A stretch of DNA of 64,000 nucleotides from Apostichopus japonicus (Eukaryota > Echinodermata > Holothuroidea > Aspidochirotida > Stichopodidae): positions 22,350,960 to 22,414,959 of the forward strand of contig NC_092563.1 in assembly GCF_037975245.1 (NCBI RefSeq), in the 5' to 3' direction. A model generated the notes under the pieces. That model was not told where the DNA came from, did no database searches, and saw nothing but the letters and a program-made list of their open reading frames with translations. Below are positions 1 to 64,000 of the stretch, one piece after another. Within the stretch, counting starts at the first letter, position 1; the number at the start of each line of letters is the position of its first letter. Position numbers and translations under genes: made by a program.

Positions 1-200
1 ACAGTATTTGATAACACAAAGTAAAATAGCAAAACTCAGAATCCTTAAACTACAAAACATTTCATTTTATAATGCAAAGGAATATTTATGACAATTCCCA
101 AAATGCCTGAGAAGTTGACAATATTCTGAATATTTCTACTTTGATACCATAAAAATTGCACTTTTAGTGAGAAAAAAGTGGGAGTGTAAATTGGACTTAC
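1..200. other. intron of TENT4 copy A, left edge
   Basis: AT-rich sequence downstream of the donor at 200. I see no further TENT4 exon; the next one must be left of the window. Confidence 0.5.
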
Positions 201-442
<242 letters not shown>

Positions 443-629
443 TCAAGTCTGGGCTAAACAAAAAAATCCCCTCAATTTAGAAAAGGCAGCTTTCTGATGT
501 CTATAACCACAAACAGAGGTGGAATTCTTTCCTCATTAGAGGTGCAGTAATGTGGTTGTGGTTGTCATAAACTAGAAGAGCTTCTTCAACTGTGGCAGGA
601 CAGAGCTAAGAAGGTAATCACATCACTCA

Positions 630-1573
<944 letters not shown>

Positions 1574-1579
1574 CCTTAC

Positions 1580-1995
1580 TACGGAGAGCCAAACGTTCCA
1601 TAAATGTCGAAAAAGAAAGTGAAGTGTCCAAGTTAATATATATATGTCCAAATCGATATCAACATGTTACAATTCGATATCAGCATGTTACAATTCCATA
1701 TGAACATGTCGAAACAAAATACAATATGCCATTGCGTCTATCAACATGTCAAATTCAACATCAGCATGTCGAAAACTTGTAACAGCATGCCATTACTACA
1801 TTGGTCATGTCAACATGCTATATTTACGTCGTGCTATAATTTTGGCACTTCGGCGCGCGCCAACGTTTCGTATATGTCGAGATTTATTTCAGTATGTCCA
1901 AAACTTGTGTCAGCATGGTGAGCGAAGAGTAGTGAAGTATTGCCATGACAACGTTGCACATGGTTCGTGTCGTTGACACGGTACTATGGTTGAAT
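1580..1995 (+). repeat. left terminal inverted repeat of the 6.4-kb element
   Basis: Inverted partner of 7556-7971. Both contain the same short open frames (85 aa, read + here and - there), which shows the two arms have hardly diverged. Confidence 0.9.
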
Positions 1996-2450
1996 ATACT
2001 GTAGCGGAAAGCTACGACTTTTCCTTAGTGCGATACGTTTCGTTCCCTCAGGGGTTACATCTGTTGCGCTCCGCGAAGGTAACGAGAGATGTTTATCCGA
2101 AACAGGAACAGGAACTGATTACGTAATTTTGCTATATCGATGTATTCCCGTGACTGGCATAGGCAGGCACGGCGGTGGGTGTGTGAGTCGATCCCATTGG
2201 TCGCAACTCATCGTAGTTATATACAGGTAGTCCATGATTGGTCTAAGCCTTTTTTTACAGTTTATGTACGGACGTGTGTATACGGGGGTTATTTCCGGGG
2301 TATTTTAATGAAGGGTTCTTTCGTAAATGAGTGAGTCAGAGAGCCGGAGAGTCGGTCGAGTGCAAGACGAGGAACTTTCCTTCCGGCGGCTCGTGGTAAA
2401 GCCTTTGATATTTGCCTAAGTCCAAACAAATGTGTTTAGGCATTTTAGAG

Positions 2451-2610
2451 TGCCCGACACCTGCGCTGCCCGAGTCCAGCGGATTGCCCGACACCTGCCC
2501 TGCCCGAGTCCAGCGGATTGCCCGACACCTGCCCTGCCCGAGTCAAGCGGAATGCCCGAAGCCTGTACTGCCCGACACCGGTGGATTGCCGACGTTTAGA
2601 CTGCCCGACC
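2451..2610 (+). repeat. 34-bp GC-rich tandem repeat
   Basis: About four to five head-to-tail copies of a 34-bp unit beginning TGCCCGACACCTGC and containing CTGCCCGAGTCCAGCGGAT, decaying toward the right. It is much more GC-rich than its surroundings and lies inside the 6.4-kb element. A proline-rich open frame across it is a by-product of the repeat. Confidence 0.85.
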
Positions 2611-3889
2611 CTTGCGCAGCCCCAGTGTTATGCCTGCGTATCCTTGGGTTGTGCCCGACCCCAGTACGTTATATTGGGCAAATGTTAATATTGTGTATTA
2701 TACGCTGTAGATGTAGAACGAGATGAGAAATTATACTTTTATTAAACATACAACTCTGGTGTCTGCCTCCTAATTTAGAGTTAATAATCTGTACCCGTCC
2801 CCCATCTACCTCCCCTACCCTCCTCCAGTTGGTTTCGAGACAGGTTTTACACTACCAGACGTTGGCGGCGTTACAATACGTTTTAAACTGCTGCAGTAGG
2901 TGGAAAATATACCATTGAGAATATCTTCAAGCCCTTATTCGTATTAGTCGCGCCAAAGCTTTGTCCAAACAAAGCAGTTCATTTAATATAATCATTCATA
3001 ATGAATGTTTTGCAAGAAACTTTTTCTTCCATACCGCGTTTGGTTGGAGAAATAAACCAATGCGTCAGAGAAAACCAGCTTTCGATAGCACCACGCCTCC
3101 GAACTCGTCTAGAGGCAACGTTAGAAAAAAGAGTATGTATACCCTAACTTTAGCCTTAGTCTAGGCATTGCCTAACTTAGCATAGGCTAAATACAAGTAG
3201 AACTTAGTTGAAGTAAATCCCAAAGACAGAGCACGGACTGGATCAAAGGGAGAAAGGGGCCTAGTGAAATTTCCCCAAGAATATTCTTACAAACTTTTAA
3301 TTTATTACCATGTTACTGTTAGTGTCCGCGTCCAATGACTCACGAATGGATCAACAAGGCATGTGGCGGCGTGTTTATCGGCAAATTTGAATGTAGCCTA
3401 TGCTGAAATTGTAATTTGAGAAAAGGGGAACAGACTGACCAGAGAACGGATGTGTACGGTGTATTTAGCATCGATGGAACTGGAAAGTAGCAGTTTTGTG
3501 GTATAGTTAACTAGCCTGTCAACTCCTCACCCTTGTCGGTATCGATGCCGAACGTCCAGGCCGACTTTGTTCAACGCAAATTCTTACTCTGATGGTACGT
3601 GGGATGGTGTGCAAAGGTCCGGCAAATATTATCTCGCACAAAGTCATCAACGTGATCCCTTTGGCTTGAATATTTTATTTCCTTCTCTCAACATGCTGAC
3701 ACAAGTTTTGGATATACTGTCTAACTTTTTCACTTTATGTATGGAACAATTTTTCAGTACATTTCCATGTGAAGTAACAGATTTTTTTTCGTGGAACTGG
3801 TAAATTGTAATAATGAGTTAATGTTCTATAGATTTTTCAAAATCTTTTGCATAAATGTTTTCTTTGATTAATACAGTACCAGGGACATA

Positions 3890-4188
3890 GCCAGGTTTCT
3901 GGTATGGGGTGGGGGGCAAAGTCAAACTTCTGTCCCCATTTTCAGGCACTAAGCGGTGGAACAACGTCCTGGGGAGGGTATAAGGGGCATCCTCCTCCCC
4001 TGAAAAATGTTGTTTAAAAAAGGGCTTAAGATGCAAAGGGGTTGTTGCCGTTTCCATTCTTTGAACTGAATTTGTGTACTAAGAGGAGTACATTTAAATA
4101 TTTTTTGCTCCCTATGATTTGTCACCGTCGCCACTCACGTCCCCAAAAAATTCTGGGGGGAACTCGCCCCACACTGTCTACGTCACTG
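3890..4188. mobile_element. hAT-type MITE, 299 bp
   Basis: Begins CAGGGACATAGCC, ends CTACGTCACTG, and is flanked by a perfect 8-bp duplication TACAGTAC (3882-3889 and 4189-4196). No coding capacity. Nested in the 6.4-kb element. Confidence 0.85.
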
Positions 4189-4632
4189 TACAGTACTGTA
4201 AATGAACTCAAACTGATTTGATTGTTCTGTATAGCACTACAGTAGATTTATTTCACAGTATTTTAATGTTTTATTTGTACCTTTGTTGTACTAGTACTTA
4301 AAGTGGGGATTTCTGTTAGAAGAACATTGTCATTTGTCCATGTGCTCTAGATTTTTTTTTGGTGGAACTAGTACAGTATATTTAAATAACAATGTGGTGA
4401 TTTGATCTTGTATAGTTTTCATGTTATCTTGTGAAGTAGTTTTATTTTCCTGTTTAGTACAATATATACAGTAAAGGAACTCCAACTTGCTGTTCTTTTT
4501 TTTGCCAGCTCTCATAAATGAAGGGAAAGGTGCCCTTATAATCATATGCATAACATTGAATAGTCAAGTTGTCAACCAAAGTGTAGTGGTCAAGCGACTT
4601 GAAGGGATGCCATCCTGGCTGTTACTAATGGT

Positions 4633-5001
4633 CAGTGGCGTAGGAAGGTACTTTTGAGTGGGGGGGCTGAAGACTGATGGCCGGCCTGGGGGAGGGGTCT
4701 AAGGGGAGGGGGTACCCTTCTCCCCTTTGGAATTTTTTGCATTTCCAGGTGGCCTCAGATGCAATTTGGTGCAATATGACACACTTCAACACCCACTCCA
4801 TTTTGTAAACTTAATTTTGTATTTTCACCTGGCCTTAAATGCAATTTGGTGCTCCAAATGAGATTTTTTTTCTCATTTGGAAATGAAGAAGGGGTTTTCT
4901 GACTTGCGGAGCGGGGGGCGGAATGATACTTCCGCCCCTCCACATTTTTCACTGGGGGGCTGGCGCCCCCAGCCCCCCCCCCCCCGGTTCCTACGCCCTT
5001 G
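4633..5001 (+). mobile_element. hAT-type MITE, GGCGTAGGAA family, copy 1
   Basis: A 369-bp element starting CAGTGGCGTAGGAAGG and ending CCTACGCCCTTG, with 8-bp duplications CTAATGGT at 4625-4632 and 5002-5009. The interior has G-rich and C-rich blocks and the words GATGGCCGGCCTGG and AATTTGGTGC. Other copies are at 15663-16032, 43187-43547 and 59506-59857. Confidence 0.9.
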
Positions 5002-5009
5002 CTAATGGT

Positions 5010-7555
5010 TACATTGTGCCCATTGGGGATTAAAATCACATTTTGTGCTCGAATTATGTCCATATAAGTAAACTCATGTAGCTAAATATATTTTAATTTT
5101 GCTGGCACAAGGCCTAGGAAGATAGTTGGGTGGGAGGGGGGTTAGTGGGTGTCTGAAGGAGTGAAGATGGGTCAAGAGAAGGAGCCAGTTTGATGGTATT
5201 GATGGTGAGTTTATGGAGCTCCAAATGCCAAAGGTAGTATGAGGGTTTTACTTTTGAGAGATAGGGAGTTCGGCATCTGCAAAAGTTGTGGGAAGGATTC
5301 TAAATGCTGGTGAGGATATTGGGGGTGTAGAGAAGATTAAGCTTTGCCAACAGAAAGAAAGCGATGAAATCTTCCATGCTGAGCTAAAGTGCTTCTTTCA
5401 AGAGGGTGTAAATATTGCGAAGGTGAGTTTTGTGGTTGTCACTGTGGCGATGCTGCCATTGTCCAATTTAGAGCGGATGGTGTCCTACCTACCAGACCTA
5501 CTGTAGGTGGTGTTGAAGAGAAAGCATGTGTCACCTTTGACCTTCATCAATAAAATTTACAAGGAAACAAATCACAACAAAGTTTAAACTTTAAATTTGT
5601 ACAAAACTGACAATATTCTAGTTCCACAATATTTCTCTGAACTAAAGTAAACTTGTTATAAGCTTGAAAGATGAGGTTTGCCATGGAAAGAACAAACGAA
5701 CTATGTAAGTATACAACATAATTATCATAAAATCAAGATATATAGATACCAATCATGTTACTCTCAGTTTCACTCCTTGCTTTCACTTGCCAATTCTTTT
5801 CTGAATGCTTTCTCTCCTTTCTTGCTACAAGAAGTCTTCCTTTTTGTAACTTATCTCCATTTACATTCTAACAAAAGTATTTACTATTAACTTTACCCAA
5901 TAAACAACAAACGTATGAAATTTGAAGCAACTGCCCACTTAAGTCCTCGTTTAACAAGATCCGCCCACCGATTCTGAACTGGCATGTGTTGCAGAACTTT
6001 TTGCAGAAGATGGTCTCTCACATATTTATTTCTCAAAATAAGCAAGGTCTTCATGTTTAAAATTTGCTTTGTCTGAAATTCCAGTCTTGAAAAGCATGAA
6101 AATATTATTATTAACTAAGATTAATCCACCTCTGTTTTGTTTTTCCACCCAGGCTTTACTGTAATCTAAAAAACTGTGACCTTCACCTGCAACAGACATA
6201 CATATAGTAAAGGCTTCATAATTGACGCACCCCCGTAATTGACGCACCTTCAATTATTACTAGCAACGATACAGCAGGCCACCTTAACTTTTTTGCAGTC
6301 AAGCAGAATGACATATTTCATGAGTTTGAATCCATTTCAGCTTTTTGCTGACCAAATTGTGGTATTTTTTAAGCTATTAACACCCTCCCACCAGTTTTGC
6401 ACATTTTTTGGTCATTTGGAAATCTTACTTCCTAAAAATAACCAACATTACCTCAATATGATAACACTGCTCTCTGGAACCTGACCAGTCTGAGCTTAGA
6501 CGCTCAGAGCATAGCAAACAGCATCTAAAGTCAATGGATGTATACTAAGGCCTACACTACAGTTAGTTTTACAACGAATGTGTCAATTTAGGGGTATGAA
6601 AGAACTTGACACTGCAGACATTTTGTGGTCAAATTCTGCTCAATTGTACGGTGCATAAGCACAGAACCTTAAATATTTTGAGATCATAACATTTCTAAGG
6701 AACTACACATATGAAAATCACATACAGTCGAGTGATTTGGATTTTTCCTTGATAGATATCGTTGATCAAATCCTTAAGTGCGTCAATTATGAGCCCACCA
6801 TGCTACTGTAAAAATATTAAAGCATTCTGAGTACTCTTAACTTTCATGTAACGTTTTTTAAGGGCAAATGGCACATAACCTGCTAATTATCTTAGAATTT
6901 GTTCCTCATGTTTTTCAACAATTAATGTATCTTCCAAATTTATGTCGTCTGGAACATCCAGCCTCTCAAACTCTTCAATCATCAGCTTCACCATAAATTC
7001 AACTATATCCTGTAGCATGAACATTTCTAATGTCCTCGGCGGATGCAAAGTTTTTTGGCAGCCATGTTTCGTGTTAAATTAATTTTGTTAATTTTATAAC
7101 ACCAATGCAATAACAAACAGCACTAACGTTATGTGCCTAACGAACGAAGAAAAGTTTTATCGGAAAATACTTGACTAAAAGTACCTATTTCGCCATTACT
7201 TGTTCATATATTGCGATAAAATATATGCTGAGATAAACAATTAATTATTAAATACGAATCTTCGCATGATTCGGTGAGAAATGAAAGATATATTCCGATC
7301 GAAATTCTTACAGGTATGCGTAACGTAACATATATGAGTACTGTGTATACTATTTCAATACATATACGTTAGGATCGGAGTGTCTGTTGTTATATATGCT
7401 ATATACGAAATGACCTTTGTACCAGGATTACGTAATAGCTGATGATGGCTTTACCCGTGTTTGTGCCCTGAGGCATGTTTACTTATGGCGATCAAATTTT
7501 GTCGGTTACAATGATACTTCAAAGTGGGTTTTCTCCTTCTGTTTATAGCTCCATG
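5010..7555. other. non-coding interior of the 6.4-kb element
   Basis: AT-rich sequence with scattered stops in all frames. A TTGACGCAC word near 6240 recurs inverted at 6780. No protein domain recognised. Confidence 0.5.
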
Positions 7556-7971
7556 ATTCAACCATAGTACCGTGTGAACGACACGAACCATGTGCAACGT
7601 TGTCATGGCAATACTTCACTACTCTTCGCTCACCATGCTGACACAAGTTTTGGACATACTGAAATAAATCTCGACATATACGAAACGTTGGCGCGCGCCG
7701 AAGTGCCAAAATTATAGCACGACGTAAATATAGCATGTTGACATGACCAATGTAGTAATGGCATGCTGTTACAAGTTTTCGACATGCTGATGTTGAATTT
7801 GACATGTTGATAGACGCAATGGCATATTGTATTTTGTTTCGACATGTTCATATGGAATTGTAACATGCTGATATCGAATTGTAACATGTTGATATCGATT
7901 TGGACATATATATATTAACTTGGACACTTCACTTTCTTTTTCGACATTTATGGAACGTTTGGCTCTCCGTA
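7556..7971 (-). repeat. right terminal inverted repeat of the 6.4-kb element
   Basis: Inverted partner of 1580-1995, ending GGCTCTCCGTA next to the second CCTTAC copy. Confidence 0.9.
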
Positions 7972-8427
7972 CCTTACCCCATTCACAAAATATCCACCAT
8001 GTCTGACCCTGTTAATGGGAGTTACTGCTGTGTTTAAGATTTTGGTTTTTGGCCTCTTACTGACCTTTGGTGACCTTCACAGGCACCAAAACAAAAGGGT
8101 CTTCCTCTCGCTATGAGTTATCCATCCACCAAGTTTGATCATGATACATCATTTCCTTATTGAGATATCATGTACACAAGCCAAGCGTCACATACACACA
8201 CACACGTCAAGTTGAATGCATAGGTTCCTTGCTTTCCAAAAAGCAAGGAACCAAAAATTACTTACTTCTACTCTAAATTACACCAAATTCAGTGCATTTC
8301 CCATCAATTCCACAAATTTTTGGTCACTGGTCAATTTAACAAAACCTACTTTGTAATTCTCTTCTTTTTGGAACAATTTTTAAAATGTGACACAGCAAAC
8401 TACATTCAACTGTTTCATATAGCTCAC

Positions 8428-8523
8428 CTCAATAAGCTCGGCACATTCTGTGGTGGTTTTTACATCAAAGCTGATATCAACCCGAATCTGAGTGAAGGCA
8501 TCTGTCAGTTTTACGATGGGCAC
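8428..8523 (-). CDS. TENT4: TENT4-like copy A, catalytic exon (third aspartate)
   Basis: A 96-nt, 32-codon exon between a TATAAAG acceptor and a GAG|GTGAGC donor, phase 0 at both ends. It encodes VPIVKLTDAFTQIRVDISFD followed by an acidic helix ending ELIE. The aspartate in RVDISF matches the third metal-binding residue of the family (human KVDISF). It joins directly to the exon at 9931-10051 (DKAT|VPI) and to 702-842 (ELIE|NFI). The intron downstream is 7.6 kb because a 6.4-kb inverted-repeat element sits inside it. Confidence 0.9.
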
Positions 8524-8689
8524 CTTTATAGAAAAAAAAAATATATTAAAATAATCCAAACTCAAATAATAATTTATGACTTCATCACTTCATCAGATTG
8601 GGAAATGGGCTTAAGGTAGTGAGTTTACTATAAAACTCTGACATTGCTCATGGCAGAAATGTTGGCATCTCTCCTGTGGCCTCCTACTG

Positions 8690-9930
8690 TACAAGTAGTG
8701 GATGTTATAGAAGCATCCAGAGTTTGTCAGAAGCCATGATTCCATGGCTAATAGGTAATAAATGTGAAAAACTGGATAAACAAAATCCATGTCACAAATA
8801 TACATGTTTGAAATTTGGAGAGAGAATGAGGAGGACGAGGCTGTTAACAGGTTACCAGATCAGTCTACATACAGGAAAAGGGTGTGGGGGGTGAGGCATC
8901 TGTGGTTGTGAGGAGGGGGATGAGAAGGCTGTGGTTGTGAGGAGGGGGGTGAGAGGGCTGTGGTTGTGAGGGTGTCCACAGAACTCTATGCTACCTAATT
9001 CCTAATGTTATAAAATTGCCTTTGCAGGACCTCACATGTTCGTACTGTTACAAACTTCTGGAGGGCGTGTGGTAAGTATCAAATGTCATTCTCTTCCAAC
9101 CTATAAAGCAGATATGAATACGCTTTGGTGAAGTGTTGTTTTGTATTTTTAGGTTATCTATCATTAATTAATATGAAAACTTCTGGACAATACTTTTAAA
9201 TATTAAGTGAGGAATGTCAGGCATCCTTAAACATTCTTTAACAAAATCCCAAACTGAAGTATCACTGTATTCATATGTTCCTTGTCCTCATGGTGCAAGA
9301 TAGCTAGGCAGTGGCCATTATGACAACTTTAACAAGTAGCTCAGTGCAGACCCTGGGATCCAAAACCTTTGGACACTATGTTCATACTTCACTCATACCA
9401 GAAAGGCATAAGTCAGCTTATACACTAATCACTGTACAATACACTACACTGTTTCTTATCACTTGACCAGATAACTTGTGGATTTATGCAAGGCAATACT
9501 AACCTGCCTCCCCAGCCTGCCTATCCCCTTTCCTATTTATCTAGACTACATGTTTGGAACATTTAATCACTGCCCCTCCCCTCCCCCTCCTCCACTTCTG
9601 GTACACTACCCACGTTAACTTCCTTATAGATCAACCATTCAAAGAAGCAACTACGTGAAATTCATTTTTCTCTCCACGTTGCCCTTTGGTGATTGTTTCT
9701 TACCAAATAGTGTGACCCATTAGCAGAGTGGACGGCTTCTAATGGACTTAGATAAACTTGGATAGTCTATAGAAATACTAGACAGATGACTAAACAGGGT
9801 TTGTTGATTGCAACAACATTTACTCTCACTATTTAATACAGTTTTCTTTCCCTTCAGAGTTGTGCACATTTCAACAAACACAGACATATATGACCAGAAG
9901 AAGGTATTTCCTGACAATAATTGGACTTAC
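8690..9930. other. intron of TENT4 copy A
   Basis: AT-rich intron with a short G-rich direct repeat (GTGGTTGTGAGGAGGGGG, copies around 8903-8965) and pyrimidine-rich patches. No exon seen. Confidence 0.45.
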
Positions 9931-10051
9931 AGTGGCTTTATCCAGTACTTTAATGGTCCCTTGTGAAGGGAGTGCACTGTTCTTTAGCTCCTCTCCGAGG
10001 TGACAGCAGGGATTGTCTCCTAGATCCCCGAAAACGACAAGGTCGATATCA
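9931..10051 (-). CDS. TENT4: TENT4-like (PAPD5/PAPD7) poly(A) polymerase, copy A, catalytic exon 1 of those visible
   Basis: Non-canonical poly(A) polymerase of the Trf4/PAPD5/PAPD7 family, which in other animals adds A-tails to nuclear RNAs (TRAMP-like) and mixed tails to mRNAs. This exon begins with an AG acceptor in phase 2, ends with GTAAGT, and encodes SDIDLVVFG, the nucleotidyltransferase signature carrying the first two catalytic aspartates, then a segment ending KVLDKAT, as in vertebrate TENT4. The other visible exons continue it collinearly toward the left edge (8428-8523, 702-842, 201-391), with phases that fit. The preceding exon (the GSFxTGL helix region) was not found between here and the paraplegin exons at 13.3 kb. 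The C-terminal exons would lie left of base 1. Identification is strong; whether this copy is functional is doubtful (see the exon at 201-391). Confidence 0.88.
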
Positions 10052-10844
10052 CTGCAAAGAAGGAATAAAGAATAATATCAATAATGAATATTAATAAGTC
10101 TACCCACCCAAAAGCTTGAAGTGCCAGTATTGAAAGTTTGAGTGTTATTTTAAAAGAGTTTACCACATAGACTGGGATGGTAGAACTAGAAGCAATGAAG
10201 AGGAGGGGATTGGGGGGGGGGGGGCAGATGCCCTTCCACTTTTGTGAAAAACTGCCCCTTTGGTGAAAAGATGCATCTTTTCATTAATTGTAATTGCTCC
10301 TTTCTAGTAACAAAAAGTAACCCTCTTATGATTTTATAATTATTGAAAAATATGTAACAAATCATTCAAAGACTAGAATTTGTTGTATGGAATGAACAGA
10401 GGTTCCATTTTGTTGGAAAATGTCTGAGATATCTTTCTGCTCTGCCCCCACAAATATAACAGTCACATGTTCCACTGCCCTTTGATGTTTTTGCCCCTCC
10501 ATATTGTACCTGCCTCCTCCACCCACCCTCCTCCAACCCCCTCCCTGTAAATAAAGCATGGCTCATAGTAGATCAGAGAAGATCCAAGTACAAGCAGGAC
10601 AGAGAAAACAGGTGTTATTGAAATCCTGACAAGACTATTGAAATTTTGACAAGAGTAACATGTTCAATTTGTGGCACTTGCTAATAAAATCTTCAAATAA
10701 TCTACTAGAGACATTTTCCTGAATTAGAGCACACACCTGTTACTGAACAGGCTTACAGTACCAGAACAGCAGAATATTATTTAATGATAATGAGCAGAAA
10801 TTCAGCAGGTTTATGTTGAGTACAGAATCATGCTTCATGATTCT

Positions 10845-11020
10845 ATGACTGACGGCTGTTAATCGGCTAACCATGTGCTTTAATGTCAGATACTGGCAGA
10901 AACTGAAAGTGGCCCCTTGATTTTTCTCATCCACAGGCATTTAGCTGAAGCCTACGCAGCATACAGTAATACACAGTAGTTGTAAACAAAGCTTCCCTTG
11001 AATAGTATGCTTAATTCACC
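10845..11020 (+). repeat. satellite leader, copy 1
   Basis: About 175 bp running from the GACGGCTGTTAATCGGCTAAC region through ATGTGCTTTAATGTCAGATA to AACAAAGCTTCCCTT. It is repeated with some divergence at 11748-11975. Each copy sits immediately before a block of the 37-bp satellite. Confidence 0.8.
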
Positions 11021-11745
11021 CAAAGTATGCCCCATTTCCTATAGCATGGTCCAAACTCATATAATGCTCCATTTCCCATAACATGGTCCATCTCAATAGT
11101 ATGCTCCATTCCCCATAGCATGGTCCAAACTCATATAATGCTCCGTTCCCTATAGCATGGTCAATACTCATAAAATGCTCCATTCCCCATAGCATGATCC
11201 ACCTCAATAGTAAACTCCATTCCCCATAGCATGGTCCATACTCATATAATGCTCCATTCCCTATAGCACAGTCCATCCCCATATAATGCTCCATTCCAAA
11301 TAGCATGGTCCATCTCAATAGTATGCTCCATTCCCTATAGCATGGTCTATACTCATATAATGCTCCATTCCCCATAGCATTGTCCATCTCAATAGTATGC
11401 TCCATTCCCTATAGCATGGTCTATACTCATATCATGCTCCATTCCCTATAGCATGGTCCATACTCATATAATGTTCCATTCCCCATAGCATTGTCCATCT
11501 CAATAGTATGCTCCATTCCCTATAGCATGGTCTCTGCTCATATCATGCTCCATTCCCTATAGCATGGTCCATACTCATATAATGCTCCATCGCCCATAGC
11601 ATGGTCCATCTCTGTAGTATGCTCCATTCCCCACATCATGGTCCATCTCAATAGTAAGCTCCATATCCCATAGCATGGTCCATACTCATATAATGCTCCA
11701 TTTCCTATAGCATGGTCCATCCAAATAGTTTGTTCCATTCCCCAT
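11020..11745. repeat. 37-bp tandem satellite, block 1 (about 20 units)
   Basis: Head-to-tail units of the type ATGCTCCATTCCCCATAGCA + TGGTCCATCCCAATAGT. Each unit is itself two related halves of 18-19 bp (GCTCCATTCC... and GGTCCATCCC...). Units differ by a few substitutions. Read on the minus strand the unit has no stop in any frame, giving long artificial open frames with a 37-residue period. Confidence 0.95.
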
Positions 11746-11747
11746 AT

Positions 11748-11975
11748 GACTGACGGTTGTTAACCGACTTACCATGTGCTTTAATGTCAGATAGTGGCAG
11801 AAACTGCCAGTGCCCCCCCCCCCCCCCCTTGCTTCTTCTCTCCACTCACAAACAGCAAAATCCACAGGCATTTAGCATTAATAGCCCAAAGACTTAAGCC
11901 TGCACAGCATAATATACAATAGTTGAAAACAAAGCTTCCCTTCAATATTATGCTCCATTCACTCAAAGTATGACC
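11748..11975 (+). repeat. satellite leader, copy 2
   Basis: Diverged direct repeat of 10845-11020, with an added poly-C run and a short insertion. It again ends AACAAAGCTTCCCTT followed by the satellite. Leader plus array was therefore duplicated as one unit. Confidence 0.8.
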
Positions 11976-13255
11976 CATTCCCTATAGCATGGTCCATCAC
12001 CATATCATGCTCCATTCCCCATAGCATGGTCCACCCCAATAGTATGCTCCATTCCCTAAAGCATAGTCCATCCCCATAGTATGCTCCATTCCCCACAGAA
12101 TGGTCCATCACCATATAATGATCCATTCCCCATAGCATGGTCCATCTCAATGGTATGCTCCATTCCCCATAGCATGGTCCACCCCAATAGTATGCTCCAT
12201 TCCCTATACCATGATCCAAACTCATATAATGATGCATTCCCCATAGCATGGTCCATATCAATGGTATGCTCCATTCCCCATAGCATGGTCCAAACACATA
12301 TAATTCTCCATTCCCCATAACATGGTCCATCCCAATAGTATGCTCCATTCCCTATAGCATGGTCCTTCCCAATAGTATACTCCATTCCCCATAGCATGGT
12401 CCATCCCAATAGTATGTTCCATTCCCCAAAGCATGCTCCATCCTAATAGTATGCTCCATTCCCTATAGCATGGTCCATCCCAATAGTATGCTCCACTCCC
12501 CACAGAATGGTCCATCCCAATAGTATGCTCCATTCCCCATGCCATGGTCCATCACCATATGATGCTCCATTCCCTATAACATGGTCCATCTCAATGGTAT
12601 GCTCCATTCTCTATAGAATGGTCCATACTCATATATAATGCTCTATTCCCCATAGCATGGTCCATCCCTCAAACTATGACTCACTCCCAATAGTATGCTC
12701 GATTCCCTATAGCATGGTCCTTCCCAATAGTATGCTCCATTCCCTATAGCATGGTCCATCCCAATAGTATGCTCCATTCCCCACAGAATGGTCCATCCCA
12801 TTAGTATGCTCCATTCCCCATGCCATGGTCCATCACCATATGATGCTCCATTCCCTATAACATGGTCCATCTCAATGGTATGCTCCATTCTCTATAGAAT
12901 GGTCCATACTCATATAATGCTGTATTCCCCATAGCATGGTCCATCCCTTAAACTATGCCTCACTCCCAACAGTATGCTTCATTCCTCAAAGTATGCTCCA
13001 TAACCCTATAGCATGGTCCATACTCATATAATGCTCCATTCCCCATAGCATGGTCCATCACCATATAATGCTCCATTCCCCATAGCATGGTCCATCTCAA
13101 ATGTATGCTCCATTCCCCATATCATAATCCATCCCTCAAACTATGACTCGTTCCCAATAATATGCTCCATTCCCCATAGCATTCTCAACTTCTCATACCA
13201 TTGCCCATCTCCCATAATATGCTCTGTTCCCCAAAGTATACTCAACAGTCAATAC
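11975..13255. repeat. 37-bp tandem satellite, block 2 (about 35 units)
   Basis: Same unit as block 1, longer, with local higher-order duplication: the stretch around 12540-12680 is repeated at 12825-12950. It ends at a degenerate edge just before the last visible paraplegin exon. Confidence 0.95.
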
Positions 13256-13290
13256 CCTACTGCATGCCTCATAACCTGTTAAGTTCTCAC

Positions 13291-13407
13291 CTCTCTACCA
13301 AACACGATGGCACCATCATGCAAGAACACATGGACAACGTCAGATTCTGGATTGGATGCCTCACCACTTCCATCAGAATCGTAGTATGTGACAGACAGAC
13401 CTTTGAC
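13291..13407 (-). CDS. SPG7: paraplegin exon 5, FtsH extracellular domain; last exon visible
   Basis: A 39-codon phase-0 exon. It reads VKGLSVTYYD, a small acidic insert, then NPESDVVHVFLHDGAIVFGR, matching human PESDVVEVYLHPGAVVFGR. The donor is GAG|GTGAGA. The next expected exon (the MYRMQVANID region) is not in the 3.2 kb before TENT4 exon 9931-10051; that space is taken by the 37-bp satellite. Confidence 0.93.
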
Positions 13408-14084
13408 CTTTTCCAAGTTAAAGATGTGGCAGGGAGAATGGAAAATTGTTAACATGCAAACGTGTGCTTTCAACATTTTGTACAAAAGGGCTATATCAAA
13501 CTTCTTTTACTTTCAATAATACTTTTAATAATGGTTTCTGGAAGACAAATACCAGAGGACACTGACTTTTCTTAAAGGTTTATAATCTCAAGGATGCAAT
13601 AATCTTACCTAACTGATGTATCTGGTTCTGTTTTGTTTTAATCTGACAATATCACAAGTTACAGGAGTTTACAACCCACAGTGTTAATTGAACAGAGTAA
13701 ACCAGCACCTTGACATATTTAATGGAGTTCTTAAACTTATCTTCTTTAGAAATAACTATCAAATTGGGACGGTGGAGATGGGTGACATAACTGGCATGTG
13801 ACTCCTCTCACTACTCCACTTTGTGAAAAACTGATTAGTAATAAAGAAAATGTTACTCTTTTTTGTATTTTTTTGTATATAAGAAAGTGTATATAAGAAA
13901 TTTGTATATAAGAAAGTATATAAGAAAGTGACCAATTTGTTGAGAAAATAAACAAAATTATAACTTAACAATTGTACAGTTACATTCACAGACTGTACTG
14001 GAAATTATGGTAAGGAATGCTTGGAGGGTTTACTTTTCAATCCAAAAATGTGAAAATGATGAATTCGAAAATAAAATTTTTCAC

Positions 14085-14237
14085 CTCTCCTTTGGCTAAC
14101 ATGTCATTAATAAATGTCTGCCAGGAGATTTTCTGGGCATCATCTCCCTTCGAGAGCATGTTCAGCAACGTGGTTATAAGGAGGAGCATTAGCAACATTC
14201 GGATATTATCACTGTCCAAACTTCCCCCTCTGAGGAT
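14085..14237 (-). CDS. SPG7: paraplegin exon 4, transmembrane segment and start of FtsH_ext
   Basis: A 51-codon exon in phase 0 (ATACAG| acceptor, GAG|GTGAAA donor). It contains a hydrophobic helix MLLMLLLITTLLNML and then ISWQTFINDMLAKGE, very close to human paraplegin ISWNDFVHEMLAKGE. The helix is the first inner-membrane anchor; the rest starts the intermembrane-space domain. Confidence 0.9.
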
Positions 14238-14261
14238 CTGTATAATCAAAACAAGCAAGTA

Positions 14262-14922
14262 AGAAAAGAAGAAAAGGAAAAGATGTAGAAATTATTCATT
14301 TCAATTCACAAAAATTGGAAGTTGACTCCAGGGAGTACTTTTATACTTTATCGTGAAATATCAAAGGCAAACAAATTTCCAAGCATCCCAAGAAAAAAGC
14401 ATGCAATTCCTACAAGTAATTTTTGATATAACAACAGCTACAGTTTGTCCATTGTTGTACCAAGAGTGAACTTGTAGCAGATAGTTGAGATGTCCTAGAT
14501 ACACTATGACAAACGTTCATTTTGTCTGTTCAAAATTTGAATTTAGTTGTCTTCCTCTTAAATGGGTTGAGCACCATTGCTCTACATTCATTGACAACTT
14601 TTATTGTCAAATCATAGCAAAAGTGTAATATACCCTATAACTCTGAATCCAAAATCAAAACAATAGAATAAAACATAAAATTATAACCAACTATTTTCGT
14701 TTCTGTCAGCTATCTTGATTTAATCACACATGTCTGTTTGGTAATTGCAACTATTAGGGCAAAAATCTTTAAAACTGTTTGTAATATTTTAAATGCAAAT
14801 TTAGAACACAGTAATCCTAGACATGCTAATTAGGAAAACTGAATCATTGTGTTCATCAATGTATCTTCCCAACAAAATAAATACATTTTGTTTTAGACTC
14901 AACATTCAGAGAGACACCATAC
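14262..14922. other. paraplegin intron 3
   Basis: AT-rich, no repeat or exon recognised. Confidence 0.4.
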
Positions 14923-15011
14923 TGTACCTTCTTCATCTTGTGGTTCCTGTTTCTCATCATTTTGATTTTGTCTGTTGGATTGTCTAGAAGAACTGGAAAA
15001 TTGTAAAGTTT
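14923..15011 (-). CDS. SPG7: paraplegin exon 3, acidic linker
   Basis: The acceptor TTTCTTTCAG leads, completing a split codon from exon 2, to ETLQFSSSSRQSNRQNQNDE and KQEPQDEEGT. It matches in character the charged linker of human paraplegin (KQKNKEK...EEDEE). Using the donor ACA|GTATGG (exon end 14923) joins the next exon in frame; the nearer GTACAG at 14927 would not. Confidence 0.7.
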
Positions 15012-15611
15012 CTGAAAGAAAAAAGATCACACAATAATTACACACAGCTAACATTCTCATCACAAAAGGTAACAAACTTTGGTTTAAGATTACTAAGGCT
15101 CAGTGTACCCAATAACAATGTTTTTAGTCAACAACATGAATTTACAAATTTAAAGCTAGGTCAAATGAATATTAATTCCAAACATTTACATTATTAAAAC
15201 AAAAGGCAAGGCAGACTAACGTTACACATGTTGCTTTACAAATAAACAAAGTACAGTAATTCACTCTTTGAAATAGTAGCGATTAAATATTTGATTATAA
15301 AATCAAGAATCTCAATTTTGTTTTAAATCATGATTTAATGAAGGGTCCTACACAAAAGGATGACATCACTGTTCTTCCTCAGCTCTTTCAATCTGAAGTC
15401 AGCCATCCTAACGTAACATCATGCATACTTAAAAATGTTAACGAACTACCCCTATCACATGATTTTGTTTTTGAAACTGAAATGACCAACATAAACAATT
15501 TTTGGCTTAGTTTTACAAGATTTATTTCAAAAGGTATTCTCATTTCTATATTTTACCACGTTCTTTTTGATCAAGACATTATGGAAACTCACAATCAGAC
15601 CTGGAACTTAC

Positions 15612-16101
15612 CATTTATGCCCAGAATATTTTTCAAACTGGTATTGCTCAAATTAGATCTTTCAAGGGCGTAGGAACCGGGGGGGCTGGGGGGCGCCAGC
15701 CCCCCCAGTGAAAAATGTGGAGGGGCGGAAGTATCATTCCGCCCCCCCCCCCCGGTTCGCAGGTCAGAAAACCCCTTTTTCATTTCCAAATGAGAAAAAA
15801 AATCTCATTTGGACCACCAAATTGCATCTAAGACCAGGTGAAAATACAAAATTAAGTTTACAAAATGGAGTGGGTGTTGAAGTGTGCTATATTGCACCAA
15901 ATTGCATCTGAGGCCACCTGGAAATGCAGAAATTCCAAAGGGGAGGGGGACACCACCTCCCCTTAGACCCCTCCCCCAGGCCGGCCATCAGTCTTCAGCC
16001 CCCCCACTCAAAAGTACCTTCCTACGCCACTGAGATCTTTGTATTATTCTTTGTAAAGCATTGAACTCTCTCCTTCTTTGGGTGCTCCAATGTGATGAAA
16101 C
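15612..16101 (-). pseudogene. SPG7: paraplegin exon 2, split by a MITE
   Basis: The acceptor TTCTCAG at 16102 and donor GTAAGT after 15612 bound an exon that is 112 nt without its insertion. It reads VSSHWSTQRRREFNALQRII, then QRSNLSNTSLKNILGIN in one frame. This resembles the paraplegin stretch before its acidic linker (human ...[20 protein letters not shown]). At AGATCTTT a 370-bp hAT-type MITE has inserted. Insert plus duplicated target is 378 nt, a multiple of three, but the MITE has an in-frame stop after about 11 codons. As sequenced, translation would end there unless the MITE is spliced out. Confidence 0.72.
15663..16032 (-). mobile_element. hAT-type MITE, GGCGTAGGAA family, copy 2, inside a paraplegin exon
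   Basis: A 370-bp element in inverse orientation (starts CAAGGGCGTAGGAACC, ends CCTACGCCACTG) with perfect 8-bp duplications AGATCTTT at 15655-15662 and 16033-16040. It is highly similar to the copies at 4.6, 43.2 and 59.5 kb, which implies fairly recent insertion. Confidence 0.92.
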
Positions 16102-17568
16102 CTGAGAAGGAATATAAGGAAAAAAGAATGAAAAACAGGGTCTCAGTTAAGGTGATCTGGAAAACAAAGAAAGGATTGGTTTACAGTATGCAACTTCTCA
16201 AATGGCTTTCATTAATGCTGCAAAAATGGTATATATATTGACTTTACACATCATAACAGTAGACAATGTACAGTAATGGTTGTATCAGGGGGCTAAATAC
16301 CATACTAAATTTGGGTCTTGGTTTCTTTGCTGCAAAAATACCATAATACACATGCACATGTTTGGTATGTTCCTGTACAATACTGTTCCATGCTAAAAAC
16401 GGAATTAAAATTTAAATACCTGATTGTACGTAGAAAGATTGAGAAATGTATTCAACCACACATTATTTAATATTAAATGGCATGGCTAAAATGATACCAG
16501 AACACAATCAAATGAACAATTTGAATGTGGACTCAACTCTATGAATAATCAACTGTTCAACATGCTCCTTGTTTTTTTTTCTTAAGCTTTAGAGGCTATA
16601 TCTCATTTCTAAACCCAAGTGAAATGTTCTTGAAGATGGGAACTAGCAACCTCCTATTTAAAGGATTAGGCTTGGTATCTATAAGATTAAAAGCATTCTT
16701 TAAGTTTGCTATGTACATTAGAGTGTACATTTTTGTAATCCATTCTGGTACATGAACCACTTGCACAAATTACTGCTGGAGTTAACCAGCATTAATGCAA
16801 GTTGAGCATTTTCTATATAACATAAATTTCTGAAACTTTCAACTGGAAACTTTCCCAATGACTCTTACATAAGATCTCATTTCATCCTGTGTCAAATAGT
16901 TATTGAAAGATCTTTGATGTGACCTGCATATAAGTTTATGGCTATCAAACTTTAAAGCCTCATTATACATACAAACTCCACTTCTACTAAACAATCTTTT
17001 CATGGTAAATAAATTTTTGACAATGTACTTTTGTCAGAATTTTGGCTTATTTACACAGTTCAAAGAAATGCAAATTTCAGACAAGAAAATTGTTAAATAT
17101 CCACAACATTCATCATGTGTATGTGTGGGTACTGGGCAGGAGCTTTGAGGTTTCGTTCATAACTGTACATGTGTTGTGCGTAACCACTACTCTATGCTTA
17201 GTACCATAAATTCTATCTGGCTCTCTCTCACAGTTTTCTGTAGCAGATATACAGTAGCCATTAGAATGACACATTTATAAATAGTCTTGACTCGTTAGCT
17301 CTTCCCTGGCAGTTGAATGTCTGACCGTATTTATTGTTCACTGTGTATCCGTCATCATTTTTGTTTTTAATTTTTCAAATTACAGACAATACGTACATTT
17401 GCTTGTGCAAGTGTTAGCCTATGATACTGTGAATGCCACAGTTGCCACCACAACAAAATTTTACATACATGAATGCATACTGTGAACCATTTGCATGCAT
17501 GAAAATGATGAAACAACATTACGACTACAGTAGTTATAAACTGCAGGAGTGTGCGACTTAATGCATAC
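16102..17568. other. paraplegin intron 1
   Basis: AT-rich intron of about 1.5 kb. I see no exon or clear mobile element in it. Confidence 0.45.
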
Positions 17569-17913
17569 CATTGCCAAGTTGAACATCTTCTGACACACAT
17601 AACTTCTGACTTGGTTCCTTGCTCTGCCTTGTATTGCCGAACATGTGCTGAACACCGATGATTGCAAGTGATGACAGTTTGTGTTGTACTTTGAATTATT
17701 AAGTTGCGATACTTTGTACTGGTTATTTGCACAACTTGCACTAGACCTTTCATTCCATACGTTATGCGCGGTTCTCACAGGTTTCGCTAAACTAGTACAC
17801 GTTGATTTCTTTCGAGCAGAAACTTTCTTACGGTTTTCTCTAACGATTATTTTTCCTCCCAATTTCTTCGACCACTCTCTTTTGGTTGAAATTAAACGAA
17901 TAACTCCACTCAT
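17569..17913 (-). CDS. SPG7: paraplegin (SPG7 m-AAA protease), exon 1 with mitochondrial leader
   Basis: Paraplegin is a subunit of the m-AAA protease of the mitochondrial inner membrane, which degrades misfolded membrane proteins and processes substrates. This 115-codon first exon starts at ATG 17913 (MSGVIRLISTKREWSKKLGG) and ends at CAATG|GTATGC in phase 0. It is rich in Arg/Lys/Ser and poor in acidic residues, as expected for a matrix-targeting leader. By itself it has no diagnostic motif. The assignment rests on strand, phase and collinearity with exons 15612-16101, 14923-15011, 14085-14237 and 13291-13407, which give about 272 residues ending in the FtsH extracellular domain. The AAA ATPase and M41 protease exons, about two thirds of a usual paraplegin, are not in the window. 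Confidence 0.65.
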
Positions 17914-18600
17914 GATTTAAAAGGTTCACTCTAGGGATGGAAGAAACGGTCTGTATCCAGTTTGTTGACGATTTGTTTTTAGATTGGAAGGGCTACAAGG
18001 TTATTTGTCAGTTCTCCACCACTGTTTGGAAATTGTTACGATTACATCGTAACAAATTGCCCAATGCTTATAAGGAACTCACCAAATTGGTCACTTCAAA
18101 TATGCCAGGCACACTGACACATTCCTGAAGATTTTGTAATTTCACGAAAATGCTTTAAATAGCTTAATTTGATTTGATTTGATTTATTTTGTTTTTTCAC
18201 GTGCAAATATACAAGGTGAAAGGAAGTCTTCTATAAAGCATACAATAGCTTAACAATGTAGAAGACTCCCTGAAGAAAGAAAAGAGAAGAAAAAATTAAA
18301 GATCAACTTAAACGTTTCGGCAATAAATCAATTATATGATATTTTAATTAATATGATGCAATTATTTCTTTAATATAACATTTTTGTATTTTTGTATAAT
18401 TGTATTTGTATTTTGTATTTGTATTGTATTTGTATTTGTATTTTTGTATAACATTTTTCTTTAATATAACAATTAATATGATGCAATTATTTCTTTAATA
18501 TAACATTTTTAATATAAAATTAATATAACATAATTGGTTCAGGGTGGGGACTATACTGGCGAACAGAACGACATGGGATGGAGAGCGAAGGGAGTGGTAG
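17914..18600. other. region upstream of paraplegin, SINE/LINE-tail-like sequence
   Basis: Presumed promoter side of paraplegin; no TATA or CpG cluster stands out. From about 18165 a run of GATTT pentamers is followed by text ending GTAGAAGACTCCCTGAAG. A related copy is at 18784-18905 (GTAGAGGACTCCCTGTAAAG). This looks like a dispersed repeat with a simple (GATTT)n edge. Confidence 0.5.
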
Positions 18601-18611
18601 GATTGGGGGGG

Positions 18612-18801
18612 TGTGGCGGGGGGGGGGGGTGAGTAGCAAACAAACATTTAAGTACTATTTCATAGTCGTCAGTACATACACACATTGATTGACTGATTCA
18701 CTGGGGGGTGGCGGGGGGGGGGGGTGAGTAGCAAACAAACATTTAAGTACTATTTCATAGTCGTCAGTACATACACACATTGATTGACTGATTTTTTTTT
18801 G
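18612..18801 (+). repeat. 95-bp tandem duplication
   Basis: Two head-to-tail copies, period 95 bp: GTGGCG plus a poly-G run, then GAGTAGCAAACAAACATTTA to TTGATTGACTGATT. The copies are practically identical, so the duplication is recent or is a local assembly artefact. Confidence 0.9.
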
Positions 18802-19059
18802 TTTCATCACATGAATATATACAATGTGATAGGAAATCCTCTAAAAAACCTTCAGATGGCTTAAACCCTTTAACAAAGTAGAGGACTCCCTGTAAAGAAA
18901 AGGCAAAAGAAAACAAAAAAAAAAAGAAAGAAAAAAGAAAATACATGAGCGTAGTTACTCAAGTTAATGGTGTCTCCCCCCCCCCCCTCCCTGTTGTCTG
19001 CATTTCCAAAGAAGATAGTAGTCCCAATTATTCGGGTGCAAATAGTAGCCAATACCTCG

Positions 19060-20480
19060 ACGCCTCAAGGCCATATATGTCTACACATTTGTGCTGTGGA
19101 TTACTCATTCCTGAGACCTACTAGTGGTCATCGTAACTAGAAATATCACAAAATCACATTACAAGAAAAATTAAGGACTCAGGAGTACAAACAACATAGC
19201 AGACACCACACATCATCACCATTGTCTATATTTCAGCTGCATATTTGGCTTATATACAGTAAACGAAAATGTAATGTTAGAACTATATACATATTTAGTT
19301 AAGACTCACGCAGCAGTTTACTTGAGATAAAAACTTACACTGGTAATCTACATTTTCACTAAATAGTTTAGTAAATAATGGTCACTCATTTCCCAACTTA
19401 AATCAGTTTATTCTGACCCAGTCTTTTCTTCTCGGCAAATCCATAATTGTATGAATCAATAATGTACCAGGATATTAAATTAGTTAGCTTTAACGTTTGT
19501 AGAAAATACGTACAGTATAATGACCTTGAAATGTCACAATTAACTTTGCTGATTACCACAGAATTTGAAGAAAAAAATCTTATTATACAAAGCAAAAGCA
19601 AAAACTTAAAATTAAAAAAAGAAAAAGTTCCCCTATTATGACAAGATTTCAGAACATTAAAATTATCTAAAAAATCGCTGTTTTGGAGGAAATTTGAAAA
19701 AGTTCAAACCATTGTAAGCAGTGACTTGGGGATATAATTTAGCAGCTATAATGCTATTAGATATAAGTGTTTGAAAATGCCAGTAAGCATTGCTCATATC
19801 TCGCCAGGATCTCTAAGTGGACTATAGTTTGCAGACACCACCGTAAATAACAAAACAGTGTCAAATTTGTAATCAGTGACAACAATGTAAGTTTGAAGAA
19901 ATGGATTATAAAACTTGATCCTAGACAACCATTCTTTTTGGACTACTTTAGAAACTCGCATGTGGGTTGCAAAGGCCCTTCATGTGGGGACGTGGGGCGG
20001 GGGGGGGTTTCTGTTATAGAGAAGACAAACTGACTTTGTTTTGAAGTACCACTGGTGTTCAAGGCTCATATACAGTAGGCATCATAAATGCATGATGCAT
20101 GGGTATAGTCTATGAACTGAACAAATATAAATGTAAACAATACATTCTGTGCACACACAGATGAGAAATATATTATAGACAAACGCGCACTTTTACAACA
20201 ATACTATACAATACTATAACGGAAATGAGGCAAGATGACGTCACCCCCATGAACAGTACTACAAAATACAATAAAAAACTGTAACATGTTGTAGGCTTTA
20301 TGTTCCCCTCCATCTGGTTCATTCCTTTTTAGTTAATTTCAGAAATCCAAAATCCACCTTTATTTGATGCAATGTTTGTCGGTGGGATGGGTGACCAAGC
20401 GTCCATTTTCAGATAAAAAACGGTCAGTAGAAATTGGTGGACTTAACTCATCTATAACAAATCAAAGATGTCGGGTTATC
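19060..20480. other. gene-free stretch
   Basis: AT-rich sequence with one poly-G run near 20000. No exon or repeat structure that I can support. Confidence 0.4.
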
Positions 20481-20539
20481 AATATTTGTTTGCTTACAAT
20501 AACGATCTTTGTACATGAACATAACGGCCTTTGTCTATG

Positions 20540-20690
20540 GAACTCGAAAAAGTACCCGGATGCAAAAAGTACTCGATTTCGGTACTCGGATTCTTAAAGC
20601 AGTACTCGGACTAGTACTTGGTACTCGAAACCCGAAGTACCTGGAATACTTATCTTACAAGTACTCGACTACAGCACTGTTGACACGATG
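20540..20690 (+). repeat. degenerate GTACTCG repeat cluster
   Basis: The heptamer GTACTCG and close variants (GTACCCG, GTACCTG) recur about ten times within 150 bp with irregular spacing of 10-20 bp. This is not a simple microsatellite. It could be a subterminal repeat of a transposon or a protein-binding cluster. Confidence 0.6.
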
Positions 20691-21176
20691 ACGCTTTTCC
20701 TCTATTACAACTGTTACATTTAGGAGCTGCCGACTGAGTTCTGACAATGGGAAGTTCTGAATATCAATTGAGACCAAATCTTTACGACCTGAACTTCGAA
20801 CCAGATATGGATTTAAAACATTTGAAACAGAAATTATCACGAAGAGACCAAATATGCCAGGTGACTAAGCTTCCAATCTTTTTCTAGTAAAATAACTATC
20901 TACTTCTTAAATTTATTAAATAGAGAAGGATGAGCGACCAGCTGTCTGTTTACAGATAACTTCTCTACAGAGTATGACAGAAGTGATGTATTTATTAAGA
21001 CTTCATCAGCATTCAATACCACTCAGCTGGGACAATATTTGCTATTGATGTACCTTCATATCCCGCTTCAAAGCAATCGCATGGACGGTGTGAACACTAT
21101 AACCACCTCGCTTATATTTCATAAGTTCAAATACTGTCTAATATATAGGACAATAAATCTGGTCAAGCATTGGAAA

Positions 21177-21288
21177 CCTATACCAACTGGCTGTTCAGTA
21201 TGAATGTGCATGATAATAGCGACGGTTCCTGGTACTTTCTCGTGCAGTACGTGAGATATGTCATGGTTCTTCATCCTTACGGAAACGT
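21177..21288 (-). CDS. possible orphan exon, unrecognised
   Basis: Minus strand: a pyrimidine-rich stretch ending TTTTTCAG precedes about 37 open codons (YVSVRMKNHDISHVLHEKVP, then GTVAIIMHIHTEQPV) that end at a plausible GTATAG donor. Base composition is more balanced than around it. The phase does not fit splicing to the IRF exon at 23816-23993. I do not recognise the protein; it may be chance or part of an old insertion. Confidence 0.2.
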
Positions 21289-21296
21289 ATCTGAAA

Positions 21297-21356
21297 AACA
21301 GAGAATGTAAAGACCAGATCTGAAAAACAGAGAATGTAAAGACCAGATCTGAAATA
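21297..21356 (+). repeat. short tandem duplication, about 30 bp x2
   Basis: Two exact head-to-tail copies of a unit containing CTGAAAAACAGAGAATGTAA and GACCAGAT. Confidence 0.8.
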
Positions 21357-22663
21357 TATGAATGATGTGACACAAAGATAAAGGGCGTTATGGCAAACAC
21401 GTCTAATCTCACGAGTGTAATTGAGATGTCTTAATTACTCAAAGACAGGTTTTCATGCTAAAATAAGCTATAAGTTAGGAGGAAACACTATACCGTCAGT
21501 TACTTATAATTGTGAACACTCAATCCTTCACTGTAAGGGCGTCACTAAGGATCAAAGACTGGCCGGATGGAGGAGGAGAGGGGGGTGGTTGGGGGGGTTC
21601 TGGCAAATTTTTCTGATTGCCGCTTCAAAAAGTCTCGAATATCACATAACACATACTTTCAGCTCGATCGAAATGGACGATGTTGATACTGCACTATCAT
21701 ACAATGAACAATAGACACAGTCGGCAACTGGCATCACGTGACCTATAGTGGGAGTATACAATGTAAACAAGCCAAGCTCGGTGTATGGCAACAACATGTA
21801 TATTCCCTCATAAAAAATCATCCTCATGGGTATTACGATCAGGTCCAAGGACAATCTCAGGGTTATCATGGTGTGACTTTGTTGTATATTTAAGTGATTC
21901 ACATGATATGGCAGTAATAAGGATACTGTTTGATGAAGAATATTGGAATAGTTTGTTAAGTAAATTGAACAATTTTTATGTTAAGTCTCTTCCATTTATC
22001 AGATCTATGTCAACATAAAGAAAGTGGAAAACAATCTGATTTCTGTGTTTAATCCATTCCATTTATCAGATCTATGTGAAAATGTGCTTATAAAAAAGAA
22101 AGCTGTATATATGTCTACTACAGTTGTATTTATTTGACAAAATAAATAAATGAAAACCAGGTTGACACCGAACAACAGTATTATTGTAAGTTTAATTCAT
22201 GTATTCAACACAATAACTACCATGTACTGAGAGAGTATACCATCTACAGTACAGTATGTCATCTACAAAAACAAATTCTTTTCAACACTACCTTGAGTTG
22301 ATAGAATCATGTATGATGCCTGGCAAGAGGAAAATTATTGCAGTTGCATGAAAACATCCTATAATTTGACTAAATAATACATGTAGAACTGTTGGCCGAG
22401 CCGGCTGAATTTCTTCATGTGTAATCTGGGGGGGGGGGGGGGGGGCCTGCTCTGACAAACACAAATAAAAAAGAAGACAATATGCGCAGGGGTTATTATC
22501 TGTGATGGTAAACTTTATGAGTGTATGCATGACCACCCCCCCCAAAAAAAAAAAAAAAAATCCTTGATCTTCCCCTGCATGGTAATAAATTCAACATGGA
22601 AACATAATCATTTAACTTTTAAGGCAATGAATGGCAGTAAATTAACATTAACAACGATCTTTA

Positions 22664-23053
22664 TAATATATTGGTTTGAGGTAACACAATGATCTCTTGA
22701 AATTCCTTAGGTGACTTTTGGATGATTATGTCTCTGTGTGGCCAAATGTTCAGTGTTCCCAGTGCTACGTACAGTAGATTTATCCATGTTATTATTTTGT
22801 TTGACACTGTACTGTTAGAAAGGTTGAAGCGTTCTGCAAGGTCCAGATTTTTTGCCCCGGATCGTTACTTCATAAGGGTTAACAAAAGTTCATTTTGCGC
22901 TGTCATTTCATATGAACTATTTTGAATTAAATCTTTCTCTTCATCTCCTGCATCATGAAATTCATATGACGATTCATTAAGTAGCTGTTCAGTATCAATC
23001 AGTCGATGTTTACTCCCTTTGCTTCCCCAGAAGATCACATCTTCATTGTCCAA
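22664..23053 (-). pseudogene. degraded Harbinger/ISL2EU-like DDE transposase fragment
   Basis: Minus-strand reading gives MTAQNELLLTLMK, an in-frame stop, then NLDLAERFNLSNSTVS, INLLYVALGTLNIWP and PKEFQEI. This order matches the helix-turn-helix region preceding DDE_Tnp_4 domains (typical form: NEFLLTLMKLRLNL..DLAxRFxVSxSTVSxIF...WPxR...MPxxF). The catalytic DDE part is missing. It is a dead fragment lying between the IRF and paraplegin exons. Confidence 0.65.
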
Positions 23054-23815
23054 TTAAAGTTGGACAAACAAACCTTAAGAACTGCTTGAACCTCTCATAT
23101 AATGCCATCCCAGTGAAATGCATTAATAGTTCATGCTCGATCCTTTCATTCTTTCACTTAGAGTGTAAAACTACGACAATCCCCCGCGCTTAAACACTGC
23201 GCACATGTCGCGCGATGGTTTGTTATGATTCTATACCCACTATATGTCAGGGAATTGTACACCAGCCTACGTGATTTCAAAACTTGATTGTGAGATAGAT
23301 GGTTTATTTCTTTAGACAGAGAGATATATAATAAATCCTAGAATAGCACAAATCAATTTGAGTCTATGCTTTTCATGTCTTTCATATCAGAACTTTCTAC
23401 GTCTCTTCATAGTAATAATCATGGCTCGTACCACCCTTTACGGTACCTCCTTTCCCCATTTTTACTAAAAAAGTTTCATCATCCAAAGTTTTTCTTAAAT
23501 CCATGTTTGTGGAACGAAGGAGCACTGGGACTAAGAATTTTGAATGTACATCACTTTAATGCCGACCACGTGACACCGGGATCTTTCTTTCATGGGAGAG
23601 TGAGTGCGAAGGGGAGGGTGGAGAGAGGTCGGGAGTCAAATATTGAATCAACCAAACTTTATTACACGCGAATATGTAAACCAGTTCATGATCACGAGTG
23701 GATAAACCAACATTTTATGGTTGAAATTGTACTTATTCTTCACAAAATTAAGACGAAACTCCTATCATTTTCTTTATGGTTTTTAAAGGTTAAGGTTTTA
23801 AACTGTTAGGCTCAC

Positions 23816-23993
23816 CTGTTTTTGGAAGAAGTCTGTACACACGATACGGTTCGGGGATGTCCAGCATTGTTTTATCTGTGACTTCTTGAATGTCTGGGAG
23901 TTTATTCAACGCAGTTCTAAGACGAGTCTTCCAAACGGCTGGTTCTTCTGGATTCACACCCACCTTGTACTTGCCAGTGTTTTCTGACCAGCG
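23816..23993 (-). CDS. IRF: interferon regulatory factor (IRF), DNA-binding-domain exon 2
   Basis: IRFs are nuclear transcription factors that bind GAAA-type elements through a tryptophan-rich winged helix. This 178-nt exon (TATTTTAG acceptor, ACAG|GTGAGC donor, end phase 1) encodes RWSENTGKYKVG, AVWKTRLRTALNKLPDIQEV and DIPEPYRVYRLLP, which aligns residue for residue with the second half of vertebrate IRF domains (IRF4/8: TWKTRLRCALNKSPDFEEV...EPYKVYRIVP). The recognition-helix Arg and Asn are kept; the Cys next to the Arg is Thr. It joins in frame to the exon at 25228-25375. No downstream exon for the linker or IRF association domain was found before paraplegin begins at 17.9 kb. Which vertebrate IRF it corresponds to cannot be settled from the domain alone. 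Confidence 0.93.
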
Positions 23994-23999
23994 CTAAAA

Positions 24000-25227
24000 T
24001 ATTTGACAAAGAAATATTGTAAATTAAAATAAAAGCACGTTCATATTGCATCTTTTTTATGTCCCATATTAATCAGATCTAGAATACGGTAGCAAATTAT
24101 AAATTTTTACTCTTTTGGGAATATAAACGGCAGGATTCATTTAAGTGAATATATGAATATATATTTATCTCGAGATGGCATTTATACACAGTGCTATTAT
24201 ACTCTCTTTGTATCTGACAGATTGAAATATTCAATCTAAATTGTCCGATTTCGATCTTTGGAACTTGGTATGCTCGCCTGTCATGAGATTGGTTGGCCGA
24301 TGCAATCTAAAATTCGATTGAACCGTTCAGAAGTCGTCAATGAAACCTATACTCTGATTGAAAGGTTACATTTCACTTGATCACGTTTTCCCTCAACTTT
24401 TTGTCGATTTTTATCATTTTTTCTTCAATTCAAAAACTTAAAATGAATAACTTCTCTTTAAAAAGAAAAGAGACCCATTTCATGCATATATAAGAGAGGA
24501 ACCATAGTATTATTCTCTAGCAGTCTGATTGGGTTTCTTAAGTAAAAATCATACTACTTTGAATATTTACGACGTCATGTTATAGAAATTAGCATACAAT
24601 AACTGTACATTTCCTGACCTTCAGACTGATTGATATATGTTCAAAACATCCAAAACATTCAAGGATTAAACGGCTGTTAGATCCTCATATTTTTATCGTC
24701 CACTATTTCTATTCAATTTGCGAATATACATGCAGGAGTATTCATCTTTTTCTTTTCATTTTCAATTTTTGCTTTATTTTAATCATTTTTGAGGCAATGC
24801 TATAACCGTTTATAAGTAATGAACTATCTTTGATTTTCTCTATGTACGAGGTGAGAAAATTTAAAGCAAAGAATGTAACCAAAACCTTATAAATCAAGTT
24901 AAAACAAAAGAAATCAATAAGAAAAATAATATCTTAAAAATAGCCCTGTTATTCAATGGATACATATATATACATGTAACAACCATACAGGAAAATATAG
25001 CAACATCAAGGGATATCAACAATCAACAACAATACAAGTATCGACAATCCAACAATCATCAAAACAAAGGCTCAACAATAAATCACTTATAAACGGGTGG
25101 GGGGGGGGGGATCACACGTTAGTAGTGATAACCAGAGACATTTTATTTTTCTAACATCTTGATTTATGACAATGAAAAATTCATTTTTTTAATATTTTAT
25201 TCAAGAATAAAAAAAGAGGTTAGTTAC
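24000..25227. other. intron between the two IRF exons
   Basis: AT-rich, with a poly-G run near 25100. No additional exon. Confidence 0.5.
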
Positions 25228-25375
25228 CTTAAATATCTTGGAGTCTTCTTCGGGATCATAGTCTTGTTTTCCGGCGAGTTTCAATGGTATTTTGAACATG
25301 TTCTTTTCTGCATTCATCCACACTAATCCTTTGATGTTACCCTCATTAATCATTTCAGGTCTCTTCCGCTGTCCT
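25228..25375 (-). CDS. IRF: IRF DNA-binding-domain exon 1
   Basis: A 148-nt exon: CCAG acceptor, AAG|GTAACT donor, phase 0 at the 3' end. It encodes MINEGNIKGLVWMNAEKNMF, KIPLKLAGKQDYDPEEDSKI and FK, equivalent to the first half of the IRF domain (GLxWLNxExxxFxIPWxHA...). The usual RPW and IPW tryptophans are replaced (RPE, IPL), and the loop before GLVW is about three residues short. If the exon near 28095 is the upstream one, splicing creates an in-frame TGA just before this exon's coding start, so the ATG at 25353 would be the start codon. Confidence 0.88.
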
Positions 25376-25540
25376 CTGGAATGATCAAAGTTAACGAAGC
25401 TCAGTCAGTAACCAGTTTCAAATCTCTCTTAAAGACTCACCTGTTCTCCTGTTTGTAGTTTTCTGTCCTTCAGCGCATAGAGACTTAAGTGTGTATTTGC
25501 GCTTTATAAGAACTGTGTATTATTATTATTACTGTCGTTG
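25376..25540 (+). mobile_element. LINE (L2/CR1-type) 3' tail
   Basis: Plus strand: a reading resembling a non-LTR reverse-transcriptase C-terminus (SVTSFKSLLKTHLFSCL, compare SVxSFKSxLKTHLF) is followed by GCGCTTTATAAGAACT and a (TAT/ATT)n end, the classic 3' tail of such LINEs. It directly abuts the 5' edge of IRF exon 25228-25375, so the acceptor of that exon lies within or at the border of the element's antisense. Confidence 0.75.
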
Positions 25541-28090
25541 GGAGCCACGGTGAATCAAGATTTTACCCAGTTGCACCTGGCTCTATTAAGTAAAAAATTT
25601 GAATAATACCCGGTAAAAATCATATAAGTTATGACAGCAAACAGTTGACTACTTAAACAAAATATTGCCCGAAAAGTTTCTGTGTCTTGTTACTGTATGT
25701 AAATATAGATGACCTGATAAAGTGATAATCCTTAACAAAATCATTTAGAAACGCATAAATAAGAATTATATTATTGGAAACTCGATTTTTGGTCTATGTT
25801 CCCATGATGTGAAGAGCGTTGATGCTGAGATAATACAATACAATACTTTATTGATTATTATCGTCTATATAGCTGCATATTAATTAACTATAAAAAAAAT
25901 TGTTCAAATAAATGTGGACAAGTATAAATAGGGATATACAAAATTAAAATTTTGTTTTTTACTTAAAAGCATTACCCTGGTAACATGAGATTCTCAGCTG
26001 TTCGAGGGAACATGTACGTGTGTAGGCCTACTATAGGGCCTATATGAATACTATGAGGGTGCATATATGTACTATATCAATACCGTGGGCACAATAATAC
26101 ATTTTGTTGTTATAGTGCCAATGAAGCCTACAGTCAACTATTTTTGCTTTATAAAGACGGTTTATTTGAAAAGATCGCACTGCATTTATGGTAGGCGAAA
26201 AATGAAGCTAAAAAAGAGCGGTACATTCACGAGGATGCATAAATGTAGGCATGAACAAATTCTTATCCCTGGCATTTGGTGTATTACATCCCCTACACCC
26301 ATTTTCATGGGGGTATATATCCCCCCCTCCCCCCCCCCCAGGATCGCCGCCCATGGAGACAGACGTAACAGTCGCAAATGAGTAAAAAGTCGTAGAATAA
26401 TAAACTTAATCAATTTGCCACCAAATAAATCAATCATCTGTGAAGCACAGATTCGTTTGAAATTTTGAATTAGAAATTGCTACAGCCAGTTTCCACTTGT
26501 TCGCCAGCCTGCGTAGAAGCTAGGCACTGAAAGAGTATATTAGCCGATTAATTTAACTAAAGCAGAGTCAGTTACTGTGCTGTTTTGAATAAAAATGCGT
26601 CTTAAACTTGCTCTACGAATAAAACATAAAATGCATGGCGTGAACACTCAGGCACTCAGGCGTTCAACTCGGTTAATTAAATTTGACGAGTCTCCGTTGC
26701 GCATCGCTGAGGTTTGTTTCACGTGTGTCTTTCAACGTGGTACATTAAAGCTTTTCATCATGCTAAACACAAAAATTCACTTCGAAAAGTATACAGCTTA
26801 AATTTTACTCTACTTCTTCGATACCAAAAAGTAGGGATAATTCAAATTCGAATTATAATCCGTTGATTAAAAATATAAGCCAGTGATTATAACTTTGTGG
26901 AGAGTAAAACGATTTAGAAATACTAATCTATGTGGATATTGTGATTGCAAATACTTAATGCCAACAGGTTGCAATTAACAAACACAATGTAATCATAAAT
27001 ATAAGCCATAATAATAATTTTGTGGAGAAACGATATATCTAACAATTTTTCGAAATACCTCTAGTCATAAGAGAGTTACAACATAGTTGTAACTAAATGA
27101 ATGAATGAGTAAATAAAAAAATTAATCAATCAATAAACATTCTGCGAAGAACACATCTATAGCTAAGGAAAATCCAAAGTCAGTTACAGACATCATAAAG
27201 GTTAAAAACATATATGGTAAAATTTGTAATAAGACATTTTTTCACTATAACTACGCCTATTATGAAAGAATTGTTGAAGGCAAATCCTAAAATCCATAAG
27301 CTACTTATTAATATCCTGCATTTAAATTGTAAAATATTGGTAGCTAAAACAACATCACAATATGCATACAATAATTTCTTCTAACAACCACCAAGCAAAG
27401 ACGAAGAGTTTTATAAAATATTTAGTTTTCGTTCGTAAGAAAACCAAAACTTACTGAATCAACAACGTCAACTTTTGGAGAAGTTTAGCTTCAAGTTTTG
27501 GAGCTCGCTCAAAAAGCCAAATCTAATGTTGTAGAAGAACGAACCATGCCAATCCTGGCGCAAGGAAATGAGGTTATGACTTGTTTTAAAACAAGTCAAT
27601 TGTGATCATATAATTGTGATCATATAATTGTCCCCTGGGGGAAATATATTTACACATTGTAATTACTTGAAATCTGTTCATTTTTGTCAATAGGGACCCA
27701 AGTATTGACAGATAGGTATTGAAATGATGTTTTAATGTTTATAATTTTTTTTTTATAATTGAGCTAATTAGATATGTAAATATGCAAATGAGGTTATGAT
27801 AAAAACACTGTACTTTTTTTGCCCATTTGAAATTATTTTGATGAAATCTGCTGGACTTTTGATAGTTTGATGAGTTCAAGACATGTTATTTCATAAGTAA
27901 AATATAATTTGATGTTTGAATGTGAGGAATATGACTGATTAGCCCCCCCCCCCCCCCTCTCTCCAAAGTACTGTATTATGTAATACAATGGTAGCCACGC
28001 GTAACGGTAAGTCATATAGGCTATACCAATTGCGCTACGACAGTACATGTATACACAATACATAGTACGTACAGTGTGCAACTGTGCGGC
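25541..28090. other. gene-free, AT-rich stretch upstream of IRF exon 1
   Basis: Presumed IRF intron 1. It holds a hAT-like fragment ending GGATCGCCGCCCATGG at 26341 (relative of 48448-49380), a short direct repeat TTGTGATCATATAA (27600-27630) and poly-C runs. No coding exon seen. Confidence 0.45.
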
Positions 28091-28094
28091 TTAC

Positions 28095-28200
28095 CATATC
28101 AGAATTTCATCGTCAGAATCTTCTTCTCCAACGGCTGGATGGTCAAATTGCCCATAAAAAGAAGGTCTAACGCCTCTTAGAAGTATTTAGCCATGATAAT
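28095..28200 (-). other. possible IRF 5' untranslated exon
   Basis: Minus strand: about 100 bp ending at a strong donor ATATG|GTAAGC. The reading GQFDHPAVGEEDSDDEILI is open but leads to a stop when joined in the IRF frame, so I treat it as leader sequence or as an exon of something else. Its 5' edge is undefined; the 8.2-kb foldback element begins about 60 bp further upstream. Confidence 0.3.
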
Positions 28201-28439
28201 ATGTGCTAAATAGTTACCGTTACAATTACGTGAGTGATTGCATTGACCCTAACTACACGACCGGTGTGAAGTTAGATACTTATTCCCCGTTCCTCGTTCG
28301 ACATTCGCGAATGAGTAACTGCCACCGATTCAGTTACGTATTCGACAATGGTATCGACGTAACACCTCTGGCATGACGTAAGCTTTCTTACAAGATGTTA
28401 AACATTTGGTCGTGGTAAAAGGTTTATCTATGGGTCATA

Positions 28440-29530
28440 TACTCTAATGAATATTTAGAAGGATACCATGATGCATCTTTTCCGGTCCGAATAGTTCTTG
28501 ACCAACTAAAATGACCAGTACTTCATCAGTTTCTAAATTAATGTAACGGGACCTGAAAAAAACACTCTAGGCCCTAATCAAGACTAGCACGCCTTGGACC
28601 ACCTAAACAATGGGTCATAGGAATTCTTAACACATTGAAGAAGGATACCATAATGCGTCTTGACCGGTCCAAAGCGTGCTTGACCAATTAAAATGACCGC
28701 TAAATCAACAATTTTTTAAATAAATGTAACAGGAACTGAAATAAAAACATTTGGGCCCTAATCAAAACCAGCACGCCTTGGACCGCCCAACCAATGGGTC
28801 GTATGAACTCTTAAGTCATTGTAGAAGTGTACCATAATGCGTCTTGCCCGGTCCAAAGAGGGCTTGACCATATTAAATGACCACTAAATCATTACTTCTT
28901 TCATGAGTGCAACGGGACCATGAAAAAGCTTTGGGCCCTTATCCATGCAGCACGCCTTGGATCACCAAACCGATGGTTAACATGAATTCCAAGGACATTA
29001 TAGAAGAGTACCATAATGCGCCTTGCCAGGTCCAGTGTTCTTGACCAATTAAACTGACCACTAAATCATCAATACGTTAATGTATGTAAATGGACCTGCA
29101 AAAATCTTTAGGCCCCAGTCAAGACCAGCACGCCTTGGACCACCTAACCAATTAGCCATAGGAAGTCAAAGGACATTGTAGAAGGGTACCATAATGCGTC
29201 TTGCCCGGTCCAAAGCGTGCTTAACCAATTTAAATGACCATTAAATCATTACTTTTTTAATGACTGAAAAGGGACCACGCAAAAGCTTTGGGCCCTAATC
29301 CATGCAGCACGCCTTGGATCACCAAACCGATGGTTAACATGAACTCTAAGGACATTGTAGAAGAGAACCATAATGCGCCTTGCCCGGTCCAAAGAGTCCT
29401 TGACCAATTAAACTGAACACTAAATCATCAATACGTTAATGTATGTAAATGGACCTGCAAAAATCTTTAGGCACATATCAAGGCTAGCACGCCTTGGACC
29501 ACTGAACCGTTGGGTCATATGAATTCTTAT
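28440..29530 (+). repeat. subterminal tandem array, left arm (about 6 units of 180 bp)
   Basis: Each unit contains GCACGCCTTGGACCACC, ACCATAATGCGTCTTGCCCG, GTCCAAAG and TTGACCAATTAAA...TGACCACTAAATCAT. Units differ by about 10-15%. Confidence 0.9.
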
Positions 29531-29534
29531 TTAT

Positions 29535-31080
29535 GGCTGCATGCAGGGACGTGGCTAAGTCCAGATGATTGGGGGGGGGGGTGTAGTGGCTGAAATTCCA
29601 ACTGGATGGGTTTTGGAGCCGGAAAATTCCGACTGCTGCCTTGTAACCCCCCACCCCCCCCCCCTCCCAGCACTTCTCGACAACGATACGGTCACTTTCA
29701 GTAAGGCACCCTATCTTTCGCGACTGCACTTTTGTTCCGAACTTTTTTTCGGTACTGTTGTTACCACTTGCCCTCACTTCACAAAGTTATTAATCACTCT
29801 GGTTAAGCGAGTAAGCAACTGAGTATAAGTTATCTGCTTGATAGGCTACATAGACTACTAACTACAAAAGCTATGTTAATGTAACAAAGAGGAAAACAAC
29901 AAATTTTCAACAAATTATATTCGATGACATAGTGAAATTACCCCAAAATACAGTGCTTTCTCCTAGGGCGCTTAATATTATTTTCTTGGGGATGGGGGGG
30001 GGGGGGGGAGGGGTGAGACTGTTTATCACTCACATGAGAAAAGGATTTGGATTTAGAGCATTTGGAATGAAGTGAACAATTAAAAATTTTGCAGAAAAAT
30101 GTTGAGTTGACGAGATACGATAAGTTGTCAATTAAACATTTTGCCCAAAAAATATTTCAATTGCTCAGTTGGAATGAAGTGAACAATTGAACATTTTGCC
30201 AAAAAATGTCCATTTGACGAGATAAGGTAAGTTGTCAATTAAACATTTTGCAGAAAACTTTTGCTCAATTAAAGCAACTGAGCATTCCAACATTTTTCTG
30301 TTTTTGATAAGATTTTATCTTGTACTCTACACAATTTACTGAAAAATTTCACCTTATATGGCAGTGTTTCTTATGTTGATGGCACTTTTAAACTTCCGTA
30401 GATTAGCATTGAGTGTTTTTATTGTGTACGATGTACTGTAGTTCTATTAAGCATTTTTTTACAGTATTCAAAATCGTACGAAGTTTTGTATGGTGGAGTA
30501 TAAGAATCACGAGATACAATTTCTCAATGTGACAAGGAAAACGTGATAAATATGACTGATTAAAGGTCAATTTTGACCGAAAATTTAGTTCGCTCACAAA
30601 TTACAAGAATATATGAAAATTAGAGTGCGACAGTCGGAAAAATTAGAGTGCGACAATCGGAAAAATTAGAGTGCGACAGTCGGAAAATTCCGATTGTCGC
30701 ACTCAAATTTTACAACTATCGTCAGTTTTACCAAGATTGGGGGGTGAGACACTGTAGGAAAGCTTTTACAATTTTAGAACGTTACCTCTAAATGACTTCC
30801 GAATTCATTGATATGTCAGCATTTATAACACTTTCACTTGCGCAAATCACTTACGAAATTTCAGGCCTAATCAAATAGGAAAATTGCAATGTGGGAGTTA
30901 TTTGAACACAGTGGCATAAAGCGACAGCATCTTTCCAGGGCTAAAGCAAGGCTGTAACAGGCTTGTAGCAGGCTTGTAACATGCTTGTGGCAGGCTTGTG
31001 GCAGGCTTGTAGCAGGCATGCACTGTCATAAAAGCTCAACTGAAGCTTACAGCCGGACAAACAATCAAAGTAATGAACAA
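29535..31080. other. core of the foldback element, left part
   Basis: Contains a hAT-like terminus fragment (GGGACGTGGCTAAG near 29548) followed by G/C runs, a motif repeated three to four times around 30120-30260 (AATTAAACATTTTGCC), a triple repeat of AATTAGAGTGCGACAGTCGG (30618-30700), and a short series of GGCTTGTAGCA units (30950-31015). No gene. Confidence 0.6.
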
Positions 31081-31090
31081 TCCCCTAGGC

Positions 31091-32183
31091 CAGTGGCGGC
31101 GGAACCGGGGGGCTTGGGGGGCTCAGCCCCCCCAATGAAAAAGTTGAGGGGGCAAATGCATGATAAGCCCCCCCCCCCCCCAATATTTACCAAGGCTCCG
31201 AAACGTGCATCTGCCCATTTTTTCAATGCATACTTGTCGATCTGTCCGATGCACACGTATACTATATAGGTGTAATAATTTTAGTAATTGCTGGGGGACC
31301 CTCGGCCCGTCCCCTGGCTATAGACCACATTGTCACCCCAACCGCGTCTTCACGCCCCGTGAAAAGTGGAAGCAGTGAGTGTGAGTACCAGTAAGCGTAA
31401 CACAACTTCGTCTTAGGCCAATGACTTGCCTCATTTCAGACAGTTTTCCAACATCCCCTTACTTAGTGGCGGAGCGTCCATATATACAGTCAGGGGGCGG
31501 ATGCCCCCCCCTGACAGACTCAAATGGACTGCTGGCGCCCTTTTCAGCTTTTCACTATACTTCTTACTTATTCGCTATTATTGACTATTTTATTGCGCTC
31601 TCATATACCTATTGACATTTGTCATATTCTCTTGGTGTAATTTTCCGACAAAATGGCGACGACACCTATTTATTCTCCGTTTATCTGCAAATTAGCAAGG
31701 CCCGGAAAGGGTCATTTCCTGCAATCTAGGGAGTATCTTTACTCAAAATTTTCTGTACGCTCCGCGCCAACATGTGGTGGCGCTCCGCTTAGATAGTGTC
31801 GAAAGCGCCCCTACAGACCATTCTTGCCCCCCCCCCCCGACCACGCGGAATACCCCTAGTTCCGCCACTGCCCTTACTACACTAAAAAATGTCTTTGCGA
31901 GTACACTACGAGTATAATTCTCTTAAAACACCATCGAATATACAAATTTCAATGTTTTTACAGACTTTTACGTGCAATCTGAGAAATTGCAGACTTGAGA
32001 CACATATTTTAGGGCTAGGTATTCGCAGCATAAAACACACGGGAAGTGCCGTTTCCGGCCATCTGGAGGTTTGATATAACCCAAAATTTTCTTGTACGCT
32101 CCGCGCCAACCGATGGTGGCGCTCCGCTTAGATAGTCTCCACACATTAGCCCCCCCAATAATTTTTCCGTTCCGCCGCGCCTG
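31091..32183. mobile_element. hAT-type element with a nested MITE
   Basis: Starts CAGTGGCGGCGGAACCGG, ends TTCCGCCGCGCCTG, and is flanked by 8-bp duplications CCCTAGGC (31083-31090, 32184-32191). After removing the nested MITE at 31464-31870 it is about 680 bp. It carries the module TACGCTCCGCGCCAAC...GGTGGCGCTCCGCTTAGATA near 32090, shared with 31750, 37500 and 39330. Confidence 0.88.
31464..31870. mobile_element. nested hAT-type MITE, 407 bp
   Basis: Begins TAGTGGCGGAGCG, ends TTCCGCCACTG, with 8-bp duplications CCCTTACT (31456-31463, 31871-31878). It lies wholly inside the element at 31091-32183, so it inserted later. Confidence 0.88.
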
Positions 32184-32194
32184 CCCTAGGCCTA

Positions 32195-34100
32195 CCACTT
32201 AATGGCACATGCAGTAACGTTCAAACAAGGAACGAAGAAAATTGTGACTATTTCTGATATTTAATTCATTTGGGAATACAAATGCGAAAATGCAGTTAAA
32301 ATTTCATAATGCTGCAGTTTCTTTCATTTATCTATCACTTAAGAATGTTAATGGTTCGACACGAGGGAGCAATCACGCTATGATAAATATGAACTCTCGG
32401 TCTTTTAAAGGTAATTCCATGGACAAGGTAGGCAGTCAGTTCGTACATAGGTATCAATTAGTTCGAGCCTAATGGTCAAGCGCTCTTTAACGAGAGAAAA
32501 CTTCTAGGAAACATCCTGAATGAATTATTCAATCACAATCAGAACGCACGGTCCTTTGTTCCGCTCCTTCACATTTATCTTATGAAGTATTAAGTAATAT
32601 AGTGATATGGAACATCTTTGCACATAGATTGGTAAAATGTATCAATTGTACCAAATTAAAGTAATTTTGGCATGAAAATTTCTCTTCTAGGCCTACAAGT
32701 ACATCTCAATCCAACTAGAGAATAAATGAGGAGGGTGGGGGGGGGAGGGGTGGATATTAAGCATGTTACATATCTCCTGACTTCTATATTTCCATAATTG
32801 ACTCAGCATATAGCCTAATTTATATTAACCGAAGAATTAATACATTAAATACAATTGTAAGTGATTAGAAAAGTGTAATTTTGACTAAACGCGAAATTGC
32901 CCTAAAATCTGGCACTTTTGTTAATGGATTGAATATATCTTGTGTATTTAGTAAAATGTGTATAGCTAGATTATGGAAGTTATAATTAATATTTAGGTAA
33001 AACTGAATAAAAGGAAATTTGCTAAAAACTCACACTAACTCTGCATGGTCTATGTTTAGTTGGAATAAACCCAGTGAAACTTCTTATGGTCGATCTGCCT
33101 TCTATACACTTCAACGGAAACTCCAACGATTAACTGAAAAATGCATAGAATGGCAGTACATAGGGTAACTTGGATTGATTTATTACCAACTATGACTAAT
33201 GGAGATCATCAATAAATCAGAAAGGAACTTCGGCATAAAAAACATGTCTGGGTAGAACTATTTCACTTGAAGACTATTTTGCTAAATAAACTATTAAAGT
33301 ATGTTTATCTCCGCTTGACCCAAGATGACTGATTGCCTTAGTCAGCTCTATATGGAATGTAGCAGTGGAATCTTTCAGAACCTACGAAGGGGGGGGGTAA
33401 CAGCGTTCACAAACACTTTCATGGAGCGAGGCAAGAAAACTTCTCTGTTCTTTCAATCTGTAAATCTGTGACGTGTGAAACGAATAAAAGAAATGAAATT
33501 AAGTTCTATGAACGGATAATAAAAAAACGTTTTTCATTGCGTTGCCAGTCTTCATTAATCACTTCATTCTGAGATATGGAGTTGCGCTAAGGTGCGTGCA
33601 CGCCCCCCCCCCCCCCAAAAAAAAAGAGTGCGCGTGTGTTTCTCCTGGGTGGGAAGGAAACTTTGTATGCTGATGATCGTAAAGCACCAATTAGCATTAA
33701 TCTTGCGCGGCAAAGGTGTTGCTTTTGTTTTGTATTACCACCCTGGTACACACAAAGAGTAAAACTTCAAAAAAGAAAATATTGATGAATCTATTGGCAG
33801 AGATGAACGCAGAGACGTGATTCGTAGCCACAAAAACGACTAGTTGACTGAACTTTGTAGCGTTAAAAGAAGTACAAAACGATTCCAGAAGAGATTAAAT
33901 AGTCAAACACGTAACTGTAGTTTACTTCAAAAAACAATAAAAGTGTTTATTTAATCACTGCTTCTTATCGGGAGGTTTTCAGCATTGGAACATGTAGATG
34001 GGAACAAACATGACGAAATATCAATATGATATTTCGCAATCGTACAGCAGCACGTAAACAAAATATCTCCTTATAGGTTAGAGGACTTGCTTACTGTACA
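32195..34100. other. core of the foldback element, right part
   Basis: AT-rich. One plus-strand open stretch (about 33017-33170; SWNKPSETSYGRSAFYTLQR) has coding-like character but no recognised family. Poly-G and poly-C runs are near 32740, 33390 and 33605. Confidence 0.4.
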
Positions 34101-34106
34101 CTTATA

Positions 34107-34107
<1 letters not shown>

Positions 34108-34164
<57 letters not shown>
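34108..34164. repeat. (TA)n microsatellite
   Basis: Uninterrupted TA dinucleotide of about 55 bp. Confidence 0.95.
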
Positions 34165-34165
<1 letters not shown>

Positions 34166-34239
34166 GAGTTAAACAGATAAACAAAGTAGGTACATAAAAG
34201 AAAACAATAATAACAGTCCAGGCAAAAGTGGACTTTACC

Positions 34240-35660
34240 AACAGAATCTACTGAATAATGATTGTGCATTAGTCATTTGTATTAGTGAAGCACTCTTTGG
34301 ACCGGGTAAGACGCATAATGGTACCCCTCAACAATGTCAATAGAATTCATATGACCCATTAATTGGGTGGTCCAAGGCGTGCTGCATGGATTAGGGCCCA
34401 AAGCTTTTTCGTGGTCCCGTTTCAGTCATAGAAGAAGTAATGATTAAGTGATCATTTTAATTGGTCAAGCACTCTTTGGACCGGGCAAGACGCATTAGGG
34501 TACCTTTCAACAATGTCCTTGGACTTCCTATGACCCATTGTTTAGGTGGTCCAAGGCGGGCTGGTCTTGACTGGGCCTAAAGATTTTTGCAGGTCAATTT
34601 ACATACATTAACGTATTGATGATTTAGTGGTCAGTTTAATTGGTCAAGAACACTGGACCTGGCAAGGCGCATTATGGAACCCTTCTACATTGTCATTACC
34701 GTTCATATGACCCATTGGTTGGGTGGTCCAAGGCGTGCTGCATGGATAAGGACCCAAAGCTTTTTCGTGGTCCCGTTACACTCATTAAAGAAGTAAAGAT
34801 TTAATGGTCAGTTTAATTGGTCAAGCACTCTTTGGACCGGGCAAGACGCATTATGGTACCCTTCTACATTGCCATTCGAGTTCATGTTACCCATTGGTTT
34901 GGTGATCCAAGGCGTGCTGATCTTGACTGGGGCCTAAAGATGTTGGCAGATCCATTTACATTAATTAACGAAGTGATGATTTAGTGGTCAGTTTAATTGG
35001 TCAAGCACTCTTTGGACCGGGCAAGACGCATTATGGTACCCTTCTACATTGCCATTCGAAATCATGTTATCCATTGGTTTGGTGATCCAAGGCGTGCTGC
35101 ATGGATTAGGGACCAAATATTTTTCGTGGCCCCGTTTCACTCATTAAAGAAGTAATGATTTAGTGGTCATTTTAATTGGTCAAGCACTCTTTGGACCGGG
35201 CAAGACGAATTATGGTAGTCTTCTACAATGTCCTTAGAGTACATGTTACCCATAGGTTTGGTGATCCAAGGCGTGCTGCATGGATTAGGGCCCAAAGCTT
35301 CTTCGTGGACCCGTTACACTCATTAAAGAAGTAATGATTTAGTGGTCATTTAAATTGGTCAAGCACTCTTCGGACCGGGCAAGACGCATTATGATACTCT
35401 TCTACAATGTCCTTAAAGTTCATGTTACCCATCGGTTTCGTGATCCAAGGCGTGCTGCATGGATTAGGGCCCAAAGCTTTTTCATGGTTCCGTTACACTC
35501 ATTAAAACGGAACGATTTAATGGTCATTTTAATTGGTCAAGCACTCTTTGGACCGGGCAAGACGCATTATGGTACACTTCTACAATGTGTTAAGAATTCA
35601 TATGACCCATTGGTAAGGTGGTCCAAGGCTTGCTAGTCTTGATTAGGGCCTAAAGTAATT
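34240..35660 (-). repeat. subterminal tandem array, right arm (about 8 units of 180 bp)
   Basis: Inverted relatives of the 28440-29530 units (GGTCCAAGGCGTGCTGCATG, GGACCGGGCAAGACGCATTA). More units are kept here than in the left arm. Confidence 0.9.
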
Positions 35661-35703
35661 TTTTTACATTAATTTAAGAACTGATGAAGTAGGATGGTGA
35701 CTT

Positions 35704-36169
35704 CGAAGTTCGGCCACTTAAGACTTAAAACACCCCAAAACTAAATCTTCTGGTATAAATCATTTGAAAATATACTTCATATGGTGGGAGAATTTTGTTA
35801 TAGTACGATACACGGCCAAACTTTCTTTCCTGCAAACTGTTTTCACGTTGTTTTCCAAGAAGATTCTTCGTGATTGTGGAACTGGTATTTCTTGCTAGAG
35901 TATTGTGAAGTTCGGACGCGCAACCCACAGTGTGGCGCTGGTGATAAAATTGGTGGCGCAGTTGCTCTTTCAGTAATTATAACAGACTTCATAGATCTTC
36001 GTCATTTTGTTGACAAATTTGTAAGTAATTTCTTGCACACGGGTCATTTTGGAGAGAAAATAACTGTAGCTTCGTACTTTTTGGTGAAATTTGGCTCTTC
36101 CTGTAGTTTTTCATGGTGAAATCGTGTATTTCTTAGGGGTGGCTGATCTTCGCAGTATGCCGAACTTCG
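35704..36169. mobile_element. possible insertion with short inverted ends
   Basis: CGAAGTTCGGC at 35704 and its inverted copy at 36159-36169 bracket 466 bp that interrupt the right arm of the foldback element. No target duplication is evident, so this is tentative. Confidence 0.4.
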
Positions 36170-36473
36170 CACTACTGACTATACTAGTCATTTTAGTTGT
36201 CAAGAACTATTTGGACCGGGCAAGATGCATTATGTTACCCTTCTTCATAGTCATTAGAGTTCATATGACCCATGGGCCATAGATAAACCTCTTTCCACGA
36301 CCAAATGTTGAACATCTTGTAAGAAAGCTTTTGTCTTGCCAGAGGTGTTACGTCGATACCATTGTCGAATACGCAACTGAATAGGTAGCAGTTACTCATT
36401 CGCGAATGTCGAACGAGGAACGGGGAATAAGTATCTAACTTCACACCGGTACATATAGCCTATATCACTACGG

Positions 36474-36600
36474 CGTTGTCACAGAATGTTAGCACCAATC
36501 AAAATAGATCTCTGAAAAGATTTAGGGTTTCAGCCAATCGCAGGCATTTCCTGGATAAACAACATGTCTGCGCCCTTGTGTAAACTTATGCCGACCCCGG
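36474..36600 (+). promoter_or_regulatory. promoter-like inverted-repeat partner, copy A
   Basis: About 110 bp similar (roughly three quarters identical) to the inverse of 47635-47745. Both hold two CCAAT-type boxes (GCACCAATCAAAATAGATCT and CAGCCAATCGC) and ATGTCTGCGCCC. Copy A starts some 24 bp from the end of the foldback element. It may be part of a transposon terminus rather than a host promoter. Confidence 0.4.
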
Positions 36601-36902
36601 TTTCAGTGGTGTACACGAACTAACGTTAGTAATAACCAAGGCCTATACTTACCAGTCACTTTTTTACGCTGAACAACCAAAGTGAAGCCTTCCGTACCTA
36701 TTTTTTATATGAACGCAATACAAGTGTGCCCGGTGACTGTGCTGAGGACTACCAAGTAAAAGTGGTCGGATTTTCACAGAATAACGTTATTGCGTTACTT
36801 GACAATTCGTCCATATGACTTCAAGTTACACACTGACTCACTGAGAGAGACGTGAGACTGGAGTAAGCTAGGCCCTAGGCTAATAATTAAATAGGCAAAG
36901 GC

Positions 36903-37384
36903 CTAACACTTTATGTTAATGTTACAGCTCGTATGGCACTTGTACCAAATTATCTGAAAACGAAACTCATGATGAGGGACGTGTGGAAGATTCGTGTTGA
37001 TCTTCCAGGCAGGTAGGTCTAGGCTATATGATGTTTCTTCTCCAGTAAACAAGAGGATATTACTTATTCCTATTTCCCCATGAATATGATAGATTTGAAG
37101 ACAAACAATGGTATGATTGAGATATTGAAATGCAATGGTCTCCAACTGTGTAAACTCATTCAAATTAAATAGGCCTGTACATGTTATGATATTCTTTGTA
37201 AATTGTGATTGGCCATTAATAACATTGTCTGCAATGTATTTTCCATATAATGGAGATTTACTCCTCATCCATGACTGATTCATTATTTTCATACATTCAT
37301 CCCCCTGCTGATGGTTCTCCAAAGTTTCATTCCCTACAGTACTATGTGTGGCATTTGTATTGAGGGACTTTCCCCACTTTTCCT
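36903..37384 (-). CDS. unrecognised open reading frame
   Basis: Minus strand: roughly 158 open codons from shortly after a TAA near 37388 to a stop at 36903, including KSPLYGKYIADNVINGQSQF and IICLQ-like hydrophobic stretches, with Cys/His near the end. Composition is more even than the flanks. No domain recognised. It may be a remnant of a transposon ORF or an exon preceded by an AG at about 37386. Confidence 0.25.
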
Positions 37385-37429
37385 CAGGTTAAAAATGTGC
37401 CCTTTTTCTACATAAAAATTCAGGTGTCT

Positions 37430-37585
37430 CAAGTTAGCAAGAGGCCAGGGAACCAGAATGAACGTTTCTGGTCATCTGAGGGGTTTGTAGAACCAAAAAT
37501 TTTCTTGCACGCTCAGCGCCAACCGATGGTAGCACTCCGCTCAGATAGTCGTGCATACAACTTTGCAAATCCTGGCTATGCCGCT
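37430..37585 (-). mobile_element. hAT-type MITE fragment
   Basis: Contains the shared module (TTGCACGCTCAGCGCCAACC ... GCACTCCGCTCAGATAGT) and one terminus (CCTGGCTATGCCGCTG). The other end is not found. Confidence 0.55.
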
Positions 37586-38744
37586 GACTTTTTAATGAAT
37601 TTCTGTGGGTCAAACTCAAAGCTATTTTGAATGGAAAAAAATTGTTAAGATAATACAATAAGATAATACAATAAGAGTTATAAAGGGTACTAAATATAAG
37701 ACTGTATCAGTCCAATCAAATTTCGGCAAAGTGCCTTTTGATGTCGGTGCCCCCCCCCCCCCAGTTTTTTTTTTTTTTTGACATTCAACTCCATTATTGG
37801 ACTTCAGTTTTAAAGTTCCAGGTGCTAGAAACAGACCAAATTGATTTCTTTCTTTTTGGAACTTGTTTGGCCATTATATAATCTGTTCTGGCGATGCAGA
37901 ATTCATTCAGCAGGTGGTTCAATTCCATCAACAGATGCCAAACAGTTTCCAAAAAGAAGGTCAAGTATTCGGCACCATCATGAGACTTGTAACAAAAGGA
38001 ATTACAGGAACTTTTCAGTGGCAAAGCTCTCGTTGAATTTCCTCACATTGTCTACATAGGAATTTTCTCTATGATAATCTCGCTTTCTAGTGTCCATCAC
38101 TCCACACAGCAAATGTGAATGGTAGGGGTAATTTTAAAGTAATCATGACTTCATTATAGACCATCCACTGGTGTTCCAATGAAAGACTCAAAATGAGTTG
38201 TTAGCTCGGCAGCTAACTTTAGATTAAACAACAACAAAAAATGTTAACAGGAAACATGTTTGGATGTTGCCATCTCATACTTTGGAACTACTGGAACAGA
38301 TAACTAATATATAATGAAAAAGTGCAGGTACTTTACGAATAATTGGATTCATATCCACATACTGTTGAGTTTATGTAGTGCATAGTGAGTGTGTCTGTAA
38401 ACTAGAAGGTGAGGTTGATCTCATATAGAATGGTATATCAAGGCAGTGTCCAGTAAAAAGGAGACTTCAACTGCAATAGCAATTATCTCTTGATAATATA
38501 TTACAAAATGACAATATGTGAGGAAGTGAGTGGGGTGGGAATTAGGGACAGCATATTGAACACATAAATTGGTGTCACTGTTCCTGTGGCTATGTAAAGG
38601 TCTCTTGGAATTTCTTTATATTCTTGCAAGGAAAAAGTTAAATGAGTAAAATGTTTTGTGCAATATAGAGGCCCGGTAAAGAAAATAGATATGCATTGAG
38701 AGGGTTTCAAGTAAATCACTAATTCCAGTTGGGGTTCCTCTTAA

Positions 38745-38987
38745 AGGTATACTATATTGGCCCCAACTTTGCTAGATATTCAAATATGGTCACCTTTGGT
38801 CAAAATTCTTAAACTTTTTTTTATTACAAACTTTGAGGAAACTTCCTAACTGGGACATTTAGTCATCTTGTGTGTTCCTTAACAATTTCTGAGAACAGTT
38901 TGTATAGTAAAGACCCCCAGGAAAGTACTTTTTGAAAACTTCTAGCAGTTATAGCATGCTATAATTTGGGGCCTATACTGACTACCT
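38745..38987. mobile_element. piggyBac-type MITE, 243 bp
   Basis: Flanked by TTAA on both sides (38741-38744, 38988-38991). Termini AGGTATACTATATTGGCCCC and the inverse GGGGCCTATACTGACTACCT are imperfect inverted repeats. No coding capacity. Confidence 0.75.
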
Positions 38988-39136
38988 TTAAAGCCAAAAG
39001 TTTGACTAATCTCTGTGCCAAAATACCCTCAAAAGTGTGGACAAGTATTGTTATTCTATAGTGGCTGACACTGGGAACCACCACCTGTCAGTCAGCACTT
39101 TGTAGTACTTTAGGATGGAGGTTGAGGGGCTGGGGG

Positions 39137-39444
39137 CAGGCACGTAGCCAAAGGGGGTGAAGGGGGCAGCCGCCCCCCCTTCCTTGAGCATTAAAAAAAA
39201 TTGCTTAATGTTTTTATGATATCGCTAGTAATTTCAAAAGAGTAAATGCTAAGATGCAACTTACAAGGCCTGGGAAGTGCCTTTTCCAGTCATCTGGGAG
39301 GCATTTTCAGCCAAAATTTTGTTGTACGCTTCGCGCCAACCATGGTGGCACTACGCTTAGATATTTTGCAATGCCAAATGTACGGCTCTGATAATTTGCC
39401 AACAGTTTCGCCCCTCCCTTGGCAAATTCCTGGCTACGCGCCTG
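39137..39444. mobile_element. hAT-type MITE, 308 bp
   Basis: Begins CAGGCACGTAGCC, ends GGCTACGCGCCTG, with 8-bp duplications GCTGGGGG (39129-39136, 39445-39452). Carries the shared TACGCTTCGCGCCAACC module. Confidence 0.88.
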
Positions 39445-39459
39445 GCTGGGGGTATCTTA

Positions 39460-40230
39460 CTAAACCTGAGTATGTCTTCTGGTAAACAATATTCTTGATA
39501 GGGTTACAAGCAAATCATTTAAAACAGAGAAGAAATGGAAAAATTTAGACTTAACTTTAAACATGAAGGTAACCTATGGGTTTTCTTTCCTAACCAAGGC
39601 AGTAAGTACAAGGCACCTTTCAGTATGTGAAATGATTGTGTTTATCTAATGGTTTTAATTTGTTCTTTTTTAATTGAGAACTAGCCATCCATCATAGCAT
39701 CATCATAGCATATGAGTAAGAGCATAAACTTCTAGAAATAATTAAAAATTCATTGAAATCAATGCTTCATACTCATGGTTTCGTGGGCAATGACTTTGTG
39801 TAATACCCTGTAATACCCAGGATGCCTTGAAGCAGGAGTCACGACAAAGCAAAAACATGAGAAATGATCTGCAGAAAGTTATGAACAGTTGTTGATTTTT
39901 TTTTTAACTTCCTGAAATCTACAAAATATGTTGTATTGCTTCCTAACTATTCGTTTATTTTACTACATTTTATTCATGAAGGCACCAATTCAATGCAAAG
40001 TGTGTTACTTGAAATGCCTCGACGATGGAAACAGTTGCTGACAACATCTGAAGTACGGTGGTTTGGAGCATTCAGTGTTTATGTGGTCCAAGCATGTTAC
40101 AGCATTTGTTGAGTGAAATAGTGAACCATGATAACTTGCATACATCCATTAAGAAAAGCGGAGGGGTGAGGTGGGGAGGGTGGGCGGGTCGAGAGTTTCA
40201 GGTACACCAATCCATGGGCAACTTAATGTA
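39460..40230. other. gene-free stretch
   Basis: AT-rich; no exon or repeat that I can support. Confidence 0.4.
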
Positions 40231-40235
40231 TAAAT

Positions 40236-40545
40236 GCCATTAATTATTAAAATTATTATTCATCATTCTTATCGTTGTTATTATTATTATTATTGTTGTT
40301 GTTGTTTTTACTATTATTACTTTTATTATGATTATCGTCATTGTCATCCTCATCATTCTTATTGTTATTATTATTATTGTTGTTGTTGTTACTATGATTA
40401 CTATTATTATTATTGTCATTGTCATCATTCTTATTATTGTTGTTGTTACTATTATTATCGTCATCATCATCGTTATCATGATTATTATTATTATTAGAAA
40501 ATCATCATCGTCGTTGTCATCATTATTACTATTATTAAGTCTTCG
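40236..40545 (+). repeat. compound trinucleotide microsatellite
   Basis: About 300 bp of interspersed TTA, TTG and ATC/ATT triplets (TTATTATTATTGTTGTTG, GTCATTGTCATCATC). It is open on both strands, so long low-complexity frames appear; these are not genes. Confidence 0.95.
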
Positions 40546-40835
40546 GAGGGGGTGGAGTGGTATAGGCAGCTGGGATTGTAATGACTTTTACAGTACATTT
40601 CAATCAAGTTTATTTCAAGCTCCTTATCACATCTTTTCTCTTAACCTATATATTCATATTTTGTGTACCTCGTGTATTTATACATTTATACTATATTTTT
40701 GGTTTGAAATAAAAAGAATAAAATAGAAAAGTCTGAGTCATTGTATTTCAGTTGCTGTAGTTCTCTGGGGCATTATATCCAGAAACAGGCCTCTTTTTGA
40801 TTCCTTGCCAAAGGCTGAAGAAATCAATGCGATGG

Positions 40836-41170
40836 TGATTGTGTGTGTGCGTGTGTTTATGTGACACTTTCTTGTAAACACGATATCTCAATAATTGAAG
40901 CTTATATTTAACTCATACTCTACATGTGGGTAACCCATTGTAGGAAAAAGAATACTATTGTTTTTGGTGGAGGTCAAAGGTCATTTGAGGTCACCAGAGG
41001 TCAAACTAAAAACCTCTTAAACTGCTTGTAAACACAATATCTTATAGGTGGGGTAACTTGGAAGGATTTCATACTTAGTATGTAGATGGCCCATATTGTG
41101 TAGAAGATCCCTATTATATTGGACACGGGTCAACAGTCATTTGAGGTCAGCAGAGGTGACTGAGTCTGAA
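40836..41170 (+). repeat. dispersed GGTCA-rich repeat
   Basis: Related to 880-1573/7978-8240. Includes AGGTCAAAGGTCA at 40971-40983 and the phrase TTGTAAACACGATATCTCAA, a common start of this family's consensus-like text. Confidence 0.6.
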
Positions 41171-41229
41171 AAACTTGTATAAAAATTACTCTAAAAGTGA
41201 AATTGCGTTAATGTACAAACAAAGCACGT

Positions 41230-43180
41230 AGATTGCCTTTGGTGAGAACAAAATCGCTGTGGAATTTCATGCGTGTCAAATTTCCTTTGAGGTCAAGAGA
41301 AGTAGTTTTCAGAAAACACATTCTACGGTACCCAACATCGACCATACTGTCATCACAGACATGTTTCTGCCCTACGATGATGATGCGCAAGCCTATATCA
41401 TTTCGTCGTCCGGATCAGGCATCCGTACAAAACTGTCGCAAAGAAACCGGTATACGAGCTGCATTTCGCGTAAGTTGCTGAGTTTCTGTAGGTTCTCTCT
41501 GGCCAGTATCTTTGCAGTAAGCAATAAGATTTTGATATGTACTTGGTATGTCGATGACCCATATCAATTAAAGAACCCTATTGTTTTGGTGAAGGTCAAT
41601 ACAGCCCAAACTGTGAATAACCTACAAACATAACTCCAAATCTCTCAAGTTGAAATCAAAGCCCTAACAAAATTTCTCCTATGGGCAAGGAATCACTGAA
41701 TCTTTGACTCTCTGGTTCATTATTTGCTCATTACTAGGCTGCTCATTGCCCTTTTGTAAATGATGTACTCATCCTTTAAGAAAAGTGAATAATAAAGAAA
41801 AACACCAGCAGCACGGCTAATAAATGGGCAGTGATATAAAATGTTTGAATAGCTAACTACCGGACCAAAGTTCAGCAGGCTGATTCGAAATATACCAGTA
41901 ACAAACAGATGAGAACAATTTGCGGAAGGAGTGCCTCTATAAAAACCTTCACATGATCAGCTATACACAATAATGCACATGTTTCGTAGCCTATATAGTC
42001 CAATAAACCTGTTTTCTCAAAGTTATTCCGTAAGAGTGGGGGGGGGGGGGGGTCTGTGAAGGGGGGAGGATCCGATCTTCTAATTTTATGGCTTATTGGG
42101 TCACTAGTTCCCAAACATATTCGAGACGGATGCTCATACCATTTCTGGTCCAGAAGTTAAAAATGGTTAAAGTGCTCAACTGGCCATATTTTCAAACTGA
42201 GGCTAAAATCGAAAGAAACTTGCAGAACTAATAGTTCTATGGAAAACTTCCCACCTTCCAAACGAGTGTGATAACGTCACAGAATCACAGGAGAATGGCA
42301 TGTCCAAAATATTAAAGTCTTTAAGAAAGTCAAAATCTTGGTTGGAACTAAAATTTATATGTGCGGCAGTAAGTGGAAAGGCTTTCGACCTCGAAAAGAA
42401 TTTTCCAAACAATTATGGCGTTAACCCTCACCCTATAGGTTTACCATTAGGGTTAGCCTGATTAATTTTGGTGTCTCAATGAGGTCTATAGGAAGCCGAA
42501 TCTCCGAATGCATATTATGGCAGACCGATGCTTTCACGTGATATCCATGTATTAGCTCAGTGTAAGTTGCTCTCCATGTGAGGGCGCTTCATAAAAATAC
42601 TTTCTAAGGCAAACCCCACAGCACTGGGAATATCTGTCAACTTGAAACTTATAATTACCTTGAAAGCTAATTGCAAAGGTACGTTTTGAAAATTAAATCC
42701 CGATTTTCCCGTCTTTTAAATCCAAGCGGATGTGATGTAGTCGTGTACGTCAATAAGTCGGAAATGCAACATGCAATAATTTGTGGCATATATACAGCAT
42801 GACACTTTCTCTTACTTCTTAAGTTTCATATCTTTTCTTTTCTACTTGATAAAAGGCGGCATGTTAAAAAGACATAAAAAAAATTGTAAAAAATATAATA
42901 ATAAGGTCGGAGGCAATCGAAATGACATTGAAAAAATGAGCTTTGTTTTTAATATTTTAATATATAATTTCAAGCCAGTCGGGCAAAGTTTACATTGGCG
43001 CCAAATACCGCTCCACAATATAACGTCATAAAAATCGATAAAAATACTGTTTGCCCTAGAATTGGACTCGCTGGGTCCATTGATGCAATGATCAGGACGA
43101 TTAAATGCATTATTGTAGAGAGTGAGAGGAGAATGAAAGGGTAGATAATTATGATATCACTCCGAGTCTATACAGCTAGG
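41230..43180. other. gene-free stretch with weak coding-like patch
   Basis: A plus-strand open frame at 41259-41633 (124 codons) overlaps another frame and has no recognised domain; I do not call it a gene. A poly-G tract is near 42040. Confidence 0.35.
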
Positions 43181-43186
43181 GGAGGC

Positions 43187-43547
43187 CAGTGGCGTAGGAA
43201 GGTACCTTTGAGTGGGAGGGGGGGGGGGGGGCTGAAGACTGATGGCCGGCCTGGGGGAGGGGTCTAAGGGGAGGTTTTTTTTTCATTTCCAGGTGGCCTT
43301 AGATGCAATTTGGTGGAATATAGCACACTTCAACACCCACTCCACTTTGTAAACTTAAGTTTGTATTTTCACCTGGCCTTAGATGCAATTTGGTGCTCCA
43401 AATGAGATTTCTTTCTCATTTGGAAATGAAAAAGGGGTTTTCTGACTTGTGAAGCGGGGGGGGGGGGCGGAATGATACTTCCGCCCCTCCACATTTTTCA
43501 CTGGGGGGGGCTGGCGCCCCCCCAGCCCCCCGGTTCCTACGCCCTTG
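43187..43547 (+). mobile_element. hAT-type MITE, GGCGTAGGAA family, copy 3
   Basis: A 361-bp copy, CAGTGGCGTAGGAAGG to CCTACGCCCTTG. The flanking octamers (GGGGAGGC and ATAACATC) do not match, so the original duplication is lost or the copy arose by recombination. Confidence 0.85.
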
Positions 43548-43559
43548 ATAACATCACAG

Positions 43560-46500
43560 GCAATTAGGTTCATCTAATAATTTAAAATTATTTTATGCTA
43601 GAGAGCATCATGACAAGATTTCAGTCCCTTCCGTAATAATAAAAATGTCAAGAATGTGGATTTTTATCCATCTGTCAATAATAGTTAATGAAATAAACAA
43701 TAAAATACCATTATCAATTGCGACTTGAGTTTATTGAAATCACCAAGTACTCTTGTTGCAATGTCACCAGATTAAAGTATTGCATTTATTCACCACAAAT
43801 ATGCTATGATATCACTAGAATAACAAAACAAATCGCTGCTTTTCCCAGCAACTAGATCGGAAGTAGAAATGAGCACATACTTATTTACATATGAAACACA
43901 ACCAGCTATGGTATTTCCAAGATACATTTGGCATAGCAAGGTACTGTCAACCAGAATGAAAATATTTCATGGTTCCTGCTGCTGTTCATTGATTAACAGG
44001 GAACACTCCAAGTATGTAATGATGAAGCAAGATCAATAATTGCCTTACAAAGCCACACCTCCTCATTAATACACATGTTATCCATTATAACACACATCGC
44101 CATGTGTAAGCTACCTATCAATAACACACTCACCTTTGATGAAACTGTGACTTATGGTTGTCTACTGTAGGTTTAACCCTGTGACCTCATTAATATTCAT
44201 AATATGAGCACCAAAATCAATATTTTAATCAACTAATTATGGACCACCCACCCACCAAATATAGCATTGATCAATCATAGCCCTTGTTGAGTTATCGTGC
44301 ATACAAACTTAAGTGTCACACACATACACATACACGCTGACACACCGACCTGACTACAAAGCTTTTAGCAAGAAACCGAAACTACAAAATGCAATACACA
44401 AAATGCACATAAATTTAAGTTTGCTGTTGTGTTTGATCCAGGCACAATGCAACATGATATTTCTTGTTAATTAAACAAAGAGGTAATTGCATACTTCCTT
44501 AACAGCAAGGAAATGTTAATTGACTGTCAAGACTGACTGAAACCACATAATGTTTAACATACAATTAATGGGTTCATTTACTGTAAATGTTCAGAAAATA
44601 ATATAATATGAATCCTGCTGAAGGATAACTATTTCATGCCACAACAAATACCTTTTTACAGTGAAAAGAACCTTTTTAGACTAAATAGATCTGTCAATAA
44701 ATGAACAGAACATATGTCACCTGTGATTTGCAAAGGGCATATTTCTATAGCGTTTTAATGTTAAGATTTTTTATTTATTTTAACACTGTTTACTAATTAC
44801 TAGTCACTAATATAAAATTCTTCTTGATTAACTGTATGATTAGGTGGCAGAAATATGATAATTATGATAGTAACATGAGCAAATACTGTATACCTACAAA
44901 CCTTTTCTGCCACACCCCTTTTTTTTTATCATCATTGAACAACCATTCCAATTGTTATTCTGCTTGCATACAGTGCTTTCTCAATTGACTTGAATTGTGA
45001 TCAATAATAACATTGAGTTTCTTTTTATAGTTATTGGGATCATTTGCTTGATCCTATGAAGTTTTACAGTACCTAAAGGAGTAAACATCTAAGAATGTCT
45101 GCAAAGGTAAAATACTAACTGAATCCAAGCACAGTATTTAACTTATCACAATATGAGGTTCAATTGCATTATACCATACTGCGGTTTAAACAACTACATA
45201 CACACAAACCTGCAAGACCAAGAAAGATGCCTCCTCCCAACCCATTGCCTTCTCAGGTATGCACAGTATGCCTTCATTATTAGCAATCATGGCTGGTGAA
45301 AGACATAAAAATTGATAAAACTCAATTGTAATTTTCAGTTGGAATGTCCAGCCAAATCAGTCTCCATGTGATTACTGTCATGTCTTTCTGCTACTACTAC
45401 ACTCATGAAACTTTCTCTATGAGGCTTCTTATGCCCTTCAGCATGTCTCTTGACATAAATAGAATGAAAAGATAAAAAGTTTCAACACAATATGCATGAA
45501 AATATGAGTGTAATGTCAGGTATTTTGTGTGAAGTATTTGCCATTTTTGCACACTTTTGGCAAAAGTTTTGCTCACTACCATAGGTGAAATTATTGAATT
45601 TCTTCTCATACAATGTCTGAAAATTTTGCCAACAGATGATTGAACGAACACCGGCTCAGTGACTAAACTGAGAGGATGAACATTTCTAGTTGCCAGAGAA
45701 ATGCTCGTGGTTGCAATTGTGACCTTGCAGAGGAAAACTGCATTCAACTTTCACAAAAATCCATCACAAAAAGAGTTTCCAGAGCACTTAAACAACCATA
45801 GATAAATGTAATACAGCTAATCCATTAAAACCACACTCATGTTGTGAAATGTTAACCCTAAATATGTATAGCTTTTATAATACTACTGATAAGTTACCAC
45901 TGTAAACTGGTCATATACAGTATACCAAAAGATTGAGTGATTTGCAAACCCTGAAACTGGCATGTTGTATGATATTCTGCAGGTTTCCTGTAAACAAGGC
46001 TCTACTTGATTCATAAATAAGTACTCGACCACATCATGTGTCAAGGTGAAAGAAAAAGACATAATTTTATAGAATTCCTAAATACAAACTGTAAATGATG
46101 ACATCCTAGGCTGCTAGCACATATATACATGTATGGTGAACAAACTTACCACCTTGATCTATTACATGTTAATACGAGTAGGAAGCTAATTGTATTTTGC
46201 CAATTTTGAGCTGTCTACATAAACTTAATAGTTCAATCTTTTGTCAAGCAATCCCACTTGCCTCAAACACAAGACTGCAGAGTTTAAAGTTGGTGAAGGA
46301 TGGCTTAGCCAAAGGCAGTCATACAGTTGCAGTGCTATGAGGGGTTTTCACACAGCCCATTCAGTAGTTACTTCAAAAAGGTACTGTAGAAATATGAATA
46401 ACAGATGGATAACAGCTAGATAGATAATTGACAGAGTGAAGATGCTGAGTCACAATATATCAAGTGGCATTAGCTGGTTCGAGCTAAAAGTTACATTCCA

Positions 46501-47600
46501 ATATGGGAGAGTCTTTCAAATATCCAGTTGCTCAGACTTACACCAGTATTTTATGTACACTGTGCTTGCTCTCCATTAACCAGGTGCCACTCCATTAAAT
46601 ATGGAATATAACATTTTGCTCCAGAGTCTTCGTTCATAGGAGGCATCCATCATGGACATACTGTTATTTATCATGATGGCAACTTCCATAGACCAGTCAT
46701 GGAACCATGCAAAATATTTTGTGTCTTTGAGTGCAGCTTTACTTTCCTTTCCAATGTTTTTGGTTGTGCTTCTACTGCCAGTACTATCCTTTTTTCAGCA
46801 TGTTAACAATCATTGACATCTACTGCCAGCGTGTGTTGTCAGTAAACCATCTTTTAAAATTAAGGCCAGTTTGGAAAGTCAATGGTTTTGAATGACATAT
46901 GAAGTTCTCTTGGATCTCATGCTGATCACCTGTCACAATTTTATTTAAATAGCTCAACACCTTGTCCAAGCAAGGATCTCAATCACTGCAGTTTACAAAG
47001 TCATTACAAACTGAGGGCTTCCAATTTCATCCACAAAAGTCCATGAAATAGGTACAGTATAGCCTATTGTGCTGAATAATATGTGGAGTGAGTACTTGGT
47101 AATAATATTATATTTTTCAAAATTGCAGACAATACGTTGCACATTGTTATGCAGTGTACATAGGACAAACAATGGGGCATTAGACATTTTGTGAATCGCC
47201 TTTGGGTATTAAGCACAACGCCCCTCACCCTTGGATCCACCAGTACAAAACTAAGTATTGATCCTAGGCCCTAGGGTTCTAATACTTATTAAAATACCAG
47301 AGTGAATGGCCGTGCATGACACTGGCAGTACAGTTTGCAGGCCTAAGTAAGGCTAACACAGTTACATTCCTAACATACAGTTACGCCTACTGTAGTAGTA
47401 GTAGCAGTAGTATTACTACTACAGACTGAGTAGTACAACTAGTGTATACTATGCCTACTACTAGTAATAGGTAGGCTATATCGAAATTCGGACTTCTTCA
47501 TCACTTCCAAAGCGCCCGAATCGACCGCTCGCCATTTCTCTAATTCTATGCTCCTTCAACTTAACTACAGTATACACGCTTGAAGTCGGGCTGGAAGTCG
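43560..47600. other. gene-free, AT-rich stretch
   Basis: Includes another GGTCA/CACACA-type dispersed repeat (about 44060-44350) and, near 47390, an interrupted TAG/TAC triplet patch. No exon with convincing splice sites and similarity. Confidence 0.4.
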
Positions 47601-47830
47601 CCATTCTTCTCGGTTACGTTTTGCACTTTGTTTACATCTATGGGCGCAGACATCTTGATTAGTGGTGCTTTGCAGCGATTGGCTGAAACCCCAGACCTTC
47701 TCTAAGATCTATTTTGATTGGTGCTAACATACTGTGACACCGTCACCCTCGTATATAATATACAGCGCGTGGCGGCATGCAGTAGTACTCGTGATCACTT
47801 CGTATAACAGCGCATTTATTACATTGGTGG
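47600..47830 (+). promoter_or_regulatory. promoter-like inverted-repeat partner, copy B, possibly a decayed LTR
   Basis: Plus strand: CCAAT boxes (inverse), then TATATAATATACAG near 47753, then TTACATTGGTGGTCGGTATT near 47820, which has the look of an LTR end followed by a tRNA primer-binding site. No gag or pol follows. The minus strand instead offers ATGGCGACTTCCAGCCCGAC followed by about 40 open codons. Either reading is weak. Confidence 0.3.
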
Positions 47831-48447
47831 TCGGTATTTGGTGCTTAAATAAAGCCGGGTTAGTGAAGAAAAATGAAGTGCGGACACTAAGGACAACGGA
47901 AGAATGAGTCCGTTTGCGACATTTTGAATGTCGCCAACCTACAGTAACAAACTTTCGTGCCAGTCTACATGGGCCACACATGCGGCGTGTTACCACTGGC
48001 TGAAGCCCAAGAGAAGTAGGCCTAAGTTAGGTGCTAGTAGTAGTAATACTAATAGTATTAGGGAAACTAACTAACGTTGTACGAAAATAATAACATTTAT
48101 TTACTTCAGGTAGAGCATAGGTTGCATGGTGGGTACAATTATGATATAACATATTACCCTTTGTTTTAATGACAAAGCACATTAGGAATGTTCTAGAAGG
48201 AATATTTTGGCAACATTCCTTGGTTATCTATTTTGGACATAAACATAAAACAATGTTGGCAACTGATACGTACTAGGTCTAGGCCTAGGCCCTAAATTTT
48301 TTTAGTGATAAATTGGAATCATACTGTACATACCTAGGGCTAATAAGTAGATTAGATATTTATTTCTGTTCAAAATCCAGGGAAACTTGCAAGTACACTT
48401 CTAATGTGGGCACGGTACCTGGGCCTATGGTCAGCTTTAACACTGTA

Positions 48448-49380
48448 ATCAGGGGCGGCGATTTGTTTCAAATATTGGGGGGGGGGGGGACACTTGCTTT
48501 GGTGCAGGCACGTAGCAACTTTCATCACCCAAATTGTTCATGCGCTTTGTGACGTTTTGTATATATATATATATATATATATACATATATCCAGGATTTC
48601 CTAATCCGGGGGTGCGAATTACTATCAAAGCAGAGCATACAAGAAAATTTCTGGTTTTGATAGCCCCTCAGATCACAGGAAATGGCACTCCAAGGACTTG
48701 AAAATGACCAACCGGATGAACACTTTTGCGGTTTTGCCTGGGAACCAAGTCTTTCCAAATAGTTTTTTTTTCCATCCATAACCTGTTTCAAGATTGTCAC
48801 CAGACACACATCATGTTTGACCTCATCGCATCTCCTTTGGATCATTGCTTTTGTAGGTAATACTACGTAACGGCCCACAATACCCATCAGCCCCTCTTTT
48901 CAAGGTTTTAACTTTTAAGCCCATTATTTGTTCAGAATTTGAATAATAAATTCACTTCAAAACATACCCATAATGTTGTACAAAATTTCATCTATGGACA
49001 ACCAATATAGAAAAAACCCCTTCAACCCCTAACAGACTGGTCAAAATTGCACGAGTAGAGGGAAGCATGATGAAGAATGTTGGTCAGGGAATTTTCGAAA
49101 ATTCAGACACAGTTAATTTATTGGTGTACAAATATTAAAACCTCTTATAACGGCTACTATAAAACTTTGATATCATAAAAAATACAAAAAATATGCTCGA
49201 GAGGAGTCATTTACCTCATGCAGCATGTGTTGGATGAGGTTAAGCCACCGCCAAATATGATTTGGATTAATTATCTCATATTATTTTCTATTTATAGCCA
49301 CACATAAAACTATGCCTCCAAATATTGGGGGAGGGGGATATTAGGTACTATAACCCCCCCCCCCTATGATCGCCGTCCAT
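48448..49380. mobile_element. hAT-like composite element
   Basis: CAGGGGCGGCGATTTG at 48449 and the inverse ATGATCGCCGTCCATG near 49366 look like related termini, with G/C runs just inside. A second terminus-like word CAGGCACGTAGC at 48506 and a TA microsatellite (48558-48583) suggest nested insertions. Target duplications are not clear. Confidence 0.5.
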
Positions 49381-49577
49381 GACTAATTATTAACAAGAAG
49401 ATTCCCATAAGAAACCTGTAGACTTTACAATAGCCTAAAATCAAATAAACCCCATCATTCTTTCAACATTCTAACTAGTATAACAATAGCATATCAGGGG
49501 CAATAAAGATGATGATCTGAAAGGTGACGGTTACCTTCTTTTTTTCTTATTATTGATATCTTTTTCAATTTATTTTT

Positions 49578-49856
49578 GTGTAAAAGTAAGTTGGCCTGAC
49601 GTTTGGATCCTAGCAGGATCTTCTTCAAAGGCTAAATGACAAGTTACAGTAACAGAAGGGACAAAAACACACACAGAAAACAGACAGGTTAATGAGCATG
49701 GTGAACACAAAGAAATAGATGTAAGGGGATTAGTAGACAAGGGATGGAGAGAAGAAAGAAACCAACAGGCAAACAGGAGAGGTGGGAGATAAACAGTTGA
49801 GGGACAAAATTGGGATTGATGATCTCTTTCTCTTTCAAGCCAACTTACTTTTACAC
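49578..49856. mobile_element. 279-bp inverted-repeat element upstream of MCAT
   Basis: Perfect 18-bp inverted ends GTGTAAAAGTAAGTTGGC (49578-49595) and its complement (49839-49856). The interior holds the near-palindrome GATCCTAGCAGGATC and purine-rich sequence. It ends 140 bp before the MCAT start codon and so lies in its 5' region. Confidence 0.75.
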
Positions 49857-49995
49857 ATTCTCTAACACAGGCTCTCTAGTGGATAAGCAGTTTGCTAACA
49901 GTTTTATTTTATTTCAATTTATATTTGTAGGAATTGCTAGCCGCTACGACACAGTTCGTACAAAGAAATCTTATTCCTACTGCTGAGGTGTGACA

Positions 49996-50616
49996 ATGGC
50001 TCTAGCTATATGCAGGAACTGTCACATAAAGCTAAAGAGATACAGACTTGGTATAAGTCTGGTGAAATCCTTATCAACAACTTTAGGGAGACAGGTTCCA
50101 TCATCAAACAGCATAAATCAGTTTAAACAATGTCCACCTTTGAGCAGAATGCTCCTGCCATGGAGACATTATTCAGGTCAGCAAGGAGATGGAGGAGACC
50201 TCTTGTATAGAGGACAGAAAAAGAGTAGAACAAAACTACTTGCTCTGATGGAGGAGACAGATAAATCAGCATTGCAACTTGAGAAAGAAATCTTGGAGTT
50301 TGATGGATTGTCTAAAGCAAGTATCGCAGAATTGACTACGGAGAAACCGAGACGTGAGAAAATCAATCCCTCTCTTACTTCGGTCCTTCTCTTTCCAGGA
50401 CAGGGGAGCCAATATGTTGGTATGTGTGAGGCGTTCTTGAAGTACCCTAATGTGCAGGATATGTTTGAAGTTGCCTCAGAGATATTACAGTATGATTTGA
50501 AACAACTTTGTACCACTGGACCCAAAGAAGACCTGGATCAGACTATTTTCTGCCAATCTGCTGTCTTCTTGACATCACTGGCTGGGGTTGAGAAGCTAAG
50601 AGAAGAAAATCCAAAG
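49996..50616 (+). CDS. MCAT: mitochondrial malonyl-CoA:ACP transacylase (MCAT), exon 1
   Basis: MCAT transfers malonyl groups from malonyl-CoA to the mitochondrial acyl carrier protein, feeding the type II fatty-acid pathway that supplies lipoate precursors. The full gene is four exons (49996-50616, 52709-52796, 55327-55544, 56690-57079) joining in frame to 438 residues; human MCAT is 390. The start is ATG 49996: an in-frame TGA lies at 49984, and the N-terminus (MALAICRNCHIKLKRYRLGI) is basic, as a mitochondrial leader should be. Residues 135-139 are the conserved GQGSQ motif of acyltransferases. Collinear similarity to vertebrate MCAT continues to the exon end at AAG|GTCTGT. A perfect-looking GTAAGT lies 7 bp further on but would break the frame. 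An AG at 49928-49929 after a T-rich tract suggests an upstream non-coding exon. Confidence 0.96.
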
Positions 50617-50619
50617 GTC

Positions 50620-52700
50620 TGTAGTAAGTGCCTATTAATATTGTTTAGCATATATTAGTCATATACTGCAGTGATAGTCCCCCGTTTACTGTACTGCGCG
50701 TACTGCACATTCTTCGTTACTTTTTGATTGACCTGGAGAGGGAAGCAAAATTGGAATGAGTGTAAGGCATATTTTTGATAGTTCTAGGTATAAGTTGGTA
50801 ATGGTAGGCTAAGCTGGGCCTTACACTAGTAATGTTAACCGAGCGTAAACATGAAAGTCTTCATAAATAGTTTACAAAAGCGGATATTTGATTATAAATT
50901 CCTCTTTATTAACTCTTGGTACAGTATAAACTCAACGATTAATACAACAGTAACTTTGGAGGGTTTAAATATACTAGCATAAATGCTGAGTATAAATATA
51001 AATTACGGAGCCCTCTGTTGTACGTCTGTACCCTTTGGAAGACAAACTGTACTCCCTGATAGGTCTGTGGCTTTGGGAGACAAACTTAAACCCCTGACTC
51101 TAAAATAACAACTTACAACGTCAAGCACAGGGCACACGCTTTGCACTTGGACCTGATTGGTCTAAACTAGCTCTGACCTCTCATCCCAACTCTTGATTCA
51201 AGGTGACTGCCAACCTGATATGCAGATGAGCACATGCAAATGAGCACTCAACCAGTTTGAACCGGTTTGGCTGTCTTCCATCCCCACATCTGTACACGCT
51301 TCTATTAGCTTTGAACCATAGCCTACATACAGTAACCACCCAAACATGAGCCATGTGTGACGTCATTATAACAACATCGTCAGTGAACAATATGTCAACA
51401 CAAACTAGAATATGCTTCACGTTAGCATTCTGACTGTAATAGACTTAATCAGCTCAGATAGAGTGTGACATGTCACATGAATTGACCTGTGACTGAGAAA
51501 CTTGTAACTTGTGTTGACCTGAGACTTTTGGGTTGGTATCAACTTTGCTGTGTATCTGTACAATAAATTGGTTTCTCAGTCAAACCACCAGTCACGTTTT
51601 GTATCCTCAATCGACTTACAGTATATCCTATTTCTAAACATTATGCTACGTGAAAAGTAGTCTTAACATTTTGTGGAATTGACCTCCAAAATCTTGGGAA
51701 CAGTCACAGGCAATGTTCAGAGATGTGTTTGAAAAGTTCTATTGACCCTTTGGTTTTGATTTATCTGTAGTACCACTAGGGGTACCCTAATTGTTATAAA
51801 CCATAGGACTTGTAAGTAGTTTTCATTATGTTAGTCACACAGTATTGGTATGGACCAATGTTTTGATTCTGATATCATTAATAGAAATCTACTAACATCC
51901 GAATCATTGCTCTGTCAAACTTTGAGTGTGACTACTGACATAAAACTGGGAATGCAGAATTCTGAAAAGTGGACAAAAGTGTAAAAATGGCATATTTTAA
52001 CCTCACATGCCATTTACACCTCATGCTGTAGTCTTGTACTGTACATTTCCATCCCTTGCTCTTCTCTCACACCCACCCCGGGACCTCTTCCTTTCCTCTT
52101 TCCTCTCCTTTTCCTCTTTTGTAGGACGAAGACAGCTATTAAATATAAAACTCTTCTAATCAAGAAATGAATCAAATCAGGATTTCTTCATTTCCAAAGC
52201 ACTGTTCTGCCTTCTTTCACAGTACTGTGCAAAATGTCGTTTATGTACACTATTCAGAAACGTTAGTAGATAATTTGATCAACAGACTCAATAAAAAAGG
52301 GTTTGGTTTGACTAATAGAGTACACCTTCTGTATTTCATTTATGTCTAATAGTGTATGTGACCTGTAGGTAAAGTATTTTACGTGATCTAATAATCAAGT
52401 CTATCTTGACATTGGCAAGGACATATATACACCTATGTTTTAATTTCCAGAGAGTCCTAACAATATTGAATAATCTTCTGTGCTGTGCAATGTAACTTAC
52501 ATTACATTTAGGATAACTTTCTTGAAAGTCTGTGTCGAAAATTACGTACAGGTAGGAGTTTAGTGCACTTAGTAATTTAGGTAGATCAAATGAAGAGTTT
52601 TGTAAGCTTCTCATAAGCTGTCCGTTATTACCAAGTTTATGATGTTTATGATACACTTACAGTAGTTAATTACCAGACAACAAATGACTTTCTCTTTTCT
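50620..52700. other. MCAT intron 1
   Basis: AT-rich intron; no other exon or clear element seen. Confidence 0.5.
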
Positions 52701-52708
52701 CAATACAG

Positions 52709-52796
52709 GCCATTGAGAATTGTGTAGCAGCTGCTGGGTTTAGCGTTGGAGAGTTTGCTGCTCTGGTATTTGCTGGTGCTTTGTCATTTGAAGATG
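52709..52796 (+). CDS. MCAT: MCAT exon 2, catalytic serine
   Basis: An 88-nt exon (AATACAG acceptor, GATG|GTCAGT donor) encoding AIENCVAAAGFSVGEFAALV and FAGALSFED. The GFSVGE motif carries the active-site serine, Ser219 in my numbering; vertebrate MCAT has the same GFSVGE rather than the GHSxGE of most acyltransferases. Confidence 0.97.
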
Positions 52797-53062
52797 GTCA
52801 GTGGTAACTTTAAGTTTTACAAATCTAGAGGTGTAAACATTATTAAAAACTGTATTTTGACTAAAATTTGTCACAATCTTGTAACAGTAGATTTATTGTC
52901 ATAATTTAATCAAGTTTTAATGTATATATATGCACATTGGTGTGTACAAGACTCTTATTGTTTATTGGACTAGCTTATAAAAGATATTAACTCCAAAATC
53001 AAAAGTTGAATGAACCTCATACTTTGATTCAATTGGGTGTGTACATGAATCCTTTTCTTTAA

Positions 53063-54683
53063 AGACCAAATATGGAGGCAATTTTTGTTGTTGAGATTTT
53101 CCATTAATTTAGGAGTTTACATACCCATAATCAACATGTGTAAAAAATAATCTTCGAAAACCTACTATAACCCATCAAAAACGACCACGAAAATGGACAT
53201 TTTGGGTAGTCACGTGACATGAACCTCTGGAATGTCTGAAAACAGAGATTGACCCAAAGGAGCCTCTGGTCACCGTGTGACGTCAAAGTTTGTATACCGC
53301 GAAAATCAAACGCTGATATAGGCACTGTTTGTACACAGATAGCGAACAATTGTACTGTTTTTGACTTCCAATTTCGAGCGTTTGAAAAGCTGTTAGCTTA
53401 AAACAAGAACACATGAAGGTTAACAACATGTTTGAAGACAATTATAAGCAGAAATTTTAGTTAAATTGCTTATTTTATTAGCAAAATTTCCACTCAAATG
53501 GAGGCATCTTTTACATATAGCGTAGCGTCAATAGGTCCGTACGGTACAATATACTTACGTAGTACTTACTCGTTTTAATATCCAAAAGTACAAACACAGA
53601 AAAAGTATCCTGTCAATAAACAAATTTAGCAGTGAATATCCTAATCCACGTTTCTTGTTCAATCCTGGGCGAAAAACTACCGTGACTCTGTGCAATTCCA
53701 TAGAGTTAGGTCTAGTTGAAACAGGCCTTGACCAGTAACATCCCACAATCACAAGACAGTCACTAACGAAATAAAACGTCCGATCGCTACATACTACCGT
53801 TTTTATTCAACTCCTTAGAACATGCAGATGTCGGAATAAACAGAACGGACAATATTACACATGTATCACGAACTCACGATACTGGAATACAACAAATGAA
53901 TAGATAAATCCAAACAGGGCTATTTATACATGCTGTGAGCAAACGCCGGCGAGAGTTGTAACTAACTAACGTACATGTACTAACAATGCTATACCCTTGG
54001 CACGGTATATATATACGGTCATCTCTTACAGTAAATATATTACTGTCAATTGCGTGATATAATGTTACATGTAAGGACGTCCAGGGCGTGTTTACGGTCA
54101 ATTTCACATTAGCTATGTCCGACCATGGTCCGACACAGCTATCGACAGTATATAATTTTCACAGAATGAGACATTTGCAGCATACACAGAAGCAGGGTCA
54201 TGCATGTGGACTCATGGGCATGAGATACTCCGGGTGCTGAAAAATCTTTCCGCGTGGATCTCAAAAAATTGATCCAAAGTCTGCGGCGTTTTACGTCGGT
54301 TCTTTTACTCGGAAATCTAAAAAAGCTGATGCTTTTGTTGGATGAGGTTTAACTGCAACCTCCAACAACACAGAATTGTGGCATTTTGAGGAAAAAGGAG
54401 TAATATCGTTGATGTTTTTGGCAGCTCAAGTATACGACTTTACACACTAAAAGTATAGTTGTGAGTGAGGTATACAAACGTTGACGTCACATGGTCACCT
54501 GATGTCTTAGGAATGTTTCAGGAATGTCTGAAATAGAAGCTGACTTTTCGTCCCATTTTTCACGTATTTAACGTCCGAAATTGGTAAAGTTAATTACAGC
54601 AATGTAATTGGAGTCAGTTAAGGATTACATACATGAAAAATGGTGGGATTTTATGTTCATCGAAAAGTCTCCATAGTTGGTCT
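53063..54683. mobile_element. piggyBac-type non-autonomous element, 1.6 kb, in MCAT intron 2
   Basis: Both ends abut TTAA (53059-53062, 54684-54687). Terminal inverted repeats start AGACCAA(A/C)TATGGAG, and similarity extends with gaps to about 250 bp (GTATACAAAC...TTGACGTCACA on both arms). No transposase remains. Confidence 0.8.
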
Positions 54684-55326
54684 TTAATGTTGAGGTCATA
54701 GATCAGCTTAGGTCATGTGGAGTTCACAGTCGCCAAAAAAATTTGTCAGCACAATGACTTTAAAGTAAAAAGTGTATTAACCTCATACTATTAAATGACT
54801 GCTGGAATGTTTAGAAATTATAAAAGAAAAGTCATGATGTGTTTGGCATCTTATAGCTTGTAGCCCCTTTCATCATATGTCCTCTCTTTTAGTACTGTCC
54901 TAAGTACTTTTTTATTATTAACCAGAACCAACTAATATCTAACAGCAATCTGAAATCTACAACTGCATTCGGCCCACGACCCAGGATCTTCGATGAGGAC
55001 TGAGCCATGACCCATCAGATCACTGCACTCTCAGAATCGACACTCAGGATGTATGAATGCTAGCTTGGATTAACGATTTGATGAACATTACAAAATATAA
55101 TTTCATCAGTGTGGGATAGCAAGCTCTGGAAGCTTTCGGCTGTCGGGAAAAAACCAAAACGCACAGGCAATTTCTTGGCAACCCACTGTTGGGTTGGGCT
55201 ATATATAAAGTTTCTGGACTGTCGCCATGAAAAACTGGCCTAAGTACAGAGATATTCCTTGAGAAACAAGGACCACCAATTGAAAAATTAAACTTTCATT
55301 TCAATTTACTACATTTCCATCCACAG

Positions 55327-55544
55327 CTGTCTTTCTCATTCAAGTTCGGGCAGAAGCGATGCAAAGAGCGTCGGAAATGGTAAAGACAGGAATGCTCTCT
55401 GTTGTCGGCAGAGACCAGGCACGATACAATTACATCTGCAAGGAGGCGGCCACATACTGCCAGAACCATGGGATAGAGGGCGCCATGTGCTCTGTAGCTA
55501 ACTACTTGTATCCAGATGCCAGGGTACTAGCTGGCAATGTTGAG
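55327..55544 (+). CDS. MCAT: MCAT exon 3
   Basis: A 218-nt exon with phases matching exons 2 and 4. It encodes AVFLIQVRAEAMQRASEMVK, GMLSVVG and SVANYLYPDARVLAGNVE. The arginine in VRAEAMQ corresponds to the malonyl-carboxylate-binding Arg of bacterial FabD. Confidence 0.96.
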
Positions 55545-55774
55545 GTTAAACATGTTTGAAATAGTTTGCATAAATTGTATTTGGGAACAATTTTGTATTC
55601 AGAGAGAGAATTTACTTAAGTAATGAACAATTTATGATGTTGATATGATGAACAAATAGTAATTGTTTTTTGTTTACAATTCTTGACAATTTCATGAATG
55701 TTTTTGGAATCAAACTAACTTTATAAGCTAACTAACTAACTGGAATCAAACTAACTTTATAGGATGTGAGTTAT

Positions 55775-55775
<1 letters not shown>

Positions 55776-55852
<77 letters not shown>

Positions 55853-55890
55853 CCATATATATATCCATATATCCATATATATATATCCTG
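55776..55890. repeat. (TA)n / TATCCA microsatellite
   Basis: Long TA dinucleotide run, then ATATATCCAT variants, in MCAT intron 3. Confidence 0.95.
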
Positions 55891-56689
55891 TTGTTAATGA
55901 ATTCCCATTTTGATAAGAAAATTGAGTGAAGAATGTAAAACAAAGATGTAAACCAAATTCCTCAGTGTGCACTTAAAACAACACACCTGTTTACTTCATG
56001 TTCCCATCCTGTTTACAGAACATCAACTTTAAATGTGTTTTTGGCAATGAATGCAAACATCACCAGGATGCTTTTAAGAACGTATTCTTTCATCAGTCAA
56101 AAAAATTACTTTTCCCTGGACTATCCTTTTTACTGCTTCAGAACCAACTCTAGCTTGTGTGAAATCAGCTCTCTACTGATCTCCTAGAATTGAATCATTC
56201 AATCTAGTGAATAATCCTAGATAATTCATAAATTTCAGTTGGAGCAGGTTTTGTTATTGCCAGTAGTTTCCATCCTGCACTTTATGATGACTTTTTTTGC
56301 TTTTTAAATCGTTAATATCCAAGTTTCTTTGTAATAATGGATAGCTTTTGTTTTTTATGTGCATCTTGCAGAAATGACTTCAATGAGTCTTTGGTGTTGC
56401 ACTGAATAACATATTAATCTATATGCGAACAGTGTATGTACGGTACTGACTTCTTAGGAGTTTCCATTGTAAGGTAATTGTAGTAATATCAGCTGCAGTC
56501 TGGACCGACTACTGTAGCTCATTTGGTTTCAAACTGGCCGTATTATATATGCTCACATTTATCTGAAGCCAATATTTCCATTTTGTTCGTGTATAGAATC
56601 GATATAATTATTTTAAAACAAATGTTTAGAACGAATTATTTCATATATTTTAATTCAATTATCTTGGCTTTTCTTTTTTTCGTTTAAAG

Positions 56690-57079
56690 GCCTTAGACTT
56701 TATTCAAGAGAGAGCGAAAGACTTTTCTCTTAAACTAACTCGTCGTCTACCTGTGAGCGGAGCGTTTCATACGTCATTCATGGAACCAGCAGAGGAAAAG
56801 TTTGGTAAAGCTCTGGAGGAAGTGACATTAGAAGAACCATTAATTCAGGTTTATTCAAACATTGACGGTAAAGTGTACCAGAATCCAAAACACGTGAAAA
56901 GGTCACTGAAGAAACAACTAACTCTACCAGTGAAGTGGGAACAAACCATGCACCATATATATGAGAGGGCTAAAGGAGTGCCCTTTCCTCACACATTCGA
57001 AGTCGGTCCAGGAAAGCAACTCGGAACAATCTTAAAACGGATAAACAGAAAAGCGTTTGACAGCTACTGCAAAGTTTAA
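56690..57079 (+). CDS. MCAT: MCAT exon 4, terminal, catalytic histidine
   Basis: A TTTAAAG acceptor, then ALDFIQERAKDF and LPVSGAFHTSFMEPA. The His in GAFHT (His336) is the second catalytic residue. Later PVKWEQTMHHIYERAKG and FEVGPGKQLGTILKRINRKA match the vertebrate C-terminus. The stop is TAA at 57077-57079. Confidence 0.97.
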   Translation, partial: ALDFIQERAKDFSLKLTRRLPVSGAFHTSFMEPAEEKFGKALEEVTLEEPLIQVYSNIDGKVYQNPKHVKRSLKKQLTLPVKWEQTMHHIYERAKGVPFPHTFEVGPGKQLGTILKRINRKAFDSYCKV

Positions 57080-57398
57080 GATTAATCCTACGATTTAGGT
57101 AGAAATTACTTCAACGTTGATAAGAGTGACACTTTGTCAACTTTCACTAACACTGACAAATAACGTAAGAATTTGACACCAGATCAGAAGCTGACGACAC
57201 TCTGCGCTGTGGGATAAAGATATCATAGGCTGTGTGAAGGGTGGATTTGCCTACTATTTAAAATGTGCCTTGGGAGGGGGGGGGGGGCAAGTTGGTGGCA
57301 GAGCTGATTTGCTAGCCTGAAATTGGTAAAAGAAAATACATATATGTCTTTATTTCACATAGGGAAGACTGGTTTTTCTGGACATTGATATCTTTTAG

Positions 57399-57404
57399 AA
57401 TAAA
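57399..57404 (+). terminator. candidate MCAT polyadenylation signal
   Basis: First AATAAA downstream of the MCAT stop, 320 bp after it and followed by a T-rich stretch. Confidence 0.5.
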
Positions 57405-57602
57405 AATTCTTCCTTGTTAACTCCTTACCAGTGAATAATATGGCTGATGCATACAAGGGAGTGCTACAAATAAGAGCTGAAAATATATGATGCTCCTTAG
57501 CATGACCTTAATTTGACTTTTGACTTAGGTCTGTAATCCTCCCTGTAACACCACCCCACACACTGTTCCTCCCTTCCACAGTAATGTTTACTTTCCAAGA
57601 AA

Positions 57603-57737
57603 CTACTGATTCTTCTTCACTTTACAAATAGTCATGATCACATGGTTACCGTGGTTACAATGTACGTGGACAGAGATGCGAGTTGGATCAACTTCGATTT
57701 CATTTTTTTGTGCCCAGGTTCTATCATTGATATCTTT
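57603..57737 (-). CDS. possible terminal exon, unrecognised
   Basis: Minus strand: TTTTTTTCAG acceptor, then exactly 44 codons and a TAG in phase 0: KDINDRTWAQKNEIEVDPTR, ISVHVHCNHGNHVIMTICKV, KKNQ. Base composition is clearly more coding-like than the poly-T-rich flanks. It lies convergent to and 0.5 kb from the end of MCAT. It could be the last exon of another minus-strand gene or an alternative end of TENT4 copy B. I do not recognise the sequence. Confidence 0.45.
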   Translation of the reverse strand, partial: KDINDRTWAQKNEIEVDPTRISVHVHCNHGNHVIMTICKVKKNQ

Positions 57738-59505
57738 CTGAAAAAAAGTAACAAAATTGGAGTCCAAATCTGGACAATAGAAAACCAGATCAAATAAACA
57801 CAACAAATGATATAATATACTGCTTTTTTGTTTATTTTTATTTTTGTTTCTACAATATTTTTCTTTTTTTTGTAATCCTTTTTTTTTTGCCTTTTTCCTG
57901 TAATGCATTTTTCCTGAGAGTAAAAAAATTGTCCTTTACACTAGAGAACTGATGCATAAGATTTAAAAAAAATTAAAAAGTCTCAAACAGCCTTGCTGTT
58001 CCCATTTGCCTACGCTCCACCTCAACACTGACATAGAATCAATTTGGTCAATGTCTTTCTCACAAGAGGATACAACAAGTGCCACTGTTTATTGAAAAGA
58101 AATAGTTATCACATTTCTTGGTTGTTTCATATTATCTTGCAGCACATCATTAACCCTCCCTCCCTCCCAACCTACTCCCTCACAATTACTCAAACATGTA
58201 CCCCCATCCTCCCCCAGATTTCCTTCACCCCAGCTATCCTCCCAACTATCCCCCCCCCCCCTATATCAATCAAACTGAGCTTTCTTTACACATATTGCAA
58301 GCTTACATCACATATCCCTTTATTGGATAAATATATAACAGTATACCTTGTCAAGATGTCCAATTTGGAGAATGGAATTTCTGATAATCACAAATTTTTC
58401 AAACTCTCACATAAAACTATCTACAGTTTCTTTACTTCCATGATTCATTTGTGACATCTGATTCAGTAGAAACATCACATGAAACAGTCAAATTAAAAAT
58501 ATTTAATTAAATTGGATGACATCACAGCCAGGTGTCAAATACTTTCTCACATTTTCACAGTAGACGTGTTAACTTTATACGAACCTCAATCCTTCCCCAA
58601 GAACTTGTAATAAGAGGTTCTCAACATAGGTCACCATTATAACAAAATGAAAACAAAATTGATGTCCATATCTTTGGTTACTTTGAAGAAAATGCTATTA
58701 CCAAGCCTTTCCCATGGTTTGCCATTTGCATTGCCATGGTAACATGAGAATAATTATTTTATTTTACTACATTGTAGTACATGCTGGTAATTATACAGTG
58801 AATAATGTGAATCTTTATAGAGCATTGATTTACCAAAATGAAGGAAGTTGCATAACAAAGTAAAACATAACTTGTAAGCTGTGTTGATAAAGATTCCCAT
58901 CTGAAAATTAACTAATCATCTCTCAACATATCATGAATCTGTATTCTTTGATTAGGATTTCAACAGATTAAAAATGTTGATACACTGTGCTACTAGCAAT
59001 GGCAATGTGATCACTGCACAAGGTTTAGCACAGCCACAACAATACCAAACAATATTCTTGAATAGTTTATACACTGGGCAGTGCACACAATCATTATCGC
59101 CCCTTACCATACTGCACACTCACATAACATGTTTTTGAAGAGTGGCATCCGTTTGTTTAACACATGTCAATTGATCTTGTATAAGCTTTCTTGTATCTTA
59201 ACAAAAGGTGGCTGTTATTCCCATTAACTGAAATTAAAAAATACATTGTTTGGCTTCTTTTGTAATTTTTTATGTCACTACATTTTCTACATTCTTTCTC
59301 TCTGTTAATTCAAATAATATTCTGTTCTTTTTATTTCCCAGTTCCCTAAACATACTGGAATAGTTTGTGAATTTTTAAATTTATTTTATATAATTAATTT
59401 TCGTATTAACGTTAAATTCTTAGTGCTAAATTCCATGGCAGTGACAGTAAGGAGCGACAAAGGGTAAACTGTGTCAATGATACCAATTTGAATGTACACT
59501 GTCCT

Positions 59506-59857
59506 CAGTGGCGTAGGAAGGTACTTTTGAGTGGGGGGGCTGAAGACTGATGGCCGGCCTGGGGGAGGGGTCTAAGGGGAGGGGGACACCCCCTCCCCTT
59601 TGGAATTTTTTGCATTTCCAGGTGGCCTCAGATGCAATTTGGTGCAATATAGCACACTTCAACACCCACTCCATTTTGTAAACTTAATTTTGTATTTTCA
59701 ACTGGCCTTAGATGCAATTTGGTGCTCCAAATGAGATTTTTTTTCTCATTTGGAAATTAAAAAGGGGTTTTCTGACCTGCGAACCGGGGGGGCGGAATGA
59801 TACTTCCGCCCCTCCACATTTTCCCCCCCCCCAGCCCCCCCGGTTCCTACGCCCTTG
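59506..59857 (+). mobile_element. hAT-type MITE, GGCGTAGGAA family, copy 4
   Basis: A 352-bp copy with 8-bp duplications ACTGTCCT (59498-59505, 59858-59865). It lies in the downstream region of TENT4 copy B. Confidence 0.9.
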
Positions 59858-59869
59858 ACTGTCCTTCTT

Positions 59870-62410
59870 AAAGTCATCCAAAGATATGAGAATGAAAATA
59901 ATCATGTGAAAAAAAAAAATCTGTATTATAAGAAAATGTTACACACTTGTTTTTAGTGTCCCCCCCCCCCCCAACCATAAAACCTATAATTGGATGCATT
60001 TCTGATCATTGTGCTTCATGAATATCCAAAATACCTCAAAGGTTTTAATTGAATTCACTATTGATATCTAAAAATGGAGACAATAATGGTTACAGTCAAT
60101 TATAAACAAAAGGATACCAAAAGGGGTAACTCACTTAAGATGTAACAATTCCTAATGTCCGGTGGGAATTTTTGTATTTTTTAGTCATTTTTTTGTTCTG
60201 TCATTATATACAGTCTAATGCTGTCAGGCAAAACCAAATAAAACTGACTTTTTTTTTAGTTTTTACTTCACAGTTACAACTGGTATTTTCTCTTTTTATG
60301 TTTTTATAATAATATAAAGAACAAAAATTAAATGTTATACTGCATTTTATGTCATAGGTTTTAGCAACTACTATATTTTAATCTTTGCCATCCCAAATTC
60401 TCTCTATGAATGCCATGGCATTGCCTCAATTCCTTATACTTTTTTTTAAAATTTGATCACTTGAGAATAATCACATGAGTCCTAATGCAATAAGATGCTC
60501 CTGAATGCCTACCCCCCCCCCCCCAATCTTCTATACTTCTGGTTGATCTTACTTATATCAAATAGTAACAAACAAAATACATTTTTTCCCTCAACAATAT
60601 AACAATTATATTATGAGTTTCTCCTACTCAAGCTCTTCCAATTATTCTGTTTTTAATTTTTTTTATCTTTCTGAAGTCAATTACATGATCTAATATGACC
60701 CTGTTACTATGAATTTCCATTTCACAAGTTATTTAAGTACTACCCTTTTTGAATTGGTCTATAAAGTTTGCTGCTGTTAATGGATTAATTTGATCACTAA
60801 TTTCCTCCAACCTCCACCCATGTCTACCCACCCCCCTTCTCCCACACCCCACATCTCCCAAACACACACATATCCACAACACAAGACCATGTCCTGTACA
60901 TCGTGAAACAAATAAGAAACAGCATTTATGTTTCATGGGTTTTGAAATTCATGAAAAGTATAGGGCAGCGAGGGAGAATCTTGATTACCTGTAACGACTT
61001 GCCCAGCAATAATTAGTTGTGACCAAGAAGATATCTCGTTGTAACTGCTAATGACAGATTAAAGGACCTCTTTGCCACCCACCTACCCTTTCCCATATCA
61101 CTCAAACTAACCTTACTATAGTACACTAATGTGTTTCCAACCATTACCACATCTTATCAATTTAACCTTTGTATATTTTATATCCCTTCACTTTTTGGGC
61201 TATTTTATGTATATATTTTTGGGCCAATAGCAACAATTTTAAAATGTTTATCAGTCCCTTCTTAAAAACCAGACACAAATCAGCATAACTCCCAAAGTAA
61301 GAAAGTCCTATAAAAATGAAGAAAAAAATTATAGCTTGGCACCTTCACTACCTAACAACTGATTAATGCACCAAAATCCAACCGGCAACAGATAATCACA
61401 CAACGACCCTCCTATCAAATTCACCTTCGTCGAAATGGCGAATACAAGAACAGTTTGAAGATATGGAGACCAACTCTGCTTTACAATTTCAGAAACAATA
61501 TATACCTCTTGCCCACTTCCTTGGTTACTTCACAATTATTGCTCTAGGTAACAGATAAAAATTTCTTCTCAAAGCCATAAAAAATGTCACAAAAATAAAC
61601 TGTTAGAACTAACATCCACTTATCTTGTCAAAACCAAGTCTTTACTAAAAGAAAAGTGAACTCCTGCATAATAATATAATATCTTTCCTACTTCTCTGTG
61701 ATCTTCCTGTACAAGTCGTTTGCTGTCAAATTGTTTTTTCTTTTTTTTTTCTAGCATTTTTTTTGGGTGGGGGCGGTGGGGTGTCTTTAAGTTTTGTATT
61801 CATGTTTATCTTTTTTAGTTGTTTTTGCTTTGATATCGACACTACAAACTTTCCATCATCTTGCTTCTTCTCCTGTCACAGTATGACAACATTAATAATA
61901 TTTTTTTTGCTTTTTACTATGCTTTATATTCTTTTCCTAGGTGAGCAAAAAACCAACAAAATATGGTTTCTTTGTCACTGAATAGTTAAAAAAAAAATCA
62001 TCGAGAGAAAAAGATTTGATATAAACAATAATTGCATTGTTGACAAGGCTGACAATGTGAAAGTAGACGTGTTTGATTACTATCCGCTTCACTTTGAGAT
62101 TAGCAACACATTAACACTGAATAAACGGACTCTCTTTGAGTGAATTTCAGATTGGAGTCACGGTAGACACTTTTAATTGCTCATTTCAGTACATCCACTT
62201 ACATCACAAATCATGAAACCGAACTAACAGCAATACTTTTTTTCTCTCTCCTTAATCAAAGCACAGCTGATTTTCTAGATTACTTCTAAAGTCTTGTCTG
62301 TTTACCAATTTCACAGTCTTCTTTGTTGGTTTTCTTGTCCCCCAATCAATCTTGTCGCTTTCATAAATTAAACCAAGATAATACAGGCACTTTTTGTCTC
62401 ATCTTTTGAC
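59870..62410 (-). other. downstream region / probable 3' UTR of TENT4 copy B
   Basis: Very T-rich on the plus strand (A-rich as minus-strand transcript), with homopolymers. No exon seen. Where the transcript ends cannot be told. Confidence 0.4.
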
Positions 62411-62998
62411 TCAGTTCTTTGCCCCTCTCTTAGAGTTATCCTTTTTATGCTTCTTCTTTAATCTTTTGTTAACAGAGTTACTATTTTGACTGCCATTGTT
62501 ATTATTGTCTCCGCCACTGCTGCCACTCTGGGTTGAGTTGCCACCGCTATTGTGGCGGAATTTGCCATGCTGGTTGGTATAATTCTTGCTTCTATAAGTC
62601 TTTGATACCACTGGCTGTAAAGACGAAGAGGTCCCTCCTGGAGAATTTCGGGAGTTTCCCTTCGGCAGAGATGTTTGAATTTCAGACTTGTTATTGGATG
62701 AGACGGTGACCTCAATATGAGGCGTGACTACTTGCCGCTCCTTGGCGGTCTGCTTACTGAGCGAGTTCCCTGCGTTACCACGAACGGAGTTAGAAGTATG
62801 ATTGCACCGTTTGCCGAATTTTGATTGTTTGTGATACGTCTGCCCATGGGAGACTGGTTTCTTAATTTCCTGTGTCCAGGCTTTGTCAGTACTAGTTTCA
62901 GGTTCAACACTAGGGACAGTCTCCCTTTTAGAGGGTCCTTGGACAGAGTCGATGGTGTCCTTGGAAGAACCAGAAGTTTGTGAAGACATTTCTGATTC
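62411..62998 (-). CDS. TENT4: TENT4 (PAPD5/PAPD7) copy B, last coding exon
   Basis: Acceptor TTTTCTAG at 62999. The exon encodes about 195 residues of low-complexity Ser/Asn/Gln/Gly sequence and ends in a basic tail KRLKKKHKKDNSKRGAKN before the stop. Vertebrate TENT4 proteins likewise end in a Ser-rich disordered region and a Lys/Arg tail (KKRKHKR...), which in PAPD5 helps bind RNA. The identity comes mainly from the preceding exon (63334-63721), which joins in phase 0. Confidence 0.85.
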   Translation of the reverse strand, partial: ESEMSSQTSGSSKDTIDSVQGPSKRETVPSVEPETSTDKAWTQEIKKPVSHGQTYHKQSKFGKRCNHTSNSVRGNAGNSLSKQTAKERQVVTPHIEVTVSSNNKSEIQTSLPKGNSRNSPGGTSSSLQPVVSKTYRSKNYTNQHGKFRHNSGGNSTQSGSSGGDNNNNGSQNSNSVNKRLKKKHKKDNSKRGAKN

Positions 62999-63333
62999 CT
63001 AGAAAATTACAAAAGGGAAAACAAAATGATTTTTATCTGATTCAGATTTGATGGCACATTATATGACAGGCAAAAAGTGCCAAAAGTGCAAGACAGTACC
63101 CCCACCCCACCCTTCCCCCATCGCAAATAGGTATTTCAAAGAGAATCACTTAATTTTTTAACAAATAATCATTCATTATGGATGCAAGGACAGACAAAAA
63201 AGGACACCAGAGTGTAAGAAGAAATATTATAATATCCTGTAAAATGTTTCCAAATGTTTTTGGACCTGTCTTTTTTTTCTTTTCAGTATTTGAGAGGAGT
63301 GGATTAAATTGCTATATTGAGCAGACAACTTAC

Positions 63334-63721
63334 AGAATCACTGGAACTAGACACAATTTCACCAGAGGAAGAAGAAGATATAGACGTGATTTTGTTGTTG
63401 ATGACATCGTTGGAGTTGGACATATTGGTGGCAGCAGTGGGGTTCATTGCACTTTTTTTGTTGACCTCTTGGCAAGATCCTGTCTCTTGGCTATTTCTCT
63501 GAGAACTGTCAGCAAGGATGATGGTTGTAGCATTCACAGGGCGGATTGGCTGTGCTATCCTCAAGGCTGTGTCCGGTAAATAGAAGGCATCTTGAGGTAT
63601 ATTACAATGTATGGAAAACTTGTGTGGATACATAGCCATTGCTTTCCGGGCCCAATTTTGCTGGACCCATAACCTATGGTCCATCACTTCGTCTGTTACC
63701 CTTATAATGCGACCGAGGATG
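63334..63721 (-). CDS. TENT4: TENT4 (PAPD5/PAPD7) copy B, penultimate coding exon
   Basis: A pyrimidine-rich acceptor (CTCCACACAG) then ILGRIIRVTDEVMDHRLWV, nearly the vertebrate TENT4 sequence SILGRIIRVTDEV at the end of the catalytic core, followed by a Ser-rich linker ending at GATTCT|GTAAGT. The phase (one base completing the Ser codon) is that expected after the YYPNNE exon. Upstream frame remains open past the acceptor for 140 bp, but that part is intron-like. Earlier exons of this copy lie right of the window. Confidence 0.92.
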
Positions 63722-63723
63722 CT

Positions 63724-64000
63724 GTGTGGAGCAAAACCAAAAGGAAAAGGAACAAATAAATCTAGGGGACAATCTGAGTGGAAATGACTGTAATGTTGCT
63801 TAATGAAATATTTACACTGTACCTCTGGAGGCCACCTAGTGTGATCAAGGTTGAGGATCAACACTTGTTTGGTTAGATGTAAACATATCTCAATCGACGA
63901 TTTTTTCTTACTGCATATGACAATCAGTATTGGTTTCCCTTTGTTGGTAGAAAACCTTTTGACAGTAAATTTTCAAAACAACGAGTATATGTAACTTTCA
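63724..64000. other. intron of TENT4 copy B, right edge
   Basis: Sequence upstream of the acceptor at 63722. An open minus-strand frame crosses it but shows no TENT4 similarity, so it is intronic. Confidence 0.6.

Follow-up and report, generated by a model that had tools for sequence, protein, structure and literature searches.

What does it mean when a transposable element lies within a paraplegin exon: the loss of a working gene, an insertion into a pseudogene, or the birth of an intron? The question is raised by exon 2 of a paraplegin-like (SPG7) sequence in a stretch of 64,000 nucleotides (hereafter, the window; C3:22350960-22414959), for which the sequence-only reading had proposed all three options. 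From a search of the genome to which the window belongs (671,581,487 bases, 35 contigs), we consider it very probable that a MITE inserted in a 3'-truncated SPG7 pseudogene, one unit of an array of partial duplicates. The insertion, its target duplication, ten paralogous sites without the element, a single AAA exon, and a shared change in exon 4 were directly observed.

The element and the interrupted exon

The exon, the element, and the three other full copies of the element in the window are the following:

15612-16101, minus strand: paraplegin-like exon 2 with MITE, 490 nt (112 nt without the insert, phase 0 to 1)
15655-15662, no strand: target site duplication AGATCTTT, first of two; present once in empty paralogues
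15663-16032, minus strand: hAT-like MITE, 370 bp, read on the minus strand as CAGTGGCGTAGGAA...TTCCTACGCCCTTG
16033-16040, no strand: target site duplication AGATCTTT, second of two; present once in empty paralogues
4633-5001, plus strand: MITE copy 2, target duplication CTAATGGT
43187-43547, plus strand: MITE copy 3, without target duplication
59506-59857, plus strand: MITE copy 4, target duplication ACTGTCCT; empty paralogous site at C3:22041121-22041128

The 8-bp duplications flanking 15663-16032 are perfect, and the terminal inverted repeats of the 370-bp element (CAAGGGCGTAGGAA / CAGTGGCGTAGGAA, about 14-15 bp) match at 12 of 14 positions, in agreement with the earlier description of a hAT-type MITE in an exon with its target duplication intact. 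Exon 2 (16101-15612) is bounded by the acceptor TTCTCAG and the donor GTAAGT, and removal of 378 nt (the element plus one duplication) leaves 112 nt, entered in phase 0 and left in phase 1. The "37-codon exon" proposed before was thus right in its codons and in-phase splice sites and omitted the last base, the exon being 37 codons plus 1 nt. When the exon is left unspliced, the frame runs into a stop inside the MITE, located 376 nt short of the exon 2/3 junction, and the product has 152 residues, so the early in-frame stop was correctly called. The MITE-bearing exon also folds more stably than its shuffled versions (z -5.5; 0 of 100 shuffles as stable), an observation to which we attach no function.

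The three other full copies in the window, all in the orientation opposite to that of the exon 2 element, matched it by BLAST with E values of 5.4e-155, 1.9e-154, and 1.6e-136, and pairwise identity among the four ranged from 94.2 to 96.9%. When the full elements of the window, a fetched 200 kb, and loci L002-L008 were taken together (15 elements of 352-375 bp), perfect 8-bp duplications were found in 13, a duplication with a single mismatch in one, and none around 43187-43547. The insert is therefore not a chance resemblance, since three more full copies are present in the window and 13 of the 15 elements have perfect duplications. Genome-wide, the search returned 2754 first-look candidates, and at least 42 matches at E<=0.001 came from the best 40 scored. 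The exon 2 element carries three private substitutions in 328 gapless columns compared with the other window copies and is 97-98% identical to the nearest copies outside the window; hence, its description as "young" is fair in a relative sense only.

An 8-bp target duplication, short inverted repeats, and a short non-coding body with many similar copies, three features of MITEs of the hAT superfamily, were all found, and the element fits a hAT-type MITE, with the type of its transposase deduced from these features. Ac-type elements have the target consensus nTnnnnAn, and the 13 perfect duplications showed no clear fit either to it or to the Buster-type nnnTAnnn. The latter consensus is described in PMC3517528, which also gives 5-27 bp as the length of the inverted repeats in hAT elements. 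A scan of viral contigs with the 26-base end of the element found nothing. Elsewhere in the window, the stretch 31082-32187 is 97.7% identical to C3:21958452-21959551, and positions 31091-31104, near its start, resemble the MITE end (CAGTGGCGGCGGAA); this stretch may be a related, larger element.

A truncated paraplegin copy and its neighbours

The remaining paraplegin exons and the neighbouring genes and repeats of the window are as follows:

17569-17913, minus strand: exon 1, with start codon, 115 codons
14928-15011, minus strand: exon 3, 84 nt, phase 1 to 1
14085-14237, minus strand: exon 4, 153 nt versus 152 in five of seven copies read; no in-frame join to exon 3
13291-13407, minus strand: exon 5, with no later paraplegin exon found in the window; PDB 9rk6_B (paraplegin) and Pfam FtsH_ext are matched by exons 4 and 5
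11027-13182, no strand: 37-bp minisatellite separating the TENT4-like fragment from the paraplegin fragment
201-10051, minus strand: internal TENT4-like exons (10051-9931, 8523-8428, 842-702, 391-201)
49996-57079, plus strand: MCAT-like gene (malonyl-CoA transacylase), four exons, phases compatible by eye; last exon duplicated along C3
62411-63723, minus strand: 3' exons of another TENT4-like copy (63723-63330, 62998-62411)

All exon boundaries given here are predicted from the sequence. Exons 4 and 5 matched paraplegin in PDB (9rk6_B, E 3.9e-8) and FtsH_ext in Pfam (E 8.3e-6), and tblastn of human SPG7 against the window matched these two exons only, with no significant AAA or M41 match. Exons 1-3, without a Pfam match above the cut-off, were identified by their splice sites and phase and by their order in the parent gene described below. 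The possibility that the flanks of the MITE are not paraplegin was rejected on the tblastn, Pfam, and PDB matches and on the parent gene, which holds exons 1-5 in order; the earlier assignment of the flanks to paraplegin is thereby confirmed.

Exons 1, 3, and 5 of the window copy, as well as exon 2 without the insert, are each open; by this measure, the copy is not a heavily decayed pseudogene. Exon 4, in its 153-nt form, breaks the frame between exons 3 and 4. A read error was considered for this change in length and discarded, as the same form is present in the copy at 22.07 Mb; it is therefore inherited and not a one-off error. The AAA ATPase and M41 exons that follow exon 5 in a functional paraplegin were not found in the window, and because no AAA or peptidase exon follows, the copy cannot encode a working protease. 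The window as the site of a working gene was accordingly rejected: there is no AAA or M41 match in it, and the AAA exon lies elsewhere.

Downstream of exon 5, on the same strand, come the minisatellite and then the internal TENT4-like exons. A fusion in which exon 5 reads into the TENT4-like exon was rejected because, after the phase 0 end of exon 5, the first codon of the next exon is TGA. The minisatellite (11027-13182), near the paraplegin/TENT4-like junction, shows higher-order periods of 74 and 111, and a related array is found in the 22.03-Mb unit (C3:22024243-22025112). The TENT4-like poly(A) polymerase was recognized by Pfam (MTPAP-like_central, E 4.4e-6) and by comparison with human TENT4B; its 3' exon gave no Pfam match above the cut-off. 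Exon 391-201 has 191 nt versus 193 in two other copies read, with a frame break, and the 5' exons of the fragment 10051-201 were not found in the window. The paraplegin-TENT4 order, together with the second TENT4-like 3' end in the window, suggested tandem duplication.

Two other repeats were noted in the window. A 6392-bp element (1580-7971), whose 416-bp inverted ends show 100% identity and which is flanked by a 6-bp target duplication (CCTTAC), is located in a TENT4-like intron and contains the MITE copy at 4633; its paralogous site at C3:22048598-22048614 is empty. In addition, a large inverted repeat occupies 28260-36450, with arms at 28.3-29.5 and 34.3-36.4 kb and tandem units of about 179 bp.

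Paralogous copies and the complete gene

A genome-wide search with exon 2 without the insert found 11 copies, 10 of them whole (nine on C3 and one on C18) and that of the window alone split, matching the query at 1-69 and 62-112, with an overlap that is exactly the 8-bp duplication. Eight of the 11 were read in sequence, those at 22.129 Mb, 22.181 Mb, and C18 being known from the search rows alone, and among the seven read besides that of the window, the target site AAAGATCT is present once in six, with AAAGATAT in the other one. Comparison of the window with C3:21.9-22.1 Mb also showed the match breaking at 15662/16033 with 8 bp overlapping; two paralogues gave this pattern, and the parent gene is one of the two. 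A similar break with an 8-bp overlap was found for the MITE at 59506 at one place in 200 kb of the array.

Exon 1 gave 19 matches in the genome: 13 on C3 (21.96-22.37 Mb), whole or in pieces and on one strand, with the window and the parent included, and six on C13, C14, C15, and C18. The last MCAT exon was found at six places on C3, including the window, where it is open; one of the other five is partial. None of the query exons was found in the fetched loci L041 and L042. From these sequence matches, we take the window copy to be one unit of an array of about 400 kb of partial SPG7, TENT4-like, and MCAT duplicates, each unit of which would have originated by tandem duplication. The array spans C3:21.96-22.41 Mb, and the window is its right part. 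Among the titles listed by a literature search, none dealt with an array of paraplegin copies or with this MITE in a sea cucumber, and a search by name for splice variants of human SPG7 gave no useful paper.

The parent gene was found at C3:21961751-21937931. Its predicted exons 1-5 (351, 112, 84, 152, and 117 nt) are open with compatible phases, and its exon 2 is empty of the MITE. Nine tblastn segments, in order and each free of stops, correspond to human residues 212-248, 293-341, 341-417, 425-462, 464-521, 517-622, 621-646, 645-700, and 725-758; they cover parts of 212-758, with the AAA and M41 regions present. The AAA exon (ATP-binding motif, 231 nt), used as a stand-in for the unread exons after exon 5 in the copies at 22.10-22.35 Mb, was found once in the genome, at C3:21.94 Mb, within this gene. 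As the AAA exon was found only once and exon 2 of its gene is empty, the MITE-bearing copy does not represent, in the assembly examined, an allele of the complete gene. The window thus contains a truncated copy that carries disabling lesions and has a more complete parent along C3, as expected of a pseudogene by partial duplication, and the pseudogene option of the sequence-only reading is favoured: no paraplegin exon was found after exon 5 in the window, and the one gene found with an AAA exon has an empty exon 2.

Among eight copies compared from exon 2 to exon 3, differences are about 4-7%, except for the copies at 22.03 and 22.27 Mb, about 238 kb apart, which are 99.9% identical. These same two are the only ones open through exons 1-5 among the eight partial copies read, three of them in part only (21.98, 22.07, and 22.229 Mb); the other six, including that of the window, carry lesions. 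In the copy at 22.330 Mb, exon 1 extends past the match, so that its end is approximate. Exon 1 of the window is 99% identical to the 22.03/22.27 pair and its exon 2-3 stretch 94%, a mixed pattern suggestive of exchange between units. Few codon changes in exons 2, 3, and 5 are private to one copy, and their counts (non-synonymous/synonymous) do not set the window copy apart: 4/1 in the window, 2/1 in the parent, 3/1 at 22.295, 4/1 at 22.330, and 0/0 in the two near-identical copies. Transcription of the partial copies, or some function for them, is conceivable.

Origin and fate of the insertion

The proposed sequence of events begins with duplications of TENT4-MCAT-SPG7 along C3, from the complete SPG7 to the window, one unit of which would be the partial SPG7 copy. 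A hAT-type transposase would then have inserted the non-autonomous, hAT-like MITE at AAAGATCT, in exon 2 of that copy, and without a working protease to disrupt, the insertion would be close to neutral. If the copy were transcribed, the transcript would carry the premature stop after 152 residues and probably be removed by nonsense-mediated decay, or exon 2 would be skipped.

A loss-of-function allele of a working paraplegin gene, segregating in the population, would account for an exon 2 that is intact except for the insert and has good splice sites. We regard it as extremely unlikely, as the only AAA exon found belongs to a gene about 410 kb distant whose exon 2 is empty, the divergence between that gene and the window copy is about 7% from exon 2 to exon 3, and nine further exon 2 copies exist; this option of the earlier reading is not supported in the assembly examined. 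It is likewise very unlikely, if a shade less so, that haplotypes left uncollapsed in tandem created the array as an assembly artefact, making the MITE a haplotype difference of a single gene. Paralogue differences of about 4-7% are near what a very heterozygous marine animal could show, and the 99.9% identity of the 22.03/22.27 Mb pair over exons 2-3 would suit such an error. Against it, the exon 2 copies are 11 and not two, their pairwise divergences form a tree, they differ in lesions and in element insertions, and the AAA exon is present once and not twice. Moreover, according to PMC10344927, HiFi reads were used for the Apostichopus japonicus assembly published at 671.60 Mb in 34 scaffolds, which would also count against the artefact if the genome searched is that one.

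The birth of an intron, in which the MITE would be spliced out like an introner to give a usable mRNA, has a precedent in the introners described in PMC9860276, with target duplications and both splice sites within the element. Within the MITE, 15 nt from its 5' end, there is a weak donor, AAG|GTACTT, whose score of 1.05 lies between the extremes for the five donors of the gene (0.11 and 6.26); the element also has an acceptor, CATTTCCAG|GTG (score 2.59). However, when all GT and AG sites in the exon were paired at distances of at least 40 nt and scored with splice-site frequencies, this pair was not among the 11 that keep the frame free of stops. The best of these has a summed score of -3.1, and its acceptor, at -4.16, is weaker than every one of eight native acceptors (those of exons 2-5 and of four TENT4-like exons), the lowest of which scores -2.35. 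The target duplication has no GT, and no catalytic exon lies downstream in any case. With no good frame-preserving pair by splice-site scores, a new intron, as the earlier reading had allowed, is highly improbable.

Skipping of exon 2 would leave an open frame of 233 codons across exons 1-3-4-5: exon 3 has a second open frame, as in nine of the nine copies read, and the change in length of exon 4 brings that frame into register. This open frame is probably due to chance. One could imagine that the array yields truncated paraplegins acting as decoy or dominant-negative m-AAA subunits, with the targeting sequence, the first membrane segment, and the start of the intermembrane domain, and that the window copy joins them by skipping the MITE exon; we give this idea hardly any credence.

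The insertion of a MITE into a truncated SPG7 copy is, as a finding, ordinary: a common element in a duplicated, incomplete gene copy. Its value is that of a clear case, in which a single genome supplies ten empty paralogous sites, and of a warning that a transposon-disrupted exon should be taken as intron birth or gene loss only after its paralogues have been checked. Annotators of the Apostichopus japonicus genome may also find the array of partial SPG7-TENT4-MCAT copies of interest. Regarding paraplegin itself (SPG7, a subunit of the mitochondrial m-AAA protease), exons 4-5 are alike, whereas the window copy ends after exon 5. Among known elements, Mar, a hAT-superfamily MITE of Drosophila, resembles the present one as described in PMC3517528: it is short and non-coding, its short, imperfect inverted repeats begin with CAG, most copies have 8-bp target duplications, and copies lie in or near genes. 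Mar measures 610 bp versus 370 bp here, the likeness drawn here being one of description, and its targets fit the Buster-type nnnTAnnn, whereas the 13 perfect duplications found here, as a set, do not (PMC3517528). Finally, the introners presented in PMC9860276 share with this insertion a DNA element with inverted ends and a target duplication inside an exon; unlike them, the element described here has no strong frame-preserving splice pair.
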